Source of the DNA: Streptacidiphilus jiangxiensis
Lineage (GTDB): Bacteria; Actinomycetota; Actinomycetes; Streptomycetales; Streptomycetaceae
Assembly (NCBI RefSeq): GCF_900109465.1
Contig: NZ_FOAZ01000014.1
Location: 62,001 to 126,000, forward strand
Length of the DNA stretch: 64,000 bases
Direction: 5' to 3'
Every line of letters starts with the position of its first letter. Position 1 is the first letter of the stretch. Shown piece after piece: positions 1 to 64,000 of the stretch. The translations under genes and the position numbers were made by a program. Below the pieces are notes generated by a model, which saw nothing but the letters and a program-made list of their open reading frames with translations, searched no databases and was not told the origin of the DNA.

Positions 1-1237
1 CGTCGGCGATCTGGTCCGCGATCTGGTTGTTCCTGATCCGCAGGTCCGTCATCGGCCCGTCGAGCCAGATGCCCACCTTGGTGTGGTGGATGTACAGCCC
101 CTCGATCGAGGAGTCGCTGAACGCGCCGCCGACGCCGTTGACCTGGTCGGTGTCGATCCGCTCGCGCACGTCGCCCTCGATGGCGAAGTCGCGCAGGTGG
201 ACGTCGTGACTGCCACCGGCGGAGGCGTCCTTGCCGTAGAAGCCGACACCGGTGTGGACCGAGCCGTCGGGCGCGGGCGTCGGCAGGGTCACCTGGTGAC
301 CCTTGATGACGGTGTACCAGTTCCCGGCACCCTGGATCGTGACATGGTCCACGATGATGTGCCGGTTCACCTGGTACGTCCCCGGCGGCACCCACACCGT
401 CCGCCCGGTGCGCTGCGCGGCGGCGACCGCCGCGTCGAACGCGTCGGCGGAGTCCGTGGCACCGGACGGGTCGGCGCCGAAGTCCCGCACGTCCAGGGAG
501 TGGTCGGGCCGGCGCAGCGGGGCCGGGACGTTCTGGGTGTCCAGCACGTCGATCGTCGTGGTGGCGGCCGGACTTCCCGCGGGCACGGCCAACCGGATCA
601 CATCACCGGCACGGTAGGTGTGGTCCAGCAGCAGGCGCTGCTCGTCGTAGAAGTGGCTCGGCCGGAACGGCGTCGGAAAGACCGGCGTCGGCGTGGTCTG
701 GTCCGGCACGCAGCCGCACTCGGTGGTCCACCAGTCCGGGTGCAGGGGCCCGGCCGTGGGGTCGTTGGTGAACGGGTACTCGTTGTAGAGCCAGGCGTAC
801 TGGGAGGTCAGCGTCATCGTCTGCCGGTGGTGCCCGTTGACGGTGACGTCGAGCGGGGCGGTGATGCCGCCGCCGGTCGGCGCGTCCGGGATGCTGTAGC
901 GCACGGTGATGGCGTTGGTGTCCGCGGGCAGGGTGAACTCGACGTACTGGCCGGGCGTGAGCGAGACGGCCTTGCGGCCGGTGGCCTCGGACGCGAGCGT
1001 GTACGGCGTCGTGTCGGGCCCGATCACCGTCCCGTCGGTCCGGGCGTTGAACGCGTTCTGCTCGGCGAACCCCAGGTCCGCGCCCCGCCCCCGGGTGAGG
1101 GACGGAGCGATCCCGGCCTTGGTCACCACCGCGCCCGGCGCATTCGCGACCGCGTGCGCCGTCCCGGTGCCCCCGACAGCGGCAAGCAGAGCCACCGTAA
1201 CGGCGGCCGTGGTGAGTTGTCTCTTTCTGTGCGACAT
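1..1237 (-). CDS. Secreted GH87-type alpha-1,3-glucanase, 3' end outside window
   Basis: Partial gene: 412 codons are visible and the 3' end is cut by the window edge. It starts at ATG 1237 behind an AAGGAG site. A Sec signal peptide ends near residue 30 (GTAHA). The rest aligns by eye with the catalytic half of the large glucanase at 8529-12815: shared blocks include YSIPDAPTGGGI, SQYAWLY, FYDEQRLL and the right-handed beta-helix run HHTKVGIWLDG. The last visible codons read ADQIAD followed by G, so the first expected catalytic Asp of GH87 lies right at the edge and the DD pair is not visible. It has no discoidin or FN3 modules before the catalytic part, unlike its paralogue. The family acts outside the cell on alpha-1,3-glucan of fungal walls or mutan. 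Family assignment is inferred from the paralogue; activity is unproven. Confidence 0.8.
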   Translation of the reverse strand, partial: MSHRKRQLTTAAVTVALLAAVGGTGTAHAVANAPGAVVTKAGIAPSLTRGRGADLGFAEQNAFNARTDGTVIGPDTTPYTLASEATGRKAVSLTPGQYVEFTLPADTNAITVRYSIPDAPTGGGITAPLDVTVNGHHRQTMTLTSQYAWLYNEYPFTNDPTAGPLHPDWWTTECGCVPDQTTPTPVFPTPFRPSHFYDEQRLLLDHTYRAGDVIRLAVPAGSPAATTTIDVLDTQNVPAPLRRPDHSLDVRDFGADPSGATDSADAFDAAVAAAQRTGRTVWVPPGTYQVNRHIIVDHVTIQGAGNWYTVIKGHQVTLPTPAPDGSVHTGVGFYGKDASAGGSHDVHLRDFAIEGDVRERIDTDQVNGVGGAFSDSSIEGLYIHHTKVGIWLDGPMTDLRIRNNQIADQIAD

Positions 1238-1267
1238 TGCGGCTCCTTAGGCAGATGGGACGTACCA

Positions 1268-1373
1268 CCAGGGGCGCGAGGAACTGCGCGACAAGCCACC
1301 CACCAAGCCGCGCACCGAACGAGCAGGGCCATCCGCGCACGGTGGTTGCTCGCGCAGTTCCTCGCGCCCCTGG
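1268..1373. repeat. Long inverted repeat with perfect 24-bp arms
   Basis: Arms at 1268-1291 and 1350-1373 are perfect reverse complements; the core is GGGGCGCGAGGAACTGCGCG. Weaker CCACC/GGTGG pairing continues inside the loop. It fills the gap between the alpha-glucosidase stop and the upstream glucanase start, so it probably terminates the mal operon. From memory, very similar GGGGCGCGGGGAACTGCGCG-type palindromes are scattered through Streptomyces genomes, so this may also be a REP-like element. Confidence 0.75.
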
Positions 1374-1390
1374 GGAGGTGGTGCAACTTC

Positions 1391-3019
1391 TCAGAGCTCC
1401 AGCCAGACCGCCGTGTCGGCGGGAAGCACCGGCTGCCCGTGCAGCTCGTCGCTGGCCAGCAGCACGGTGCCGGTGAGCGGCAGGGCGACCGGCTCCGCGG
1501 AGAGGTTCACCACGCAGGCGAAGCCGTCCCCCCGCCGGAAGGCCAGCAGCCCCTGCGGCGTCCCCTCCAGCCAGGCGAAGCCGGAATCGCCCAGCCCCCG
1601 GCGCAGCCGGAGCGCGGCGCGGTAGAGGGTCAGCATCGAGCCGGCGTCCGCGGCCTCCGCCTCGACCGTGCACTCCTTCCACGCCTCCGGCTGCGGCAGC
1701 CACGGCGCCGCGCTCGCGCCGTCCGGGCTGAACCCGAACGGTGGCTCACTGCCCGACCACGGCAGGGGCACCCGGCACCCGTCCCGCCCGGGGTCCGCCG
1801 GGTTGCGGCCCTTGCGTTCCCACATCGGGTCCTGGCGCAGCGCGTCGGGGATGTCCTCGACCTCCCACAGGCCGAGCTCCTCGCCCTGGTAGATGTAGAC
1901 CGCCCCGGGCAGTGCCTGCGTCAGCAGCGCAGCCGCCCGCGCCCGGCGCGTGCCGCGGGCGAGGTCGACGGGGCGGCCGTGCTGTCGGGCGTAGATGGCG
2001 AAGGAGGTGTCCTCGCGTCCGTAGCGGGTGACCACGCGGTCGACGTCGTGGTTGGACAGGACCCAGGTGGGCGGCGCGTCGGCCTCCGCGTGGAAGCGCA
2101 GCGTGTCGTCGATGACGGCGCGCAGCCGCTCGGCGTCCCACGCGCACTCCAGATAGGGGAAGTTGAAGACGGTGTGCATCTCGTCGGGGCGCAGGTAGCG
2201 GGCCATGCGCGCCTGGTCGGGCAGCCAGACCTCGCCGATCAGGACCCGGGCGCCGCCGTAGCTCTCGGCGACGCGACGCCACGCGCGGTAGACGTCGTGG
2301 ACGTCCTCCAGGTCGGTGAAGGCACGCTCCTCGGGGTCGCTCACCGGCAGTGCGGGGTCCTTGACGAGCAGCGCGGCGGAATCGATGCGGAACCCGTCCG
2401 CACCCCGGTCGAACCAGAAGCGCAGGACGGACTCGAACTCGGCCCGGACGTCGTCGTGGTCCCAGTTGAAGTCGGGCTGCTCGGGGGCGAACAGGTGCAG
2501 GTACCACTCCCCCGGCGTGCCGTCCGGCTCGGTGACGCGGGTCCAGGTGGGGCCGCCGAAGAAGCCCTGCCACTCGGTGGGCGGCAGCTCGCCGTCCGCA
2601 CCCCGCCCGGGCCGGAACCAGAAGCGGGCGCGCTCGGGTGAGCCGGGGCCGGCGGCCAACGCTGCCTGGAACCACGGGTTCTGGTCGCTGGTGTGGTTGG
2701 GGACGATGTCGATGACGACGCGGATCCCGAGGTCGTGCGCCCGGCGGATCAGCTCCTCGGCGTCGGCGAGGGTGCCGAAGAGCGGGTCGATGGCGCGGTA
2801 GTCGGCGACGTCGTAGCCGGCGTCGGCCTGGGGGGAGGCGTACCAGGGGTTGATCCAGATCGCGTCCACGCCGAGGTCGGCGAGATGGGGCAGGCGCGCG
2901 AGCAGCCCGGCCAGGTCGCCCACCCCGTCGCCGTCGCCGTCGGCGAAGCTGCGGGGGTAGATCTGGTAGATGGCGGCGTTCCGCCACCACGGGAGCTCGC
3001 GCTCTCCGGTTTCGGGCAC
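1391..3019 (-). CDS. aglA: GH13 alpha-glucosidase (AglA type)
   Basis: Cytoplasmic exo-alpha-glucosidase, 542 residues, normal for the maltase/oligo-1,6-glucosidase branch of GH13; no signal peptide. The TIM-barrel begins at once (AAIYQIYPRSFADGDGDGVGD). Conserved region I is VVIDIVPNHT (102-110), the nucleophile is Asp213 in DGFRIDSAA, the acid/base is Glu263 in LIGEVW, and the stabiliser is Asp325 in LSNHDVDR. I chose GTG 3019 because the 26 residues from the upstream ATG at 3097 look non-coding and that ATG has no ribosome site. It is last in the malE-malF-malG-aglA series, the order known for Streptomyces mal operons. Inferred role: splitting imported malto- or nigero-oligosaccharides to glucose. 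The substrate linkage cannot be read from the sequence. Confidence 0.9.
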   Translation of the reverse strand: MPETGERELPWWRNAAIYQIYPRSFADGDGDGVGDLAGLLARLPHLADLGVDAIWINPWYASPQADAGYDVADYRAIDPLFGTLADAEELIRRAHDLGIRVVIDIVPNHTSDQNPWFQAALAAGPGSPERARFWFRPGRGADGELPPTEWQGFFGGPTWTRVTEPDGTPGEWYLHLFAPEQPDFNWDHDDVRAEFESVLRFWFDRGADGFRIDSAALLVKDPALPVSDPEERAFTDLEDVHDVYRAWRRVAESYGGARVLIGEVWLPDQARMARYLRPDEMHTVFNFPYLECAWDAERLRAVIDDTLRFHAEADAPPTWVLSNHDVDRVVTRYGREDTSFAIYARQHGRPVDLARGTRRARAAALLTQALPGAVYIYQGEELGLWEVEDIPDALRQDPMWERKGRNPADPGRDGCRVPLPWSGSEPPFGFSPDGASAAPWLPQPEAWKECTVEAEAADAGSMLTLYRAALRLRRGLGDSGFAWLEGTPQGLLAFRRGDGFACVVNLSAEPVALPLTGTVLLASDELHGQPVLPADTAVWLEL

Positions 3020-3113
3020 GACGAACCTGCTTTCTGGAAGCCTTGGACAGGCGAGGGGAGGCGTGCGGAGGCATGCGCGAGGGGCATGCGGAGACATGGG
3101 GGGAGCCGCCGCC

Positions 3114-3148
3114 CCGGCCCGCCCCGGTCAGGGCGGGTCGCGGGCCGG
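3114..3148 (-). terminator. GC hairpin between malG and aglA
   Basis: CCGGCCCG (3114-3121) pairs with CGGGCCGG (3141-3148), with a further CCCGCC/GGCGGG stem inside. It lies in the 163-bp gap between the malG stop and the glucosidase start. It may attenuate read-through and lower aglA expression, or protect the malEFG transcript. No U-tract, as usual in this group. Confidence 0.6.
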
Positions 3149-3182
3149 GACGACGGGGACCACGCGCGGACGAGCCCGGGCC

Positions 3183-4073
3183 TCAGCCCTTGAGGCCGCC
3201 CGCGGTCAGCCCGGCCATGATGTTGCGCTGGAAGACGAGGAACAGCGCGATGGTCGGGATCGACGCCAGGAAGAGCCCGGCGATCAGTGAGTTCTCCGGC
3301 ATGGAGGTGGCCGCGGTGTTGACCCCGACGTTGAGCGTCTCGTGCGAGGGCACGGTGATCAGCGGCCAGAGGAAGTCCTTCCAGACCGCGACCACCCCGA
3401 AGATGGAGACGACGCCGAGGATCGGCCGCGACAGCGGCAGCACCACGGACCAGAGCACCCGGACCGGGCCGGCGCCGTCGATGGCCGCGGCGTCGAGGAG
3501 CTCGTTGGGGATGGAGTCGAAGAACCGCTTCAGCAGGAAGATGTTGAAGGCGTTGGCCACCGTGGGCAGCCAGATCACCCACGGGGTGTCCTGCAGGTTC
3601 ACGTGGATCAGCGGCAGGTCGAGGACGGTCAGGTACTGCGGGATGACGAGCGCGGCAGCCGGGATCATCATCGACGCCAGCATCATGCCGAGGATCACGT
3701 TGCCGAGGACCGGCCTCAGCTTGGAGAGCGAGTAGGCGGCGGCGACGCCGAAGAGCAGTTGCAGGAGGAGCGCTCCGCCGGCGTAGACGACGGTGTTCAG
3801 CAGCAGCTGACCCATGCCCAGGCGCGACCAGGCCTCGGTGAAGGCGTGGGTGGCGGGGTGCTCCGGGAAGAGCGTCGGCGGGGTGCGCACCAGCTCCTGG
3901 GAGCTCTTGAAGCCGCCGGTCGCCATCCAGTACAGCGGGCCGACGAAGACCACCGTGGTGACGATCAGGATCAGCGTCAGCACGATCCGGTAGATCAGTC
4001 GGCCGCGCGGCTGGTTCAGCCGGACCGGCGAGATCAGGGTCCTGGTCGCGGAGTTCGGGACGGTCGTCGCCAT
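3183..4073 (-). CDS. malG: Maltose-type ABC transporter permease, MalG family
   Basis: Inner-membrane permease of a carbohydrate ABC importer (CUT1), 296 residues, family length. Six hydrophobic segments are visible, the first at about 27-48 (VLTLILIVTTVVFVGPLYWM). The ATPase-contact EAA loop reads ELLDAAAIDGAGPVRVLWSVVLP, with the conserved G. The C-terminus NIMAGLTAGGLKG is the standard end of the MalG family. The gene starts 1 bp after the malF stop, so the two are translationally coupled. No ATPase gene is nearby; in streptomycetes MsiK is the usual shared ATPase for CUT1 importers and is encoded elsewhere, which would explain the absence. Confidence 0.93.
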   Translation of the reverse strand: MATTVPNSATRTLISPVRLNQPRGRLIYRIVLTLILIVTTVVFVGPLYWMATGGFKSSQELVRTPPTLFPEHPATHAFTEAWSRLGMGQLLLNTVVYAGGALLLQLLFGVAAAYSLSKLRPVLGNVILGMMLASMMIPAAALVIPQYLTVLDLPLIHVNLQDTPWVIWLPTVANAFNIFLLKRFFDSIPNELLDAAAIDGAGPVRVLWSVVLPLSRPILGVVSIFGVVAVWKDFLWPLITVPSHETLNVGVNTAATSMPENSLIAGLFLASIPTIALFLVFQRNIMAGLTAGGLKG

Positions 4074-4074
4074 G

Positions 4075-5019
4075 TCACGCCTCCCGTCCGCGGCGTTCCA
4101 GCCACAGGTAGATCGCGGAGAAGCAGCCGAGCACCAGCAGCATGATCACGCCGAGGGCGGCCGCGGTGTTGAACTTGTCGTAGTTGAACGCGTAGTTGTA
4201 GAGCAGGTAGACCACGGTGGTGGTCGACCCCTCGGGCCCGCCGCCGGTCAGCACGAAGGACTCGGTGAACATCTGCATGGTGGCGACCACCTGCAGCATC
4301 AGCATCAGCGACAGGATCAGCCGGGTCTGCGGCACGGTGACGTGCCAGATGCGCTGCAGCAGGTTCGCGCCGTCGAGTTCGGCTGCCTCGTACAGCTCAC
4401 CCGGGATGCCCTGGAGTGCCGCGAGGTAGACCAGGGTGGCGCTGCCCATGTTGCCCCAGGTCGAGACGAACACCAGCGAGGGCATCGCGCTGCTCTTGGA
4501 GGCCAGCCAGGAGGAGGTGGGCAGGTGCACGGCGTGCAGGACCTGGTTGAACAGGCCGTAGCCGGGGTCCATGAAGTACTTGAAGAGCAGGATGCCCGCC
4601 ACCGGCGGCAGCATCACCGGCAGGTAGACCAGGACCCGCAGGTAGCCCTGTGCGTGCCGGCACTCGTTGATCACGATCGCGGCGGCGAACGGGGCGGCGA
4701 AGCCGAAGAACAGAGCGATGCCGGTGAACTCCAGCGTGTTGCGCCAGGCGGACCAGAACTCCGGATCGGCGGTGATCTGCCGGTAGTTGGCGAGGCCAAC
4801 CCAGCTGGTCTCGCCGTAGTGGACCCGCTGGAACGACATGACGATCTCGCGGATCATCGGGTACCAGGTGAACAGCACGAAGCAGAGCAGCGCGCCGATC
4901 AGGAAGGCGTGGGCGCGCAGGTTGCGCACCAGCGCGCGGCGCAGGGCCGCGAGCGGCGGGCGCGAGCCGTCGCGGGCCGCGTCGACGCGGGCCTGACCTC
5001 GCGTCAGCGTGACAGCCAT
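4075..5019 (-). CDS. malF: Maltose-type ABC transporter permease, MalF family
   Basis: Partner permease of the CUT1 importer, 314 residues. The cytoplasmic N-terminus (about 35 residues) precedes six transmembrane segments starting near AFLIGALLCFVLFTWYP. The EAA loop is GELYEAAELDGANLLQRIWHVTVP. It lacks the large periplasmic insert of enteric MalF, as is usual for Gram-positive homologues. It lies between malE (94-bp gap holding a stem-loop) and malG (1-bp gap). Specificity is set mainly by MalE, so the transported sugar could be maltodextrin or an alpha-1,3-linked oligosaccharide. Confidence 0.93.
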   Translation of the reverse strand: MAVTLTRGQARVDAARDGSRPPLAALRRALVRNLRAHAFLIGALLCFVLFTWYPMIREIVMSFQRVHYGETSWVGLANYRQITADPEFWSAWRNTLEFTGIALFFGFAAPFAAAIVINECRHAQGYLRVLVYLPVMLPPVAGILLFKYFMDPGYGLFNQVLHAVHLPTSSWLASKSSAMPSLVFVSTWGNMGSATLVYLAALQGIPGELYEAAELDGANLLQRIWHVTVPQTRLILSLMLMLQVVATMQMFTESFVLTGGGPEGSTTTVVYLLYNYAFNYDKFNTAAALGVIMLLVLGCFSAIYLWLERRGREA

Positions 5020-5039
5020 GAGTGACTCCTCGTCAAGGT

Positions 5040-5093
5040 GTGTCGGCCGCCGGCCGGACCGCAGCGGGGAGGAAGCGGTCCGGCGGGCGACAC
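5040..5093 (-). terminator. Attenuator-like stem-loop between malE and malF
   Basis: CCGGACCGC (5054-5062) pairs with GCGGTCCGG (5075-5083) around a 12-nt loop; outer GTGTCG/CGACAC arms (5040-5045 and 5088-5093) extend it. Stem-loops after the binding-protein gene are known to stabilise its mRNA and to reduce permease synthesis, fitting the need for excess binding protein. Confidence 0.65.
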
Positions 5094-5112
5094 GTCACGG
5101 GTTCGCCAGACG

Positions 5113-6546
5113 TCACTGATTCGCGAGAATCTGGTTGGCCTGGGTCTCGGCGGTGGCGAGTACCTGGTCGAGGTTGGCGTTGGGGTCGGTCATCGCGGCC
5201 GACATCGCCGTGTCCAGGACCTTGTACAGCTGCTGCGCAGCCGGAGGCTCGTTGACGCTGCTGGTCGGGTTGTTGACGTAGGGGTCGTAGTTGGACAGCG
5301 GCAGGTTGCCGTTGGTCTTCAGCGACGTGGTGATCGCCTGGATCTGCGGCGAGCTCGCGCTCCAGAAGTACGGCTGCGGGATGGCGATCGCGACCGGGTC
5401 CTTGCTGGAGGCGGCCAGGGTGGCGGAGCGGGAGAAGTTGAACTGGCCGGCGTCCGGGGTCAGGTACTCGAAGTCGATCCAGGCGATCTCAGCCTTGATC
5501 TGGTTCGGGGTCTGGCCCTTCTTGAAGTAGTAGAGGTCGCCGCCGCCGAGGCTGTTGCCGGGGCCGGTGGCGCCGGGCATCGGGCCGAGGCCGAAGGCGT
5601 TCTTGTCGGCGCCGAGCACCTCGATCAGGTGCTTGACGACGTCGGGCGCGCCGATGAACATGCCGACCTTGCCGGTGGCCAGCGGCGGGAAGGCGTCGGC
5701 CCACTGGGTGACCGGGGTCGCACCGATGCTGTGGTCGGTGAAGCGCATGTCGTGCAGGCGCTGCAGCACGGCCTTGCCCTGCGCGGAGTTGAACGCGGCC
5801 TTGGTGCCGTCGGAGCTCACCATCTGGCCGCCGAGGCTGTAGAGCTCGGAGGTGAAGTGCCAGCCGCCGGTGTTGCCGCCGCTGTAGTCCTCGTAGCCGC
5901 TGATGCCGTTGCCGAGCGCGGCGATCTTCTTGGCGTCGGCCTGGACCTCGTCCCAGGTGGTGGGCGGCTGGTCCGGGTTGAGGCCGGCCCTCTTGAACAG
6001 GTCCCGGTTGTAGACCAGGCCGGTGGAGTAGTAGTTGATCGGCAGCGCGTAGGTCTTGCCGTTGACGCCGAGGTTGTTCTTGACGCTGCTCAGCATGGAC
6101 GAGTAGCCGGGCACCGTCTGGTCGTTGAGGTAGGAGCTGATGTCCACGGCGTCGCCGGAGTTCAGCGTCTGGCCCTGGTCGGTGAAGTAGGCGTGGAAGG
6201 CGCCGGTCTCGTCGTGGGCCTTGTACTCGGCGGTCTGCTGGGCCGGCACCTCGCACTGGCCGACGTACGGCTTGGCGTCGATGGTGACGTTCGGGTACTT
6301 GACCTTGAACAGGGCCAGGTCGTCGGCGTAGTTGGCCTTGCCCGCCGCCTGGTCGGCGCCGGGGGCGCAGTCGATGGAGATGGTGACGGTCGCGTTCGGG
6401 TCGAGCGGCTTGCCGTCGGCCACACCGTCGGCAGCGCTGTTGCCGCTGCTCCCGGACGAGCCGCTGCTACTGCAGGCGGCCGTGCCCAGACAGAGCCCTG
6501 CCGCGAGAGCGATGGCGGCGAACTTGCGCGATCTGTTCAGCATCAT
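5113..6546 (-). CDS. malE: Extracellular sugar-binding lipoprotein, MalE type
   Basis: Substrate-binding protein of the importer, 477 residues, anchored outside the membrane. The signal peptide ends in lipobox LGTAAC, so Cys25 is the lipidated residue; a Ser/Gly linker follows. SBP family 1 features include the conserved YSTGLVYNRDLF and PPTTWDEVQADAKKIA blocks. Two further cysteines (in ISIDCAPG and VGQCEVP) could form a disulphide not typical of E. coli MalE. It is longer than the roughly 420 residues I recall for S. coelicolor MalE, with an insert in the first 100 residues. I chose ATG 6546, with GGGG 5 nt upstream; the in-frame upstream extension is Pro/Ala-rich and unlikely. It is first in the operon, transcribed away from the LacI-family gene. 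Confidence 0.9.
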   Translation of the reverse strand: MMLNRSRKFAAIALAAGLCLGTAACSSSGSSGSSGNSAADGVADGKPLDPNATVTISIDCAPGADQAAGKANYADDLALFKVKYPNVTIDAKPYVGQCEVPAQQTAEYKAHDETGAFHAYFTDQGQTLNSGDAVDISSYLNDQTVPGYSSMLSSVKNNLGVNGKTYALPINYYSTGLVYNRDLFKRAGLNPDQPPTTWDEVQADAKKIAALGNGISGYEDYSGGNTGGWHFTSELYSLGGQMVSSDGTKAAFNSAQGKAVLQRLHDMRFTDHSIGATPVTQWADAFPPLATGKVGMFIGAPDVVKHLIEVLGADKNAFGLGPMPGATGPGNSLGGGDLYYFKKGQTPNQIKAEIAWIDFEYLTPDAGQFNFSRSATLAASSKDPVAIAIPQPYFWSASSPQIQAITTSLKTNGNLPLSNYDPYVNNPTSSVNEPPAAQQLYKVLDTAMSAAMTDPNANLDQVLATAETQANQILANQ

Positions 6547-6619
6547 GCGTACCCCATGGACGAAGAGACGTGGTGGGTGGGGGAAAGCCGGCGTGTGAGG
6601 AACGTAGGCCGCGGCGACA

Positions 6620-6630
6620 GCAAGCGCAAG
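6620..6630. promoter_or_regulatory. Possible MalR operator, malE side
   Basis: GCAAGCGCAAG, which reads CTTGCGCTTGC on the malE strand: two direct CTTGC units 6 bp apart, 74 bp upstream of malE. CTTGC-type repeats are what I recall for the MalR-controlled malE promoter of S. coelicolor. Confidence 0.5.
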
Positions 6631-6757
6631 ACCTCGACGCAAAATTGAAAAGTCACGACTGTGCTTCGGCGTGACACGACCCCGACAGGCAGTGCAACCA
6701 GCACCGCAGGCCGCTCACTCCGGCCTGACCTGGCCTTTTGCGGAGGTACGGCTAGTT

Positions 6758-6772
6758 CTTGCAATCGCTTGC
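6758..6772. promoter_or_regulatory. Possible MalR operator, malR side
   Basis: CTTGCAATCGCTTGC contains two direct CTTGC units 10 bp apart (one helical turn), 25 bp upstream of the LacI-family gene. It shares the CTTGC unit with the malE-side site, suggesting that one regulator acts on both divergent promoters and represses itself. Confidence 0.55.
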
Positions 6773-6796
6773 CGAATCCTGCTCTACTCTTTCGCC

Positions 6797-7801
6797 ATGA
6801 AGAGCAGACTCGCCGAGGTGGCACAGAAGGTCGGAGTCAGCGAGGCCACGGTGAGCCGCGTGCTCAACGGACGGCCCGGCGTCTCCGAGGGAACCCGCAA
6901 CGCGGTCCTCGCCGCGCTCGACGTGCTCGGCTACGAACGGCCCAGCCAACTGCGCGGCGAGCGCGCCCGGCTGATCGGACTGGTCCTGCCGGAACTGCAG
7001 AACCCGATCTTCCCGGCGCTGGCCGAGGTGGTCGGCGGCGCGCTCGCCCAGCGCGGCTTCACCCCCGTGCTGTGCACCCGCACCGCGGGCGGGCTGTCCG
7101 AGGCCGACTACGTCAACATGCTGCTGGACCAGCAGGTTTCCGGCGTCGTCTTCGCCGGTGGACACTTCGCCGAGGCCGACGCCCCGCACGAGCACTACAC
7201 GCGCCTGCGCGACCGGGGCATCCCCGTCGTGCTCTTCAACGGCGCCGTCGAACACCTGGGCTTCCCCCAGGTCTCCACGGACGACGTCGTCGCGGTCGAG
7301 CAGGCCTTCGGCCACCTCGCCGCACTCGGCCACGAGAACATCGGCATGATCGTCGGGCCGGAGGACCACATCCCCTCCCGCCGCAAGCTCGACTCCTTCG
7401 CCGCGCAGTACGCCCGCCTGGGACGAGAGGTCCAGCCGGACTGGGTCGCCCACGCCCTCTTCGCCCTGGAGGGCGGACATGCGGCGGCCAGCCGGATGCT
7501 GCGCGCCGGCGTCACCGGCATCATCTGCGGCAGCGACCCGCTGGCCCTCGGCGCCATCCGCGCGGCGCGGCGCGCGGGCCTGTCGGTGCCGAGCGACGTG
7601 TCCGTGGTCGGCTTCGACGACTCGGCGTTCATGAACTGCACCGAGCCGCCGCTGACGACGGTGCGCCAGCCGATCGAGGCCCTCGGCCGGGCGGCGGTCG
7701 CGCTGCTGGTCAACCAGATCGAGGGCGCCACGGTGGCGGCCGAGGAGCTGCTGTTCGAGCCGGAGCTCGTGGTCCGCGGCTCCACCGGCCCCGCGCGGTA
7801 G
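6797..7801 (+). CDS. malR: LacI-family transcriptional regulator, MalR-like
   Basis: Repressor of 334 residues. An N-terminal LacI helix-turn-helix (residues 3-25, RLAEVAQKVGVSEATVSRVLN) and hinge helix are followed by a periplasmic-binding-like effector domain, with VSVVGFDDSAFMNCTEPPLTTVRQP near the end as in the GalR/LacI family. I chose ATG 6797: the in-frame frame upstream adds 42 residues ahead of the HTH, which the family never has. It is divergent from malE with a 250-bp gap holding CTTGC repeats. By position it is the orthologue of S. coelicolor MalR, which represses the mal operon and is relieved by maltose. With glucanases on both sides, nigero-oligosaccharides are an alternative inducer. 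Confidence 0.9.
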   Translation: MKSRLAEVAQKVGVSEATVSRVLNGRPGVSEGTRNAVLAALDVLGYERPSQLRGERARLIGLVLPELQNPIFPALAEVVGGALAQRGFTPVLCTRTAGGLSEADYVNMLLDQQVSGVVFAGGHFAEADAPHEHYTRLRDRGIPVVLFNGAVEHLGFPQVSTDDVVAVEQAFGHLAALGHENIGMIVGPEDHIPSRRKLDSFAAQYARLGREVQPDWVAHALFALEGGHAAASRMLRAGVTGIICGSDPLALGAIRAARRAGLSVPSDVSVVGFDDSAFMNCTEPPLTTVRQPIEALGRAAVALLVNQIEGATVAAEELLFEPELVVRGSTGPAR

Positions 7802-8343
7802 ATGCCCGGGCGTCCGCCCTGCTGGTCGTCAGCGGCCCGCCCGGAGCGGGCAGGACGACGCTCGCGCACGCCCTGGCCACGGCCCTGACCCGGCCGCTGG
7901 CCTGCCGCGACGAGCTGAAGGAACGGCTGGTCGCGGCGGGCGCGAGCCCGGCCGACCAGCTCGACCCGCTCGCCAACGAGGCGTTCTTCCGCACCCTCGG
8001 TGAAGAGCCGGCGGCGGGCCACAGCCCGGTGGCGGAGGCGGCCTTCCAGGACCGGTTCTGGCGTCCCGGTCTCGCGCCGCTCGCCGACCTGGCCGCGATC
8101 CGGGCGGTCCGCTGCGTCGTCGACGCCGCCGTCGCCCGAACCCGCATCACCGACCGCGCCGCGTCCGATCCACGCCGCGCGGCCCGCGCGGACGCCGAGC
8201 TACCGGACCGGGTCGCGCGCGGGGAGCGTCCGATCCAGCCGGGGGCACCGATCGCGCTCGACGTCCCATCCCTCGTCGTGGATTCCACCCGGGGCTGGAT
8301 CCCGGGGCTACCGGAGATCGTCTCGTTCGCGCGTCTCGTCTGA
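7801..8343 (+). pseudogene. P-loop kinase-like frame lacking a start codon
   Basis: An open frame reading ASALLVVSGPPGAGRTTLAHA has a complete Walker A (GPPGAGRTT) and continues through ACRDELKERLV, VAEAAFQDRFWRPGL and IALDVPSLVVDST, the full pattern of the roughly 180-residue AAA/shikimate-kinase-like ATP-binding proteins of actinomycetes. No ATG, GTG or TTG lies in frame between the end of the regulator (stop 7799-7801) and the Walker A; the only nearby codons are GTA (7798) and tandem CTG (7819, 7822), and the ATG at 7802 is in the wrong frame. The body has no internal stop and looks intact. Either it starts at CTG, or a point change destroyed a GTG and the gene is recently dead. Confidence 0.5.
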
Positions 8344-8421
8344 CGCTTGCGCTTTCCTCCAACGCTCGCCTGTCCGTTCCATTGACTGCGTGCGCTCACG
8401 TCTGTAACTTCCTCGCGAAGT

Positions 8422-8456
8422 GTTGGAAATCCACGACAGCATCGCGGAATTCCAAC
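8422..8456. promoter_or_regulatory. Inverted repeat upstream of the large glucanase
   Basis: GTTGGAAATCC (8422-8432) and GGAATTCCAAC (8446-8456) form 11-bp arms with one mismatch and a 13-bp spacer, 73 bp before the glucanase start. A further CTCCAACGCT copy lies at about 8356. It is a candidate operator; it does not resemble the CTTGC sites near malR. Confidence 0.45.
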
Positions 8457-8528
8457 GCTACCCAGCGAGGGGGCCCGGGTCAGGGGCGCGGCTCGCCTCG
8501 GCGTCCGCCACACAGGAACCGAGGGACG

Positions 8529-11500
8529 ATGAACCACCCACGAACACGCGGGCAAGCGCTACTCGCCGTGCTCGCGACGCTCTTCGCACTGCTGCTCGGC
8601 ACCGCCACCACGCCCGCCCACGCCGCGGGCAGCAATCTCGCGGCGGGCAGGAGCGCCAGTGCCTCCAGTGCCAACGGCCAGTACGTCGCCACCAACCTCA
8701 ACGACGGTGACCAGTCCACCTACTGGGAGAGCACCAACGGCGCCTTCCCGCAGTGGGCGCAGATCGACCTGGGTCAGGCGACCTCCGTCAGCCAGGTCGT
8801 GTTGAAGCTCCCGACCGGCTGGGGCGCCCGCACCGAGACACTCAGCGTCCAGGGCAGCACCGACGGCACCACCTACGCCACGATCGTGGCGTCCGCCGGA
8901 TACACCTTCGACCCGTCCACCGCGAACACGGTCACCATCAACTTCGGTGCGACGACGACCCGTTACGTCCGGGTCAACATCACCGCCAACACCGGCTGGA
9001 GCGCCGCGCAGCTCTCCGAGTTCGAGATCTACGGCAGCTCCAACGCGCCGACGAACCTCGCGCTCGGCAAGACCATGAGCGACTCCGGTCACGCCCAGAA
9101 CTACGTCGCCGCCAACGCCAACGACGGTGACGCGACGACCTACTGGGAGTCGACCGACAACGCGTTCCCGCAGTGGCTCCAGGTCGATCTCGGCGCCTCC
9201 GTCGCCGTCGACCAGGTCGTCCTGAAGCTGCCGCCCTCCACCTCCTGGGCCGCCAGGACGCAGACCCTGGCGGTGCAGGGCAGCACCGACGGGAGCAGCT
9301 TCAGCGATCTCGCCGCCTCCGCCGGCTACACCTTCGACCCGGCCACCGGCAACACGGTGACCATCAACTTCAGCCAGGCCACCACCCGTTACGTCCGGCT
9401 GAACATCACCGCCAACACCGGCTGGCCGGCCGGGCAGATCTCCGAGTTCCAGGTCTACGGCCCCTCCGGCGCCGGGCAGCCGCCCGCCGCGCCGACCAAC
9501 CTGGCCTACACCCAGAGCTCGTCCGGCGCGGTCACGCTGACCTGGTCGGCATCCAGCAGCACCGGCGTCACCAACTACGACGTCTACGCCAACAACGCGC
9601 TGCTGACCTCCGTCCCCGGCACGGTGACGACCTACACCGACAACCCGTCGACCACCGCCACCGTCACCTACTTCGTCCGCGCTCGCGACGCGGCCGGTGA
9701 CCAGTCCGCCAACAGCAACAGCGTGACCCGCACCGGCGCCTCGGCCACCCCGCCGACCGCGCCGAGCAACCTCGCCTACACCCAACCCGCCTCCGGGAAT
9801 GTCGCGTTGACCTGGTCGGCCGCGTCCGACCAGGTGGGCGTGACGGGTTACAACATCTACCGCAACGGCAGCAAGCTCGCCTCCGTGAGCGGGACGACGC
9901 TGTCGTACACCGACTCCGTCGCCGACACCCTCACCGTCTCGTACGACGTGACGGCCACCAACGCCGCAGGCCTGGAGTCCGCCGCGTCCAACACCGTCAC
10001 CCGCACCGGGTCCGGCGGCACCTCGACCAACCTGGCCCTGCACAAGCCGATCGACGGCACCGCCTACACCTACACCTACGCGCCCGCCAACGCGGACGAC
10101 GGCGACGTCACCACCTACTTCGAAGGGTCCTCCTACCCCTCGCAGTTGACGGTGCACCTGGGTGCGAACGCGGACCTGTCCTCGGTGGTCGTGAAGCTCA
10201 ACCCGGCCTCGGCCTGGTCGGCCCGCACGCAGACCATCGCGGTGCTGGGACGCGAGCAGAGCGCCTCGACGTTCACCACGCTGGTGCCGGCCCAGTCGTA
10301 CTCCTTCGACCCGAGCGCCAACCAGAACACCGTCACCATCCCCGTCTCCGGCCGGGTCGCGGACGTGGAGCTGTCCATCACGTCCAACAGCGGCGCGCCC
10401 GGCGGCCAGGTCGCCGAGATGGAGGTCTACGGCACTCCGTCGCCCAACCCGGACCTGACGGTGACCTCCAGCTCGTGGTCGCCCTCCGCGCCGGTCGAGA
10501 CGGACTCGGTCACCACCTCCGCGGTGGTGAAGAACGGCGGCACGGCGGCCTCCGTCGCCACCGACGTCAACTTCTACCTCGGCACCACCAAGGTCGGCTC
10601 GACCACGGTCGGCGCGCTGGCGCCGGGTGCCACGCAGACGGTCTCGGCGACCATCGGTACGCAGAGCGCCGGGACGTACCAACTGACCACCAAGGTCGAC
10701 GAGTCGAAGAAGAACTTCAACCTCACCGCCGACCAGGCCTACACCAACCCGACCAACCTGGTGGTCACCCCGGTCCAGTCGGCCGACCTGGTCGGCACGC
10801 TCGCCTGGACGCCCAGCAACCCGGCCGCCGGCAACACCGTCACCTTCACGGCCACGGTGAAGAACCAGGGCACCATCGCCACCACCAGCGGAAGCCACGG
10901 CCTCACGCTCACCCTGCTGGACGGGACCGGCAACACCGTCACCACCCTCACCGGCTCGGTCAGCGGCACGATCGCGGCCGGCGCGACCAGCGCGCCGATC
11001 AGCCTCGGCTCGTGGACGGCGGTCAACGGCAAGTACACCGCGCACCTGGTGCTCGCCACCGACCCCAACGAACTGCCGATCAAGCAGCCGCACCTGACCA
11101 GCGACACCCCGCTCTTCGTGGGCCAGGGCGCCAACATGCCCTACGACGCCTACAAGTCCACCGACGGCGTCCTCGGCGGCTCCGCCGCGATCGTCGGCCC
11201 GAACCGCACCATCGGCGACATCGCCGGTGAGGCCACCGGACGCGAGGCGGTCACGCTGGACAACACCGGCGACTCGGTCAGCTGGACCTCGCGTGAGTCC
11301 ACGAACACCTTCGTGCTGCGCTACTCCATCCCCGACGCCCCGGGCGGCGGCGGCATCAACGCGACCCTGGACCTCTACGCCAACGGCCAGTTGGTCCAGC
11401 CGCTCAACCTCACCTCCCACTACGCCTGGCTCTACGGCTCGGAGACCAGCCCCGGCGACAGCCCGAGCGCCGGCTCGCCGCGCCACATCTACGACGAGTC

Positions 11501-12815
11501 CAGCTTCCTGCTCGCGCAGTCGTATCCGCAGGGGACGCTCTTCACGCTGAAGAAGGACGCCGCCAACACCTCCCAGTACGCGATCGACTTCATGAACCTG
11601 GAGCAGGCCGCCCAGACCGCCAACCCCGACCCGGCCCACTACGTCGTCCCCGGCGGCTTCACCCAGCAGGACGTCCAGAACGCGCTCGACAAGGTGCGCA
11701 TGGACACCACCGGCACGTGGACCGGCGTCTACCTCCCGGCCGGCCAGTACGCGGTCACCGGACGGCTCTCGGTCTACGGCAAGCCGGTCAAGGTGGTCGG
11801 CGCGGGCGTCTGGTACGCCCAGTTCGTCGCCCCGCAGAGCCAGACCGACACCGACACCGGCTGGGACCTCCAGGCCGGCGCCAGCGGCTCCACGTTCACC
11901 GGCTTCGCCTGGTTCGGCAACTACACCACCCGCCAGGACGGCCCCGGCCACACCTGGGACCTGCGGAACCAGTCGAACATCACGATCGACAACGTCTGGA
12001 TCGAGCACAACGTGGTCGGCGTCTGGGGCGCCTCCAACGTGCAGAACTCCACCTTCACCAACATGCGCATCCGTGACACCTACGCGGACGGCATCAACCT
12101 CACCAACGGCAGCCAGGGCAACCTGATCTCCAACGACGAGGCGCGCAGCACCGGCGACGACAGCTTCGCCCTCTTCGCGGCCCAGGACCAGAACCCGGGC
12201 AGCAAGCTGGAGAACAACACCATCCAGAACGTCACGGCGATGACCCCGTGGCGCGCGGCGGGCGTCGCGGTCTACGGCGGTGGCGGCAACACGATCCAGA
12301 ACTTCGTGGTCTCCGACACCCTGTGCTACTCGGGTCTGACCATCTCCTCGCTCAACTTCGGCTACGCCTTCGAGGGCTTCGAGTCGACGCCCCAGACGAC
12401 CATCTCGAACTTCTCGCTCACGCGGGACGGTGGCCACTTCTGGGGTGCCCAGGTCTTCCCGGCCATCTGGGCCTTCTCGGCGACCCAGCCCTTCCAGGGC
12501 ATCCGCGTCAACGACGCGACCATCACCGATCCCACCTACAGCGGCATCATGTTCCAGACCGACTACTCGGGAGGCTCCGCCCTCAACCCCGTCTCGGACA
12601 CCGTCTTCACCAACACCACCATCACCGGCGCCCACGCGGACAACGACGCCTACGGCACCGGCAAGTCCGGCTACGGCATCTGGGCCAACCCCCTGCCGGA
12701 GTCGGGGCAGGGCCCGGCCGTGGGGTCGGTGACCTTCAACCACCTGGTGGAGAGCAACAACGACGTCAACATCCAGAACACGACGTCGACGTTCACCATC
12801 ACCGTGAACCCGTAA
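8529..12815 (+). CDS. Modular secreted GH87 alpha-1,3-glucanase (mycodextranase/mutanase type)
   Basis: Large secreted polysaccharide hydrolase, 1428 residues, starting at ATG 8529 behind GAGGG. Order: signal peptide (1-34, ending PAHAAG); discoidin/F5-8C modules at about 35-172 and 173-314; FN3 domains at 320-402 and 408-495; a third discoidin module at 499-635; two CARDB-like beta-sandwiches at 640-746 and 752-864; catalytic beta-helix from about 866 to the end. In the helix ADGINL gives Asp1187 and TGDDSF gives Asp1210/Asp1211; the 23/24-residue spacing equals that of the catalytic aspartates I recall for the GH87 enzyme of Paenibacillus glycanilyticus. The family endo-cleaves alpha-1,3-glucan, and the discoidin and FN3 modules bind insoluble glucan. 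Single-gene unit between a possible operator and a terminator. Confidence 0.88.
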   Translation: MNHPRTRGQALLAVLATLFALLLGTATTPAHAAGSNLAAGRSASASSANGQYVATNLNDGDQSTYWESTNGAFPQWAQIDLGQATSVSQVVLKLPTGWGARTETLSVQGSTDGTTYATIVASAGYTFDPSTANTVTINFGATTTRYVRVNITANTGWSAAQLSEFEIYGSSNAPTNLALGKTMSDSGHAQNYVAANANDGDATTYWESTDNAFPQWLQVDLGASVAVDQVVLKLPPSTSWAARTQTLAVQGSTDGSSFSDLAASAGYTFDPATGNTVTINFSQATTRYVRLNITANTGWPAGQISEFQVYGPSGAGQPPAAPTNLAYTQSSSGAVTLTWSASSSTGVTNYDVYANNALLTSVPGTVTTYTDNPSTTATVTYFVRARDAAGDQSANSNSVTRTGASATPPTAPSNLAYTQPASGNVALTWSAASDQVGVTGYNIYRNGSKLASVSGTTLSYTDSVADTLTVSYDVTATNAAGLESAASNTVTRTGSGGTSTNLALHKPIDGTAYTYTYAPANADDGDVTTYFEGSSYPSQLTVHLGANADLSSVVVKLNPASAWSARTQTIAVLGREQSASTFTTLVPAQSYSFDPSANQNTVTIPVSGRVADVELSITSNSGAPGGQVAEMEVYGTPSPNPDLTVTSSSWSPSAPVETDSVTTSAVVKNGGTAASVATDVNFYLGTTKVGSTTVGALAPGATQTVSATIGTQSAGTYQLTTKVDESKKNFNLTADQAYTNPTNLVVTPVQSADLVGTLAWTPSNPAAGNTVTFTATVKNQGTIATTSGSHGLTLTLLDGTGNTVTTLTGSVSGTIAAGATSAPISLGSWTAVNGKYTAHLVLATDPNELPIKQPHLTSDTPLFVGQGANMPYDAYKSTDGVLGGSAAIVGPNRTIGDIAGEATGREAVTLDNTGDSVSWTSRESTNTFVLRYSIPDAPGGGGINATLDLYANGQLVQPLNLTSHYAWLYGSETSPGDSPSAGSPRHIYDESSFLLAQSYPQGTLFTLKKDAANTSQYAIDFMNLEQAAQTANPDPAHYVVPGGFTQQDVQNALDKVRMDTTGTWTGVYLPAGQYAVTGRLSVYGKPVKVVGAGVWYAQFVAPQSQTDTDTGWDLQAGASGSTFTGFAWFGNYTTRQDGPGHTWDLRNQSNITIDNVWIEHNVVGVWGASNVQNSTFTNMRIRDTYADGINLTNGSQGNLISNDEARSTGDDSFALFAAQDQNPGSKLENNTIQNVTAMTPWRAAGVAVYGGGGNTIQNFVVSDTLCYSGLTISSLNFGYAFEGFESTPQTTISNFSLTRDGGHFWGAQVFPAIWAFSATQPFQGIRVNDATITDPTYSGIMFQTDYSGGSALNPVSDTVFTNTTITGAHADNDAYGTGKSGYGIWANPLPESGQGPAVGSVTFNHLVESNNDVNIQNTTSTFTITVNP

Positions 12816-12860
12816 CCCTCTGATCACCGTCCCGGGCCCCGACCGGGAGGTCGAAGCAGG

Positions 12861-12893
12861 AGGCCCTGGCTACCCACTTGGGAGCCAGGGCCT
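12861..12893. terminator. Bidirectional stem-loop terminator
   Basis: Perfect 11-bp stem AGGCCCTGGCT / AGCCAGGGCCT around an 11-nt loop, 45 bp after the glucanase stop and before the convergent gene ending at 12979. It can serve both strands. Confidence 0.8.
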
Positions 12894-12978
12894 TCGGGTG
12901 TGCGCGTCCAGATCAGCGTTGACGTCCGCAACCCGGCCGTTTGTCGCCATGACTGATCACCCGACGCGGCGGGAGCAT

Positions 12979-13494
12979 TCAGCTGATCCAGATCGGCCAA
13001 CTCTGTGCGTTGCCGTAGTAGCCGTACTGGCCGTTGATGGTGGACCAGAACCCCTCTTGCAACACGTACTCGCCGGTGCCCGGCCGGAAGATGGTGCCGT
13101 TGCCCCATTCCTGGTAGCCGAAGTTGGAGTTGTAACCGCTGGACGCCGCCACCCACTCGCCCGGCTCGCAACCGAAGTCGTGGACCTGCCCCACGCCCAC
13201 CTTGATGAGCTGAGCGCACGGGAAGATCCCCTGGCTGCCGCCGTTGAAGTACCACGCCGGCCGCACGTACCCGCTGCCGTCGTCGTTGAGGCACGGCAGC
13301 AGATACACGCCTGCGGGTTCCTGCGCCCAGGCCCCGGTCGGCCATTCCGCGTTGTCGTTGTTTCCGCCGCCGCGGCAGCCGCCGCCGGTCGTGTCCGCGC
13401 TGGCCGGGGAGGCCGTTACGACCGCACCGGTTACCGCGAGGATCGCAGCGGCAACGGTCGTGGCAACGCGTCGGGTGTTGCGGAGCTTGAGCAT
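12979..13494 (-). CDS. Small secreted protein of unknown function
   Basis: 171 residues with a Sec signal peptide (LRNTRRVATTVAAAILAVTG to about residue 33, ASPASA). The mature part is rich in Gly, Trp, Tyr and Asn, with cysteines in GGGCRGGG, LLPCLND, FPCAQL and FGCEPG that could form two disulphides. Start ATG 13494 has GGAG 10 nt upstream; a longer in-frame ATG at 13572 lacks the signal-like start. I do not recognise the family. Because it is convergent with the glucanase and exported, a role as a wall or surface protein is possible but not shown. Confidence 0.65.
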   Translation of the reverse strand: MLKLRNTRRVATTVAAAILAVTGAVVTASPASADTTGGGCRGGGNNDNAEWPTGAWAQEPAGVYLLPCLNDDGSGYVRPAWYFNGGSQGIFPCAQLIKVGVGQVHDFGCEPGEWVAASSGYNSNFGYQEWGNGTIFRPGTGEYVLQEGFWSTINGQYGYYGNAQSWPIWIS

Positions 13495-13786
13495 GGTTGC
13501 TGTCTCCTGTTCGACAATCGGCCTCTCCCCCCGTGGGGAGGCCGGCAGCGGCTGCTGGGCAGCCGTGCGCATGCCAGTCTGTGTGCTACCAACTCCCGCT
13601 CCAAGGAGTCCGGTTGAACCCGGTCGGATCCGGTTGACGGAGAAGATCCTGCGGCAGCCGGTTCAGTCTGACCCTTGACCGCCGTACGGCTCCTACTCGC
13701 CCCCGGGCGATCCGCATGCGGTCGGGCAAGGGTGGGAAGAGGCCTGGTACTCATGCCCGCAGAGCGAGCAGTCCACGGGGGGAATC

Positions 13787-14008
13787 ATGCCGGGTGACCG
13801 TCACGACACGGCCGGCCCGGCTCGCCGCACCCGGCGCCAGAAGATGCCGGCTCGGTGGGCTGCTTGGTACGGCCGCCATCCGGGAATGACCGTCATAGGC
13901 GGCTATCTGCTGCTGCTGGCGGTGCTGTGCCTGATTGGGCAGCTCACCAACAGCAACAGCGCGAGCGAGCCGTGCCCGCCCGCCAAGGTCTGTGACTTCG
14001 TCCGTTGA
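13787..14008 (+). CDS. Small single-pass membrane protein, unknown
   Basis: 73 residues: a basic N-terminus (ARRTRRQK), one transmembrane segment (MTVIGGYLLLLAVLCLIGQL, about 34-53) and a short tail with CPPAKVC. A GGGGGAA ribosome site lies before ATG 13787. It is probably a real small membrane protein. The same frame remains open for 61 codons after the stop (to 14194) and holds Cys/His residues (GRCHKSF, DCSYC), so the gene could be an early-terminated version of a longer one. Confidence 0.5.
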   Translation: MPGDRHDTAGPARRTRRQKMPARWAAWYGRHPGMTVIGGYLLLLAVLCLIGQLTNSNSASEPCPPAKVCDFVR

Positions 14009-14267
14009 AGTTGCCGAACCACGTGCTGCCTGGACCTGGCCCGGATCGAGACGTTGCTCGGAGGACGCTGCCACAAGTCGTTCACGCTCTCGGACATCTC
14101 GCAGATGCTGCGCCGCCCACCTGACTGTTCGTACTGCTGGGCGATCAGTCCCATCGTGCGGCGGGCGCACCAGCAGGCCCTCGGCTGCCGGTGATCCTGC
14201 GTTCGATGATGCTCATCCCTTCCCGGCGATCGCTCCGGCGAGTGTGCGACGCGCCGTCAGGCCCGCC

Positions 14268-15461
14268 TCACCCCGCCCCCGTCGCATGGCGTTCGAAGAC
14301 GGCCGGGCGTGCGCTGCGCAGCGCGCAGGTGATGGCGCCGAGGAGGACCGCGTCGTCGCCGAGGGTGGATTCGGAGACTTCCGGGCGCAGCGGCGTCATG
14401 CGGTGCAGGGCGTCGCGGACCGGGTCCAGCAGGAGGTCGGCGCTGTGGCCGACGCCGCCGCCGAGGACGACGAGGTCGGGGTCGAGGACGGCGGAGACCG
14501 CGGCGACGACGAGGGCGAGGCGTTCGCCCTCGCGGGCGACGGCCTGGAGGGCGCGGGGGTCGCCGGCGCGGGCGGCGTCGAAGACGTGCTTGGCGCTGGG
14601 GGCGTCGGCGAGGCCCAGCTCGCGGGCGGTGCGGACGATGGCGTCGGCCGCCACCGCGTCCTCCAGCGCACCGCGGCGGCCCGCCGCCACCGTGGCCGGA
14701 TCGGGGGAGGTGAGCGAGAGCGGCAGGAAGCCGATCTCGCCCGCCGCACCGTGCGCGCCGGTGAAGAGCTGGCCGTCGGCGACGACGCCCATGCCGAGAC
14801 CGGTGCCGACCAGCACGTAGACGAAGAGGCGGCTGCCCTGCCCGGCGCCGACGGCATACTCGCCGAGCGCGGCGAGGTTGGCGTCGTTGTGGATGGACAG
14901 CTCCGGCCCGCCCAGCTGCGCGCGCAGCTGCTGGACGAGCCCGACCCGGCCCCAGCCGGGGAGGTTGACGGCGTAGCGGACGCGGCCCGACTCGGCGTCG
15001 AAGACGCCGGGCGTGCCGACGGCGGCGTGGACGACGCGGTCGGCGGAGACCCCCGCCTCCGCGAGCGCGCGTTCCGCCGCCGCGGCGACCGCGTCGGCGA
15101 CGGCGTCGGCCGTGGTGCCCTCGTTGGGCACGTCGACCCGGGCCTGGATGTCCCCGGCCAGGTCGGCGACGGCGACGCGCAGGCGGGCGCGGCCGATGTC
15201 GACGCCGAGGACGTAGCCGGCCGTCGGGTCCGGCTCGTAGAGGACCGCGCTGCGTCCGCGCTCGGGGACGATCGTGCCGACCTCGCGCACCAGGCCGCCC
15301 TGTTCCAGCGCGGCGAGCGCGCTGGAGACGGTCGGCTTGGACAGGCCGGTCTGTCGGGCGAGTTCGGCACGGGTGGCGGTGCCGACGCCGCGCAGGTGCT
15401 CGAGCAGCAGCAGCTCGTTGTTACTGCGCAGCCGCTGCCGGCTCCAGGGTTGCTCGTCCAC
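14268..15461 (-). CDS. ROK-family transcriptional repressor
   Basis: 397 residues: an N-terminal MarR-like winged helix (RSNNELLLLEHLRG, then ELARQTGLSKPTVSSAL at about 28-45) fused to a ROK sugar-kinase fold (GYVLGVDIGRARLRVAVADL, HNDANLAALGEYAVGAG, LVGTGLGMGVV, HGAAGEIGFLPL). The zinc motif is weak: the GEIGFLPL stretch is not followed by the CxCG knuckle. I chose GTG 15461, with AGGAG 5 nt upstream; the longer frame from 15581 would overlap the operator and adds low-complexity sequence. It is divergent from the APC permease. Such proteins bind palindromes and are released by a sugar or sugar phosphate, so it most likely controls the permease-kinase-SIS unit. Confidence 0.88.
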   Translation of the reverse strand: MDEQPWSRQRLRSNNELLLLEHLRGVGTATRAELARQTGLSKPTVSSALAALEQGGLVREVGTIVPERGRSAVLYEPDPTAGYVLGVDIGRARLRVAVADLAGDIQARVDVPNEGTTADAVADAVAAAAERALAEAGVSADRVVHAAVGTPGVFDAESGRVRYAVNLPGWGRVGLVQQLRAQLGGPELSIHNDANLAALGEYAVGAGQGSRLFVYVLVGTGLGMGVVADGQLFTGAHGAAGEIGFLPLSLTSPDPATVAAGRRGALEDAVAADAIVRTARELGLADAPSAKHVFDAARAGDPRALQAVAREGERLALVVAAVSAVLDPDLVVLGGGVGHSADLLLDPVRDALHRMTPLRPEVSESTLGDDAVLLGAITCALRSARPAVFERHATGAG

Positions 15462-15583
15462 GGGCTCCTGCAGTCTCTCGGGTGGTCCGGCCTCGGGCGG
15501 TCCAGCCTCGGGTCGTCGTCCGGCCCCCAACTCTAGACAACGGGTCGGGGCGGTCGTGATCGTCCTGAGCCTTGACGGCACAA

Positions 15584-15603
15584 GTAAAGGAATTTAACTT
15601 TAC
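15584..15603. promoter_or_regulatory. AT-rich palindromic operator between ROK gene and permease
   Basis: GTAAAG-GAATTTAA-CTTTAC is a perfect 6-bp-arm inverted repeat with an AT-rich centre. It lies in the 180-bp divergent gap, 38 bp before the permease ATG, and stands out in the GC-rich context. Its position fits direct repression by the ROK protein. Confidence 0.65.
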
Positions 15604-15641
15604 AGCCTGCCCGCCCTCACGCTCCCCCACGGAGGTACCCG

Positions 15642-17117
15642 ATGTCCGACCCGGCCGGATCGCCCGGACTGTCCAGAAAGGTCGGCCTGTTCCAGGCGAC
15701 CGCGATCAACATGAGCCAGATGTGCGGCATCGGGCCGTTCGTCACGATCCCGCTGATGGTGGCCGCGTTCGGCGGCCCGCAGGCCGTGATCGGCTGGATC
15801 GCCGGCGCGATCCTGGCCCTCGCGGACGGCCTGATCTGGGCCGAGCTCGGCGCCTCGCTGCCCGGCTCCGGAGGCACCTACGTCTATCTGCGCGAGGCCT
15901 TCCAGTACCGCAGCGGCAAGCTGATGCCGTTCCTGTTCGTCTGGACGGCCATGCTCTTCATCCCGCTGATCATGTCGACCGGCGTCCAGGGCCTGGTCCA
16001 GTACCTCGGCTACCTCTTCCCGAAGCTGACCACCGGCCAGGGCGACATCGTCGGCGTCGGTGTGGTCGCCCTCGTGATCCTGCTGCTCTGGCGCAAGATC
16101 GAGAACATCGGCAAGGTCACCGTGGTGATGTGGGCGGTGATGATCGTCTCCGTCGCCGCCGTCATCCTGGCCTCGTTCACGCACTTCCACCCGTCGCTGG
16201 CCTTCACCTGGCCCGCGCACGCGATCCAGCTGACCCACGGACAGTTCTGGATCGGCTTCGCCTCCGGCCTGACCATCGGCATCTACGACTACCTCGGCTA
16301 CAACACCACCGCCTACATGGGCGCCGAGATCAAGAGCCCGGGCCGGGTCATGCCGCGCTCCATCATCTGGTCCATCGTCGCGATCATGGCGATCTACCTG
16401 CTGCTCCAGATCGGCGTCCTGGGCGTGGTGCCGTGGCACGACATGCTCGACCCGAACAACGTCGCCTCCCAGTCCGTCGCCTCCGCCGTGCTGGAGAAGA
16501 CCTTCGGCAAGACCACCGCCGACGTGGTCACCTGGCTGATCCTCATCACCGCCTTCGCCTCCGTCTTCACCGGCCTGCTCGGCGGCTCCCGGGTGCCCTA
16601 CGACGCGGCCCGCGACAAGGTCTTCTTCAAGTCGTTCGGGCGACTGCACCCCAAGCACCAGTTCCCGGTGCTCGGCCTGCTCACCATGGGCGTCGTCACC
16701 GCAGCCGGCTTCCTCTTCGCCCGCCACATCGGCAACACCGCCACGCACCCGCCGCTGACCATCCTGATCACGCTGCTCACCACGGTGATGGTGATCATCC
16801 AGGCGCTCGCCCAGATCGCCGCCGTCACGGTGCTGCGCAAGCGGCAGCCGGGCCTGGCCCGCCCCTACAAGATGCTGCTCTACCCACTGCCGAGCGTCGT
16901 CGCCGGCATCGGCTGGCTCGTCATCTACGGCTACGCCGACAAGGCCAACCCAGGGGTGCATCCGATCGAGTGGTCGATCGGCTGGGTCGTCCTCGGCGTC
17001 GTCGCCTACCTGATCTGGTCCCGTGTGGAGAAGGTCTGGCCGTTCGGCCCCAAGGAGATCCGCGAGCAGTACCTGGAGGAGCAGCGGGCCACCGAGCTCG
17101 CCGACTCCGCCGCCTGA
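15642..17117 (+). CDS. APC-superfamily amino acid/amine permease
   Basis: Membrane transporter, 491 residues with about 12 hydrophobic segments. The N-terminal TM1 region (SRKVGLFQATAINMSQMCGIG) carries the unwound-helix G-x-G stretch of amino acid permeases. ATG 15642 is the first ATG in frame and follows CACGGAGGTACCCG, a good ribosome site. The next genes are a ROK kinase 82 bp on and a SIS-domain enzyme overlapping it by 4 bp. APC permeases are unusual for plain sugars. In E. coli the fructoselysine system uses an APC permease (FrlA) with a SIS deglycase (FrlB), so an amino-sugar or Amadori compound is a reasonable guess for the substrate. Confidence 0.88.
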   Translation: MSDPAGSPGLSRKVGLFQATAINMSQMCGIGPFVTIPLMVAAFGGPQAVIGWIAGAILALADGLIWAELGASLPGSGGTYVYLREAFQYRSGKLMPFLFVWTAMLFIPLIMSTGVQGLVQYLGYLFPKLTTGQGDIVGVGVVALVILLLWRKIENIGKVTVVMWAVMIVSVAAVILASFTHFHPSLAFTWPAHAIQLTHGQFWIGFASGLTIGIYDYLGYNTTAYMGAEIKSPGRVMPRSIIWSIVAIMAIYLLLQIGVLGVVPWHDMLDPNNVASQSVASAVLEKTFGKTTADVVTWLILITAFASVFTGLLGGSRVPYDAARDKVFFKSFGRLHPKHQFPVLGLLTMGVVTAAGFLFARHIGNTATHPPLTILITLLTTVMVIIQALAQIAAVTVLRKRQPGLARPYKMLLYPLPSVVAGIGWLVIYGYADKANPGVHPIEWSIGWVVLGVVAYLIWSRVEKVWPFGPKEIREQYLEEQRATELADSAA

Positions 17118-17199
17118 TCCGCCTGATCCGCCCGTCGCAGCGGGCCGGCTCGGCAGTCCTTCCCCTGCCCGGCCGGCCCGCACCACGAGGAACTTCCTG

Positions 17200-18300
17200 A
17201 TGCCCGTGATGCTCGAAGAACCCACGCCACTCCCCCATCCCGAAGAGGCCCCGGCCGACACCACGTACGACGCCACGTACGACACGACGGCCGACACGAC
17301 CGCCCCGAACCACCCGCCGATCGACGCCCACGGCCCCCGGGACGACACCCCGGCCCTGGTCATCGGCATCGACTTCGGCGGCACCAAGACCGAACTCGCC
17401 CTGGCCGACCACCGCGGCGCACTGCTCGCCCGCGAACGCCTCGACACCCTCGCCGAACGCGGACCCGAGCAGACCCTGGCCCGCACCGCCGAGGCGGTCC
17501 GGCGGTTGGCCCGCGAGGCACGCGAGCGGTTCGGCGCCCCCGTCGCCGCGCACGCGGCCGTCGCACCGGGGATCGTGCAGGCCGACCGGATCCTGCTCAC
17601 CCCCAACCTGCCCGGCTGGGAGGAGCTGGCCCTGTCGGCGCGCCTCGCCGAGGTGTTGGGCGTCCCGCAGGTGCCCGTCGCCAACGACGTGCGGGCCGGG
17701 GCACTGGCCGAGCTGCGCCACGGCGCACTCCGCGACGCCGATCCGGGGCTGTACGTGAGCCTGGGTACCGGCATCGCCGCCGCGCTCACCGTCGGCGGCA
17801 CCGTCCTGGCCGGGGCCCATCAGGCGGCCGGGGAGATCGGCTACGTCAACCCCGGCGGCGCGCCGTTCGACGCCGTCGCGGCCGGGCACGCTCCGCTGGA
17901 GGAACTGATCGGCGGCAAGGGCCTGGGCGAACGCGCCGAGGAGTTGCTGGGCCGGCCCGTCAGCGCGACCGAACTGCTGCGCAGCACCGACCCCGCGGCG
18001 CGGGACCTGGCCGACCACGCCGTCACCGTCCTCGGTGTCACCCTGGCCAACCTGTGCGCGTTCGCCGACCCGGCCCGGGTCGTCCTGGGCGGCGGCCTGA
18101 TGGCGGCCGCGGACGTGCTGCTGCCCGCGCTGGAGCGGGTGCTCGCCGCCGCCACACCCTTCCCGCCCGAGCTGCGCCCGGCACGGTTCCGCCGCGACGC
18201 GTCCCTGCACGGCGCGGTCACCCTCGCCCTCGACGGCCTGCGCCCGCGCGAGGAGCGCGCCCGTCCCCGCCCCACCGCGCCCCTGGGAGCCCACCGATGA
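17200..18300 (+). CDS. ROK-family sugar kinase
   Basis: 366 residues. After a Thr/Asp-rich N-terminal tail of about 50 residues comes the phosphate-binding motif IGIDFGGTKTELALAD (55-70), then ANDVRAGALAELRHGA with the catalytic Asp, and SLGTGIAAALTVGG and AGEIGYVNPGG. The CxCGxxGC zinc motif of typical ROK glucokinases is missing. There is no HTH, so it is an enzyme, not a regulator. Start ATG 17200 has GAGGAA 7 nt upstream. Its TGA overlaps the ATG of the SIS gene (ATGA). Likely reaction: ATP-dependent 6-phosphorylation of the imported sugar or sugar conjugate (glucosamine, N-acetylglucosamine or fructosamine). Confidence 0.85.
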   Translation: MPVMLEEPTPLPHPEEAPADTTYDATYDTTADTTAPNHPPIDAHGPRDDTPALVIGIDFGGTKTELALADHRGALLARERLDTLAERGPEQTLARTAEAVRRLAREARERFGAPVAAHAAVAPGIVQADRILLTPNLPGWEELALSARLAEVLGVPQVPVANDVRAGALAELRHGALRDADPGLYVSLGTGIAAALTVGGTVLAGAHQAAGEIGYVNPGGAPFDAVAAGHAPLEELIGGKGLGERAEELLGRPVSATELLRSTDPAARDLADHAVTVLGVTLANLCAFADPARVVLGGGLMAAADVLLPALERVLAAATPFPPELRPARFRRDASLHGAVTLALDGLRPREERARPRPTAPLGAHR

Positions 18301-19352
18301 CACTCACCCCGACCACGTCCCTGACGGTTCCCGGCGTTCGCATGGAAGCCGAGATGCGCGAGCAGCCCGCCGTGCTGGCCGCGCTCGCCGACCGCTGGCC
18401 GCAACTGACCACCCAGGTGGCCGACCTGGTCGGTGACGCGCCGCCACTCGGGGTCGCCTTCCTCGCGCGCGGGTCCTCCGACCACGCGGCGCTGCTCGGC
18501 CGCTACGCCGTCGAGCTGCAGACGGGCCTGCCGACGTGCCTGGTCGCGCCGAGCGTGGCCACCGCGTACGGCCGCGCGCCGGAGGGCTTCCGGGGCTGGC
18601 TGCTGGTGGCGCTCTCGCAGTCGGGGCGTACCCCGGAGATCGTCGACCTGACCCGCCGCTACGGCGCCGCCGGCGCCCGGGTGATCGCCGTGACCAACGA
18701 CGGCGGCTCCGCGCTCGCGGGCGCGGCCGACCTCTCCGTCCCCCTGGACGCAGGGCCGGAGCTCGCGGTCCCGGCGACGAAGACGGTCACGGCGCAGCTG
18801 CTCGCGCTGCTGGCCGTCTGCGCGGGGCTCGGGAGCGGCGGACTGACGCATACTCAGGCTGCTTCTCTGCCTGCGGCCGTGGCCCGGCTGCTGGACGATG
18901 CCGAGAGCCCGGACCGGGCAGCCCGCCCGCTCGCCGGGCACGACCGGCTGGCCGTCGTCGGTCGGGGCGCCTGCTATCCGGCGGCGCTGGAAGGCGCGTT
19001 GAAGCTCCAGGAGACCACCGGTCTGATGGCGCACGGTTTCTCGACGGCCGACTTCCGCCACGGTCCGATCGCCGTCTGCGGCCCCGACGCGCCGGCTCTG
19101 CTGCTGGCAGGTTCGGGCCCGGCGGACACCGACACCCTGGACCTGCGCACGGCCCTCGCCGCGCGCCGTGCCCCGACCCTGCTGGCCGGCACCGCCCCGG
19201 AGGCCGATCTGCCCTGGCCCGCCCTCGGCCACCTCGGCGAGTGCGTACTCGCCACCGTCCGCGCCCAGCAGCTCGCCCTCGCCACCGCGCGCCACCTCGA
19301 CCTCGATCCGGACCGCCCCGACGGTCTCAACAAGGTCACGATGACCCACTGA
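18297..19352 (+). CDS. SIS-domain sugar-phosphate deaminase/deglycase (NagB-II/FrlB-like)
   Basis: 351 residues with tandem SIS domains like the isomerase half of GlmS but no glutaminase domain. Matches include MEAEMREQPAVL at the start, FLARGSSDHAALLGRYAVEL, APSVATAYGR, ALSQSGRTPEIVDL, VPATKTVTAQ, VVGRGACYPAALEGALKLQE, FRHGPIAV and the C-terminal PDGLNKVTMTH. From memory this is close to the SIS-type glucosamine-6-phosphate deaminase NagB-II of Shewanella, including its RGSSDHAG and PAGLKKVTQT blocks. Expected product: fructose-6-phosphate plus ammonia, or glucose-6-phosphate plus amino acid if it is a deglycase. It is last in the operon, followed by a terminator. Confidence 0.85.
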   Translation: MTLTPTTSLTVPGVRMEAEMREQPAVLAALADRWPQLTTQVADLVGDAPPLGVAFLARGSSDHAALLGRYAVELQTGLPTCLVAPSVATAYGRAPEGFRGWLLVALSQSGRTPEIVDLTRRYGAAGARVIAVTNDGGSALAGAADLSVPLDAGPELAVPATKTVTAQLLALLAVCAGLGSGGLTHTQAASLPAAVARLLDDAESPDRAARPLAGHDRLAVVGRGACYPAALEGALKLQETTGLMAHGFSTADFRHGPIAVCGPDAPALLLAGSGPADTDTLDLRTALAARRAPTLLAGTAPEADLPWPALGHLGECVLATVRAQQLALATARHLDLDPDRPDGLNKVTMTH

Positions 19353-19388
19353 CCGCCCTGCCACCGGAACCGCTTGACGGATCGTCAC

Positions 19389-19421
19389 GTCCGAGCTGCG
19401 CACGCTCCGCGCAACTCGGAC
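19389..19421 (+). terminator. Stem-loop terminator of the APC-kinase-SIS operon
   Basis: GTCCGAG (19389-19395) pairs with CTCGGAC (19415-19421); after one mismatch TGCGC/GCGCA extends the stem. It lies 37 bp after the SIS stop. Confidence 0.75.
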
Positions 19422-19449
19422 AGCCGACCTATCGGGGAAGGTGGCAGCC

Positions 19450-20259
19450 ATGGAGCCCTCGGGGCGACCCGACTCACCTGCCGTCAGCACACGCGTGACC
19501 GGCGCGATCCTCATCGTGCTCTGCCTGGGTCTGGCCTGGATGGTCCACTCCTGGGTCACCAGGGAGATCACCGGCAGGAGCTGGGACCAGGACCCGGCCG
19601 GCCCGGTCTACCTCTCGCCCGACGGACGCACCCTGCTCGCCGTCGGTTCACCCATGGACCGGGGGCAGGCGCTGGGCGGGTGCGGTTCCAACATCACCGT
19701 CGACCTGGAGGCGCAGCAGACCGCGCACACGGTCGCGCTCCACTATCACCTGCGACAGGTGGGCGATCCGCATCCGGTCATGGGATCGTGCGCGCAGAGC
19801 CCCGGATACTTCCTCACGCTTGGACACCCCCTGAGCGCCCGCACCGTGACGGATCGCCAGGGGCACACCCTGGCGATCGTGGACGGCCGCCTCGCGCCCC
19901 AGCTCCGCGACCCGCAGCTCCTCGAGCCGACAGGGCCCGTGCCCTGCCCGACCCCCCGGACCGGACCGTACTGTCCGCACGGCTGGTTGATGTCCACCCA
20001 CACCTACGCCGGGCGCGGCGCCACCTGGACCTTCACCCAGATCATGGGCGGCGGCCCGCCCGGGCCCACCGGCGGCGAACCGTCGACCCGCGTGGGCGGT
20101 GCCCCCGCCGTCTGCAACCTGGCAGCCAGGACGGAGCCGACGCTGTCGTGGAGCCACGGCGACTTCCAACTGATCCTCTCCCGCCGTTCGCTGGACCCGC
20201 CCGCCTCGGATCAGGCGGTCTGCACAGTCCTCGTCCAGGAAGCCGGGTTCGTCCGGTGA
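19450..20259 (+). CDS. Membrane-anchored protein, tandem paralogue 1
   Basis: 269 residues: one N-terminal transmembrane anchor (GAILIVLCLGLAWMVHSWV, about 19-37), rest predicted outside. Conserved blocks shared with the next gene: DPAGPVYLSPDGRTLL, ARTVTDRQGHTLAIVDGRLAPQLRDP and a final VLVQEAGFVR. Six or more cysteines in the exported part suggest disulphides. I chose ATG 19450 behind GGGAAGG; GTG 19441 is possible. It is first of three coupled genes (GTGA overlap). I do not recognise a characterised family. Confidence 0.75.
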   Translation: MEPSGRPDSPAVSTRVTGAILIVLCLGLAWMVHSWVTREITGRSWDQDPAGPVYLSPDGRTLLAVGSPMDRGQALGGCGSNITVDLEAQQTAHTVALHYHLRQVGDPHPVMGSCAQSPGYFLTLGHPLSARTVTDRQGHTLAIVDGRLAPQLRDPQLLEPTGPVPCPTPRTGPYCPHGWLMSTHTYAGRGATWTFTQIMGGGPPGPTGGEPSTRVGGAPAVCNLAARTEPTLSWSHGDFQLILSRRSLDPPASDQAVCTVLVQEAGFVR

Positions 20260-21047
20260 CGCCGTCGCGTGCCCGCAGGATCTCGGCCGTCCTCGCCGTG
20301 GCACTGCTGTGCGTACTGGCGGGGTACGGCGTCTACGCCGTCTCCCGCCCGGCCGCCCCGAAGGAGTGGTACGCCGACCCGACCGGGCCGGTCTTCATCT
20401 CCGCCGACGGCGTCCACCTGCTGGTCACCGAGGGCGAGCCCGGAGCAGCGGGGCAGTGCTCCGGGGGCGGTGAGCCGGTGGCGCAACAGCGTGACCGCAC
20501 GGTCGTACTGCGCTGGCACTTCGAGGTGTTCCCCGACAACCCTGGGATGCCGGGTGTCTGCGCGGTGAGTTACGGCTACCCGCTCGCACTCGAACAGCCG
20601 CTCGGCGCCCGCACGCTGACGGACGGCCACGGCCACCCGCTCGCGGTCTTCGACGGACGGCGTGCTCCGCAGCTGCGCGATCCCCTGCTGACGGAGCTGG
20701 AACAGCCCCGGCCGTGCCGACCGGAGCCGGAACAGTCGCCGCAGGGCGCCTGCACCGGCCCGCTGAGCCTGTTCCTGCGCTACGAAGGGCGCGGGGCGCA
20801 GTGGAGCTTCTACCAGGACCAGACACCAGGGCCCGGCCCCGTTCCGAGCCCGTCGCTCCGGCCGGCGTCGGGCGTGATCGTCACGGTGCACGGGAACCCG
20901 GCCCTGTGCACCATGAACACCTCCGCCGGCGAGATGCTCCAGTGGCGGCAGGCCGGGTTCACGCTCACCCTCGAGGCCGGCCTGCCGGAACTGTCGGGAG
21001 GGCTCTGCACCTCCCTCGTCCGAGAGGCGGAGGGTTTCGTCCGATGA
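20256..21047 (+). CDS. Membrane-anchored protein, tandem paralogue 2
   Basis: 263 residues, start GTG 20256 overlapping the previous stop by 4 bp. N-terminal anchor ISAVLAVALLCVLAGYGVYAV. Same layout as paralogue 1: DPTGPVFISADGVHLLV, ARTLTDGHGHPLAVFDGRRAPQLRDP and a C-terminal SLVREAEGFVR. Cysteines are conserved in the same order (QCSGG, GVCAV, RPCRPEP, GACTG, ALCTM, GLCTS). Function unknown. Confidence 0.78.
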   Translation: MTPSRARRISAVLAVALLCVLAGYGVYAVSRPAAPKEWYADPTGPVFISADGVHLLVTEGEPGAAGQCSGGGEPVAQQRDRTVVLRWHFEVFPDNPGMPGVCAVSYGYPLALEQPLGARTLTDGHGHPLAVFDGRRAPQLRDPLLTELEQPRPCRPEPEQSPQGACTGPLSLFLRYEGRGAQWSFYQDQTPGPGPVPSPSLRPASGVIVTVHGNPALCTMNTSAGEMLQWRQAGFTLTLEAGLPELSGGLCTSLVREAEGFVR

Positions 21048-21871
21048 GGGCCCGGACAGTCCACGCCGCCGTGCTCGCGCTCGCCGCAAGCGCGCTCGCA
21101 GGCCTGCTGGCCGCGCAGGTCGCGGCGCCGTCGGACGGGACGGTGGCGCGCGCCGTCGGCTCGGCGTTGGTCTCCGCGGACGGGCGGCAGGTGAGCGTCA
21201 CCGAGACCGGGCCGTGCCTGGGTGCCGGGGAGTTGACGGCGCACGAGTCGGACACCTCGGTGACGCTGGAGCTCCGGGTCGTCCCGCATGCCGGCTCCGG
21301 CCCGTGCCTCGGCGGCGCGCAACTGCTGGTCCGGTCGGTGGCGTTGTCCGCGCCGCTGCGCGGGCGGCGGCTCGTCGACCGCGCCTCCGGCCTGGCTGTG
21401 CCGTTCTTCCGCGGCGCCGACCTGCTCCATGCCGGGCCCCTGCCGTCCGGCTTCCGCTTCGCCTACGTCGCGCCGGGTTACGCCCTGGGCGGATCAACCG
21501 AGCAGTGGGATCCGGCGGCGTCGACGCTCTACCTCGGCGGTCCGGTGGGAGCCGCGTCCGGCGCCGGCGTGGACGGCGCCGCCGCCGTCTGGCTGGTCGA
21601 GGAGTACGGCGGGCACTGGCCCGACGGGTGGCCGAACGACGCGCCGCTGGTCAGCGCCCACGGCAGGCTGGCGCGGGTGGGCCCGGACGGTCTCGCCTGG
21701 CGGGATCGGACGGCCGACGGAAGCGTCCTGAGCGTCGCCCTGCTCGCCGATCCGCCCCTCCCCACGGCCGTGCTCACCACGATGGCGGACGGTCTCCGGC
21801 CGGACGCCGACGGGCCGCCCGGCGGAAACCCGTCGCTCACAACTCCTCCACCGGCGACCGGCGTGGAGTAG
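21044..21871 (+). CDS. Secreted/membrane protein, tandem paralogue 3 (diverged)
   Basis: 275 residues, ATG 21044 overlapping the previous stop (ATGA). The N-terminus VHAAVLALAASALAGLLAA is a signal peptide or anchor. The opening block SALVSADGRQVSVTETGPCL and LRGRRLVDRASGLAVPFFRGADLL still align with paralogues 1 and 2, but the second half differs and loses most cysteines and the EAGFVR end. Probably arose by the same tandem duplication and then diverged. Function unknown. Confidence 0.72.
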   Translation: MRARTVHAAVLALAASALAGLLAAQVAAPSDGTVARAVGSALVSADGRQVSVTETGPCLGAGELTAHESDTSVTLELRVVPHAGSGPCLGGAQLLVRSVALSAPLRGRRLVDRASGLAVPFFRGADLLHAGPLPSGFRFAYVAPGYALGGSTEQWDPAASTLYLGGPVGAASGAGVDGAAAVWLVEEYGGHWPDGWPNDAPLVSAHGRLARVGPDGLAWRDRTADGSVLSVALLADPPLPTAVLTTMADGLRPDADGPPGGNPSLTTPPPATGVE

Positions 21872-21914
21872 TCTCACTGCCATAACTGCTCACGGCGGGC
21901 GCAAGGATGTTCAT

Positions 21915-22370
21915 ATGTCGGCTGCGGAACGCGCCAAAGAACAACTCGTCAACTGGCCGGATCTGACTGGCAGTCAATCCTCTTGCGGCACAGGCTCGGC
22001 GCTCTGCTTCGACGGTCGGGAGATCGTCCATTTCCACAGCGGCCCACAGGTCGACGTGCAGTTGACCCCGGCCGCCATCGCCCGCCACGACGAGCGCCTG
22101 CGCGAGTCCACGGCCGTGCGGCTGCATCCGGGGTCCGGGTGGGCGACGGTGCTCGTCGAGTGCGACACGGACATCGACCTGCTGTCGACGCTGGTGAGCG
22201 TCGCGCTCCAGGCCCACAGCGCCCAGCGGCCCGCGCCGGCCGCGACGCCGTGCAATCTCGATCGCACGACCATTCTTCGCCCCGAGGCCCCGCAGCGGGC
22301 GGCCGAGAGCCGCGGCATGTTGCGGGGCCTTCGTCGTCGCGGGATCGTGCGCCACCGCCACGCGGCCTGA
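21915..22370 (+). CDS. DUF5519 (luciferase-domain) family protein
   Basis: 151 residues, cytoplasmic. The core GREIVHFHSGPQVDVQLTPAAIARHDERL, then VRLHPGSGWATVLVECDTDIDLLSTLVSVA, has the pattern of the DUF5519 luciferase-domain family of actinomycetes (a conserved H-x-H, D-x-x-L/F and the GSGW turn). ATG 21915 has AAGGA 9 nt upstream. The last 50 residues (AQRPAPAATPCN onward) are low-complexity and unlike the family, so the natural end may have been altered by a frameshift near 22220. No light-producing role is implied by the family name. Confidence 0.6.
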   Translation: MSAAERAKEQLVNWPDLTGSQSSCGTGSALCFDGREIVHFHSGPQVDVQLTPAAIARHDERLRESTAVRLHPGSGWATVLVECDTDIDLLSTLVSVALQAHSAQRPAPAATPCNLDRTTILRPEAPQRAAESRGMLRGLRRRGIVRHRHAA

Positions 22371-22547
22371 AGGGTGTTGTAGAACCCAGGGCGCAAGGCC
22401 GCTCCTCGCGGCCGATTCACAGGTGTAGGGGACAACTGTTCACCCGCCTGACGCGAACCCGTCAGCCCGGTGGCATCTGCGCGGTCGACCATGCCGAGTG
22501 ACCGGAAGTCAGGCCGTGCACGATCACCTCTCCACCGGGAGTGACCC

Positions 22548-23453
22548 ATGCGCTCGAAGTCCCGCCTCCTCACCGTCTGTGCCGTCGCCGCGGCCGGCGC
22601 GGCCGTCGCGGCGTTCTCGCTCGCCCCGCAGGCCGGTGCACAGACCGCCGCGCCGAAGACCGGCGCCGTGCACGCGCAGCTCGCGGCGTCGACGCTGCCG
22701 ACGCCCGCGCACATCGTGGTCGTCATGGAGGAGAACCACGCGTACAACGAGATCATCGGCAGCAGCTCCGCGCCCTACATCAACTCCCTGGCCACCGGCG
22801 GCGCGCTGATGACCCAGTCGTTCGCCGTGACGCACCCGAGCGAGCCGAACTACATGGCGCTCTTCGCGGGCAGCACCTTCAAGCTCACCTCGGACAAGTG
22901 CCCCGTCAGCGAGGGCACCACCGCCAACCTCGGTTCCGAACTGCTGGCCGCCGGGGGCACGTTCACCGGCTACTCGGAGGGCCTGCCGAGCACCGGCTCC
23001 ACCGTCTGCACCTCCGGCGCCTACGCGCGCAAGCACTCCCCCTGGGTCAACTTCAGCAACGTGCCGGCCGCGGACTCGGTGCCGTTCAGCTCCTTCCCGT
23101 CCAGCGCCAACTACGCGAACCTGCCGAAGCTGTCGTTCGTCATCCCGAACCTCAACGACGACATGCACGACGGCACGGTCGCGCAGGGCGACACCTGGCT
23201 CAAGAACAACCTCTCCGCCTACGCGACCTGGGCCAAGGCCAACAACAGCCTGCTCGTCGTCACCTGGGACGAGGACGACTCCACCGAGAGCAACCAGATC
23301 GCCACCATCTTCTACGGCGCCGACGTCCTGACCGGGCAGTACTCCGAGAAGATCAACCACTACAACGTCCTCTCCACGCTGGAGGGCATCTACGGTCTGG
23401 CCAAGACCGGCAGCGCCGCGTCCGCCACGCCGATCACCGACATCTGGGGCTGA
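22548..23453 (+). CDS. Secreted phosphoesterase (acid phosphatase/phospholipase C superfamily)
   Basis: 301 residues with a signal peptide (VAAAGAAVAAFSLAPQAGAQ, to about residue 32). The phosphoesterase family shows in PAHIVVVMEENHAYNEIIG (metal-binding MEENH), THPSEPNYMALFAG with the nucleophile-region SEPNY, FVIPNLNDDMHDG, and VTWDEDDSTESNQIATIFYG near the end. Such enzymes release phosphate from esters outside the cell. A GTTCACCCGCC element at 22438-22448 resembles one unit of a PhoP box, which would fit phosphate control, but only one unit is clear. The efeO start is 5 bp downstream, so it may be co-transcribed with the iron genes. Confidence 0.82.
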   Translation: MRSKSRLLTVCAVAAAGAAVAAFSLAPQAGAQTAAPKTGAVHAQLAASTLPTPAHIVVVMEENHAYNEIIGSSSAPYINSLATGGALMTQSFAVTHPSEPNYMALFAGSTFKLTSDKCPVSEGTTANLGSELLAAGGTFTGYSEGLPSTGSTVCTSGAYARKHSPWVNFSNVPAADSVPFSSFPSSANYANLPKLSFVIPNLNDDMHDGTVAQGDTWLKNNLSAYATWAKANNSLLVVTWDEDDSTESNQIATIFYGADVLTGQYSEKINHYNVLSTLEGIYGLAKTGSAASATPITDIWG

Positions 23454-23457
23454 CGCG

Positions 23458-24663
23458 TTGACCGTTCGCCCCTGGTTCCGCCGTCCGCCGCTCGCCGGGG
23501 CACTCGCCCTGGCGGTGGCGGGCGGCGCCCTGGCCGTCGCGTTCACCTCGGACGACGCCCCCGCCTCGGCCGGAGCGTCGACGCTCACCGTCAGTGTCGA
23601 CAAGCACGGCTGCGGCGCGCCGCCCGCCCGCCTGCCCTCCGGGCCCGTCGTCTTCGAGGTCACCGACGCGGCGACGACGTTCGTCACCGTCTACCTGACC
23701 GACCCCGGCGGCGCCCGCGCCTACGCCGAGATCCGCTGGCTGGGCCCGCGCCACTCGCTGCCGCTGTCCGCCTCGGTCGCGGCCGGCCGCTACGCGCTGC
23801 GCTGCGTCTTCTCCGACGGTCCGGTGGTGACCTCCCCGCCGGTGGCCGTCACCGGCAGCGCCCCGGACACCGAGCCCGGCTACCGGCCGATGACCAGCAC
23901 CGACCTGGAGCAGCCGGTCACCGCCTACCGGGCCTGGGTCTCCGCCGCGCTGCCGCGCCTGCTGGACGCGGCCCGCGCCCTCGACGCGGACGTCGCCCGC
24001 GGCGACCTCGCCGCCGCGCGCACCGACTGGCTGAGCGCGCACCTCGCCTACGAGCGCCTCGGCGCCGCCTACAACTCCTTCGGCGACTTCGACGACGCGA
24101 TCGACGGCCGCCCCGACGGTCTGCCGGGCGGCGTCGACGACCCCGGCTGGACCGGCTTCCTCGCGATCGAGCACACCCTGTGGCACGGCTCCACCGCCGA
24201 CCGGGTGCGGCCGCTGACGCAGAAGCTGGTGAGCGACGTCACCGGGCTGATCGCGGACTTCCCCAGCGAGGACATCGACTCCGAGGACCTGCCGCTGCGC
24301 GCCCACGAGATCCTGGAGAACGCCCTGCAGTTCCAGCTCACCGGCCACGACGACCAGGGCTCGGGCACGACGCTGGCGACGCTCGACGCCAACGTCCAGG
24401 GCACCTCGGAGGTGCTTTCGCTGCTGACGCCGCTGCTGAACGAGCGAGACCCCGGGCTGGTCGACCACCTCGACCAGGCGCTCACCGCACTCCGCACCTC
24501 GCTGCAGGCGGCCTCGGCCGCGGGGTCCGGTGGCACGGGCGGCTGGACCGCGGCCGACGCGCTCGACCGCGCCACCCGGGAGCGTCTGGACGGCGCGCTC
24601 GGCTCGTTGCTGGAACAACTGGCCCGCATCCCGAACCTGCTCGCCGCGAGGAACGCCGCATGA
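23458..24663 (+). CDS. efeO: Iron uptake protein EfeO, cupredoxin-like plus M75 domain
   Basis: 401 residues, exported. An N-terminal anchor or signal ([20 protein letters not shown]) precedes a cupredoxin-like domain (about 35-135, with Cys in KHGCGAP and LRCVF) and a C-terminal imelysin/M75 domain (about 150-400) carrying [12 protein letters not shown], the metal-binding H-x-x-E-type site of EfeO. It starts at TTG 23458, 4 bp after the phosphoesterase stop. Its end overlaps efeB (ATGA). EfeO delivers ferrous iron or haem-derived iron to the EfeU permease and works with EfeB. No EfeU gene is adjacent. Confidence 0.9.
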
Positions 24664-25925
24664 CCACGAGTGACCCTCACCAGACCATCGGGCGGCGCGG
24701 GTTCCTACGCAACGCCACGGCGGGCGTCGTCGGCGTGGCCGCGCTGGGCACGGCGGCGGCGGACACCGCCCGGGCCGCCACGGCCGCAGCCGGGGCGACG
24801 GCGGGCTCCGGACGGGTGATCGCGTTCGAGGGTCCGCACCAGGCCGGGATCCTGACTCCGCCGCAGGCGGCGGCGAGCTTCGTCTCCTTCGACGTGATCG
24901 CCCCCGACCGGGCCGCGTTGAAGGACCTCTTCGCGGTCCTGACGGACCGGGTGCGCGCGCTCACGGCCGGCGCGCCGGTCCCCGCCACCGACCTCGCGTC
25001 TCCGCCCGCCGACAGCGGGACCCTCGGTCCCCTGCCGCCGGCGGACGGTCTGACCGTCACCGTCGGCGTCGGCGCGTCCCTCTTCGACGACCACCGCTAC
25101 GGCCTCGGCGCGCGGCGCCCGGCGAAGCTCGCCGCCATGCCGGTCTTCCCCGACGACGACATGGCGCACTCGACGGAACTGCACGGCGACCTCTCGCTTC
25201 AGCTGTGCGCGGACTCCCGCGACACCGTCGTCCACGCGCTGCGCGACATCACCCGGCACACCCGTGGCGCGATCCAGGCCCGCTGGAAGATCGACGGCAC
25301 GCACTCCGCCCCGCGCCCGAGCGGCGCGCCGCGCAACCACCTCGGCTTCAAGGACGGCATCGCCAACCCGGACACGACGAACCAGGCCGTCACCGACGCC
25401 CTGGTGTGGACCCACGGCGGAGCCGACGGCGAGCCCGCCTGGACCGAGGGCGGCTCGTACCAGGTGATCCGCATCATCCGGATGCTGGTGGAGTTCTGGG
25501 ACCGCGTCTCGCTGGACGAGCAGGAGCGCATGATCGGCCGCCGCCGCGACTCCGGCGCCCCGCTGGACGGCTCCGCCGAGACCGACCTCCCGGCCTACAA
25601 GGCCGACCCGCAGGGGCTCTACGTCCCGATGAACGCCCACATCCGCCTCGCCAACCCGCGCACCGACGCCACCGCCTCCCAGCAGATCCTGCGCCGCGGC
25701 TACAACTACGAGCGCGGCCTCGACACGGACGGCAACCTCGACCTGGGCCTCGTCTTCTGCTGCTACCAGCAGGACGTCTCCCGCCAGTTCGCCGCGGTCC
25801 AGTCCCGCCTGGCGGGCGAGCCGCTCGTCGACTACATCTCCCCCACCGGCGGCGGCTACTTCTTCGCCCTCCCGGGCGTGCGCAACCCGGGTGACACCTT
25901 CGCCTCCGGCCTGCTGGCAGGCTAG
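24660..25925 (+). CDS. efeB: Tat-exported DyP-type peroxidase EfeB
   Basis: 421 residues. Twin-arginine signal [13 protein letters not shown] at the start. The DyP peroxidase fold has the distal GxxDG motif in GFKDGIANP (Asp232), the proximal haem ligand His327 in [11 protein letters not shown], and the C-terminal [10 protein letters not shown]. It starts at ATG 24660 inside the efeO stop, so synthesis is coupled. EfeB is a haem peroxidase of the EfeUOB system, thought to oxidise ferrous iron or to help release iron from haem outside the membrane. Length and motifs are normal. Confidence 0.93.
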
Positions 25926-25989
25926 GACCTGTGCGACACCTCGACGGGGCCGCAGCAGCCGAGGAGTCCTGTCGCCGTGTCACGGCGGG

Positions 25990-26064
25990 CCGGTGACGGT
26001 CGTGCCGGTGACGGTCGTGCCGGTGACGGCCGTGCCGGTGACGGCCGTGCCTGTGACGGCGTGC
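25990..26064. repeat. 15-bp minisatellite, about five copies
   Basis: Unit CGGTGACGGTCGTGC: two exact copies at 25991-26020, two with one change (GGCC for GGTC) at 26021-26050, and a degenerate 14-bp copy at 26051-26064. It lies in the 244-bp gap between efeB and the convergent DinB gene. No gene uses it. The unit count probably varies between strains. Confidence 0.85.
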
Positions 26065-26169
26065 CGGGGTGGCCCGTGGCGCCGGATGCCGGGTTCCGGT
26101 TCGCCTTCCGGCATCCCGGTCGGGCGGCGGGTCAGGGTGCAGTGGCGGCGGTGGGCCGACCCGGGTGGG

Positions 26170-26730
26170 TCACCTCGTCGGGGCGTGCGCGCCGAGCCCG
26201 TGGGCCCGGAGGTCACGGAGGAGGGCGATCTCGCCGCCGTGGTGGGCGGTCTCGTCGATGGCGTGGGTCGTCAGCAGCAGATGGCTCTCGTGGCCGTACG
26301 GGCCGCCCAGCGGGCCCATCGGCGCGAGCAGACGGTCGTCGCCGAGGGACGCCACCTGAGAGCGGAAGCGGGCGAAGTCGTCCGCGAGGACGGCGGTGGC
26401 CTCCGCGGCCGTCGCGGGCCAGACCTGCGGATCGGTGCCCGGGGCCGGCGTCTCGCCGAAGAAGCGGCCGTAGCCGCGCAGGCAGTCGGAGCCGATGTGC
26501 CACATGCGCCAGGCGATCGTCGAGAACGGCGCGAGGCCGGTACCGCCGCGCGGTCGGTCGTCGGCCCGGGCCGACCCGTCCGCGCCGACGCGGACGGAGA
26601 GGCAGTCGGGCACCGGCTCCCACAGGTACTCGGCGTCGGACAGGCCCTCAAGCCGGGCCAGGATCCGGTCCCGCACCTCGTCGAAGGTCTCCAACACGTC
26701 GGTGGTGACGGGATTGTGGCGCTCGCTCAC
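26170..26730 (-). CDS. DinB-superfamily protein
   Basis: 186 residues, four-helix DinB fold. LETFDEVRDRILARLEGLSDAEYLWEPVPD opens helix 1; RMWHIGSDCLRGY gives the first metal-binding His and THAIDETAHHGGEIALLRDL the last two (H-x3-H type). Start GTG 26730 has GGAG 6 nt upstream; ATG 26742 has none. Related DinB proteins include mycothiol- and bacillithiol-dependent transferases. In a mycothiol-producing actinomycete a thiol-transferase role is possible but not shown. Confidence 0.8.
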   Translation of the reverse strand: MSERHNPVTTDVLETFDEVRDRILARLEGLSDAEYLWEPVPDCLSVRVGADGSARADDRPRGGTGLAPFSTIAWRMWHIGSDCLRGYGRFFGETPAPGTDPQVWPATAAEATAVLADDFARFRSQVASLGDDRLLAPMGPLGGPYGHESHLLLTTHAIDETAHHGGEIALLRDLRAHGLGAHAPTR

Positions 26731-26847
26731 ATCAGGCTCCATTCGGGTGTCCGGACGAGTTTTCCACAGGCGATTGACCGCGTCACAGTCGCGACATATC
26801 GTGTTGCCGTTCGTCCGAAGCTCCCACCGACCAGGAGTACCTCCGCC

Positions 26848-27462
26848 GTGAACGAGCCTGCTCCACGCCCCGCCCCCGCCGCCGAGGGGCCCGCGCTGCG
26901 CGCCGGCGACGCCGACCGGGACCGCGTCGCCGCCGTGCTCGCCGACGCCCTCGCGACGGGCCATCTCGACCCGGACGAGCACGCCGAGCGCCTCGAGGCC
27001 ACCTACGCGGCCCGCACCCTGGCCCAGCTGCACCCGCTCACCGCGGACCTCGCCGTCTCCGCGACGGAGCTGCAGCCCGTGGCCCCGCCCAGCACGATGC
27101 CGGTGACGGCGCTGTTCAGCAAGGTCCGCCGGGGCGGGCAGTGGCCGGTGCCGCCGGCCAGCGTCGCCCGCGCCCGCTGGGGCAAGCTGGTGATCGACCT
27201 GCGCCACGCGGTCTTCACCCGGCGCGAGGTGGTGATCGAGGCCGACGCCTTCTTCGGCCTGGTCGAGCTGGTCCTGCCGGCGCACGTCCGCGTCTACGAC
27301 GAGGGCGGTGCCCTGTTCGGCAAGAGGGCGCTGCCGTCCGCGGCCCTGGACGAGACGCAGGCGGACGGACCGGTGCTGCGCGTCACCGGTCGGGCCGTCT
27401 TCGGTCAGGTCCGGATACGCCGTGCGGGCGACGCGCGCTACCCCTGGCGGGAGTGGCGCTGA
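26848..27462 (+). CDS. DUF1707 domain protein with LiaF-like C-terminus
   Basis: 204 residues, no clear membrane segment. The DUF1707 domain occupies about residues 18-68 (LRAGDADRDRVAAVLADALATG, HLDPDEHAERLEATYAARTL). The C-terminal half is a beta-rich domain (VVIEADAFFGLVELVLPAHV, VLRVTGRAVFGQVRIRR) like the cell-wall-active-antibiotics-response (LiaF/DUF2154) fold. Start GTG 26848, AGGAG 11 nt upstream. Such proteins are abundant in actinobacteria and their role is unclear; the LiaF-like part suggests envelope-stress sensing. Convergent with the ECF sigma gene, 18 bp apart. Confidence 0.82.
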   Translation: MNEPAPRPAPAAEGPALRAGDADRDRVAAVLADALATGHLDPDEHAERLEATYAARTLAQLHPLTADLAVSATELQPVAPPSTMPVTALFSKVRRGGQWPVPPASVARARWGKLVIDLRHAVFTRREVVIEADAFFGLVELVLPAHVRVYDEGGALFGKRALPSAALDETQADGPVLRVTGRAVFGQVRIRRAGDARYPWREWR

Positions 27463-27480
27463 CGTCCACCGGGCGGCCAC

Positions 27481-28404
27481 TCAGCGCGTGCCGATGTCGT
27501 GCCTGGTGCCGTCCGCGACGGCACGGAGCTTGTCGGGGTTGGCGACGTTGTGGATCGTCACGATCCGGCCCTCGGCGTCGAAGTCGAAGGTGACGGTGGC
27601 GACCACCCGGTCCGGTCCGCTGAACAGCAGGCCGGGGGCACCGTTGATCTCGACCAGCTCGGCCCTCATGTCGGCCGGTTCGATGCCCTGGTAGGTCACC
27701 GTACCGATGGCCGCGAACCAGCCGGCGACGGTCGTCGCCCCGACGACCGGGCGCAGCGCCTGGCGGACCTTGCCACCTCCGTCGGTCCACAGGGTGACGT
27801 CCGGGGAGAGCAGCTCCATCAGCGCGTTGACGTCTCCGCCGGACGAGGCCGCAAAGAACCGCTCGGTGGCCTGCCGCTGCTGCGCCCGGTCGGCCTCGAA
27901 GCGGGGACGGCGCGCCTGCACGTGCGCGCGGGCCCGGTGGCCCGCCTGGCGAACGGCCGGCTCGGAACGCTCCACCATCTCGGCGATCTCGCCGTATCCG
28001 AAGGCGAAGACCTCCTTCAGCACGAACACCGCCCGCTCCAACGGGCTGAGCGTCTCCAGCACCACCAGCAGCGCCATCGACACCGACTCGCCGGCCAGCG
28101 CGGTCTCGGACGCGTCGCCGCCGGTGAGGATCGGCTCCGGCAGCCACGGCCCGACGTAGGTCTCCCGCTTGTGCCGGGCCGAGCGCAGCCGCTCCAACGC
28201 CTCGTTCGAGACGATCCGGGTCAGGTACGCCTTGGGATCGGCCACCCGGGAGCGGTCCGCGGCGGACCACTTGAGCCAGGCGTCCTGCACCGCGTCCTCG
28301 GCGTCGGCCGCGGTGCCGAGGACGCGGTAGGCCACGGAGAACAGCAGTCGGCGGTGCTCGTCGAAGACCTGCTGGTCGGGGTGGCCGGAGAAGAGGTCGG
28401 TCAC
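27481..28404 (-). CDS. ECF41-type RNA polymerase sigma factor (SigJ-like)
   Basis: 307 residues. Sigma region 2 (DEHRRLLFSVAYRVLGTAADAEDAVQDAWLKW, about 15-46), a WLPEP motif in the linker, sigma region 4 (LSPLERAVFVLKEVFAFGYGEIAEMV) and a C-terminal SnoaL-like domain ending with VANPDKLRAV. WLPEP and NPDKL are the hallmarks of the ECF41 group, whose C-terminal domain works as a built-in anti-sigma/activator. The start is GTG 28404, overlapping the stop of the FAD oxidoreductase (GTGA). ECF41 genes usually sit next to an oxidoreductase, carboxymuconolactone decarboxylase or epimerase gene, as here. Confidence 0.92.
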   Translation of the reverse strand: MTDLFSGHPDQQVFDEHRRLLFSVAYRVLGTAADAEDAVQDAWLKWSAADRSRVADPKAYLTRIVSNEALERLRSARHKRETYVGPWLPEPILTGGDASETALAGESVSMALLVVLETLSPLERAVFVLKEVFAFGYGEIAEMVERSEPAVRQAGHRARAHVQARRPRFEADRAQQRQATERFFAASSGGDVNALMELLSPDVTLWTDGGGKVRQALRPVVGATTVAGWFAAIGTVTYQGIEPADMRAELVEINGAPGLLFSGPDRVVATVTFDFDAEGRIVTIHNVANPDKLRAVADGTRHDIGTR

Positions 28405-29633
28405 GTGGCGCTCCGGCCCCGGTCCGTGCGGCTGTAGCGGCCGCCGTGCGGCCAGAACGCGCCCGAGGCGGGCATCTTCTTCATGCGGCCGTAGGTCGGC
28501 CAGGGCGAGGCGGTCACCGTCTCCTTGTACCGCACGGCGAGACCACCCGTCAGGACGATCCGCCGGGGCCTGTCGTCGGGCCGCGTGAACTGCACCACAG
28601 CGTCGCCCCGGCCCAGGCTGACGGGGGTGTGGTAGTAGCCGAACCGGAACGGGTTGGGCTCCTTGCCGCGCAGCGCGCGGTCGATGCCGAGCGCCGCGTG
28701 CACACCGGTCGGCATGCCGCCCTGGCAGGTGCCGTGCATGACGCCGTATCCCTGGGTGATCGCGGCGGCGTCACCGACCGCGTACACGTCGGGGTGGGAG
28801 ACCGAGCGCAGCGTCGCGTCGACGACGATCCGTCCGTGGTCGTCGACGTCCAGTCCGGCGGCGGCCGCCAGCGGCGAGACCCGCATGCCGCCCGCCCAGA
28901 GCACCGCGTCCGCGGCGAGGTTCTCCCCGTCGGCCAGGTCCACCGAGCCCGGCAGCACCTTCACGACCTCGACGCCGGCCCGGACCTGGACGCCGAGACG
29001 GTCCAGTGCGGCCCTCAGGTACGCCTTGGCCTTCGGATGCATCGTCGCCCCCGGCTCCTGCCGGCCCAGGAGCAGCACCGTCAGGTGGGGGTACCGCTCG
29101 GCGATCTCCGCGGCCGACTCGATCCCGACCAGGCCACTGCCCGCGACGACGACCGTGCCGGTCTCCCGCCGCGCCAGCCGCTCCAGCCGCTCGGCCAGCA
29201 GCTCGGCCTCCTGGGGGCTGCTGAGCGTGTACGCGTGGTCCTCCGCCCCGGGCACGGCGGCGGTGTCGGCGACCGCGCCGAGGCCGTAGACCAGCGTGTC
29301 GTACTCCAGCACCCGGTCGTCGTCGATCCGCACCGTCTTCGCGGCCGGGTCCACGGCGGTGACCCAGCCGCGCACGAACCGCGCCCCGGTGCCGTCCAGC
29401 AACTGCGTGATGCTGAGCTCGGACAGCTGCTGCCCGGTGGCCGTCATCGGCAGCCGCATCCGCTCGGTGAACCGCTCCTGCGCGTTCACCACCGTGACCT
29501 CCACGGCGCCGCGCCCCTTGTCGCGGGCGGCCAGCTGGACCGCTGCCGCCATCCCCGCGTACCCGGCCCCCAGGACCACCACGCGGTGCGCCTTCGCCGT
29601 GCCGGCCTTGCGCTGCTCCTGCTTCGCGTTCAT
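28401..29633 (-). CDS. FAD-dependent NAD(P)H oxidoreductase, NDH-2-like
   Basis: 410 residues from ATG 29633 (GAGGGG upstream). The FAD-binding Rossmann motif is VVVLGAGYAGMAAAVQLA (about 19-36), the second dinucleotide motif VVVAGSGLVGIESAAEIAE, and the FAD motif DVYAVGDAAAI. There is no disulphide CxxxxC pair. This fits the class-2 NADH dehydrogenase/AIF-like group. It is first in a two-gene operon with the ECF41 sigma factor and probably its main target. The substrate may be a quinone or a redox-stress molecule; which one is unknown. Confidence 0.88.
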   Translation of the reverse strand: MNAKQEQRKAGTAKAHRVVVLGAGYAGMAAAVQLAARDKGRGAVEVTVVNAQERFTERMRLPMTATGQQLSELSITQLLDGTGARFVRGWVTAVDPAAKTVRIDDDRVLEYDTLVYGLGAVADTAAVPGAEDHAYTLSSPQEAELLAERLERLARRETGTVVVAGSGLVGIESAAEIAERYPHLTVLLLGRQEPGATMHPKAKAYLRAALDRLGVQVRAGVEVVKVLPGSVDLADGENLAADAVLWAGGMRVSPLAAAAGLDVDDHGRIVVDATLRSVSHPDVYAVGDAAAITQGYGVMHGTCQGGMPTGVHAALGIDRALRGKEPNPFRFGYYHTPVSLGRGDAVVQFTRPDDRPRRIVLTGGLAVRYKETVTASPWPTYGRMKKMPASGAFWPHGGRYSRTDRGRSAT

Positions 29634-29679
29634 CGTTCCGTCCCCTCGTTCGCCCTGCCCCGCTTGCTGACGACCACCA

Positions 29680-29707
29680 GACGGGAGCGACGAGCCGGAA
29701 CGTGACA
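29680..29707 (-). promoter_or_regulatory. ECF41-type promoter of the oxidoreductase-sigma operon
   Basis: On the minus strand TGTCACG (29707-29701) is followed after 17 nt by CGTC (29683-29680), 47 bp before the ATG. I recall TGTCACA with a spacer of about 16 nt and CGTC as the signature of ECF41-dependent promoters, so this looks like autoregulation. The last base of the -35 block and the spacer deviate slightly. Confidence 0.6.
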
Positions 29708-29715
29708 CGGCCCGA

Positions 29716-29733
29716 ATGTGACCTGGGTCACAT
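29716..29733. promoter_or_regulatory. 18-bp perfect palindrome of Crp/FNR type
   Basis: ATGTGACCTGGGTCACAT is fully self-complementary and contains TGTGA-N6-TCACA, the classic Crp half-sites. It lies just upstream of the ECF41-type promoter and overlaps the stop of the YrhK-like gene. Confidence 0.7.
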
Positions 29734-30542
29734 CATTGTCCCCGCGCCTCCTCGGTGCGCTCGGGGAGCAGCAGGACGGAACCGACGAGAAAGCACAGGG
29801 CGCCGATCAGGGTCTGCGTGTTGGCCCGGTCGAGGTTCTTCACCTCACCGGTCACCGGGTTGATGTACCCGGCGACGGCCGAGACGCCGAAGGCGACGGA
29901 GCCGACCAGGTTGGCCAGGGTGATCCACCAGGCCCAGGTGCGCGGCCGCCAGGCGAACCAGCCGTGGCACGTCTCGTACCAGGCGAGCAGGCTGGACACC
30001 AGGAAGCAGACCGAGCCGATCGCGTCGGGGCGCCACACGTGCTGGTGCGCGGCCTGCGCGGACAGGTCGAGGACCATGGCGAGCCCGGTGCTGATGTTGA
30101 AGTAGACGGTTCCGACGAGCTGGACCGCCGTGGCCCACCAGTCGATCCGGCGGGGCTGGAGGACGAGCAGGCGCCGGTGCCGGGGGTTCTGTCCCGGGGT
30201 GGAGCTGTCCACGGCCTCCCGGTAGCAGAGGAACGAGGCCGTGGTGAAGAAGAGCGAACCGACGAAGTAGGTCACGGTGTCGCCCTGGGCGCCGACCGCG
30301 TCCGCGTAGCCGGGCACCGAGCCGATCGCGAACAGCAGCGAGCCGACCGCGAACAGCACCGCGATCCACCAGCCGCGCGCGGTCGGCGCCCACCAGGTGG
30401 ACCCCTCGGGCGGCCGCTGGTGCTTGCGGTGGTGGCGCGTCCCACGGCGGACGGTCACGCCGTCCGGGCCGACATGGTCGACGAAGGTCGCCGCCGCAGC
30501 GGCGCGCAGGGCCCGGGCGAGGCGGCCTCGGCCGGCCGTCAC
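29733..30542 (-). CDS. YrhK-like integral membrane protein
   Basis: About 269 residues with at least six hydrophobic segments in three pairs (GWWIAVLFAVGSLLFAIGSV, TYFVGSLFFTTASFLCYRE, WWATAVQLVGTVYFNIST, SVCFLVSSLLAWYE, WWITLANLVGSVAFGVSAVA, LIGALCFLVGSVLLLPE). The repeating W-W/G-S-x-x-F pattern is that of YrhK-domain proteins, tandemly repeated. I prefer GTG 30542 (AGGA upstream), which leaves 28 bp after the channel stop; a longer start at GTG 30629 would overlap the channel gene by 59 bp. Function unknown; placement behind a potassium channel suggests a membrane-physiology role. Confidence 0.7.
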   Translation of the reverse strand: MTAGRGRLARALRAAAAATFVDHVGPDGVTVRRGTRHHRKHQRPPEGSTWWAPTARGWWIAVLFAVGSLLFAIGSVPGYADAVGAQGDTVTYFVGSLFFTTASFLCYREAVDSSTPGQNPRHRRLLVLQPRRIDWWATAVQLVGTVYFNISTGLAMVLDLSAQAAHQHVWRPDAIGSVCFLVSSLLAWYETCHGWFAWRPRTWAWWITLANLVGSVAFGVSAVAGYINPVTGEVKNLDRANTQTLIGALCFLVGSVLLLPERTEEARGQ

Positions 30543-30570
30543 GGCGTCCTGTCCGGCCGGTCCGCGCGCG

Positions 30571-31155
30571 TCACTGCGGGGGCTCCGGCTCCGAGCGGCC
30601 CTGCTGGGCCCTGGCCTGCCGTTGTCCACCTCTCCGGGCCGCGTCGACGGTGATCCTCACCGCCAGCCCGAGGACCGCGAGGTCGGCGAGCATCTGACCG
30701 GTGACGACCGAACGAGCCAGCTCGGACTTGGCGGTGATGTCACCGAAGCCGACGGTGGCGAAGACCGTCACCGTGAAGTAGAGGCCGTCCGAGTGGGACA
30801 GGGGCCCGCCGAAGTTGGCCGGGGACAGCGCCGCCAGCACGACATAGGTGCTGGCGAACAGCAGCAGGAAGAAGGACACGCTGGTGGCCAGGGCCTGGAC
30901 CGCGCGCGCCGTGGGACGTCGCGATCGGACGATGATGCGCACCTGGGCGGCGACCAGGGCGACGAACCCCACCAGCCCGATGACCAGGGTGGTGATGGCG
31001 AACTGCGTGGAGGAGTGGTCCAGGGGCAGCAGGTAGTACAGGGTGCCCAGGGCGAAGATCGTGCCCGCCACCCGGACCACCATCCACGCGATCCGGCCGG
31101 AGGTGAGCCGCGCGGGGGCCTGCCCGGGCTCCGGCGCACCGCCGCTTGCGTCCAT
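30571..31155 (-). CDS. Two-TM-pore potassium channel protein
   Basis: 194 residues. Hydrophobic segments at about 24-43, 52-76 and 90-112, a pore helix, selectivity filter TVGFGD (134-139) and a final helix. This is the Ion_trans_2 fold with TVGFGD in place of TVGYGD. No RCK/TrkA-N domain is fused. The C-terminus is short and basic/Pro-rich. ATG 31155 is followed closely by the YrhK-like gene, so the two are probably co-transcribed. Likely a potassium-selective channel in the cell membrane. Confidence 0.88.
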   Translation of the reverse strand: MDASGGAPEPGQAPARLTSGRIAWMVVRVAGTIFALGTLYYLLPLDHSSTQFAITTLVIGLVGFVALVAAQVRIIVRSRRPTARAVQALATSVSFFLLLFASTYVVLAALSPANFGGPLSHSDGLYFTVTVFATVGFGDITAKSELARSVVTGQMLADLAVLGLAVRITVDAARRGGQRQARAQQGRSEPEPPQ

Positions 31156-31283
31156 GTCACCCCCTCAGCCCACGTGTCACCACACTCTGTGCTCATTTAG
31201 CCATCGGGTGGGAGGAGCCGCATCCCGTGCCGCGCGGCGCGCGACCGAAAGGGTCTCGGGAGCGGCCTTCCGCAACGACGGGA

Positions 31284-31311
31284 GCCCGCGTCGGCGGTTG
31301 CCGACGCGGGC
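31284..31311. terminator. 12-bp GC stem terminator of the sugar ABC operon
   Basis: GCCCGCGTCGGC / GCCGACGCGGGC is a perfect stem with a GGTT loop, 20 bp after the permease stop (minus strand). Confidence 0.85.
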
Positions 31312-31330
31312 CCGGGACGGACGCCGAGCG

Positions 31331-32350
31331 TCACCTCCGGGTGCGCCCGAAGTAACGTGCCCGCACCCGGTCCAGCAGGATCGCGACGCCCAGCACCGCA
31401 CCCTGCACGACCTGCTGGTCGTACGGGCTGACCTTGAGCGCGAGCAGGCCGTTGGTGATGAACTCCAGCAGGATCGCACCGGCGGCGATCCCGGCGATCC
31501 GGCCCTCGCCGCCGAAGAGGGAGACGCCGCCGACGACGGCCGCCGCGATCGCGGTGAGCTCCCAGCCGGGCCCCACCGACGGGTCGGCGACATTCATCCG
31601 GCCGATCACCAGCATCCCGACCACACCCGCCAGGACGGAGCTCGCGACGTACGTCGCCGCGATCCGACGACCGGTCGGGATGCCGGCCAGGCGGGCCGCC
31701 TCCTTGTTGCCGCCCACCGCGTAGATCTGCCGGCCCACGTACGTCCGCTCCAGGACGAACCACGCGATGACCACCGCCGCCACGAAGAACAGCGCCGGCA
31801 CCGGGACCTCGCCGATGTAGTACTGGCTCAGGTTGCTGAACAGCGGTGAGATGTTGTTGATCGGCGACCCGCTGGTGATCGCCAGCGCGAGACCCTGCGA
31901 GACCGTGTACGTCACCAGGGTGATGACGAACGGGGGGACGTTCAGCCGGGTCACCATCATGCCGTGCCACAGACCGACCAGGCCGCAGACCACCAGCGTG
32001 ACCAGGATCGCCAGCGGCGCCGGCATGCCCTGGTTCACGTTGAACCACGCTGCCAGGATGCCCGCGAGGCCCGCGAGCGCACCGACGGAGAGGTCGATGC
32101 CGCCGGTCAGGATCACCAGCGACTCGCCGATGGCGAGGATGCCGACCTGGGAGAGGTCACGGCCCATCACCTGGAGGTTGCCGACCGAGGTGTAGGTCGG
32201 GGCGTCCAGTGCGATGGCGACGAAGACCAGCACGCAGGCGATGATGACGCCCGCCTCCGGCGACTGCGCCAACCGCCGGACCAGATTGGCCCCCGCCCCG
32301 GCGCGCGGCGCGCTGCGCTCAGGTGGTGCCAGGGTGCTCTGCGCGCTCAC
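31331..32350 (-). CDS. Sugar ABC transporter permease, RbsC family
   Basis: 339 residues from GTG 32350, which overlaps the ATPase stop (GTGA). Eight to ten hydrophobic segments; the family blocks GILAIGESLVILTGGIDLSVGALAGL and TYVGRQIYAVGGNKEAARLAGI (the ATPase contact loop) and ELTAIAAAVVGGVSLFGGEGRI are all present. It forms the channel of a CUT2 (ribose/galactose-type) importer with the two genes upstream. No catabolic enzyme lies in the operon, so the sugar cannot be named. Confidence 0.92.
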   Translation of the reverse strand: MSAQSTLAPPERSAPRAGAGANLVRRLAQSPEAGVIIACVLVFVAIALDAPTYTSVGNLQVMGRDLSQVGILAIGESLVILTGGIDLSVGALAGLAGILAAWFNVNQGMPAPLAILVTLVVCGLVGLWHGMMVTRLNVPPFVITLVTYTVSQGLALAITSGSPINNISPLFSNLSQYYIGEVPVPALFFVAAVVIAWFVLERTYVGRQIYAVGGNKEAARLAGIPTGRRIAATYVASSVLAGVVGMLVIGRMNVADPSVGPGWELTAIAAAVVGGVSLFGGEGRIAGIAAGAILLEFITNGLLALKVSPYDQQVVQGAVLGVAILLDRVRARYFGRTRR

Positions 32351-33921
32351 GTGCTCGCTCCGTTCGTCATCACTTCTTCCTCGGTGTGGCGCACCGCCGT
32401 TCCCGCCGCGGCGGTCATGATGCGCTCCTTGGTGCAGTCGGCGCGGTCCAGGACCGCGACGATCCGGCCGTGGTTCATCACCGCGATGCGGTGGCAGATC
32501 CACAGCAGCTCCTCCAGCTCCGAGGAGGCCACCAGCACCCCCGTCCCGCCCTCCGCCGCGCGGTCGATCAGCGCGTAGATCTCCGCCTTCGCGCCCACGT
32601 CCACACCGCGCGTCGGCTCGTCGAGCAGCAGCAGTCGCGGCTCCGCCGCGAACGCCCGCCCGAAGATCGCGCGCTGCTGGTTGCCGCCGGAGAGCGAGCC
32701 GACGGGCTGCTCGACCGACTGCATGCGGACGTTGACGTTCTCGGTGATCCGCCGCGCCTCCGCTCGCTCGCGGCGCGGACCGAGCAGGCCGCCCGGCCCG
32801 CTGATCCGCTTGAGCACCGAGACCACCACGTTGGCCCGGATCGAGGCGAACAGGACCAGCGACTGTTCCTTGCGGTCCTCCGGGATCAGCGCGATCCCGG
32901 CCGCCACCCCGTCGCCGGGGCCCTTGGGTGCGTAGGGCTCGCCACCGACGCGCATGGACCCGCCCGTGGCGGGCTGCGCGCCCGCGACGGTGTGGACCAG
33001 GCGACTGCGACCGGAGCCCATCAGCCCGGCCACGCCCAGGATCTCCCCCGCGCGCAGCGCCAGGTCCACCGGGCCGAGGCCGTCGGCGGTGAGGCCCTGA
33101 ACCTCCAGCAGCACCGGACTGTCGGGGGGTGGCGTCCGCGGCTCGTCGTGGGCGACCTCGCCGCCGACCATCTCCCGGATCAGCCTCTCCTCGTCGGCCT
33201 CCTCCGGCGTCAGGTCGGCGACCAGCCGGCCGTTGCGCAGTACCAGGACGCGGTCGCTGACCGCCCGCACCTCGTCGAGCCGGTGTCCGATGAAGAGCAC
33301 CGTGCCGCCGTTGTCGGCCAGTTGGCGGGCGAGGCCGAGCACCATCTCGGCCTCGACCGGCCCGAGGGAGGAGGTGGGCTCGTCGAGGATCAGCAGCTTG
33401 GGGTCGCGCCCCCAGGCCTTGGCGATCTCGATCATCTGCCGGGTCGGCACCGGCAGCGTCCGCACCTCGCGGCCGACCGGGATCGCCTCGGGGGAGAGGC
33501 CGATCCGCGTCAGCATCGCGGCGGCCTCGGCCCGCTGCGCCGCCCGGTCCACCAGGACCCGGCGCCGCGACGCGCGCGGCCGTCGCCCGAGCAGCAGGTT
33601 CTCCGCCACGGAGAGCTGTCCGACCAGCGGGAACTCCTGGGACACCAGCGCGACACCGAGTTGCTGCGCCGCCTCGGTGGAGCCCGGGACGAGCGGGCGG
33701 CCGTCGATCTCGACCTCACCGCCGTCCCGGTGCACCGAACCGGAAAGCGTCCCCATCAGCGTGGACTTGCCGGCACCGTTCTCCCCCACGACACCGACCA
33801 CCTGGCCGGCGTAGAGGTCGAGCTCGGGCAGGTCCAGCACGCGGACGGGTCCGTAGGACTTGTGCACCCCCCGGAGCCGCGCGAGGACCGCGCGGCCGGG
33901 GGCGTTCTCCGCCGTCGTCAT
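32347..33921 (-). CDS. Sugar ABC transporter ATPase, RbsA/MglA type (two NBDs)
   Basis: 524 residues with two nucleotide-binding domains, as is normal for CUT2. NBD1: Walker A GENGAGKST (about 47-55), Walker B LLILDEPTSSL. NBD2: degenerate Walker A GLMGSGRS, signature LSGGNQQRAIFGRA, Walker B LLLLDEPTRGVDVGAKAEI. The loss of the Walker A Lys in NBD2 is usual in this family. Start ATG 33921. It couples to the permease by a 4-bp overlap. Confidence 0.94.
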   Translation of the reverse strand: MTTAENAPGRAVLARLRGVHKSYGPVRVLDLPELDLYAGQVVGVVGENGAGKSTLMGTLSGSVHRDGGEVEIDGRPLVPGSTEAAQQLGVALVSQEFPLVGQLSVAENLLLGRRPRASRRRVLVDRAAQRAEAAAMLTRIGLSPEAIPVGREVRTLPVPTRQMIEIAKAWGRDPKLLILDEPTSSLGPVEAEMVLGLARQLADNGGTVLFIGHRLDEVRAVSDRVLVLRNGRLVADLTPEEADEERLIREMVGGEVAHDEPRTPPPDSPVLLEVQGLTADGLGPVDLALRAGEILGVAGLMGSGRSRLVHTVAGAQPATGGSMRVGGEPYAPKGPGDGVAAGIALIPEDRKEQSLVLFASIRANVVVSVLKRISGPGGLLGPRRERAEARRITENVNVRMQSVEQPVGSLSGGNQQRAIFGRAFAAEPRLLLLDEPTRGVDVGAKAEIYALIDRAAEGGTGVLVASSELEELLWICHRIAVMNHGRIVAVLDRADCTKERIMTAAAGTAVRHTEEEVMTNGAST

Positions 33922-33968
33922 GTCGGCTCCGTCATCTCGGCTCCGTCATCTCTGTTCGGGCCTCACCC

Positions 33969-35114
33969 TCAGCCGATGCCGAGCTGGGACTGGAGGGACT
34001 GGTAGGCGCTCAGGTCGGACTGGGTGACCAGACCGACACCCGAGCTGAGCGTCGAACCGTCCTGGTCGAGGTAGGGCTTGACGATGGCCATCGTGGCGTC
34101 CTTGCCGAGCACCTTCTCCGCGGCCAGGAGGTAGGCGCCGGTGTATCCCTGCTGGTAGGGCATCTGCACGACCGTGCCGGAGATGGTGCCGGACTTGATG
34201 AACTGCAGGGTCTGCGCGTCGGAGTCGTCGGAGACGATGTGCACCGAGGCGGTCTTGCCCGCCGAGGTGACCGCCTGCGCCAGCGCCGGGCCGTCGTAGG
34301 AGTAGACGCCGTAGAGGCCGTTGACGTCCGGGTTGTTGGCGAGGATGGTCTCCGCGTCGGAGGTGGCAGTGCTCGCGGAGAGGTTGTCGTTGACCTTCTG
34401 CGCGATGGTGATGCTGGTGCCCTTGAGCGCGTCCTCGAAGCCCTGGATGCGCTGGGTGGCGTTGGACGCGGTCAGCGAGCCGACGAGGACCGCCACCTTG
34501 CCGTTGCCGCCGAGCACCTGCTTCATGGCGGTGCCCGCCTGGAATCCGGCCTGGTAGTTGGGTGTGCCGAGGTAGAGCGAGGCGGCGTCGGTGCCGGGCA
34601 GTGGGGAGTCGATCGCCAGCACGTCGACGCCGTTCTGGACATCGGTGTGGATGGTGCCGGCCGCCGAGGTGGGGTCGATCGCGGAGATGGAGTAGCCGGT
34701 GACGCCCTGCGAACGCAGCGTCTCCAGCTCCGAGTTCTGCTCGGTCAGCTTGCCGTTCGGCGGGGCGAAGTAGGTGCACTTGCCGGAGGAGATGCCGAGG
34801 TCGGAGCAGCCCTTGAGGAAGCCGACCTGGCCCGCCTTCCAGTAGTCCGCCGCCACGTTGACGACCATGGCGATGTCGACCTTGGACAGGTCCTTGCCCG
34901 CCAGCGCCGACTTGAGCGCGGCGTCGAGCTTGGCGAGGTTGTCCTGGTTGAACGTCACCGAGCCGGAGAGCTGGACGGCGGCCGGCGCGGAGCCGCCGCC
35001 GGACGTGGCGGGAGCGGCGGACCCGCCCGGGCTCTTGGAGCAGGCGGCGGCCGACAGCGCGACAAGGGCGGCGAGCGCGACGGCGGTGGTGCGAGATCTG
35101 GCCGAGCCGATCAT
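33969..35114 (-). CDS. Sugar-binding lipoprotein, periplasmic-binding type 4
   Basis: 381 residues. Lipobox ALSAAAC with Cys25 and a Ser/Gly/Pro linker. The binding fold shows VDIAMVVNVAADYWKAGQVGF, LRSQGVTGYSISAIDP, DVLAIDSPLPGTDAASLYLGTPNYQAG, KVAVLVGSLTASNATQRIQGFEDAL, NPDVNGLYGVYSYDGPALAQAV and VVQMPYQQGYTGAYLLAAEKVL, the RbsB pattern. It is first gene after the LacI regulator, with an operator 53 bp upstream of its start. The ligand is probably a monosaccharide. Confidence 0.92.
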   Translation of the reverse strand: MIGSARSRTTAVALAALVALSAAACSKSPGGSAAPATSGGGSAPAAVQLSGSVTFNQDNLAKLDAALKSALAGKDLSKVDIAMVVNVAADYWKAGQVGFLKGCSDLGISSGKCTYFAPPNGKLTEQNSELETLRSQGVTGYSISAIDPTSAAGTIHTDVQNGVDVLAIDSPLPGTDAASLYLGTPNYQAGFQAGTAMKQVLGGNGKVAVLVGSLTASNATQRIQGFEDALKGTSITIAQKVNDNLSASTATSDAETILANNPDVNGLYGVYSYDGPALAQAVTSAGKTASVHIVSDDSDAQTLQFIKSGTISGTVVQMPYQQGYTGAYLLAAEKVLGKDATMAIVKPYLDQDGSTLSSGVGLVTQSDLSAYQSLQSQLGIG

Positions 35115-35166
35115 CTTCGATCGATTCCTTCCTGACGGTGGTGGTTGGTGGTGCCTCTCACGGAAA

Positions 35167-35180
35167 TGTGATCGCTAACA
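35167..35180. promoter_or_regulatory. LacI operator copy 1, binding-protein promoter
   Basis: TGTGATCGCTAACA; the reverse complement TGTTAGCGATCACA matches the perfect palindrome at 36537 in the first eight bases. It lies 53 bp upstream of the binding-protein start, fitting repression of the importer. Confidence 0.65.
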
Positions 35181-35275
35181 ATTCGCCATCATCCAGGTCG
35201 CGAAGGACTGTTGAACGATGTCGTGCCGGTGTGGTCAGGGTCGGCCAAGTACGGCCGAAGGCGGCCGAGTTGCGG

Positions 35276-36337
35276 TCAGCCGCCTGGGCGGGCGGCGGAG
35301 GCGCGGACCACGAGCGTCGGTTCGATCGCCACCCGTGGCGCCTCCGCTCTCGACCCTCGCGGCCCCCGTCCCGGTCCTGTCGCCGGGCCGCCGGGCCCCG
35401 CGGCGCCGATCATCTCGATCAGCGCCCGCAGTGCCCGACGCCCCACCTCGTCGAAGTCCTGGCGGACGGTGGTGAGCGGCGGCCCGAAGTACTCCGCCTC
35501 CGGGATGTCGTCGAACCCCACCACGCTGACGTCCTCCGGGACGCGGCGCCCACCCTGCTGCAACGCACGCAGCAGACCCAGCGCCATGTGGTCGTTGGCA
35601 CAGAACACCGCGGTGACGGAAGGGTCCGCCGTGATCCGCACCCCGAACTCGTAACCCGTTCGGGCCGACCAGTCGCCACCCGCCATCGGATCGACCTGCG
35701 GCGCTCCGCGCCGTTCCAGGCTGCGCCGCCAACCCGCCTCGCGTTCCTGCGCGTCGAGCCAGGACCGGGGGCCGGCCAGGTGGTGCACGGTGCGGTGGCC
35801 GAGGTCGAGCAGGTACGAGGTGGCCCGCTCGGCTCCGGCCTGGTTGTCGACGGCCACGGAGGCGAGCGAGGCATGGGTGCCGCAGCCGACCGCGACCACG
35901 GCCACGTCCGCCGGGACCTTGGCCAGCGCGCCGACGGCCGTCGTCTGCGGGGCGATGACGATGATGCCCTCCACCGCCTGGTCCCGCAGCCGGTCCACGG
36001 CCTCCAGCACCGACCTGCGGTCCAACGCCGCGAGCGCGGCGACGGTGACGAAGTAGTCGTACTGGCGGGCCGCTTGCTCGATGCCGTAGAGCATCGAGGC
36101 CGGACCGTAGAGCGTGGTGTTGAAGCTGATCACACCGAGCGTGCGGGTACGGCGGGTGACGAGCGTCCGCGCGGCGGCGTTGGGCCGGTAGCCGAGCTCC
36201 CGGATCGCCACGAGCACGCGGTCACGGGTGGTCGGACGGACGTTGGGGTGGTCGTTGAGCACCCGCGAGACCGTCTGGTGCGAGACCCCGGCGGCCCTGG
36301 CGACATCGGCCATGACCGGCGCGCGTTCGAACTCCAC
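35276..36337 (-). CDS. LacI-family repressor of the CUT2 importer
   Basis: 353 residues. HTH at about 9-30 (MADVARAAGVSHQTVSRVLND), hinge YRPNAAARTLV, effector domain with GGDWSARTGYEFG, VFCANDHMALGLLRAL and VSVVGFDDIPEAEYFGPPLTTVRQDF. I chose GTG 36337 (GGGGAGGG 9 nt upstream); the GTG at 36367 is an alternative. A Gly/Pro-rich tail follows. It lies upstream of and parallel to the importer; three TGTTAGCG-type palindromes surround it, so it very probably represses both itself and the importer. Confidence 0.9.
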   Translation of the reverse strand: MEFERAPVMADVARAAGVSHQTVSRVLNDHPNVRPTTRDRVLVAIRELGYRPNAAARTLVTRRTRTLGVISFNTTLYGPASMLYGIEQAARQYDYFVTVAALAALDRRSVLEAVDRLRDQAVEGIIVIAPQTTAVGALAKVPADVAVVAVGCGTHASLASVAVDNQAGAERATSYLLDLGHRTVHHLAGPRSWLDAQEREAGWRRSLERRGAPQVDPMAGGDWSARTGYEFGVRITADPSVTAVFCANDHMALGLLRALQQGGRRVPEDVSVVGFDDIPEAEYFGPPLTTVRQDFDEVGRRALRALIEMIGAAGPGGPATGPGRGPRGSRAEAPRVAIEPTLVVRASAARPGG

Positions 36338-36398
36338 GGACCCGACCCTCCCCTCACGACTGCTCACGACCGCTCTCGACTACGGCGTTGGAGGGAAT

Positions 36399-36412
36399 TG
36401 TTAACGCAAACA
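36399..36412. promoter_or_regulatory. LacI operator copy 2, regulator promoter
   Basis: TGTTAACGCAAACA, an imperfect match to TGTTAGCGCTAACA (two changes), 62 bp upstream of the regulator start. Confidence 0.65.
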
Positions 36413-36536
36413 TTTCGGAGGGTCAAGGCATCGCGCAAACCCTTCGCCCAGGTGACCTTCCGGTGCGTCAGCAAGCCTCTTCCGTGGCCTAGCTGTGACC
36501 CGCCGGGCGCTTGCCAAGCGTTGCGCGGGGCAGGAT

Positions 36537-36550
36537 TGTTAGCGCTAACA
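36537..36550. promoter_or_regulatory. LacI operator copy 3, perfect palindrome
   Basis: TGTTAGCGCTAACA is fully symmetric with the central CG typical of LacI/GalR sites. It lies 111 bp before the phosphotransferase-like gene on the plus strand and 200 bp from the regulator start, so it could serve either promoter. Confidence 0.8.
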
Positions 36551-36660
36551 CCCGCCGGAAATCCTGTGGCCCCGCCGTGGGCAGCCCGCTACGCTGCGGC
36601 TTTCCCGCGCGCGGACTCTCCCCGCCTGCGGTTTCCCACCCGCGCACCTCGAGGAGACGC

Positions 36661-37572
36661 GTGACCGGCACCAGGATGCATGCCGACGAGATCGACATCG
36701 ACACGGCACTGGTCGCCCGACTGATCGCGCGTCAGTTTCCGGCGTGGGCAGGACTGCGCCTGGTCCGGGTGCCGTCCGCCGGGACCGACAACGCGATGTT
36801 CCGGCTCGGCGACGACCTGGTCGTCCGCCTGCCGCGCATCCCCGACGCCGCGTCGGGGATCGCCAAGGAGCAGCGCTGGCTGCCGCACCTGGCCCCGCAC
36901 CTGCCGCTGGTGATCCCCGAGCCGGTCGGCCTCGGTGTCCCGGACGAGTCCTTCGAACTGCCCTGGTCGGTGTTCCGCTGGCTCGACGGCAGCGACGTGC
37001 ACTCCCGACCCGTCGGCGATCCCGTGGCCGCCGCGCGGCAGTTGGGCGGTTTCGTCACGGCCCTGCGCGGCGTCGACGCGACGGACGGGCCGCGCTCCTA
37101 CCGTGGCGGACCGCTGCTCGCACGCGACGCGGGCGTCCGCCGCGAGATCGCGGACCTGCATGCGGACGCCACCCTCGACGGCGCGCTCGCCACCGCCGCA
37201 TGGGAGCACGCCCTCGCGCAGCCGCAGTGGGACGCGGCGCCGGTGTGGCTCCACAGCGACCTGCTGCCCGGCAACCTGCTGGCGCGCGACGGCCGGCTCA
37301 GCGCCGTCATCGACTTCGGCGCGCTCGGCGTCGGCGATCCGGCCTGCGACGTGATGCCCGCGTGGACGGTCTTCGCGGAGGACAGCCGCGCCGCGTTCCG
37401 CGAGGCGGTTGCCGTGGACGACGCGACCTGGGCGCGCGGCCGCGGCTGGGCGCTCTGCTTCGGTGTGGGCGCGTACCACTACTACCGCGAGACCAACCCG
37501 GTGCTCGCCTCGGTCGCCCACCGGGCGATCACCGAGACGCTCGCGGAGTTCGCGGCCCTGACCGGCCACTGA
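36661..37572 (+). CDS. Aminoglycoside phosphotransferase-family kinase
   Basis: 303 residues, start GTG 36661 with GAGGAG 6 nt upstream. Kinase-like fold: nucleotide loop PSAGTDNAMFRLGDDLVVRLPR, catalytic loop WLHSDLLPGNLL (Asp200, Asn205), and metal-binding IDFGALGVGDPACD (Asp218). The end HRAITETLAEFAAL is typical of the APH/CHP02172-like group in streptomycetes. Such genes phosphorylate small molecules; real aminoglycoside resistance is only one option. A perfect LacI-type palindrome lies 111 bp upstream. Confidence 0.82.
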   Translation: MTGTRMHADEIDIDTALVARLIARQFPAWAGLRLVRVPSAGTDNAMFRLGDDLVVRLPRIPDAASGIAKEQRWLPHLAPHLPLVIPEPVGLGVPDESFELPWSVFRWLDGSDVHSRPVGDPVAAARQLGGFVTALRGVDATDGPRSYRGGPLLARDAGVRREIADLHADATLDGALATAAWEHALAQPQWDAAPVWLHSDLLPGNLLARDGRLSAVIDFGALGVGDPACDVMPAWTVFAEDSRAAFREAVAVDDATWARGRGWALCFGVGAYHYYRETNPVLASVAHRAITETLAEFAALTGH

Positions 37573-37580
37573 CGCGCGGA

Positions 37581-38255
37581 TCAGTCGACGGGCTCGCCGG
37601 CGAGGGTGTTCCAGAACATGAGCTCGTAGGTCTGCAGCAGGCGGCCGTACTCCAGCACGTCCAGGGCGTTCGCCGCCGCGTCCGTGCGGGCCTGCCACTC
37701 CTCGACCACGGCGAGCGCGCGAGCCTCCGCGTCCGGATCCGGGGTGGCGAAGAAGTCGAAGAACGCGCAGGCCCGGTCATCGAAGCCGTAGTGGGTGCGG
37801 AGCGCCGTGGACACCGTGGCGCAGTAGCCGCCCCAGGCGGCGAAGTTGGCAGTGAGCGCGAGGACGACGCCGGCCGGTTCGCCGTTCAGGGCGAGCCACG
37901 CGAGGTAGGCCGGGTAGGCCTGGCAACCGGCCAGCGGCGGATGGGCACGCAGCGCGGCGTCGTTCAGGCCGCAGGCCGCCGCGAAGGGCGCGAGCAGACC
38001 GAGCGCCTGGCTCTCCCCCGCGGCGAGCTCGGCAAAGTACGCACCCGCGGGTGCGTCCGCGCAGCGGGCGGCCAGAACCAGGAAGCTGCGCCGGTCGCTC
38101 GCGATGATCCGTCGCTGTTGCGCGGCGAGCCCGCCGAGCAGGCGCAGCGAGGCGCTGCCGTCCCCGATCCGTTCGATCAACCGGTTCTCGTCGGCACCGG
38201 GCGCGAGCTCCTCGCGCACGCGTGCCAAAAGATCCGTCGCGCCCTGCGTCGTCAT
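37581..38255 (-). CDS. TenA/haem-oxygenase-like fold protein
   Basis: 224 residues, all helical. The pattern FAAACGLNDAALRAHPPLAGCQAYPAYLAWLALNGEPAGVVLALTANFAAWGGYCATV resembles TenA/THI-4/PqqC-type proteins, though the catalytic Cys and Glu of thiaminase II are not clearly placed, so it may not hydrolyse thiamine. Start ATG 38255, GAGGGGG about 10 nt upstream. Convergent with the kinase-like gene, only 8 bp apart. Function unknown. Confidence 0.65.
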   Translation of the reverse strand: MTTQGATDLLARVREELAPGADENRLIERIGDGSASLRLLGGLAAQQRRIIASDRRSFLVLAARCADAPAGAYFAELAAGESQALGLLAPFAAACGLNDAALRAHPPLAGCQAYPAYLAWLALNGEPAGVVLALTANFAAWGGYCATVSTALRTHYGFDDRACAFFDFFATPDPDAEARALAVVEEWQARTDAAANALDVLEYGRLLQTYELMFWNTLAGEPVD

Positions 38256-38435
38256 GAAGTCGGCCCCCTCGCCTCGGTGGTGCGTCGTCCCGTCCCAGTG
38301 GGACCAGAACCGGCGTATCACAGCGGGCGGCGCGGGGCGGCGAGGCTGGCCGGGTGTCCGCGTCGCTCCGCCCGTCGGAGTAACGCCGCGCGTGCGGGAC
38401 CCGGTGGCTCGGGACTCGGTGACTCCGGGCTCCTG

Positions 38436-38483
38436 AGCTCCGAGACTCCGAGGCTCCGAGGCTCCGAGGCTCCGAGGCTCCTG
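38436..38483. repeat. 8-bp tandem repeat, six units
   Basis: Unit GGCTCCGA: three exact copies (38452-38475), two one-base variants before (AGCTCCGA, GACTCCGA) and a partial copy after. It lies directly upstream of the PadR promoter, between it and the divergent TenA-like gene. Confidence 0.8.
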
Positions 38484-38498
38484 GGCGATATTCAGTAC

Positions 38499-38527
38499 TT
38501 GACACTGCCTAGTACCTGGGACAGTCT
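38499..38527 (+). promoter_or_regulatory. Candidate padR promoter with TTGACA box
   Basis: TTGACA at 38499-38504 and CAGTCT at 38522-38527 are 17 bp apart. The GTG start at 38535 lies about where transcription would begin, so the mRNA may be leaderless. AGTAC half-sites at 38494-38498 and 38511-38515 flank the -35 box and may be the PadR site. Confidence 0.5.
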
Positions 38528-38534
38528 AAGTCCT

Positions 38535-38891
38535 GTGACCTCCAGCCATGACCCCCAACTGCTCAAGGGCGTCCTGTCGCTCCTGCTCCTGCACCTGCTC
38601 GCCGAACAGGAGTCGTACGGGTACGAGGTGGCCCAGCGCCTGCAGGCCGCCGGCTTCACCGACGTCCTGGAGGGCACGGTGTATCCCGCCCTGGCCCGGC
38701 TCGAACGCGAAGGGCGACTGGCCACCCGGCTGGTCGCCTCCAGCAGCGGGCCCGCGCGCAAGTACTACCGGCTCACCGAGGCGGGCGAGGAGGCCTTGGC
38801 CGCCGGCTCCGCCGGCTGGACCCGGCATGTCGCCGGGGTCGACGCCGTCCTGTCCCGCCCCCTGCCCGCAGCTCCGCAGAAGGGTTCCTGA
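38535..38891 (+). CDS. PadR-family transcriptional regulator
   Basis: 118 residues, a short PadR with only the winged-helix domain: LLKGVLSLLLLHLLAEQESYGYEVAQRLQ, the recognition and wing region EGTVYPALARLEREGRLATRLV, then ARKYYRLTEAGEEALAAG. Start GTG 38535 without any ribosome site. The downstream gene begins 1 bp after the stop and codes for the membrane protein that usually accompanies this PadR class (HAAS-type). The pair probably controls membrane or lipid-related genes. Confidence 0.88.
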   Translation: MTSSHDPQLLKGVLSLLLLHLLAEQESYGYEVAQRLQAAGFTDVLEGTVYPALARLEREGRLATRLVASSSGPARKYYRLTEAGEEALAAGSAGWTRHVAGVDAVLSRPLPAAPQKGS

Positions 38892-38892
38892 C

Positions 38893-39462
38893 ATGCCGCA
38901 CACCGTCACCTGGCTCGACCGACTGCGCATCGAACGGGTCGTCTGGTCGCTCGACCAGCGCCTGTACGACCTGCCCTCGCGGACCCGCGTCGCCCTGCGG
39001 CGCGAGGTCCGTGCCAACCTGCTGGCCGCCGCCGCGGAGGTGGGCGTCACCGAGGCCCTGCACCGCCTGGGCGACGCCCGTGCGCTCGCCCGCGAGTACC
39101 TGGACGCCGAGCTCGGCGAGGGCCCGCGTCACTCGTGGATGGCTGCGCTGCTCTTCCTGTTCACGACACCGCTGGTGCTGAACTTCTTCCTGAGCGAGGC
39201 CACGAACGCCTACCAGCAGGCCCTGACCGCGACCGGCGCACCCGCGGACGGCACCTTCAGCTGGGGCGGCGTCGCCTGGCTGCAGAGCTCGGTCACCTTC
39301 GCGATCCACCAGGGCCAGGCCACCCACACGGGCGGCGCGTGGACCCCGCTGGTCTACATCCTGCTCGTCGTCGGCTCCATCGCCTGCGGGCGCCTCTGGC
39401 GCGCGCTCCCCCGTCGCGGCAACGGCGGCCCGGCCACCACCGCGACCGGCGCGGCGGGCTGA
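38893..39462 (+). CDS. Membrane protein paired with PadR regulator
   Basis: 189 residues. The cytoplasmic helical N-terminus (YDLPSRTRVALRREVRANLLAAAAEVG, then LHRLGDARALAREYL) resembles the HAAS domain that binds PadR partners. Two hydrophobic segments follow (MAALLFLFTTPLVLNFFL at about 82-99, and VYILLVVGSIACGRLW). ATG 38893 follows the padR stop by 1 bp. It likely acts with the regulator, perhaps holding it at the membrane. Confidence 0.78.
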   Translation: MPHTVTWLDRLRIERVVWSLDQRLYDLPSRTRVALRREVRANLLAAAAEVGVTEALHRLGDARALAREYLDAELGEGPRHSWMAALLFLFTTPLVLNFFLSEATNAYQQALTATGAPADGTFSWGGVAWLQSSVTFAIHQGQATHTGGAWTPLVYILLVVGSIACGRLWRALPRRGNGGPATTATGAAG

Positions 39463-39487
39463 CACCCTCCGGCGAGGCGCGAGGCCC

Positions 39488-39502
39488 CGCCCCTGAGGGG
39501 CG
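39488..39502 (+). terminator. Short GC hairpin after the padR operon
   Basis: CGCCCCT-G-AGGGGCG, perfect 7-bp arms, 26 bp after the stop. Confidence 0.45.
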
Positions 39503-39632
39503 CGCCCGATGTCGCGGGCGGCTCCTGGCCGCGTGTCGAGATGCCCCGACGGCCTGCGGTCCGCCCACGTTCCCGGGCACCGGGCCCTCCGCGCGACCGT
39601 CAGCGCTCCGGGCCCCCGGGCCTGGGACCTCA

Positions 39633-39656
39633 GGGCTCAGGGTCAGGGCTCAGGGG
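39633..39656 (+). other. Potential G-quadruplex in a gene-free stretch
   Basis: Four G-runs with short loops: GGG-CTCA-GGG-TCA-GGG-CTCA-GGGG. It lies in the 341-bp gap 39463-39803, which otherwise holds degenerate CTCAGGG repeats to about 39735 and no credible gene. Confidence 0.6.
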
Positions 39657-39803
39657 ACATGGCCCAGGAGGCAGGGCTCCGGGGACAGAACTCGGCATGC
39701 CTCAGGGCTCAGGGCCCCGGTACCTCAGGGCAGCACGAATCGGAACCACACCAAGCCGAGCGCGCCAGCTGACAGTTCGTCGAAGGCTGGGTCGTTCGCG
39801 AGA

Positions 39804-40262
39804 CTACAGGCCAGCTCTGGCCAGCAACTCTTCTGCCTGCTGACGACTACGCGCTGCGGGGATGGGGGCTGGTGCTGGGCAGGCGTGGGGTTGACGGGTG
39901 GAGCCCAGGAGCCACGTCAGCTGGGGGTCGTCCGTCTCAAGCGTGCTTGCCAGGTCCTCGCGCATCCCGGCAGGGGTGTCGGCACGGGCTGCGATGGCGT
40001 TGCGGACGAATATGTCCGGGTCCTGGGCCAGTCGATCACGCATGTCGGCCGGCAAGGCCGGATGGTCGGCAAGGGCCAGCCGGACCACCACCTCCGAGTC
40101 GGTGGCCATGTCCGCTGCCGGTTGCGCATGCCGAACCGCAGCGGCACGGGTGGCAGGGTCGGCCATCAGCTCCGACAGAAGGTCTGGCGGCGGTGGGAAT
40201 GCGTGGACGGCCGCCCTTCTGAGTCCCTCTTGGACCGCCAACTCCTGCAGCTCAACATCCAA
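39804..40262 (-). CDS. Leucine-rich-repeat-variant (LRV) protein
   Basis: 152 residues, soluble. Repeats of about 24 residues: LLSELMADPATRAAAVRHA, then ATDSEVVVRLALADHPALPADMRDRLA and QDPDIFVRNAIAARADTPAGMREDLA, the LRV pattern (D-x-V-R-x-A-I/L-A-x-R/H-x-x-x-P). A Pro/Ala-rich C-terminus follows. Proteins of this type in streptomycetes are usually several times longer, so this may be a short member or a truncated copy. Start ATG 40262. No partner gene is recognised. Confidence 0.7.
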   Translation of the reverse strand: MDVELQELAVQEGLRRAAVHAFPPPPDLLSELMADPATRAAAVRHAQPAADMATDSEVVVRLALADHPALPADMRDRLAQDPDIFVRNAIAARADTPAGMREDLASTLETDDPQLTWLLGSTRQPHACPAPAPIPAARSRQQAEELLARAGL

Positions 40263-40383
40263 GCTCCTGGCCTGAAGGCTAAACGAAGTTATTCCGATCG
40301 TGTTCGATGGTCAAAAGGCGATGGAAGAGCGGGCGGGCAGGCCGTGGCAGTCTGGGCTCCTACAAGGGAGGGAAGGTACGGGC

Positions 40384-41634
40384 ATGGGGACAGCTAGTCA
40401 GCTCTGCAAGCGCATTGAGGCCGGAGATGCAGCCGTTCGTGCCTTTGTCGGCAACGGGGAGACAGATTCCGCCCGGCGAAGGAGGGTCCAGGCAGAAGAA
40501 GGAGTTGTTCGGGAACGGTGGGGCTCCCCTGCACAGCGGCCACCGCTCTTCTGCGTTCCTGTCGCGGTCAAGGACATTGTCCGGGTTGACGGACTGCCCA
40601 CCCGGGCCGGTTCCCGGCTGCCGGCGGACGTGTTTGCGGGAGCACAGGCATCGGCCGTCGACCGGCTGCGGAGCGCTGGAGCCATTGTCGCAGGGAAGAC
40701 CGTCACCGCGGAGTTCGCCATGAGCGCGCCCGGCCCCACTCGTAATCCGCACGATCTCGAGCACACGCCGGGTGGGTCGAGCAGTGGCTCCGCGGCTGCC
40801 GTGGCGGCCGGGATTGTGCCGCTCGCCATCGGTACGCAGACCGTAGGCTCCATCATCCGGCCTGCCGCCTACTGCGGTGTCGTCGGGTTCAAGCCGACCT
40901 TCGGGCGGATCCCCAACGACGGGGTCGTGCCCAACGCCCCTTCTCTCGACACCCTTGGGGTGCTCGCCGACGGCCTTGCGATGGCGGAGGCCGCAGCCAG
41001 CGTGCTCTGTGACGGGTGGTCAGCGGTCGGAGTCGTCGCCGCACCCGTCTTGGGCGTGCCCGACGGGCCCTACCTTCAGCGGTCCGACGCCGACGGGCTC
41101 GCCGCGTTCGAGAAGCAGGTGCGCGTCCTCGTCGACGCCGGGTTCACCGTCCGCCGCGTACCGATGCTCGACGACTTCGACAACCTCATGAGCGGTCTCC
41201 GAGCTGTCAACCGCTACGAGGCCGCCCGTAGCCACGCCGAGTGGTTCCCCCGGTACGGACACCTGTACCAACCGCAGTCCGTCGCCACCGTGCAGCAGGG
41301 GCACGCCATCACACGGGAGGAATACACGATGGGACTCAAGCAGCAGGAAGTGCTCCGGGCGCGGCTCGGCCACGACACCAATGACGCCGGCGTCGACCTG
41401 TGGATCGCCCCCTCCGCCACCGGGCCCGCGCCCCGCGGCCTCGACAGCACCGGCAGCCCCGTCATGTGTGCGCCTTGGAGCTACGCCGGATGGCCCGCTC
41501 TGTCTCTGCCCGCTGGCCGCAACCCCCAAGGGCTGCCGTTCGGACTGCAGTGCGTTGGCCCCGCCCACTCCGATGAGCTTCTCATCAAGTGGGCGGAGCC
41601 TATCGCCGCCGCGCTGACGGGCCGCCTCGGCTGA
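40384..41634 (+). CDS. Amidase-signature family hydrolase
   Basis: 416 residues, start ATG 40384 with GGGAAGG 9 nt upstream. The amidase signature triad is complete: Lys63 in VAVKDIV, cis-Ser in GGSSSGSAAAVAAG (Ser132) and nucleophile Ser156 in QTVGSIIRPAAYCG; Ser132 to Ser156 is 24, as in the family. Substrate unknown; family members cut amides, carbamates or act on tRNA (not this one, as no GatB/C is nearby). The gene body is slightly less GC-rich than its neighbours and abuts a transposase remnant, suggesting acquisition. Confidence 0.87.
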   Translation: MGTASQLCKRIEAGDAAVRAFVGNGETDSARRRRVQAEEGVVRERWGSPAQRPPLFCVPVAVKDIVRVDGLPTRAGSRLPADVFAGAQASAVDRLRSAGAIVAGKTVTAEFAMSAPGPTRNPHDLEHTPGGSSSGSAAAVAAGIVPLAIGTQTVGSIIRPAAYCGVVGFKPTFGRIPNDGVVPNAPSLDTLGVLADGLAMAEAAASVLCDGWSAVGVVAAPVLGVPDGPYLQRSDADGLAAFEKQVRVLVDAGFTVRRVPMLDDFDNLMSGLRAVNRYEAARSHAEWFPRYGHLYQPQSVATVQQGHAITREEYTMGLKQQEVLRARLGHDTNDAGVDLWIAPSATGPAPRGLDSTGSPVMCAPWSYAGWPALSLPAGRNPQGLPFGLQCVGPAHSDELLIKWAEPIAAALTGRLG

Positions 41635-41639
41635 AGACC

Positions 41640-41856
41640 CCCGCAGGTGGGTGGTGGAGCGGACTTCTCCTGGTTGGGGCGGTGCAGACGGTTGACACGG
41701 GACTACGAGCGCAAGACCGCGCACGCCGAGGCAATGATCAAGGTCGCGATGATCCGGCTCATGGCCGCCCGCCTCGCCGGCGAGGAGATCGAACCGCACG
41801 GCCCCATCGAGACCGAAGCAGCCCGCCGCCTCGCCGACGACCTCATCAGCCAGTAG
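41640..41856 (+). pseudogene. IS5-family transposase C-terminal remnant, frameshifted
   Basis: The frame FSWLGRCRRLTRDYERKTAHAEAMIKVAMIRLM is the conserved C-terminus of IS5/IS1647-type DDE transposases (usual motif VVERTFSWL...RRLxRDYE...AEAMI). The preceding WVVERT is present in another frame: TGGGTGGTGGAGCGGACT runs into TTCTCC with one T missing, so a 1-nt deletion near 41664 breaks it. The N-terminal two thirds and the DD residues are absent. It starts just after the amidase stop, so an insertion and decay event probably shaped this junction. Confidence 0.75.
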
Positions 41857-41981
41857 TCATCTACTAACCCAAAACTTTCTGAGCCGAAGGGTCCACGACA
41901 CCATGGGCAGCGCCCTGGAGGTTGAGCCGGAGATCATCAAGAGCGTCCCGCCGGTCTGAAGGCGAACCGGAACGGGGCGGA

Positions 41982-42449
41982 TCAGGACAGCGCCCGCCGC
42001 AGCGAGCGGAGACGGCCTATTCCGGCTGCCCTGGGACCTGTCACGACCGACAGCGCGAGCGGCGCGAGCGTCATACAGGCGGGGGTGTAGAGAAGCAGGT
42101 TGAGCCAGTAGAAGGGGGCCTGCGGGTCACTGCCCACGCCGCTGATCCAGACCAGCCCGGCCACGCCACGCATGCCGAGGCCAGCGGCCACCGCGAAGCT
42201 GCCGAGCGCCGCGAGTTGGCCTCCGCGGCCGTGGGACCGGGCGAGCAGCGCCGTCGCGCCCGTCACGAGCATTCCCGCGATCGGAAGCAGTACCGGCGCG
42301 TTCCATCGTACGTCCGCATTGAGGACCGCCAGGGACAGGGACGTGAGCGAGTGGGCGGGCCAAACGGCTCCGGTCGCCCAGTAGGAGTGGATGGCGGCAT
42401 CCAACATCAGCACCGTCGCCACGGTTCGCGCCTTGGTGTGCACCTTCAT
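41982..42449 (-). CDS. DUF3995 membrane protein
   Basis: 155 residues, four hydrophobic segments. LMLDAAIHSYWATGAVWPA is the DUF3995 signature (H-x-Y-W-A-x-G), with the H and W residues in the first helix; VLLPIAGMLVTGATALLA, GSFAVAAGLGMRGVAGLVW and PFYWLNLLLYTPACMTLAPLALSVV are the others. ATG 42449 has GGAGG 6 nt upstream. Divergent from the ECF sigma gene. Function unknown. Confidence 0.82.
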   Translation of the reverse strand: MKVHTKARTVATVLMLDAAIHSYWATGAVWPAHSLTSLSLAVLNADVRWNAPVLLPIAGMLVTGATALLARSHGRGGQLAALGSFAVAAGLGMRGVAGLVWISGVGSDPQAPFYWLNLLLYTPACMTLAPLALSVVTGPRAAGIGRLRSLRRALS

Positions 42450-42575
42450 CGGAACCTCCGTCGATCGCCGTGCCGCTCTCGGTGGTGAGCGGCTCCGCCA
42501 CAGAGAGGCAGGCCGGCGGCCGGACGTTCCGTCGGGGGCCCCGGAAAGCTGAGGAAAAAAATCGGCGGGAGTTCG

Positions 42576-43124
42576 ATGGAACCTTTTGCAGACTTCGCTC
42601 CTCCTCCACATGTGACCGATGACGACCTCTCCGTCGTGGTGCGACGCGCCCAAAGGGGTGACACCGTGGCGATGAGCAGTCTTCTTGCTCGGCTGACCCC
42701 TTTGGCGGCGCGCGTCTGCGGGCCGATCGCCGACGCCGACGGGCCGGACGCGACGCAGGAGACGCTGATCGCGGTCTTCCGCAACCTGCGCTCGTTGAAG
42801 GATCCGAGCGCCTGCCAGGGCTGGGTGAGGGCCATCGCCGTGCGCGAGGCGGTGCGGCTGGCGAAGCGCGCGGCGCGCACCGTTCCCGTCGATCCGGGGG
42901 AACGGTTGGACCGGATCCCCAGCCGACGGGACATCGAACAGGCGGCGGACGTGTCGGACGTGCTGGCCAGGCTGTCACCAGAACACCGGGCCGTGATCGT
43001 GCTGCGGGACGTGGAGGGCCTCGACGAGTCCGAGGCCGCGGAACTGCTGGAGCTGCCAGTGGGCACGGTCAAGTCCCGGCTGCACCGGGCGCGTGACAAC
43101 TTCCGAAAGGCGTGGGGCGTATGA
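42576..43124 (+). CDS. ECF RNA polymerase sigma factor
   Basis: 182 residues: region 2 (LSVVVRRAQRGDTVAMSSLLARL, then DATQETLIAVFRNLRSL) and region 4 (LARLSPEHRAVIVLRDVEGLDESEAAELLELPVGTVKSRLHRARDNFRK, about 129-177). No C-terminal extension. Start ATG 42576 with GGGAG upstream. Its stop overlaps the next ATG (ATGA), yet that gene is not an obvious anti-sigma: it has no membrane helix or zinc motif. A CAACC/CGTC-type target promoter was not found. Confidence 0.88.
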   Translation: MEPFADFAPPPHVTDDDLSVVVRRAQRGDTVAMSSLLARLTPLAARVCGPIADADGPDATQETLIAVFRNLRSLKDPSACQGWVRAIAVREAVRLAKRAARTVPVDPGERLDRIPSRRDIEQAADVSDVLARLSPEHRAVIVLRDVEGLDESEAAELLELPVGTVKSRLHRARDNFRKAWGV

Positions 43125-43612
43125 CGCCGAACTGGCCGGTGGCCGACTTCGACCCGGTGCGCCGCCTGCGGGTCCTGGCGGCGGGGATCTCCGGCGCGGT
43201 GGTCGCCGAACGGGCGATTCCGGTGCCCTTCGACCGGCTCTGGAGGATCGTCAGCGACCTGGAGCACGAGCTCGGCACCTTCGAGGTCGACATGCGCAAC
43301 ATCACCCTGCGCGAGGTCGACGGCCGACTCGAGGCCCACGCCCGAGGGCGGCTCGGGTTCCGGGCCCGCTTCGACGTCCAGTTGGAGTCAGGCTGGTGCT
43401 GGATGCAGAGCCGCTTCCTGCTGATCGGGATCGCTGCCGTGCCGGCGCGGGGCGGCACCCTGGTCGCCGCGACCGGCGGCTTCCGCCTTCCCGGCCGCGC
43501 GGCTCTCTTCCCCCTGGGCGTCGGTCGCGCCAACGCCCACGCCTTGGTCCGCCTGGCCCGCCGAGCTGCGGAGCCGGACCGGACAGGTCCTGGCGGCGCA
43601 GGAGAGGAGTGA
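43121..43612 (+). CDS. SRPBCC-like protein coupled to ECF sigma factor
   Basis: 163 residues, soluble. The pattern AERAIPVPFDRLWRIVSDLEHELGTFEVDMRNITLREVDG, then GRLGFRARFDVQLESGWCWMQSRFLLIGIAAVPARGGTLVAATGG, fits the polyketide-cyclase/SRPBCC helix-grip fold. ATG 43121 overlaps the sigma stop; GTG 43112 is possible. Coupling to the sigma factor suggests it may act as a ligand-binding partner, but this is inference. Confidence 0.7.
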   Translation: MTPNWPVADFDPVRRLRVLAAGISGAVVAERAIPVPFDRLWRIVSDLEHELGTFEVDMRNITLREVDGRLEAHARGRLGFRARFDVQLESGWCWMQSRFLLIGIAAVPARGGTLVAATGGFRLPGRAALFPLGVGRANAHALVRLARRAAEPDRTGPGGAGEE

Positions 43613-43641
43613 GGGAGCTCGCCCACGGCTTCAGAGCATAT

Positions 43642-43657
43642 ATTGAACATGTTCAAT
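43642..43657. promoter_or_regulatory. 16-bp perfect palindrome, TetR-operator type
   Basis: ATTGAACATGTTCAAT is fully symmetric, 57 bp upstream of the lipoprotein gene. The AT-rich sequence stands out. No TetR gene lies in the neighbourhood. Confidence 0.65.
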
Positions 43658-43713
43658 TTCTGCGCCATGATCTCCTGGCTGGATCGCGACGATCGAACGG
43701 CGGGGGCTTGGTC

Positions 43714-44184
43714 ATGGTGAAGGCTGGGCGAGCACCTGGCGCGGTGCTCCTGATTGCAGGCGTCTTGTGGGCCTGCGTCGGCTGCGGGGGAGCGGGTGGC
43801 GCCGCAGCCTCCGTCACCGAAGGCCAACTTCTCGGCACGTGGAGTGCCGGCTCGGGCGGGCAGATGACGCTGTCAGCAGACCACATGTTCACGGCGATCG
43901 GTCTGGAGCGAACCGTCCCCGACGGCGACTGCAATTCGACACTGATGCGAGGCACGTGGGAGTTCTTCGTACCCATGCCAGGTGATTCGAGTGGCCACAG
44001 CCACGTGACAGACGCCTCGGCAACTCAGGGGCAGAGCTTCGGGGTGATCTTCGGCTCCGGTCAGTCGCCTGTCTGCTCAGGGCTGACGGGCGAGATCCAG
44101 CGTGACGCAGCCGGGCTCGACATCTGTCTGGTCGAAGACGGAGACGAGGCCTGTGCTGACGACGAGATCCTGCGCCACCAGTGA
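43714..44184 (+). CDS. Small lipoprotein, possible lipocalin-like fold
   Basis: 156 residues. VLLIAGVLWACVGCGG has Cys21 or Cys24 as a likely lipid site, though the lipobox is not ideal. The mature part reads VTEGQLLGTWSAGSGGQMTLSADHMFTAIGL, a G-x-W start as in lipocalin-like lipoproteins, then further beta strands and cysteines in GDCNS, SPVCSG, LDICLVEDGDEACAD. Unrecognised family. A perfect palindrome lies upstream and a small membrane protein gene 31 bp downstream. Confidence 0.7.
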   Translation: MVKAGRAPGAVLLIAGVLWACVGCGGAGGAAASVTEGQLLGTWSAGSGGQMTLSADHMFTAIGLERTVPDGDCNSTLMRGTWEFFVPMPGDSSGHSHVTDASATQGQSFGVIFGSGQSPVCSGLTGEIQRDAAGLDICLVEDGDEACADDEILRHQ

Positions 44185-44215
44185 GACGTGAGTCCCGTGC
44201 CGAAGGGAGATACGC

Positions 44216-44407
44216 ATGGAGATCCTTGCCTACGGCTTCGTCGTCGCACCATGTTTCGGCGTCGTCCTGTTCACCTGCTTCGCAGCGTGTCGCGCGCTGG
44301 AGCACAGAGCGTTCAAGGTGCTGACGGCAGGATTCTTCCTTCTGGGTCTGGTCTGCCTTCTGGTCCCCGTCCTCGTCGCCGTCTGGCTGGCTCAACTGAT
44401 GGCCTGA
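44216..44407 (+). CDS. Small two-TM membrane protein, unknown
   Basis: 63 residues. Two hydrophobic segments: YGFVVAPCFGVVLFTCFAAC (6-25) and AGFFLLGLVCLLVPVLVAVWLA (38-59), joined by a basic loop. GGGAG ribosome site 8 nt before ATG 44216. It lies 31 bp after the lipoprotein gene, probably co-transcribed. Confidence 0.6.
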   Translation: MEILAYGFVVAPCFGVVLFTCFAACRALEHRAFKVLTAGFFLLGLVCLLVPVLVAVWLAQLMA

Positions 44408-44505
44408 GCGCGACCCCGACGTGGGCTGATTGGGCTTGAGTGGCTGTTGTCCTTCCGGGCTTGAGAGCTGCGTTTCCGCTGGTCGGGCATAGGATCGGCG
44501 GCCTC

Positions 44506-44847
44506 GTGGCAGTGGTGACGTGTCGTGTCGTCGCTCGGGTGGAGGTCGGGAGGCCGTCGGTCGTGGGGCTGCTGGAACAGCGCGAGCTCACTGCTCGCCG
44601 CCGTGTGGACGAACTGCGCGAGGAGGCCGACCGCATCCATGCCGAGCTGGACGTGGCCGAGCGGGAGTGGAACGGGTGGGTCGTCGCCCGTTCACGCGTC
44701 GGCGAGGGGCTGACCTCGGACGACGACGCCGGGGACCGGCCGGCTCCCGCTGGACAGCCGTTTCGGCCCGAGCCGGCTGACGCGGCGAAGCCGAAGTCGG
44801 TGATCCCACAGCGACAACAGGGCCTCCCGGACAGCTTTTTGGCGTAG
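44506..44847 (+). pseudogene. Truncated coiled-coil hypothetical protein
   Basis: 113 codons. RVEVGRPSVVGLLEQRELTARRRVDELREEADRIHAELDVAEREWNGWVVARSRV is a charged coiled-coil known to me from a widespread Streptomyces hypothetical family, in which the KSVIP-x-x-x-GLP stretch leads into a C-terminal HTH-like domain. Here the frame stops soon after (GLPDSFLA), exactly where an inverted repeat begins, so the C-terminal domain is missing. The start is uncertain (GTG 44506, 44515 or 44539). Confidence 0.5.
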
Positions 44848-44887
44848 GCACCCTTTGAGCTACCAAGAGGCCCTGTTTTCATGCACG
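44816..44887. repeat. 11-bp inverted repeat ending the truncated gene
   Basis: AACAGGGCCTC (44816-44826) and GAGGCCCTGTT (44877-44887) are perfect reverse complements 50 bp apart, with TTTTTGG in the loop. It resembles an insertion-sequence end. The gap 44848-45091 holds no other recognisable gene. Confidence 0.55.
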
Positions 44888-45091
44888 GCAGGCGTCGCAG
44901 TCACCCGACCGAGACTCGCGGCCGAGAGACATCCGCCCTCGCTGGCGTCGGCATTCGCTGTCGGGTCGGCAAGGCTTACCCAGGCGCGGCGCGACCGTCG
45001 ACTACCACCGGCTCGGTGTGTGATCCAATGCACCTTGCACTGTGGGGCCGTTCGGCCACGCCTGGGCATGCGGTGACCCAGACTTGACGGC

Positions 45092-45838
45092 ATGGTCGAA
45101 TGGTACGAGCAGCATGAGATCGGCGATGGAGTCGTTCGGATCACCGAACCACACGTCGACCCGCTGCTGAAGGCGAACCTATGGTGGCTGCGTGGTTCGG
45201 ATCGTGATGTCGTGGTGGACGCCGGTCTCGGCGTGGTCGGACTCCGCCAGGCGATCCCGCAACTGTTCGAGCGAGATCCGCTGGTCGTTCTCACCCACGC
45301 GCATCTCGACCATGTCGGTGGAGCACATGAGTTCAGCGAGCGGGTCGCCCACAGATCTACAGCCGGGATTCTCGCGCGCGGAGTCCCGGCGAGTCTGTAC
45401 GGCACCGAACTCTACGAGAAACTCGGGATCGATACTGTGGGAGAGGATGTCCCCGACCTGCTGATCAGCACGCTGCCGCATCCCGAGTACGACCCGGGGG
45501 CGTACGGCGTGGCACCAGTGACCCTCACCCGTGGGGTTGAGGACGGCGACAAGATCGATCTGGGCGATCGGACGCTGACCGTCATCCATCTCCCCGGCCA
45601 CACGATGGGATGTATCGCTCTCCTGGAGGAGCGCACTGGCGTGCTGTACTCGGGTGACACCGTCTACGACGGCTACCTCATCGACGAGCTCCCCGAATCG
45701 GACATGCCTTCGTACCGGCAGAGCATGGAATTCCTCGCGCAGGTGAACGTGTCCGCCGTCCACCCTGGCCACGGGCGCAGCTTCGACCAAACCCGTCTCC
45801 ACGAACTGGCACAGGCATACATACGGCGCACCCCGTGA
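45092..45838 (+). CDS. MBL-fold metallo-hydrolase
   Basis: 248 residues. The metal motif is LTHAHLDHVGG (His69, His71, Asp73, His74), with further ligands in VIHLPGHTMGCI, YSGDTVYDG and VSAVHPGHGRSF, so both zinc sites look complete. Cytoplasmic, no signal peptide. Close to the glyoxalase II/YcbL-like branch. Start ATG 45092. The gene is less GC-rich than the window average. The substrate is unknown; thioesters or lactones are usual. Confidence 0.87.
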   Translation: MVEWYEQHEIGDGVVRITEPHVDPLLKANLWWLRGSDRDVVVDAGLGVVGLRQAIPQLFERDPLVVLTHAHLDHVGGAHEFSERVAHRSTAGILARGVPASLYGTELYEKLGIDTVGEDVPDLLISTLPHPEYDPGAYGVAPVTLTRGVEDGDKIDLGDRTLTVIHLPGHTMGCIALLEERTGVLYSGDTVYDGYLIDELPESDMPSYRQSMEFLAQVNVSAVHPGHGRSFDQTRLHELAQAYIRRTP

Positions 45839-45971
45839 TTCTCCTGGCCACCGCCAGGCGGTGCACGTCGCCAGTGCGCGGCAACCGCCGCTGTCACCCG
45901 ATCGGGACTGCCGTTCGACTGACAGCCTTCGAGATCGGAACGACAACAGCCCTCAGGACCCCGGTGCCTCA

Positions 45972-45995
45972 GGGCCCAGGGCTCGGGGCTCGGGG
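45972..45995 (+). other. Potential G-quadruplex at the 3' end of the HxlR fusion gene
   Basis: GGG-CCCA-GGG-CTC-GGGG-CTC-GGGG, four G-runs with 3-4 nt loops, 2 bp beyond the stop of the minus-strand gene. The CTCGGG/CAGGG units resemble those at 39633-39656. Nothing else is seen in the gap 45839-45997. Confidence 0.6.
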
Positions 45996-45997
45996 CT

Positions 45998-46909
45998 TCA
46001 GTGGTGCGGCGCCCCGCTCTCCGGTGCGGACGCCTGCAGTGAGTCGACGAGCGCCAGCGCGTCGTCGACGGAGCCTGCCGGGTCGGCCACCGGATAGAGA
46101 ACGCCGCGTACCGTGCGGGTGGAGTCGAGGACCAGGGTCAGCCGCTTGAGGCGGTCGACGCCTGCCGCGCGGAAGGTGGGGAGCCGCAGGGCCGCGGCCA
46201 GTTGCAGGTCTGCGTCGGAGAGCAGCGGGAACGCGATCCGGGCGTGGTCCGCGAAGGCGTCGAGCTGGTCGGGGCGCTGCGTGCTGACCCCGTGGACGCG
46301 GGTGTCGCGCCGGGCGAAGTCCGGCATCCGGTCGCGGTAGGTGCAGGACTCCAGCGTGCAGCCGGAGGCGCCGGGGATCTGGCCCCAGCCCGGCGGGTAG
46401 TCGTGGCCACCGGGCGCGAAGGCGCCCGGGTAGCAGTACAGGACCGTCCAGGCGTGCTCGGCGGAGACCGGATCGACAGGCTCTCCGTCCCGCCCCGCGA
46501 GCGCGAGCTCGGGCAGGCGGTGTCCGACCAGCGCGTGCACACGCCGGGTCTCGGCGGAGTCCGCCGTGCTCGTGGCCGAGAGCGTGCCGTCACCCATCAC
46601 GTGGCGTCCGCCCCAGTCCTGGAGGGCGACGAGGACGGGCAGCAGCCCGCGTCCGGTCGGCGTCAGGTGGTAGGCGTAGCGGGGCGGGTGCGCGCTGTAG
46701 AGACGCTTCTCCAGCACCCCGTCGCCCACCAGGGATTTCAGGCGCTCCGTCAGCACCTTGCGGCTGATCCCGAGTCCGTCGCGGAGCGCGTCGAACTGGT
46801 GCGTCCCGCCCGCGACGTCGCGGACGAGGAGCAGTGTCCACGGGTCGCCGACCACCGCCAGCGCCTGGGCGATCGCGCAGTCCGGGTCGCCGAGTTCTGT
46901 GTACCGCAT
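45998..46909 (-). CDS. HxlR regulator fused to a BCP-type peroxiredoxin
   Basis: 303 residues. Residues 1-105 are an HxlR winged helix (CAIAQALAVVGDPWTLLLVRDVAGG, ISRKVLTERLKSLVGDGVL, YHLTPTGRGLLPVL). Residues 125-300 are an AhpC/TSA-like domain: GHRLPELALAG, VLYCYPGAFAPGG, and GCTLESCTYRD with Cys184 and Cys189, five apart as the peroxidatic and resolving Cys of E. coli Bcp. The 20-residue insert between PGAF and GCTLESC is unusual. The gene is divergent from an MFS exporter with an inverted-repeat operator between. The fusion suggests that peroxide or a thiol-reactive drug is sensed by the redox domain and passed to the DNA-binding part. Confidence 0.88.
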   Translation of the reverse strand: MRYTELGDPDCAIAQALAVVGDPWTLLLVRDVAGGTHQFDALRDGLGISRKVLTERLKSLVGDGVLEKRLYSAHPPRYAYHLTPTGRGLLPVLVALQDWGGRHVMGDGTLSATSTADSAETRRVHALVGHRLPELALAGRDGEPVDPVSAEHAWTVLYCYPGAFAPGGHDYPPGWGQIPGASGCTLESCTYRDRMPDFARRDTRVHGVSTQRPDQLDAFADHARIAFPLLSDADLQLAAALRLPTFRAAGVDRLKRLTLVLDSTRTVRGVLYPVADPAGSVDDALALVDSLQASAPESGAPHH

Positions 46910-46922
46910 GATCCATGAGTAT

Positions 46923-46947
46923 AGTGAGTTCCCTAAAGAGACTCACT
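46923..46947. promoter_or_regulatory. Operator between HxlR fusion and MFS gene
   Basis: AGTGAGT (46923-46929) and ACTCACT (46941-46947) are perfect 7-bp inverted arms with an 11-bp spacer (18-bp centre-to-centre), 13 bp upstream of the regulator start and 21 bp before the MFS ATG. Expected target of the HxlR domain. Confidence 0.7.
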
Positions 46948-46968
46948 TGACGGCGCACGGGGGACGGC

Positions 46969-48228
46969 ATGACCACAGCGGTACGGCAGCAGGTGGGGCA
47001 GGAGGCGCCTCCGAAGGGCGCGGCCCGGGTGGCGGCGTTCTGGCGGTACTGGAGTGCCTCCACCGTGAGCGGGGTGGGCGACGCCGTCACCGCCGTGGCC
47101 CTGCCGCTGCTGGCGGTCCTGGCCCTGCACGCCTCCGCGTTCGAGGTCAGCCTGATCACGGCCGCGTCCTACGTGGCCTGGCTGCTGATCGGTCTCCCGG
47201 CCGGCGTGCTGGTGCACCGGCTGCCGCTGCGCGGCACGCAGGTGGCGATGGACCTGGTCCGGGCCGCGGCGGTGGCCTCGGTGCCGGTGGCGGCCGCGCT
47301 CGGCGAGCTGAGCCTGACGCAGTTGATCGTGGTGGCGCTGGTCGTCGGCCTGGCGTCGGTGGTCTTCGACGTCGGCAACTCGACCTTCCTGCCCGGCATC
47401 GTCAGCAAGGAGGAGCTCACCACGCGCAACAGCCTGACGTCCGGCGCCCGGGCGGCGACCCAGCTCGGCGGCCCCTCGCTCGGCGGCGTGCTGGTCCAGT
47501 TGCTCGGCGCGGCAACGTCGATGGTGGTGGACTCGGTCAGCTACGTCCTGTCCGCCGCGCTGATGGGCAGCCTGCCGCAGGTGGCACACCCCGCGCAGGA
47601 AGGCCCGCGCCGCGGCATGGGCGAGATGATCCGCGAGGGCTGGCGCTACGTCACCCGCCACCCGGTCATCGGCCCCTGCGCGGCGTATGCGACCGCCGTC
47701 AACTTCGTCTGCGGCGGCCTCATGGCACTGACGCCCGTCTTCCTGGTCCGCAGCGTGGGCGCGCCGCCCGCGCTGGTCGGACTGCTGATCGCGACGGAGG
47801 GCGTCGGCAGCCTGGTCGGCGCGGCGCTGACGCCCCGGATCGTCGCCCGCCTGGGCAGCGGCAGGGCGCTGCGCCGGGCCGCGGTGGCCACCCCTTGCTT
47901 CGCCCTGCTGATGCCGCTGGCCGGCAGCTCCCTGACGCTGGGCCTGTTCGCCCTGGGCAACGCCGGCTTCGCCGCCGCGGTGGTGGTCACCAGCATCGTG
48001 ACGCGCACCTTCCGGCAGGCCGCCACTCCCCCGGAGCTGCTGCCGCGCGTGATGGCAACGGTCCGCTTCGTCTCCTGGGGCGCGATCCCCTTCGGAGCAC
48101 TGACCGCGGGCGGCGCCGCCGCGCTGTGGGGAACCCGTTCCGCTCTCGTCCTGATGGCTGCGCTGGCTGCGATCAGCCCCCTGATCCTTCTCGCGAGCCC
48201 GATCCGCCGCATGCGCGAGCTCGCGTAG
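46969..48228 (+). CDS. MFS transporter (drug exporter type)
   Basis: 419 residues, 12 hydrophobic segments. The first loop reads FWRYWSASTVSGVGDAVTAVALPLLAVLAL and the second GLPAGVLVHRLPLRGTQVAMDLVRAAAV, where the R/D motif A of DHA3-type exporters sits. ATG 46969 behind GGGGGA. It is divergent from the HxlR-peroxiredoxin gene, which likely controls it. Substrate unknown; a redox-active or thiol-reactive toxic compound would fit the regulator. Confidence 0.88.
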   Translation: MTTAVRQQVGQEAPPKGAARVAAFWRYWSASTVSGVGDAVTAVALPLLAVLALHASAFEVSLITAASYVAWLLIGLPAGVLVHRLPLRGTQVAMDLVRAAAVASVPVAAALGELSLTQLIVVALVVGLASVVFDVGNSTFLPGIVSKEELTTRNSLTSGARAATQLGGPSLGGVLVQLLGAATSMVVDSVSYVLSAALMGSLPQVAHPAQEGPRRGMGEMIREGWRYVTRHPVIGPCAAYATAVNFVCGGLMALTPVFLVRSVGAPPALVGLLIATEGVGSLVGAALTPRIVARLGSGRALRRAAVATPCFALLMPLAGSSLTLGLFALGNAGFAAAVVVTSIVTRTFRQAATPPELLPRVMATVRFVSWGAIPFGALTAGGAAALWGTRSALVLMAALAAISPLILLASPIRRMRELA

Positions 48229-48361
48229 CCGGACGACCGGACGACCGTGATCCAGCGACAGCAGCCAGGCGGCCAAGGGCGCTTGGGAGACCGGGAGACC
48301 TTGGCCGCCGTGGTGTTCGTGGCCACATAGGGCTGCACCCGGGCGGCAGCTCCCGGGGGGC

Positions 48362-49171
48362 TCACACCGCGGTGGCGAAGCCGTCATTGACGCCAGCAGG
48401 GCGGCCGCTTTCCCAGATGCGGTAGAACTCGTCCCGGAAGTGCTGGTACCAGCGGGCATCCTTGAGGCGTGTCAGTGTCATCACCGGGTCCGCGGCTGCT
48501 GAACGGTGAACATACAGATCGACGTAGATACGTCCTTCGTCCGTATCGGCATCGAGGAGGGCCAGCCCACAGGCGGGCAACAAGGGCAGGAAACGTACCT
48601 GGATCCGGCCGCCGGCACCGGGGGTCGCGGCGAGTTGCCGTAGCAGATCGACCGAGGGCCGAAGATAGTGCTCGTAGCGGTCGGGCGAGTCAGGAATACT
48701 GCTGCGGCGAGCTGCCTCCTGCGGAACCGTCGACATCGGATCGATGACGGCAATGTGAATCGACGCGCCGTTCAGCAGAAGCCGCTCCAGGTCGGCCATG
48801 TGGGTGCGCAGAGTGCGCGACAGGGAAACCCCCACGATCAAGACTTCCCGCGCGTGCCGCAGTTGCTCCTCGAAGCCGACCTTCGTTGTGGTGAGGAATC
48901 GATCGGCCGAAACCTCCTCCGCCACCCGTTCGCGGACCAGCTGCGCCAGTTCTCTGTGACTGCGCTCAAGACGCTCGCCCGCATGTCGACCCTCGAGAGC
49001 ACTGCCGGCCAGCAACGCCAGCGTGGCGAGGGTGGCTGCGGAGAGTATGCCGGGCGAGACGGTTCCCAGCACTCCCAGTACCGCCAGCGACAAAGAAACC
49101 AGTCCAGTGGCGTAAATCTCCAGGTTCTTGCCGTCGCGGACATCGGTGCGGAGCTGTCGCCAAAGTGACAT
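48362..49171 (-). CDS. Two-TM membrane protein with PLD-like region
   Basis: 269 residues. Two hydrophobic segments at about 20-60 (YATGLVSLSLAVLGVLGTVS, SAATLATLALLAGSALEG), a charged helix (ERSHRELAQLVRERVAEE), then a cytoplasmic domain: REVLIVGVSLSRTLRTHMADLERLLLNGASIHIAVIDPM, followed by YLRPSVDLLRQLA and VRFLPLLPACGLALLDAD. The strand pattern is that of phospholipase-D-like folds, but no HKD motif is seen. It resembles stand-alone signalling membrane proteins of actinomycetes. I chose ATG 49171; its function and partner are unknown. Confidence 0.7.
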   Translation of the reverse strand: MSLWRQLRTDVRDGKNLEIYATGLVSLSLAVLGVLGTVSPGILSAATLATLALLAGSALEGRHAGERLERSHRELAQLVRERVAEEVSADRFLTTTKVGFEEQLRHAREVLIVGVSLSRTLRTHMADLERLLLNGASIHIAVIDPMSTVPQEAARRSSIPDSPDRYEHYLRPSVDLLRQLAATPGAGGRIQVRFLPLLPACGLALLDADTDEGRIYVDLYVHRSAAADPVMTLTRLKDARWYQHFRDEFYRIWESGRPAGVNDGFATAV

Positions 49172-49422
49172 ACGCTCATGCTCCTCAGGCGCCCAACGGC
49201 ATGTCAATGACCGTGCTTTGAAGCGCTGACCGGCCAGGGTCGACGGCGCTGATGCAGCAGCTGTCCCCTGTGGCGCGGCAGATGCGGTCGATGTCAGGAC
49301 AGCGTGCAAGCAAACCCGGCCGTTGCCACTCGAAGGAGTGAGCGCTGTCGGACCCCGCCGGTACAACGGCAGACAGGACATGCAGAAGCGTGTGCTCACG
49401 TCGAGTCTGCCGGAGCGTGCCT

Positions 49423-51372
49423 GTGACTCTGGACGCCACCACCGATTCCACCCCTGATTCCACCGATTCCACCGTCGACTCCTCCACGGCCGCCACCGAT
49501 GAGGCCCTGCGGTTCGCGCTCCAGGGCGAGGACCTGGAGGGCGACGCGCAGCGGATGACGACCGCCGGGATGGCGCGGCGGTTGCCGCGGCTGCTGCGGG
49601 AGGCGCTCGCGCTCGCGTGGCGGGTGGACCGGCGGGCGGCCGTCGCGCTGCTCGCCTGCCAGTTGGTCTCCGCGATCACCGGCGCCCTGGGGCTGCTGGC
49701 GACCAATCAGACGATCACCGCGCTGGTGGCCTCGGGGCACATCACCGCGCGGCTGCGCCAGGCGGTGCCGGCCATCTGCGTGCTCGCCGGCGCGGCGGGG
49801 CTGCGGGCGCTGTTCGGGATCGCCATCACCGCGCTGTCCAACCGACTCTCGCCGATGGTCACCCGCGAGGCGCAGTTCATGATGCTCGACGCGGCCACCA
49901 ACGCCGAGCTCTCCGCCTACGACCACCCCGGCTTCAACGACCGCTGGGATCTTGCCGACCGCGGCGCGGCCACCGCCTCCGACATGATCGGCCTCTCGCA
50001 GAACCTGATCTCCTCCGCGGCCTCGCTGGTCTCCGCCGCGGTGGTGCTCGCGATCATCCATCCGCTGCTGCTGCCGCTGACGCTGCTGGCCGCGATCCCC
50101 CAGGCCGTGGCCGCGACCAGAGCCGCGCGGGTGGCCTACGAGGCGATGATCGCCACGTCCGGCCTGCGTCGGGTGATGGGCATGCTGCGCTGGCACCTGG
50201 GCGACAAGTGGCAGGCCGACCAGATCCGCAGCGACACCATCGCGCCCTACCTGCTCGGCAAGTACTCGGCCGCCGCCGAGGAGGTGGAGCGGCAGACCAA
50301 CCGGGCCGTCTGGCGCGGGGCGCGGATCAGCCTGGTCGGGTCGGTCGCGGCGGGGCTCACCTCGGGGGCGGTCTGGGTGACGCTGGCGCTGCTGCTCTCT
50401 GCCGGGCTGATCAGCATCGGTTCGGCCGGCACGGCCGTCTTCGCGCTCCGCGCGGCGTCCCAGGGCCTGCAGGGCATGGTGGGTTACGGCGCCCAGCTGT
50501 TCCGCAGCGGCCTCTACCTCGACCACTGGTCCACCTTCGTCGCCGAGGCCTCCGGCATGCGGCTGGCCCGCGGCCACGGCGTGCCCGAGGCGCCCGCCGT
50601 GGTGGCGGCGCGCAAAGTCTCCTTCACCTACCCGACGGCCGAGAAGGAGACGCTGCACGAGGTCGACCTGGAGATCCGGCGCGGCGAGATCGTCGCCCTG
50701 ATCGGCGAGAACGGCTCGGGCAAGTCGACGCTGATGCGTCTGCTCTGCGGGCTCAACCTGCCGACCGCGGGCGCGGTCGAGTGGGACGGCGTCGACACCC
50801 GCGAGCTCGACCCGCACGCCCTCTGGCGTCACGTCGCCGTCGTGCCCCAGGAGTTCGCCCGTTGGCCGATGAGTGCGCGGGAGAACATCCATCTGGGTCA
50901 GCCGCGGCCCGACGGGGACACCTCGGTCCTGCGCGCGGCCGCGGCCAGCGGCGCCGACGACGTGATCGCCTCGCTGCGCAGCGGCCTGGACACGCTGCTG
51001 GCCAGGGAGTTCTGGGGCGGGGTGGCGCTCTCCTCGGGGCAGTGGCAGCGCTTCGCGGTGGCCCGCTCGCTGCACCGGGGCGGCGGCCTGCTGGTACTCG
51101 ACGAGCCGACCAGTGACCTCGACCCGCGCGCCGAGCACCGCATCTTCACCGGCCTGCGCGAGATCGCCGCGGACCGCGCGGTCATCCTCGTCACGCACAA
51201 CCTGGCCAACGCCTCGGTGGCGGATCGGATCGTGTGCATGGAGGGCGGACGGATCACGCAGTCGGGGAGCTTCGCGGAGCTGGTGAACCAGCCCGGGATC
51301 TTCCAGCGTCTCTGGAGTCTCCAGAGCGACCGTCCGATTCCAGAGCAGCGACACCAGGACCAGAAGGACTGA
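49423..51372 (+). CDS. ABC transporter, fused permease-ATPase (exporter)
   Basis: 649 residues. After a Thr/Asp/Ser-rich N-terminus (about 30 residues of DSTPDSTDSTVD type) and a soluble helix come five to six membrane segments (about 60-350) and one nucleotide-binding domain: Walker A GENGSGKST, signature ALSSGQWQRFAVARS, Walker B LLVLDEPTSDLD, H-loop LVTHNL. Start GTG 49423, GGAG 9 nt upstream. Signature LSSGQ replaces LSGGQ. The NUDIX gene follows after 12 bp. This half-size type is common for peptide or natural-product export; no precursor peptide was seen nearby. Confidence 0.87.
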   Translation: MTLDATTDSTPDSTDSTVDSSTAATDEALRFALQGEDLEGDAQRMTTAGMARRLPRLLREALALAWRVDRRAAVALLACQLVSAITGALGLLATNQTITALVASGHITARLRQAVPAICVLAGAAGLRALFGIAITALSNRLSPMVTREAQFMMLDAATNAELSAYDHPGFNDRWDLADRGAATASDMIGLSQNLISSAASLVSAAVVLAIIHPLLLPLTLLAAIPQAVAATRAARVAYEAMIATSGLRRVMGMLRWHLGDKWQADQIRSDTIAPYLLGKYSAAAEEVERQTNRAVWRGARISLVGSVAAGLTSGAVWVTLALLLSAGLISIGSAGTAVFALRAASQGLQGMVGYGAQLFRSGLYLDHWSTFVAEASGMRLARGHGVPEAPAVVAARKVSFTYPTAEKETLHEVDLEIRRGEIVALIGENGSGKSTLMRLLCGLNLPTAGAVEWDGVDTRELDPHALWRHVAVVPQEFARWPMSARENIHLGQPRPDGDTSVLRAAAASGADDVIASLRSGLDTLLAREFWGGVALSSGQWQRFAVARSLHRGGGLLVLDEPTSDLDPRAEHRIFTGLREIAADRAVILVTHNLANASVADRIVCMEGGRITQSGSFAELVNQPGIFQRLWSLQSDRPIPEQRHQDQKD

Positions 51373-51384
51373 GGAGCCCGGACC

Positions 51385-51912
51385 ATGACCGATCCCGAGT
51401 CGTACCTGAGCGGCATCGCCCGCGCGTTCCCCGCCGTCTCCTGCGTCGTCACCGACCCGGCCGGCCGGGTTCTGCTGGTGCGCTGCTTCAACCGCGAGCC
51501 GTGGGGCTGTCCGGGCGGCGTGATCGATCCCGGGGAGACGCCCGAGCAGGCGGCGGAACGCGAGCTGGCCGAGGAGACGGGCCTGCGTCTGCGGGCCGGT
51601 CGTCTGCTCCATCTCGCCTGGGCGGTCGGCGACGCCTCCGACCTGCCGAACATGCCGGGCGTCCAGTTCTACCTGGACCTCGGCACGGTCCCGCTCCCGC
51701 ACCCGCCGCTGCGGCTGCAGCCGGACGAGATACGCGACGCGGCGTGGGTCGCCCCGGCGGATATCCCCGCCTACATGGGTTCGCTCCGCGTCTCCCGCCT
51801 CCGCGCGGCGCTCGACGCCCGGGCGTCGGGGGAGGTCCGCGTCCTGTCCGCGACCCGCCGGGAGCTGGCCGCGGACGCGGCGGGCTTCGTCCCACGCATG
51901 TCCGACAGATAA
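51385..51912 (+). CDS. NUDIX hydrolase
   Basis: 175 residues. The NUDIX box is complete: GVIDPGETPEQAAERELAEETGL from Gly45 to Leu67 fits G-x5-E-x7-R-E-U-x-E-E-x-G-U. Upstream SCVVTDPAGRVLLVRCFNREPW forms the substrate-side strand. It hydrolyses a nucleoside-diphosphate-linked compound, identity unknown. The start ATG 51385 lies 12 bp after the exporter stop, so the two are in one operon; such ABC/NUDIX pairs recur in streptomycetes. Confidence 0.9.
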   Translation: MTDPESYLSGIARAFPAVSCVVTDPAGRVLLVRCFNREPWGCPGGVIDPGETPEQAAERELAEETGLRLRAGRLLHLAWAVGDASDLPNMPGVQFYLDLGTVPLPHPPLRLQPDEIRDAAWVAPADIPAYMGSLRVSRLRAALDARASGEVRVLSATRRELAADAAGFVPRMSDR

Positions 51913-51923
51913 GTCCGATATAT

Positions 51924-51954
51924 CTCCTTTACGCATCCCATATGCATAAAGGAG
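51924..51954. promoter_or_regulatory. AT-rich palindrome upstream of the dpp operon
   Basis: CTCCTTTACGCAT (51924-51936) and ATGCATAAAGGAG (51942-51954) are 13-bp inverted arms with one mismatch and a 5-bp spacer. It lies just upstream of the -10 box, where a repressor would block the -35 region. Confidence 0.65.
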
Positions 51955-51963
51955 CATTCGCCC

Positions 51964-51969
51964 TATAAT
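51964..51969 (+). promoter_or_regulatory. -10 box TATAAT of the dpp operon
   Basis: A perfect TATAAT, rare in this GC-rich sequence, 48 bp before the first gene. The -35 position (51941-51946) reads TATGCA and lies within the palindrome. Confidence 0.55.
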
Positions 51970-52016
51970 CACTTCCGGACTGACGAGTAGGTCCCCGTCG
52001 GCCCGGGAGCAGCAAG

Positions 52017-53015
52017 ATGACCTCCCCGCTCGACGTGACAGGCTCCGCAGCAGAGGCGCAGCCCGAATCCGTGCTGGCCGGAGTGGACCAGGAGAAGATC
52101 GAGGGCCGCTCCCTCGGCCAGATCGCCTGGATCCGGTTCAAGCGCGACAAGGTCGCGATGGCGGGCGGGATCGTCGTCGTCTGCCTGGTCCTGCTCGCGG
52201 TGCTGGCCAAGCCCATCGAGGGGATCTTCGGGCTGGACCCGAACGCCTTCCACCAGGAGCTCATCGACCCGGTGCTACTCAAACCCAAGGGCAGCTTCGG
52301 AGGGATCAGTTGGGCGCACCCGCTGGGGGTCGAGCCCCAGTACGGGCGCGACCTGCTCGCGCGGATCATCGAGGGTTCCTGGGTCTCCCTCGCCGTCGCC
52401 TTCGGCGCGACGATCCTCTCGGTCACCATCGGCACCGTGCTCGGGGTGGCCGCCGGGTACTACGGCGGCTGGGTGGACACCGTGATCAGTCGCCTGATGG
52501 ACATCTTCCTCGCGTTCCCGCTGCTGCTGTTCGCCATCGCTCTCTCCGCCTCCCTGCAGGGCGGCGCCTTCGGACTGCACGGGCTGACCCTGCACATCAG
52601 CGTGCTGATCTTCGTCATCGGGTTCTTCAGCTGGCCCTACATGGGCCGCATCATCCGAGGGCAGACGCTCTCGCTCCGCGAACGCGAGTTCGTCGACGCG
52701 GCGCGGAGCATGGGCGCCCACGGGCACTACATCCTCTTCAAGGAGCTGCTGCCGAACCTCGTCGCCCCGATCATCGTGTACTCCACGCTGCTGATCCCCA
52801 CCAACATCCTTTTCGAGGCCGGTCTGAGCTTCCTCGGCGTCGGCATCCAGCCGCCGCAGGCGTCCTGGGGCGGGATGCTCAACCAGTCGATCAGCCTCTA
52901 CCAGGCGGACCCGTGGTTCATGGTCGTCCCGGGCCTCGCCATCTTCATCACCGTCCTGGCCTTCAACCTGCTCGGCGACGGTCTGCGCGACGCGCTGGAC
53001 CCGAGGAGCAACTGA
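52017..53015 (+). CDS. dppC: Peptide ABC transporter permease, DppC/OppC family
   Basis: 332 residues. N-terminal tail, then the first membrane segment at about 45-65 (AMAGGIVVVCLVLLAVLA), a long exported loop with the HPLGVEPQYGRDLLARII motif of OppC proteins, and five more segments. The ATPase-contact loop is LREREFVDAARSMGAHGHYILFKELLPN. C-terminus LNLLGDGLRDALDPRSN is diagnostic. ATG 52017 behind GGGAGCAGCAAG. First in the operon, which is unusual: the binding protein normally comes first. Confidence 0.93.
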   Translation: MTSPLDVTGSAAEAQPESVLAGVDQEKIEGRSLGQIAWIRFKRDKVAMAGGIVVVCLVLLAVLAKPIEGIFGLDPNAFHQELIDPVLLKPKGSFGGISWAHPLGVEPQYGRDLLARIIEGSWVSLAVAFGATILSVTIGTVLGVAAGYYGGWVDTVISRLMDIFLAFPLLLFAIALSASLQGGAFGLHGLTLHISVLIFVIGFFSWPYMGRIIRGQTLSLREREFVDAARSMGAHGHYILFKELLPNLVAPIIVYSTLLIPTNILFEAGLSFLGVGIQPPQASWGGMLNQSISLYQADPWFMVVPGLAIFITVLAFNLLGDGLRDALDPRSN

Positions 53016-53041
53016 AAGCACGCGAGGAGGAGGCAGTCACC

Positions 53042-54817
53042 ATGAGGACCATCAGAAGCTCGAAGACAGCCGTCCTCGCGGCGGCCGCCGCCGCGGTGGT
53101 GCTCGCGGCGACCTCCTGCAGTTCCAGCGGCGGCGGCACGAGCAGCAGCAGCTCGAGCTCGTACAACGCGGGTATCACCGGGGTGGTCAACCCCTCGACG
53201 CACGCCGGCGGCACGGTCGCCTACCAGCTCTCCAGCACCCCCGACTCGATGGATCCGGGCAACACCTACTACGCGTTCATGTGGGACTTCTCCCGGCTGT
53301 ACGCGAGGGCCCTGACCACGTTCACCCCGGCGCCCGGTACCGGCGGCCTCAAGCTCGTACCGGACCTCGCCACCGGCCTCGGCACGCCGAGTGACGGCGG
53401 CAAGACCTGGACGTACCACATCCGCACGGGCCTGAAGTTCTCCGACGGCACGCCGATCACCACCGCGGACGTGAAGTACGCGATCGAGCGCAGCAACTAC
53501 GCCCCCGACGTGCTCTCCAACGGCCCGACCTACTTCCACCAGTACCTGGTCGACAACTCGACCCCGTACCCGGGGCCGTACAAGGACAAGACCGGCGGCC
53601 TGGACTCGATCCAGACCCCCGACACCCACACGATCGTCTTCCACCTCAAGCAGCCGTTCGCGGACTTCGACTACCTGGTCAGCAACCCGCAGACGGCGCC
53701 CGTCCCGGCCGCCAAGGACACCGGCGCCTCGTACGTGAACAACATCGTCTCGTCCGGCTCCTACATGTTCAGCAGCTACACGGACGGCAAGGGCGCGACC
53801 CTGGTGAAGAACCCCAACTGGAGCGCCGGCAGCGACCCGCTGCGCAAGCAGTACCCGGACAAGATCACCATCGACTTCAACATCGCGCAGACCACCGTCG
53901 ACCAGAACCTGATCGCCGGCAACACCACGCTCGACATGGCCGGCGCCGGCATGGCCGCCGCCACGCAGGCGACGGCGCTGTCCAACCCCAGCCAGAAGAG
54001 CCACATCGACGACGCCCAGAGCGGCGCGCTCGCCTACGTGGCGATCTCGACCAACGTGGCGCCGTTCAACAACATCCACTGCCGCCAGGCGGTCGAGTAC
54101 GCGATCGACAAGACCTCCGTGCAGACCGCGACCGGCGGTGACGTCCACGGCGACATCGCCTCCACCGTGCTGCCGCCGACCGTCAACGGCTACACGCAGT
54201 ACCCCGACCAGTACCCGACGCCGGGCAACGCGGGTGCGGACAGCACGCAGGGGCTGAACTCCGCCAAGCAGCAGCTGTCGATGTGCGGCATGCCGAACGG
54301 CTTCACCACCAACCTGTCGGCGCGCTCCGACCGGCCGAACGAGATCGCCATGGCGCAGGCCATCCAGGCCTCGCTGAAGAAGGTCGGCATCAACGTCGAC
54401 ATCCAGCAGTACCCGTCCGGCAAGTACTTCACCGACAACGCGGGCGCTCCCGCCTTCGTCCACTCCCACGACCTCGGCCTGATGATGATGGCCTGGGCCG
54501 CCGACTGGCCGACCGGCTACGGCTTCCTGGAGCAGATCCTGGACGGCGCCACCATCAAGGCCTCCGGCAACAGCAACCTCTCCGAGCTGAACGACCCGAA
54601 CATCAACCAGATGCTGTCGTCGGCGATCCAGAACACCGACGAGTCGGCGCGGCTCCAGGCCTGGGGCACCATCGACAAGGCCGCGATGCAGCAGGCGGCG
54701 ATCGTGCCGCTGCTCTACCGCAAGGACCTGCTGTACCGGCCGGCCGCCGCCACCAACATCTACGTGACCGAGGCCTACGGCATGTACGACTACCTCAACG
54801 TCGGCTCCACCAAGTGA
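53042..54817 (+). CDS. dppA: Peptide/oligopeptide-binding lipoprotein (SBP family 5)
   Basis: 591 residues. Lipobox LAATSC with Cys26, then a Ser/Gly linker. Family 5 features: TVAYQLSSTPDSMDPGNTYY near the start, LVPDLATGLGTPSDGGKTWTYHIRTGLKFSDGTPITTADVKYAIER, and HCRQAVEYAIDKTSV. The length is normal. ATG 53042 has GAGGAGG about 9 nt upstream. Binds peptides or similar solutes outside the membrane and delivers them to DppBC. The ligand is not deducible. Confidence 0.94.
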   Translation: MRTIRSSKTAVLAAAAAAVVLAATSCSSSGGGTSSSSSSSYNAGITGVVNPSTHAGGTVAYQLSSTPDSMDPGNTYYAFMWDFSRLYARALTTFTPAPGTGGLKLVPDLATGLGTPSDGGKTWTYHIRTGLKFSDGTPITTADVKYAIERSNYAPDVLSNGPTYFHQYLVDNSTPYPGPYKDKTGGLDSIQTPDTHTIVFHLKQPFADFDYLVSNPQTAPVPAAKDTGASYVNNIVSSGSYMFSSYTDGKGATLVKNPNWSAGSDPLRKQYPDKITIDFNIAQTTVDQNLIAGNTTLDMAGAGMAAATQATALSNPSQKSHIDDAQSGALAYVAISTNVAPFNNIHCRQAVEYAIDKTSVQTATGGDVHGDIASTVLPPTVNGYTQYPDQYPTPGNAGADSTQGLNSAKQQLSMCGMPNGFTTNLSARSDRPNEIAMAQAIQASLKKVGINVDIQQYPSGKYFTDNAGAPAFVHSHDLGLMMMAWAADWPTGYGFLEQILDGATIKASGNSNLSELNDPNINQMLSSAIQNTDESARLQAWGTIDKAAMQQAAIVPLLYRKDLLYRPAAATNIYVTEAYGMYDYLNVGSTK

Positions 54818-54846
54818 CCCCGGCCTAGTGATTCCGGAGCCGTGCG

Positions 54847-55857
54847 GTGACCGCGTACATCGTCCGCCGGGTGATCGCGGCGATCTTCCTGCTGATCGCC
54901 GTCACCATGATCACCTTTGGCATCTTCTTCCTGGTGCCACGACTGGCCGGCGAGACCAGCACCCAGCTCGCCGCCCAGTACGTGGGCCGCGACCCGAGCC
55001 CGGAGGCGCTCGCGGCCGTGGAGAAGAACCTCGGCTTCGACCAACCGATCTACCAGCAGTGGTGGGAGTTCGCCCACGGCATCGTGGCCGGCCGGACGTT
55101 CCGCTACGGCCCCGACGCGTCGGTGTGCCACGTCCCCTGCTTCGGCTACTCGTTCAAGAGCCACCTGCCGGTCTGGCCGGAGATCGTCTCACGCCTGCCG
55201 GTGACCATCTCGCTGGCCGCCGGCGCGGCGGTGATCTGGGTGGTCACCGGCGTGGCGATCGGCGTGCTCTCCGCGCTCAAGCGCGGCTCGGTCTTCGACC
55301 GGCTCTCCATGGGCCTGGCCCTGGCCGGCGTCTCGCTGCCGATCTTCTTCACCGCGCTGCTGTCGCTGGCCCTGTTCAGCTACAAGTGGCCGATCTTCCC
55401 CAACCTCCAGTACGTGCCGCTGACCCAGGACCCGCTGCTGTGGGCGAAGAACCTGGTGCTGCCGTGGGTCACCCTCGCCTTCCTCTACTCCGCCCTCTAC
55501 GCGCGGCTGACCCGCGCCGGAATGCTGGAGACGATGAGCGAGGACTACATCCGCACCGCGCGGGCCAAAGGTCTGCCGGAACGTCAGGTCGTGGTCCGGC
55601 ACGGGCTGCGCGCCGCGCTGACCCCGATCATCACCATCTTCGGACTGGACCTCGGCCTGCTGCTCGGCGGCGCGGTGCTGACCGAGACTGCCTTCTCCCT
55701 GCCCGGGGTGGGTCAGTACGCGGTGGAGGCCATCACCGACAACGACCTGCCGCAGATCCTGGCGGTGACCACCCTGGCGGCCTTCTTCATCGTGGCCGCC
55801 AATCTCGTCGTCGACGTCCTCTACGTCGCCGTCGATCCTCGTGTCAGGTACAAGTGA
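54847..55857 (+). CDS. dppB: Peptide ABC transporter permease, DppB/OppB family
   Basis: 336 residues. First membrane segment at the very start (YIVRRVIAAIFLLIAVTMITFGIFFLVPR), an exported loop with a CHVPCFGYSFKS Cys pair, and five more segments. The EAA-type loop is EDYIRTARAKGLPERQVVVRHGLR. Start GTG 54847. C-terminus VDVLYVAVDPRVRYK is diagnostic. The CxxxC in the exported loop (about 96-101) is uncommon and may form a disulphide. Confidence 0.93.
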   Translation: MTAYIVRRVIAAIFLLIAVTMITFGIFFLVPRLAGETSTQLAAQYVGRDPSPEALAAVEKNLGFDQPIYQQWWEFAHGIVAGRTFRYGPDASVCHVPCFGYSFKSHLPVWPEIVSRLPVTISLAAGAAVIWVVTGVAIGVLSALKRGSVFDRLSMGLALAGVSLPIFFTALLSLALFSYKWPIFPNLQYVPLTQDPLLWAKNLVLPWVTLAFLYSALYARLTRAGMLETMSEDYIRTARAKGLPERQVVVRHGLRAALTPIITIFGLDLGLLLGGAVLTETAFSLPGVGQYAVEAITDNDLPQILAVTTLAAFFIVAANLVVDVLYVAVDPRVRYK

Positions 55858-55867
55858 GGGGCGAGCG

Positions 55868-56959
55868 ATGAAGCGTCCCCATCTGCGCACCGGCACCGGC
55901 ACCGTCACGGCCGGGGAGGGCCCGCCCGATTCGGCCTTCCTGAGCGTGCGGGACCTGCGCATCCACTTCGACACCGACGACGGCCTGGTCCGGGCCGTGG
56001 ACGGCCTGACCTTCCGCCTCGACCGCGGCCGCGCCCTCGGGATCGTCGGCGAGTCCGGCTCGGGCAAGTCGGTGACCTCGCTGGGCATCATGGGCCTGCA
56101 CCGCTCCGGTCGGGCCCGGGTGACGGGCGAGGTGTGGCTCGACGGGGAGGAGCTGGTCAACGCCGATCCCGAGCGGGTGCGACAGCTGCGCGGCCGGAAG
56201 ATGGCGATGATCTTCCAGGACCCGTTGACGGCCATGCACCCCTTCTACAGCATCGGTCGGCAGATCACGGAGGCCTATCGGGTCCACCACCCCGACGTCC
56301 ACCGCAAGCAGGCCCACGAGCGGGCCGTGGAGATGCTCGCCCGGGTCGGCATCCCCCAGCCGGACAAGCGCGTCGACGACTACCCGCACCAGTTCTCCGG
56401 CGGCATGCGCCAGCGCGCGATGATCGCGATGGCGCTGGTCAACGACCCGGACCTGCTGATCGCGGACGAGCCGACCACCGCGCTCGACGTCACCGTCCAG
56501 GCACAGATCCTCGACCTCATCCGGGACCTGCAGCGCGAGACCGGCTCGGCCGTCGTCATCATCACCCACGACCTGGGCGTGGTCGCCGAGATCGCCGACG
56601 ACATCCTGGTGATGTACGCGGGCCGGTGCATGGAGCACGGGCCGGCCGAGCAGGTCTTCTCCCGTCCGCAGCACCCCTACACCTGGGGCCTGCTCGCCTC
56701 GATGCCGCGGATCAACCGCGAGCGTCAGGACCGGCTGCTGCCGATCGAGGGCAATCCGCCAAGCCTGATCCGCGTCCCGCCGGGCTGCCCCTTCCACCCG
56801 CGCTGCCGCTACGCCCTGCTGACCGACGGCCGCTCGAACACGGAGGTACCGCCGCTGGTCCCGGTGGACGCGGACGACCCCGACCACACCGTCGCCTGCC
56901 ATCTCACCCCGGAGGATCGGCAGCGCATTTTCAGTGAGGACGTCGCACCGGGACTGTGA
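55868..56959 (+). CDS. dppD: Peptide ABC transporter ATPase, DppD family
   Basis: 363 residues. Walker [10 protein letters not shown] (about 66-74), Q-loop [12 protein letters not shown], signature [15 protein letters not shown], Walker [16 protein letters not shown]-loop IITHDLGVV. The C-terminus has the oligopeptide/dipeptide domain [10 protein letters not shown], typical of DppD/OppD and sometimes associated with an iron-sulphur cluster. Start ATG 55868 has GAGGGG upstream. Confidence 0.94.
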
Positions 56960-56994
56960 CCCTGCGGGTCTCGCCATGGAAGGAGGCCGCTGCG

Positions 56995-58029
56995 ATGACG
57001 ACCGAGACCGTGCCCGCACCGGGCACCGCACCCGTGGACGGCGAGGCCCTGCTCCAGGTCGACGCCCTGGTCAAGCACTTCCCGATCCGTCAGGGCCTGC
57101 TCCAACGCCAGATCGGCGCGGTGCGCGCGGTCGACGGCGTGGCCTTCACCGTCCGCGCCGGGGAGACACTGGGGGTCGTCGGCGAGTCCGGCTGCGGCAA
57201 GACCACGACGGGCCGGCTGCTGGTCCGCCTGCTCGAGCCGACCGCAGGCTCGATCCGTTTCGAGGGCCGTGACATCACGCACCTGAGCACCGGCGCGATG
57301 CGCCCGCTGCGCCGCGACATCCAGATGATCTTCCAGGACCCGTACTCCTCGCTGAACCCCCGCCACACCGTCGGCACGATCGTCGGCGCGCCGTTCCGCC
57401 TCCAGGGCGTGAAGACCGAACACGGCGTCAAGAAGGCCGTGCAGGAACTGCTGGAGCTGTGCGGGCTGAGCCCCGAGCACTACAACCGCTATCCGCACGA
57501 GTTCTCCGGCGGCCAGCGCCAACGCATCGGCATCGCGCGGGCGCTGGCCCTGCGTCCCAAGCTGATCGTGGCCGACGAGCCGGTCTCGGCGCTGGACGTC
57601 TCGATCCAGGCGCAGGTGGTGAACCTGCTGGACGACCTCCAGGGCGAACTGGGTCTCACCTACGTGATCATCGCCCACGACCTGTCCGTCGTCCGCCACG
57701 TCTCGGACCGCGTGGCGGTGATGTACCTGGGCAAGGTCGTCGAACTGGGCGGCCGCGACTCCCTCTACCACGCCCCGCTCCACCCCTACACCGTCGCCCT
57801 CATGTCCGCCGTCCCCGTCCCGGACCCCAAGCGCAAGCAGCAACGCGAACGCATCCTCCTCACCGGCGACGTCCCCTCCCCGGTCAACCCGCCACCGGCC
57901 TGCCGCTTCCACACCCGTTGCTGGAAGGCCCAGGAGATCTGCCGCCAGGTCGAACCGCCCCTGCGCGAACTGCGCTCGGGTCACCTGGTCGCCTGCCACT
58001 TTCCGGAGAACGAACCTTCGCCGGGGTGA
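56995..58029 (+). CDS. dppF: Peptide ABC transporter ATPase, DppF family
   Basis: 344 residues. Walker [11 protein letters not shown]-loop [13 protein letters not shown], signature [15 protein letters not shown], Walker [16 protein letters not shown]-loop IIAHDLSVV, and C-terminal [15 protein letters not shown] chose ATG 56995, with AAGGAGG 8 nt upstream; the in-frame GTG at 56956 overlaps the dppD stop but has no such site. Last gene of the importer. Confidence 0.93.
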
Positions 58030-58039
58030 TCTACCCCGG
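58021..58039. terminator. Bidirectional terminator after dppF
   Basis: CCGGGGT-GATCT-ACCCCGG, perfect 7-bp stem across the dppF stop and the end of the convergent XRE gene. Confidence 0.6.
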
Positions 58040-58276
58040 CCGGCCCTCGGGGCGGTAGGCGAGCAGGTCGCCCGGCTGGCAGTCCAGGGCCTCGCACAGA
58101 CTGGTGAGGGTGGTGAAGCGGACCGCCTTGGCACGACCGTTCTTCAGGATCGACAGGTTGACGGTCGTGACGCCGACCCGTTGGGCCAGTTCAGTGAGAG
58201 TCATGCCCCGTTCGGCAAGCAGCCGGTCGAGGTGGACCTCGATGCCGTGGCCTTCCGGGGGTTCGGTCGACGACAT
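58031..58276 (-). CDS. XRE/Cro-type regulator, YozG-like
   Basis: 81 residues, one helix-turn-helix domain: VHLDRLLAERGMTLTELAQRVGVTTVNLSILKNGRAKAVRFTTLTSLCEALDCQPGDLLAY. This NLSILKNGRAKAVRF pattern is that of the small regulators paired with DUF2975 membrane proteins. ATG 58276 shares one base with the DUF2975 stop. It probably controls its own operon through the long palindrome upstream. Confidence 0.88.
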   Translation of the reverse strand: MSSTEPPEGHGIEVHLDRLLAERGMTLTELAQRVGVTTVNLSILKNGRAKAVRFTTLTSLCEALDCQPGDLLAYRPEGRPG

Positions 58277-58920
58277 CACACGGTCCCTTCGAGGTCCTCT
58301 CGCATGGCCGCGCCCGCGCGCAGGATCCGCGCGAAGGTGAACAGCCCAAGAGCAGTGAACACCATGCCGGTTGGGAAACTCCAGGTGGAGAGCCAGGACG
58401 CGGCCGTGGAGGTGGCCCGCCCGGTCAGCGTCGCCAGCAGCGCGGCCTGCGCGGCGGCCTTCGCCGCGGAGACGACGAGACTGCCGACGAGCAGCCACCA
58501 ACCGAACCGCTTGATCCCGGCCGTCGTCCGCAGGGTGTAGACCCCGTCCCGGGCGGCGCGGCGCAACAGCGCGTTGAGCCAGAGCAGGGAGCCGACGGCC
58601 ATCAGGAGGGTCGGCAGCTGCTCGAACGTGACCAGCAGCCGCTGGAAGCCGCTCGGGTTCGAGGTGCAGAACTGCGGATGCAAGCCGACGGTCGCGCCGC
58701 CCTTGGGCAGGAACTCCATCTGGTCCAGGGTGCTGTCGCCGCTGGTGCTGCTCAGGAAGTTCTGGTCGGTGGCGCAGACGTTCCCCGAGCTCCAGCCGAC
58801 ATGAACGTTGCTGTTGAACAGGCTCAACACGAAGCCGAGCGCCAGTAGGGCGATCACCAGCTTGAGCACGAACCCCACCGCGGTGGCCAGCGGTTCGAGC
58901 AGTTTCGGTTCCTCGGTCAT
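58276..58920 (-). CDS. DUF2975 membrane protein
   Basis: 214 residues with four hydrophobic segments (VGFVLKLVIALLALGFVLSLF, LPTLLMAVGSLLWLNALL, RFGWWLLVGSLVVSAAKAAAQAALL, FPTGMVFTALGLFTFARIL). The loop between the first two has two cysteines (NVCATDQ, QFCTSN). It is the usual membrane partner of a small XRE regulator (YoaS/YozG in Bacillus). Start ATG 58920. Function unknown. Confidence 0.85.
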   Translation of the reverse strand: MTEEPKLLEPLATAVGFVLKLVIALLALGFVLSLFNSNVHVGWSSGNVCATDQNFLSSTSGDSTLDQMEFLPKGGATVGLHPQFCTSNPSGFQRLLVTFEQLPTLLMAVGSLLWLNALLRRAARDGVYTLRTTAGIKRFGWWLLVGSLVVSAAKAAAQAALLATLTGRATSTAASWLSTWSFPTGMVFTALGLFTFARILRAGAAMREDLEGTV

Positions 58921-58934
58921 GGCAACACCCTCGC

Positions 58935-58971
58935 CCGTATCGTTTATCGATGCTATCGATAAACGATACGG
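58935..58971. promoter_or_regulatory. 17-bp-arm palindrome upstream of DUF2975/XRE
   Basis: The arms CCGTATCGTTTATCGAT (58935-58951) and ATCGATAAACGATACGG (58955-58971) are perfect reverse complements around GCT. It is AT-rich in a GC-rich region and lies 15 bp before the DUF2975 ATG. The core ATCGATAAACGAT-type half-sites suggest binding of two XRE dimers. As RNA it would form a strong hairpin near the 5' end. Confidence 0.8.
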
Positions 58972-59186
58972 CTGCGGATGGCCTCAGGGAACCCCTACTG
59001 ATGCACGCACGGCCGAGGGTGGTGAGCGGTCAGCCGGCGGCGAGGATGCCTTCGGCCTGGTCACAGGCCCGAGACCGCACGACGTCCCGGGCACCGCGGG
59101 CCGCCAGTTCCGCGGCATGCGCCACAGGCTAAGCGGTCGTGTCATGTGGCCCGGTAGTCCCCCTCACCGCCAGAACCAAGGCCGAC

Positions 59187-59561
59187 TCAAGCCCTACCCA
59201 GCAGGTGATCAGTGGGACCGTAATCGATCTTCCAATCGGCACAGGACTCGACGGCGCCGTCGTGCTGGCACCGCAGGCCAAGCGTCACCCAGCGGACCGG
59301 CCCGTCCTCCGCCAGCAAGAACGCAACGGCGTCCTCGAACTCCTCGCTGTCGGCGATGAACGCCCGCCTGCCGCAGCCGGGGCACTCCCGCTCAGCTGCG
59401 CCCTCCATGCCGTCGACGAGCACGGAGAACCAGCGGCCGCCGCACCCGTCGCACACGGCAGGGGCGATCTTCGCAGGACGGTCGTCGACGGCCCCCCGGA
59501 GGAATTCCGCGAGCTCCGCCGAGACACCCTCGCCGATCCGGTCGTCAACATGCACGGCCAC
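59187..59561 (-). CDS. Zinc-ribbon-like hypothetical protein
   Basis: 124 residues. VDDRIGEGVSAELAEFLRGAVDDRPAKIAPAVCDGCGGRWFSVLV and AERECPGCGRRAFI give two CxxC pairs (zinc ribbon), followed by VRWVTLGLRCQHDGAVESCADWKIDYGPTDHLL. It resembles a Streptomyces-specific family that usually has a longer middle with a second Cys cluster, so this copy is short. Start GTG 59561, GGGA 5 nt upstream. The gap 58972-59186 holds nothing recognisable. Confidence 0.72.
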   Translation of the reverse strand: MAVHVDDRIGEGVSAELAEFLRGAVDDRPAKIAPAVCDGCGGRWFSVLVDGMEGAAERECPGCGRRAFIADSEEFEDAVAFLLAEDGPVRWVTLGLRCQHDGAVESCADWKIDYGPTDHLLGRA

Positions 59562-59670
59562 ATCGTCCCAGACGCCCGAACCGGCCCCCCCCGAGCCCTC
59601 CCCTCCACCCGAATTCCGTTGCGTGAATCGGCATTTCGTGGCCCTTTCGAGGGGTCGGTACGGTCGGTCC

Positions 59671-61122
59671 ATGGAGTCGAACTTTCCGACCGCCGAAGAG
59701 CTCGTCGCCGCGCTGCGGGCCGGCGACGTGTCCTCGGTGGAGCTGACCGACGAGGCGATCGCCCGAATCGAGCGGGACGACAAGACGATCAACGCGATCT
59801 GCGTACCGGACTTCGACCGGGCGAGAGCGGCCGCGCGCGACGCGGACCGGGCGCGTGCTCGGGGGGAGGATCTGGCGCTGCTCGGCATCCCGGTGACGGT
59901 CAAGGAGTCCTACGACGTCGCCGGGCTGCCCACGACGTGGGGCATCCCGGCGTACCGGAACCACTTGCCCGCCGAAGACGCCGTGCAGGTGTCACGGCTC
60001 AAGTCCGCGGGCGCGGTGGTCCTCGGCAAGACCAACGTGCCCTTGGGTCTGCAGGACATTCAGAGCTTCAACGAGATCTACGGCACCACCAACAACCCGT
60101 GGGACCCCACCCGCACGCCGGGCGGATCCTCAGGTGGGTCGGCCGCGGCCCTCGCCGCCGGGTTCGGGGCGCTGTCGATCGGCTCCGACATCGCCGGTTC
60201 GCTGCGCACCCCGGCACACTTCTGCGGCATCCACGCCCACAAGCCGAGCCTCGGGTTGCTGGCGAGCCGCGGCATGGTCCCACCGCCCGGACCGGCCCTG
60301 CCCGCCGACCAGGACCTCGCCGTCGTCGGCCCGATGGCGCGCTCCGCGCGTGACCTCACGCTCCTGCTCGACGTCATGGCCGGCCCGGACCCGCTGACGC
60401 ACGGGGTGGCGTACGACATGAGGCTGCCGCCGCCGCGCCACCAGCGGCTGGGCGACTTCCGGGTCCTGGTCGTCGAGGACCATCCGCGCATCGCGAGCGG
60501 GGTCGCCGTGCGGGCGGCAGTGAACCGGGTGGCCGACGCGCTGACCGAGGGCGGTGCCCGCGTCGAGCGGCACAGTGCGCTGCTCCCCGACCTCGGCGAG
60601 GCCGCCACGATCTACATGCAGCTGCTGGTGTCGAACTCCGCTGCGCGGTTCCCGATGGAGGCGTACGAGCAGGTGCGGGCCCGCGTGGCCGGGCTGAGCG
60701 CGGACGACGACAGCCTCGAGGCGGCGCGGCTGCGCGGCGTGGTGCTCAGCCATCGCGACTGGGTCGGGCTGAACGGCCGCCGCGAGCTCCATCGCCACGC
60801 GTGGCGGCGGCTGTTCGCCGAGTTCGACGTCGTGGTCTGTCCGGTCACGCCGACCCCCGCGTTCCCGCACGACCACCATCCCAACCCGATGGAGCGCCGG
60901 ATCGACGTCGACGGGGTCGCCTTCCCGTATTTCGACCAACTGGTCTGGGCCGGGTTGGCCACCATGCCCGGCCTGCCCGCCACCGCCGTCCCGGCGGGGC
61001 TGTCCCCGGAAGGCCTTCCCGTGGGCGTCCAGCTCATCGGCCCGATGTTCGAGGACCGCACCCCACTGCGGCTCGCCGAACTGCTGGAGGAGACGATGAG
61101 CCAGTCCCGAGCCCAGCACTGA
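59671..61122 (+). CDS. Amidase-signature family hydrolase
   Basis: 483 residues. Catalytic triad complete: Lys78 (VTVKESYDV), cis-Ser153 (GGSSGGSAAALAAG) and Ser177 (SDIAGSLRTPAHFCG), with 24 between the serines. ATG 59671 is preferred, though its ribosome site is weak. Resembles the amidase group annotated as 6-aminohexanoate or indole-acetamide hydrolases; the substrate is not deducible. Followed by a strong terminator shared with the convergent MFS gene. Confidence 0.9.
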   Translation: MESNFPTAEELVAALRAGDVSSVELTDEAIARIERDDKTINAICVPDFDRARAAARDADRARARGEDLALLGIPVTVKESYDVAGLPTTWGIPAYRNHLPAEDAVQVSRLKSAGAVVLGKTNVPLGLQDIQSFNEIYGTTNNPWDPTRTPGGSSGGSAAALAAGFGALSIGSDIAGSLRTPAHFCGIHAHKPSLGLLASRGMVPPPGPALPADQDLAVVGPMARSARDLTLLLDVMAGPDPLTHGVAYDMRLPPPRHQRLGDFRVLVVEDHPRIASGVAVRAAVNRVADALTEGGARVERHSALLPDLGEAATIYMQLLVSNSAARFPMEAYEQVRARVAGLSADDDSLEAARLRGVVLSHRDWVGLNGRRELHRHAWRRLFAEFDVVVCPVTPTPAFPHDHHPNPMERRIDVDGVAFPYFDQLVWAGLATMPGLPATAVPAGLSPEGLPVGVQLIGPMFEDRTPLRLAELLEETMSQSRAQH

Positions 61123-61138
61123 TTACCGTCCCCTGCGC

Positions 61139-61169
61139 GTGCCGGGCGCCGCGAGCCGGCGCCCGGCAC
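61139..61169. terminator. 13-bp bidirectional terminator
   Basis: GTGCCGGGCGCCG / CGGCGCCCGGCAC, perfect stem with a 5-nt loop, between the convergent amidase and MFS genes. Confidence 0.85.
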
Positions 61170-61174
61170 GGCTG

Positions 61175-62833
61175 TCACTCCGTGAGGGCCGCCAGTTCGC
61201 GGGCGACCGCTGCCTCGTGGGCCTCGGCGTCCTCGCGGGCGCGGCGGGGCCTCCAGCGGCCGGTCATGGTGAAGACGAAGGGGATGAAGAGCGCCTGGCC
61301 GGCGAAGCAGATCCACCACCAGGTCTGCCACTGGCCGGGGCCCTGGGCCGCCGCCTTCTGGACCTCGGGGCCGTAGGTCTGCAGGATCGTCAGCTGCGGT
61401 TGGGCCTTGGCGACGAGCTGCAGGTTGGCGGGGCCGACCTCCTGGGCGGCCTGGGCGAGCAGGGCGGGCGGGATGGCCGTCGGCGGGTACTTGCCGAGCT
61501 CGGCGAAGAGCTGGGGGTGGGCCTGGACCACGGCCAGGGCCGGGCCCGCCTCCGCCTGTGCGGCGGCGACCTGGGAACCGTGCTCGACCAGCGGGGTCAC
61601 GGCGGTGACGACGACCGGGACGAACGCCGCCGAGACCGCGACGACGATGCGGATGATCCAGCCCCACACCGCGAGGCCGGTCGCGGTCGCGGCAGGGTTG
61701 TGCTTCTCGACCGTCTCGGTGAAGCTCGCCATCCACGGCGCGTAGGCGACGCCGCTGAGGACGCCGACGCACGCGCACAGCAGGGCGAAGGTGTAGTAAC
61801 CCGTGGTGGGATGCGTGGCGCGGGTCGCGAAGACCGCGGTCGCGGCCATCGTGCCGAGCGCTCCCACGATCATGAAGGGCTTGCGGACCCGCAGCCGGTC
61901 CGAGAGCAGGCCGACGACGACCAGCGCCACCGCGTTCGGCGCCCAGTACCAGTTGGCGAGTGCGTTGGCGCGCTGCTCGGAGTAGCCGAAGGTGGTGGCG
62001 AAGTAGACGACGAAGTTGCCGACGGCGGCGAAGTAGAAGAGCAGGAAGACGCTGATCGCGAACGCCGAGCCGACCACGTCCAGGCGCATCATCTGCCGCC
62101 AGTGGCCCTTCAGTTGGCGCTCGGGGTCGATCCCGGCGGCGCGGGCCTCGACCAGGGCGCGGTCGCGCAGGCTGACCATGATCTGGTCGCGCAGCCGCGG
62201 TGAGAGCTCGCGGAGCCCGAACAGGGCCAGGACGAAGACGAGCAGGCCCGCGTAGCCGGAGTAGCGCAGCTCGTCCTGCCAGCCCGCCGTGGAGAGCGTC
62301 GCGCTGGTCACCTCGGTGACGACGAGGCTGCCGATGACCGGACCCATCGTCCAGTAACCCATGGCGGTGGCCCGGCCGAGCTGCGGGGAGAAGTCGCGGA
62401 TCAGGGCCGGGGTGGCGACCAGGACGATGCCCTCGACGAAGCTGACGGCAGAGAAGAGCACCAGGTAGACGTTCTTGTCGGGCGCGTTCGGCAGGCCGAG
62501 GACCAGCAGCAGGGCCGCCACCAGCAGCCCGTAGACGACGAGGTTGGCGCGTCCCCACCGGTCGGCGAAGCCGGCCACGAGCGAGGCGAAGGCGCCGACG
62601 GCGTTGCCGATGACGCTGATCCAGACGAAGGTGCGGAAGCTCATGTCGTAGTGGCGGATGATCGAGGTCGCCACCGCGTACTGCACGTACAGCTCGTAGT
62701 AGAGCACCACCGTGGTGACGACCACGATGCCGAGATAGAGATAGCGGCGCGCCGTGTCGGGGTAGTGGGCGAGTTCTCTTCGCCACAGCCGGGCGAGCGG
62801 GGTCGGGGCGGTCAGGGGCACGGACACGGACAT
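61175..62833 (-). CDS. MFS transporter, MHS type with a large exported loop
   Basis: 552 residues from ATG 62833 (GGAGG 9 nt upstream), 12 membrane segments. Loop 2-3 reads AGFADRWGRANLVVYG, the motif A of MFS sugar/organic-acid symporters (D-R-W-G-R). Between the last two segments lies a hydrophilic stretch of roughly 85 residues (from EHGSQVAAAQAEAGPALAVV to QGPGQWQTW) not found in ordinary MFS proteins. Single gene, TetR-type operator upstream. Substrate unknown; adjacency to an amidase suggests an amide or carboxylate. Confidence 0.87.
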   Translation of the reverse strand: MSVSVPLTAPTPLARLWRRELAHYPDTARRYLYLGIVVVTTVVLYYELYVQYAVATSIIRHYDMSFRTFVWISVIGNAVGAFASLVAGFADRWGRANLVVYGLLVAALLLVLGLPNAPDKNVYLVLFSAVSFVEGIVLVATPALIRDFSPQLGRATAMGYWTMGPVIGSLVVTEVTSATLSTAGWQDELRYSGYAGLLVFVLALFGLRELSPRLRDQIMVSLRDRALVEARAAGIDPERQLKGHWRQMMRLDVVGSAFAISVFLLFYFAAVGNFVVYFATTFGYSEQRANALANWYWAPNAVALVVVGLLSDRLRVRKPFMIVGALGTMAATAVFATRATHPTTGYYTFALLCACVGVLSGVAYAPWMASFTETVEKHNPAATATGLAVWGWIIRIVVAVSAAFVPVVVTAVTPLVEHGSQVAAAQAEAGPALAVVQAHPQLFAELGKYPPTAIPPALLAQAAQEVGPANLQLVAKAQPQLTILQTYGPEVQKAAAQGPGQWQTWWWICFAGQALFIPFVFTMTGRWRPRRAREDAEAHEAAVARELAALTE

Positions 62834-62928
62834 GCGGAGCCCTCCTCGCACCCGGCGCGCACGCGGGAAGACGCGCGCGTGCGGCCAGGACGGATTCCAG
62901 TCGTCTGTGAAATGGAATTCAGCACACC

Positions 62929-62940
62929 TACCGGTCGGTA
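62929..62940. promoter_or_regulatory. TetR-type operator upstream of MFS gene
   Basis: TACCGGTCGGTA: inverted TACCG/CGGTA arms around GT, equal to the TACCGACCGGTA motif I recall for many actinomycete TetR regulators. 96 bp upstream of the MFS start, 68 bp before the peptidase gene. Confidence 0.55.
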
Positions 62941-63007
62941 TGGAGGAATGTAGAAGTCGCTCCGGCGCCGGTCAATGGTGCGGGCAGAACGCGTGCAGAA
63001 TCGACCC

Positions 63008-63646
63008 ATGGAGATCACCGCCACCGGCACCGTGCCCTACTGCTCCCAGTTCGGCTCCCCCGAGCTCGTCCCCGAGCTCATCTCGGGCACGCTCGCCGCG
63101 CAGGACGACCCACGCTGGGCCGAGTCGGGCGCTTCGACGCCGCAGGAGTACGCATGGTGGTGCCGACGGGTCTGCGGGATGGCGTGTCTGCGGATGGCGT
63201 TGCTGCACTGGCGCGGCTCCGCCCCCGGCACGGTCGAGCTCGCGCACCAGTGCGTCGCGGCCGGCGGCTACGTCGTGGACGGGGAACGGGTCGAGGGGCT
63301 GATCTACGCGCCCTTCGCCCGCTACGCAGGCGAACGCTGGGGACTGGCGGCCACGGTGGAGACCTCGCTCGACCCGGCCGGGATCCGCGCGCATCTCGAC
63401 GCAGGACGGCTGCCGATGCTCTCCGTGCACCCGTCCATCCGCACCCTGAATCCCGAACCTCCGTTCCGTGGCGGGCACCTGGTGCTGGCCGTGGACCACG
63501 ACGACGAGGCGCTGTACGTCAACAACCCCTCCGGCTACCCGGGGAGTCAGCACTACGCGCGCGTGCCGTGGGCGGACCTGGACCGGTTCTTCGCTCGACG
63601 CGGCGTGGTCCTCGGCGCCGACGCAGACGTCCGGCCCGGCGGGTGA
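63008..63646 (+). CDS. C39-like papain-fold peptidase
   Basis: 212 residues. The catalytic Cys is in WWCRRVCGMACLRMALLH, most probably Cys55 (CGMAC, with Cys52 and Cys59 nearby); His157 in FRGGHLVLAVDHDD and Asn in LYVNNPSGYPG complete the C39-like triad. There is no signal peptide or transport domain, so it acts in the cytoplasm. Start ATG 63008. Its stop lies inside a strong stem-loop. The CGxAC arrangement with three Cys is uncommon. Substrate unknown; no RiPP precursor is visible. Confidence 0.82.
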   Translation: MEITATGTVPYCSQFGSPELVPELISGTLAAQDDPRWAESGASTPQEYAWWCRRVCGMACLRMALLHWRGSAPGTVELAHQCVAAGGYVVDGERVEGLIYAPFARYAGERWGLAATVETSLDPAGIRAHLDAGRLPMLSVHPSIRTLNPEPPFRGGHLVLAVDHDDEALYVNNPSGYPGSQHYARVPWADLDRFFARRGVVLGADADVRPGG

Positions 63647-63658
63647 GCCGGGCCGGAC
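63629..63658. terminator. 12-bp terminator overlapping the peptidase stop
   Basis: GTCCGGCCCGGC / GCCGGGCCGGAC, perfect stem with a 6-nt loop, bidirectional for the convergent PTS gene. Confidence 0.85.
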
Positions 63659-63674
63659 GGTGGAGCGGGTGGGG

Positions 63675-64000
63675 TCAACCGACCGCCTCGAGGGTGCGGA
63701 CGATGTCGCGGTCGCTGGTGGCAGCCTCCAACTCCTCGCGGAACTCGGCGTTCACGAGCTTGCGGGACAACTGCGCCAGGATCCGGAGGTGTTCGTCCCC
63801 GGCCATCTCCTTCGGGACGGCGACCAGGAACATCAGCTTGGCCTTCTCGCCGTCCGGCGAGCCCCATTCGACGCCCTGCGGCGAGCGGGAGAAGGCGACG
63901 ACGGGCGCGGTGACGGCGTCGGTCTTGGCGTGCGGGATGGCGATGCCCTCGCCCAGACCCGTCGATCCCTGCGCCTCCCGGGCCTGCACGGCCGCCACCA
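63675..64000 (-). CDS. PTS fructose-type EIIA domain, 5' end outside window
   Basis: Only the last 108 codons are visible; the gene continues past the right edge. The active-site His is in GEGIAIPHAKTDAV, the classic EIIA type-2 (fructose/mannitol) motif, followed by MFLVAVPKEMAGDEHLRILAQLSRKLV and a final EELEAATSDRDIVRTLEAVG. It accepts phosphate from HPr and passes it to EIIB. Whether EIIBC domains are fused upstream is not visible. Confidence 0.9.
   Translation of the reverse strand, partial: VAAVQAREAQGSTGLGEGIAIPHAKTDAVTAPVVAFSRSPQGVEWGSPDGEKAKLMFLVAVPKEMAGDEHLRILAQLSRKLVNAEFREELEAATSDRDIVRTLEAVG

Follow-up and report, generated by a model that had tools for sequence, protein, structure and literature searches.

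The combination of an APC-superfamily permease, a ROK-family kinase and a double SIS-domain enzyme under a ROK-family repressor, found at 14268-19421 in DNA of the soil actinomycete Streptacidiphilus jiangxiensis, raises the question of what substrate such a unit serves. By "the window" we mean the whole 64,000-nucleotide stretch of this DNA that was analysed. A sequence-only reading had offered glucosamine or a fructosyl-amino acid. Of these, the amino sugar is well supported and the Amadori branch failed, and the best candidate substrate is glucosamine. In our view the operon probably serves the breakdown of free glucosamine under the control of a repressor. The substrate, the reactions and the inducer are inferred; glucosamine is favoured by the lineage and active-site letters of the SIS enzyme, by exchanges of neighbouring genes (NagB-I at locus L210; CsxA at L202, L204 and L206), and by a common promoter-operator layout.

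In the proposed pathway, free glucosamine, chitosan's building block and what its breakdown finally yields, would enter through the APC permease and be phosphorylated by the ROK kinase to glucosamine-6-phosphate, which the NagB-II-type SIS enzyme would deaminate, yielding ammonia and fructose-6-phosphate. A palindrome over the promoter would be the binding site of the ROK repressor, which glucosamine or its phosphate would release.

Organization of the unit

Every part of the four-gene ROK/APC/ROK/SIS set named in the sequence-only reading is present, as judged by Pfam matches and open reading frames. The features of the unit are:

14268..15461, minus strand: ROK-family transcriptional repressor, winged-helix HTH plus ROK domain (Pfam, homologues' starts, divergent place)
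15572..15577, plus strand: TTGACG, element of the operon's promoter resembling a -35 box (TTGAC-N6-AGTAA(A/G)G layout)
15583..15603, plus strand: operator AGTAAAGGAATTTAACTTTAC, arms GTAAAG/CTTTAC (repressor-operon gaps, genome scans)
15642..17117, plus strand: APC-superfamily permease, predicted glucosamine importer (Pfam AA_permease_2, 160.4 bits; orthologues' neighbours)
17200..18300, plus strand: ROK-family kinase, predicted glucosamine 6-kinase (Pfam ROK, 129 bits; motif comparison)
18297..19352, plus strand: enzyme with two SIS domains from the NagB-II lineage, predicted to deaminate glucosamine-6-phosphate (Pfam, models, tree, signature, predicted fold)
19389..19421, plus strand: terminator-like hairpin with 13-bp arms, a 7-base loop and no T run (arm pairing, folding energy)

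The repressor gene lies within an open reading frame at 14268-15581 on the minus strand; comparison with homologues places its likely start at the GTG at 15461, giving a protein of 397 amino acids with a Pfam ROK match of 170.5 bits and a MarR_2/HTH_24 N-terminus. It is divergent from the operon, a position conserved among the relatives' loci. The start codon of the SIS gene overlaps the stop codon of the kinase gene, with the ATGA at 18297-18300 common to both. A search with a protein panel found no NagA-type gene near the unit, in keeping with the earlier claim that a deacetylase is absent. The unit is conserved in Streptacidiphilus and in scattered relatives, and no description of it was found among open-licence papers. 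Seven loci (L049, L051, L052, L057, L058, L116 and L117) are duplicates and were excluded from the tree and the context counts; L030, L115 and L158 are short or run up against the end of a contig, and missing neighbours there mean little.

Operator, promoter and terminator-like hairpin

The palindromic operator that had been claimed was located as GTAAAG-N8-CTTTAC, with arms at 15584-15589 and 15598-15603. It goes beyond a chance palindrome: the same box is present in 10 of the 12 repressor-operon gaps that were read. A scan allowing up to three mismatches gave a single site per genome in 12 of 14 genomes, 11 of these sites preceding this operon, and the reversed-pattern control gave no sites in the same 14 genomes. 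The odd site (genome G002, three mismatches, C12:15719) precedes a CsxA-like gene at 15790-18615; the G002 operon itself is interrupted by a contig end.

In addition to the window, 14 of the 16 other loci scanned show the TTGAC-N6-AGTAA(A/G)G layout; L117 has an N7 variant, and L204 did not match the search pattern. The layout is common to the window unit and four Streptomyces permease-repressor pairs (L202 and L205-L207), where it was seen with a looser pattern drawn up after the gaps had been read. A strict operator scan (at most 6 mismatches in 22) matched only two of the nine permease loci L202-L210, both at csxA, and found no site in L209 or L210, neither of which was covered by the looser pattern. 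In L204 and L206 the csxA box looks like the CsnR box as well, and the regulator there could therefore be CsnR. The CsxA-like gene of the window's own genome is on another contig and has a different palindrome. A related palindrome, GTTAAG-N8-CTTAAC, or its core was found at the CsxA-like loci of this genome and four congeners (L237-L241) and is absent from the CsxA-like loci L242-L248.

The claim of a terminator held in part. A hairpin with 13-bp arms that are 92% complementary is present inside 19389-19421, and a 66-nt piece folds at -28.6 kcal/mol, whereas shuffled sequences average -19.7 (z -3.1); no T run follows it, so "terminator-like" is the right label.

The SIS enzyme belongs to the NagB-II lineage

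The SIS protein (P0003; 351 amino acids) has only SIS matches in Pfam, 94.9 bits in two stretches, and no Pfam glutaminase domain, unlike the biosynthetic GlmS. This is the architecture of NagB-II, with two SIS domains in about 330-350 amino acids and no glutaminase domain. The best curated model is that of NagB-II (NF046059), and because the score of 168.3 bits is under the cut-off of 430 we assign the protein to the NagB-II lineage and not to that equivalog. All ten positions compared (the SQS loop, K236, E239, H255, K346, R58, S61 and D62) carry the NagB-II letters; we take the active-site letters to correspond to the catalytic residues of GlmS. At the R58, S61 and D62 positions, both GlmS proteins of the same genome have C, A and F/Y. 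The window protein and 86 of 95 rows, 3hba and 3fj1 among them, have the resulting RSDSQSKEHK signature. Nine rows depart from it: both GlmS proteins, E. coli FrlB, which is without most of the signature, the L053 SIS protein, and L040, L045, L158, L102 and L142.

A 95-row tree, midpoint-rooted, with long branches among the references and AgaS proper not included, contained a 91-row group (99/91) made up of 89 locus rows and both NagB-II-like references; both GlmS proteins, FrlB and the L053 SIS protein fell outside it. Grouping with GlmS had been named as an outcome that would refute the sequence-only reading. The tree places the genome's own GlmS proteins outside the NagB-II branch, and we rejected a GlmS-like biosynthetic role on this ground and on the missing glutaminase domain. 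The L053 SIS protein, named AgaS by eye, lost that name when models were applied (GlmS/GlmD 80.4/77.9 bits, AgaS 25 bits).

The window clade nests among NagB-II rows, many of which are tied to NagA, GH3, GntR or PTS genes; the tree label NAG also covered rows with a GntR or PTS match alone. By the stricter panel-based counts, matches to NagA, GH3, GH20 or PTS-IIC within 7 kb occur in 44 of 60 rows outside the 29-row clade and in none of the 20 rows of the window SIS clade. The panel seeds (NagA, GH20, GH3, GH4, GntR, PTS-IIC and BadF) were first named by eye, and models agreed with two provisos: the NagA of L110 is slightly under its cut-off (222.5 versus 225.65), and the PTS-IIC seed scores about equally with the glucose (448.7 bits) and GlcNAc (440.4 bits) models, under both cut-offs. 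A 49-50%-identical SIS protein lies beside NagA (269 bits, cut-off 225.65) and GH20 in L060, and another lies beside GH4 and a BadF-type kinase in L100.

Structure comparison with the predicted model gave Z scores of 35-41 for NagB-II and GlmS isomerase structures, versus 30 for FrlB and 27.5 for FraB; NagB-II and GlmS are nearly tied, and the fold separates neither from the other. We predict from these sequence features that the enzyme is a glucosamine-6-phosphate deaminase. The genome has a separate NagB-I, so the SIS protein would be an extra enzyme.

The kinase

The kinase keeps the ATP loop GIDFGGTK and the catalytic Asp in NDV. Many ROK kinases typically have an ExGH motif and zinc cysteines. 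The window kinase has EIGY in place of ExGH and is without the zinc cysteines, with no CxCGxxGC motif. The His to Tyr change is found in 21 of the 22 kinases compared, the remaining one, L157, retaining both the His and the cysteines. The protein, unusual in these two respects, is predicted to be a glucosamine 6-kinase.

The permease and its neighbours

All permease orthologues found in a sample of 394 genomes were inspected. Seven of the eleven are clustered with glucosamine genes. The partners are a kinase and SIS enzyme in three cases (the window, L098 and L209), a repressor and csxA in three (L202, L204 and L206), and a repressor and NagB-I, a deaminase unrelated to the NagB-II SIS type, in one (L210; TIGR00502, 249 bits, cut-off 236.9). 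The L202 CsxA matches the exo-beta-D-glucosaminidase 2vzs with 1262 bits and has the Pfam domain Ig_GlcNase, and those of L204 and L206 are 78 and 82% identical to it. The other four orthologues have no adjoining glucosamine gene (none in L203, L207 and L208; a GH35 gene in L205). The best equivalog model for the permease (P0001) is FrlA, with 104.3 bits versus a cut-off of 800. These neighbours suggest that the permease imports glucosamine. We know of no APC-family glucosamine transporter, and none turned up in our literature searches.

Alternative substrates

As a first choice, an Amadori compound handled by an Frl/Fra system was rejected: the scores are 25.8 versus 430 with the FrlB model and, as given above, far too low with the FrlA model, and the signature, the tree and the fold rank are against it. 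A Heyns- or Amadori-type function, which we consider improbable, would start with uptake by the permease of an amino acid joined to a sugar, for instance to glucose through its C2; the kinase would add a phosphate at O6, and the SIS enzyme would hydrolyse the product, setting free the amino acid and a sugar phosphate. FrlA is likewise an APC permease and the top equivalog for P0001, though far under its cut-off; YhfX-type PLP genes lie by kinase-SIS pairs of varying relatedness (L035, L038, L039, L099, L113-L115 and L212); and yhf adjoins frl in E. coli. The replacement of Y67, Y164 and Y242, common in NAG-labelled rows, by L, V and G in the window clade could widen the pocket, which is a weak point in its favour. 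Against it, kinship with FrlB or FraB is absent by model score, signature and fold rank, the unit contains neither a PfkB kinase nor an FrlC-type gene, and the same permease has CsxA or NagB-I as alternative partners. YhfX was also not found in the window's own genome, either at E 0.001 in a search run without a positive control or in the 394-genome search, in which other genomes were positive.

Another free amino sugar processed by the same chemistry (galactosamine, mannosamine, kanosamine or an aminoglycoside fragment) is similarly improbable. The altered sugar pocket of the kinases would fit it, and in L053 a kinase and SIS enzyme near a second SIS gene, a PfkB-type hexose kinase and a class II aldolase could serve another sugar, but the alternative partners NagB-I and CsxA point to the gluco configuration. 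Catabolism of GlcNAc or ManNAc with a deacetylase elsewhere in the genome is very unlikely. The kinase does score with the ManNAc and GlcNAc kinase models, yet well below the cut-offs (76 versus 450 and 74 versus 380 bits); the window SIS clade is without the NagA, GH3, GH20 and PTS-IIC matches counted above; and in Streptomyces GlcNAc enters through the PTS and is phosphorylated on entry (PMC12680351).

YhfX matches (E <= 1e-30) occur in 19 of 394 genomes, and the gene was followed through loci L035, L038, L039, L059, L099, L113-L115, L211 and L212. Close relatives of the repressor-kinase-SIS trio have a YhfX-type gene in L035 and L099, the latter with a phosphotriesterase-like gene as well. 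Since these genes lie by the trio's relatives, a modified glucosamine is possible as a substrate. YhfX-type and phosphotriesterase-like genes likewise occur in the orphan yhf operon of E. coli, and they would be superfluous for plain glucosamine. The trio could be central to a broader pathway, not described so far, for an amino-acid-modified glucosamine of the Heyns type, of which the window would hold the minimal, glucosamine form; we regard this as unlikely. In such a pathway the trio of the relatives would work with YhfX (PLP, alanine-racemase fold) and the phosphotriesterase-like hydrolase, with APC or ribose-type ABC importers interchangeable. If true, it would give the yhf operon a substrate class.

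Comparison with known systems

If confirmed, the glucosamine pathway would bring together an importer, a kinase and a deaminase devoted to this sugar under a repressor with a single target. Its permease would be a candidate for glucosamine transport from a superfamily in which none was expected, and its ROK glucosamine kinase would be an unusual one. The unit would fill a gap in the knowledge of glucosamine uptake by antibiotic-making actinomycetes. For monomeric GlcNAc and GlcN, "many questions remain" about how they are transported and metabolised (PMC6097792). In this group amino sugars guide both development and the making of antibiotics by way of DasR, and GlcN-6-P is among the effectors of that regulator (PMC12680351).

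The NagB-II of Shewanella (PDB 8eol/8eym/8fdb) and the NagA-linked nag clusters share with the window SIS enzyme the double SIS domain, the catalytic and substrate-loop letters and the region of the tree. The window enzyme differs in scoring under the NCBIfam cut-off, in having no NagA neighbour, and in its pairing with a zinc-cysteine-less ROK kinase and an APC permease. The frlABCD operon for fructoselysine in E. coli also joins an APC permease, a SIS enzyme and a kinase. Its PfkB-type kinase, FrlB-type SIS enzyme, FrlC epimerase and GntR-type regulator are all missing from the window unit, and a ROK kinase does stand in the place of the PfkB kinase, as the earlier reading had it.

The csnREFGHK operon for chitosan oligosaccharides in Streptomyces resembles the unit in its ROK repressor, the palindromic box over the operon promoter, the chitosan-derived sugars and the kinase, and differs in its ABC transporter and GH4 hydrolase. 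The CsnR box consensus, AGGAAANTTTCCT in PMC6097792, does not match the window operator; by eye, 9 of 21 positions are common to the operator and the published CsnR site. SjGlcNK, a glucosamine kinase from S. jiangxiensis itself, has the same predicted reaction and a SIS gene neighbour, but as described in PMC6520443 it is maltokinase-like with a eukaryotic-protein-kinase fold and occurs mostly in biosynthetic clusters, whereas the window kinase belongs to the ROK family. The GlcNAc-6-P dehydratase NagS is, like the window enzyme, a SIS-domain amino-sugar enzyme of Streptomycetaceae; its description in PMC12680351 sets it apart as MurQ-related, located beside dmdR1 and acting on GlcNAc-6-P.

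Gene unit and distribution

The unit is a real, conserved operon in a 9.5-Mb actinomycete genome (the window being G000:C38:62001-126000). The four genes claimed by the sequence-only reading, for a ROK repressor, an APC permease, a ROK kinase and a SIS protein, were all located, at 14268-19352. Its palindromic operator was also found; its terminator was borne out as a hairpin lacking a T run, which is thus only terminator-like.

14268-15461 (ORF open to 15581): ROK repressor, divergent from permease-kinase-SIS
15583-15603: operator AGTAAAGGAATTTAACTTTAC, in the repressor-operon gap
15642-17117: APC permease
17200-18300: ROK kinase
18297-19352: double-SIS enzyme, overlapping the kinase gene at a common ATGA
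19389-19421: terminator-like hairpin, downstream of the SIS gene

By eye, 8382-12815, upstream of the unit, encodes a large secreted protein, not linked to the unit, in which discoidin-like stretches recur and the end is pectate-lyase-like, and 19441-21871, past the hairpin, successive similar-looking exported or membrane proteins, apparently unrelated to it.

The SIS protein occurs at 79-85% identity in 6 of 13 other genomes of the genus, and five of the 15 named loci retrieved with it are from Streptacidiphilus. The order repressor-permease-kinase-SIS is kept in four other Streptacidiphilus genomes read, Streptantibioticus rubrisoli, Streptomyces hygroscopicus, a MAG labelled Nocardia, and genomes G014 and G686. 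In S. tateyamensis and G012 permease, kinase and SIS still stand in this order, and no adjoining repressor was detected; the L030 locus is interrupted by a contig end. At E <= 1e-52 the SIS protein was found in 16 of 345 genomes of the family sample (the window's included, and five at only 47-51% identity), a patchy distribution as for an accessory catabolic unit. L053/L117 retain kinase and SIS without the permease. Beside this pair in L053 (Streptomyces sp. NRRL WC-3742, 2132-4966) a further SIS gene, GlmD/GlmS-like, is accompanied by genes for a PfkB-type hexose kinase and a class II aldolase, and the three are possibly a second amino-sugar set.

SIS enzyme and kinase

The best models and structures for the SIS protein are GlcN-6-P enzymes: NagB-II (168 bits, against a cut-off of 430) and PDB 3hba, 8eol, 3fj1 and 7kqa (E about 1e-39). 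The ten-residue signature RSDSQSKEHK, from which GlmS and FrlB depart, is intact in the window protein and in 86 of 95 rows compared. In a tree of these 95 rows the window falls in a 20-row clade (100/99) nested in a 29-row clade (100/96), itself within a 50-row clade (98/94); the 21 rows that the largest clade adds are all labelled for linked nag-type genes, a label that also took in rows with only a GntR or PTS match. Counting panel matches within 7 kb, NagA, GH3, GH20 or PTS-IIC accompanied none of the 20 window-clade rows, one of the other nine in the 29-row clade (L060), and 44 of the remaining 60. Partners in the window clade were the ROK kinase (16 rows), repressor (13), permease (11) and YhfX (3). 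With the SIS protein nested among nag-linked rows and its neighbours different, its function appears to descend from GlcN-6-P deaminases, with a change of partners along the way. Three window-clade proteins (L040, L045, L158) have lost most catalytic residues and are possibly sensors or pseudo-enzymes.

The kinase retains the ATP loop and catalytic Asp, with EIGY in place of ExGH and the zinc cysteines missing. Tyr occupies the His position in 21 of 22 kinases compared; L157, the only one with His and cysteines, has NagA-like and GH20-like matches at its locus. All 12 repressors compared carry F or Y at the equivalent position, so repressor and kinase may recognize the same ligand.

Permease and substrate

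The unit most likely serves glucosamine catabolism with an APC importer, every activity being a predicted one. The strongest evidence for glucosamine is that a single permease is partnered by either of two glucosamine enzymes that are unrelated to each other. Searched by itself in 394 genomes of the class (E <= 1e-85), the permease has 11 orthologues, the window's counted, and the contexts of all were read. Three stand in full units (window, L098 and L209, the last 60% identical to the window in permease, 42% in kinase and 38% in SIS). Three others, presumably from Streptomyces (L202, L204, L206), form permease-repressor-csxA sets. The L202 protein matches a solved exo-beta-D-glucosaminidase (1262 bits across 883 residues) and has an Ig_GlcNase domain; its counterparts in L204 and L206 share 78 and 82% identity with it. 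In L210 the set is permease-repressor-NagB-I, with NagB-I over its curated cut-off. CsxA frees glucosamine from chitosan oligomers; NagB-I, the classical deaminase, works on GlcN-6-P and is unrelated to the SIS type. The L205 permease adjoins a GH35 gene, that of L207 has the repressor as sole partner, and those of L203 and L208 have neither repressor nor glucosamine-gene partner in the context read.

A separate NagB-I gene elsewhere in the window's genome (C41:241835-242527) makes the window SIS protein an additional enzyme. Contig C41 also carries a CsxA-like gene (550 bits to 2vzs) with a GH20 gene. CsxA-like genes occur in five of six congeners having the SIS protein and two of six tested without it, too few for an argument. 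The palindrome TTAAGTTAAATAACTTAA lies upstream of the C41 gene, and GTTAAG-N8-CTTAAC precedes the CsxA-like gene in five Streptacidiphilus-group genomes, the window's among them (L237, at 7960-8080 with shorter arms, and L238-L241).

Operator and promoter

Of 12 repressor-operon gaps read, 10 contain the operator, that of L037 with a single altered base; the two without it belong to L035 and L099, which are less closely related. Scanning 14 genomes with up to three mismatches gave a single site in 12, 11 of the sites preceding the unit operon; the reversed-pattern control gave none in the 14. Over both strands of the window (127,960 positions), the only 21-mer with at least 15 matches is the operator itself. 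The repressor apparently serves one target. Six bases separate a TTGAC element from the box that follows it in the window and in 14 of the 16 further loci scanned; the spacing is 7 bases in L117, and L204 fell outside the search pattern. The operator thus overlaps the promoter, a repression design.

The permease-repressor gaps of L202, L205, L206 and L207 share this TTGAC-N6-box layout, and the L206 gap box agrees with the window operator in 15 of its 21 positions. For the csxA boxes the agreement is 16 positions (L206) and 13 (L202); a stricter scan of the permease loci returned only the csxA boxes of L204 and L206. Since these two also resemble the CsnR box of the csn system, AGGAAANTTTCCT, their regulator may be CsnR as well as a repressor of the window type.

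Alternative substrates and YhfX-bearing relatives

The sequence-only reading had favored glucosamine or a fructosyl-amino acid. The best model and the signature uphold glucosamine; the fructosyl-amino acid is disfavored by the differing FrlB signature and by fold. Compared with GFAT/GlmS isomerase and NagB-II structures, the AlphaFold model of the SIS protein (pLDDT 92.9) scores Z 35-41; its fit to the deglycases FrlB (Z 30) and FraB (Z 27.5) is poorer.

Some relatives of the repressor-kinase-SIS trio may use a modified glucosamine, with YhfX as partner, given that YhfX stands beside the trio in the near relatives L035 (repressor-kinase-APC2-SIS-YhfX) and L099 (repressor-kinase-SIS-ribose-type ABC-YhfX-APC2-phosphotriesterase-like). 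However, YhfX was not found in the window's genome, and a modified substrate is therefore not taken as the explanation of the window unit, for which we retain glucosamine. YhfX also occurs in less similar sets (L038/L039/L114/L115, L113, L212); L113 and L212 combine a YhfX-type PLP gene, ROK kinase, SIS, an APC or ribose-type ABC importer and the phosphotriesterase-like gene, which L099 shares and which thus occurs in three of L035, L099, L113 and L212. At L211 the repressor and kinase stand with ABC, YhfX and phosphotriesterase-like genes, and no adjoining SIS was seen. We know of no description of a catabolic cluster type joining YhfX, ROK kinase, SIS and APC or ABC.

The yhf operon of E. 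coli adjoins frl. Aeromicrobium phragmitis (L059, 1-9000) carries a comparable set (YhfT, Php, YhfS, YhfX and YhfW by similarity; YhfZ, Y and U by eye), after which comes a SIS gene with 44-48% identity to that of the window.
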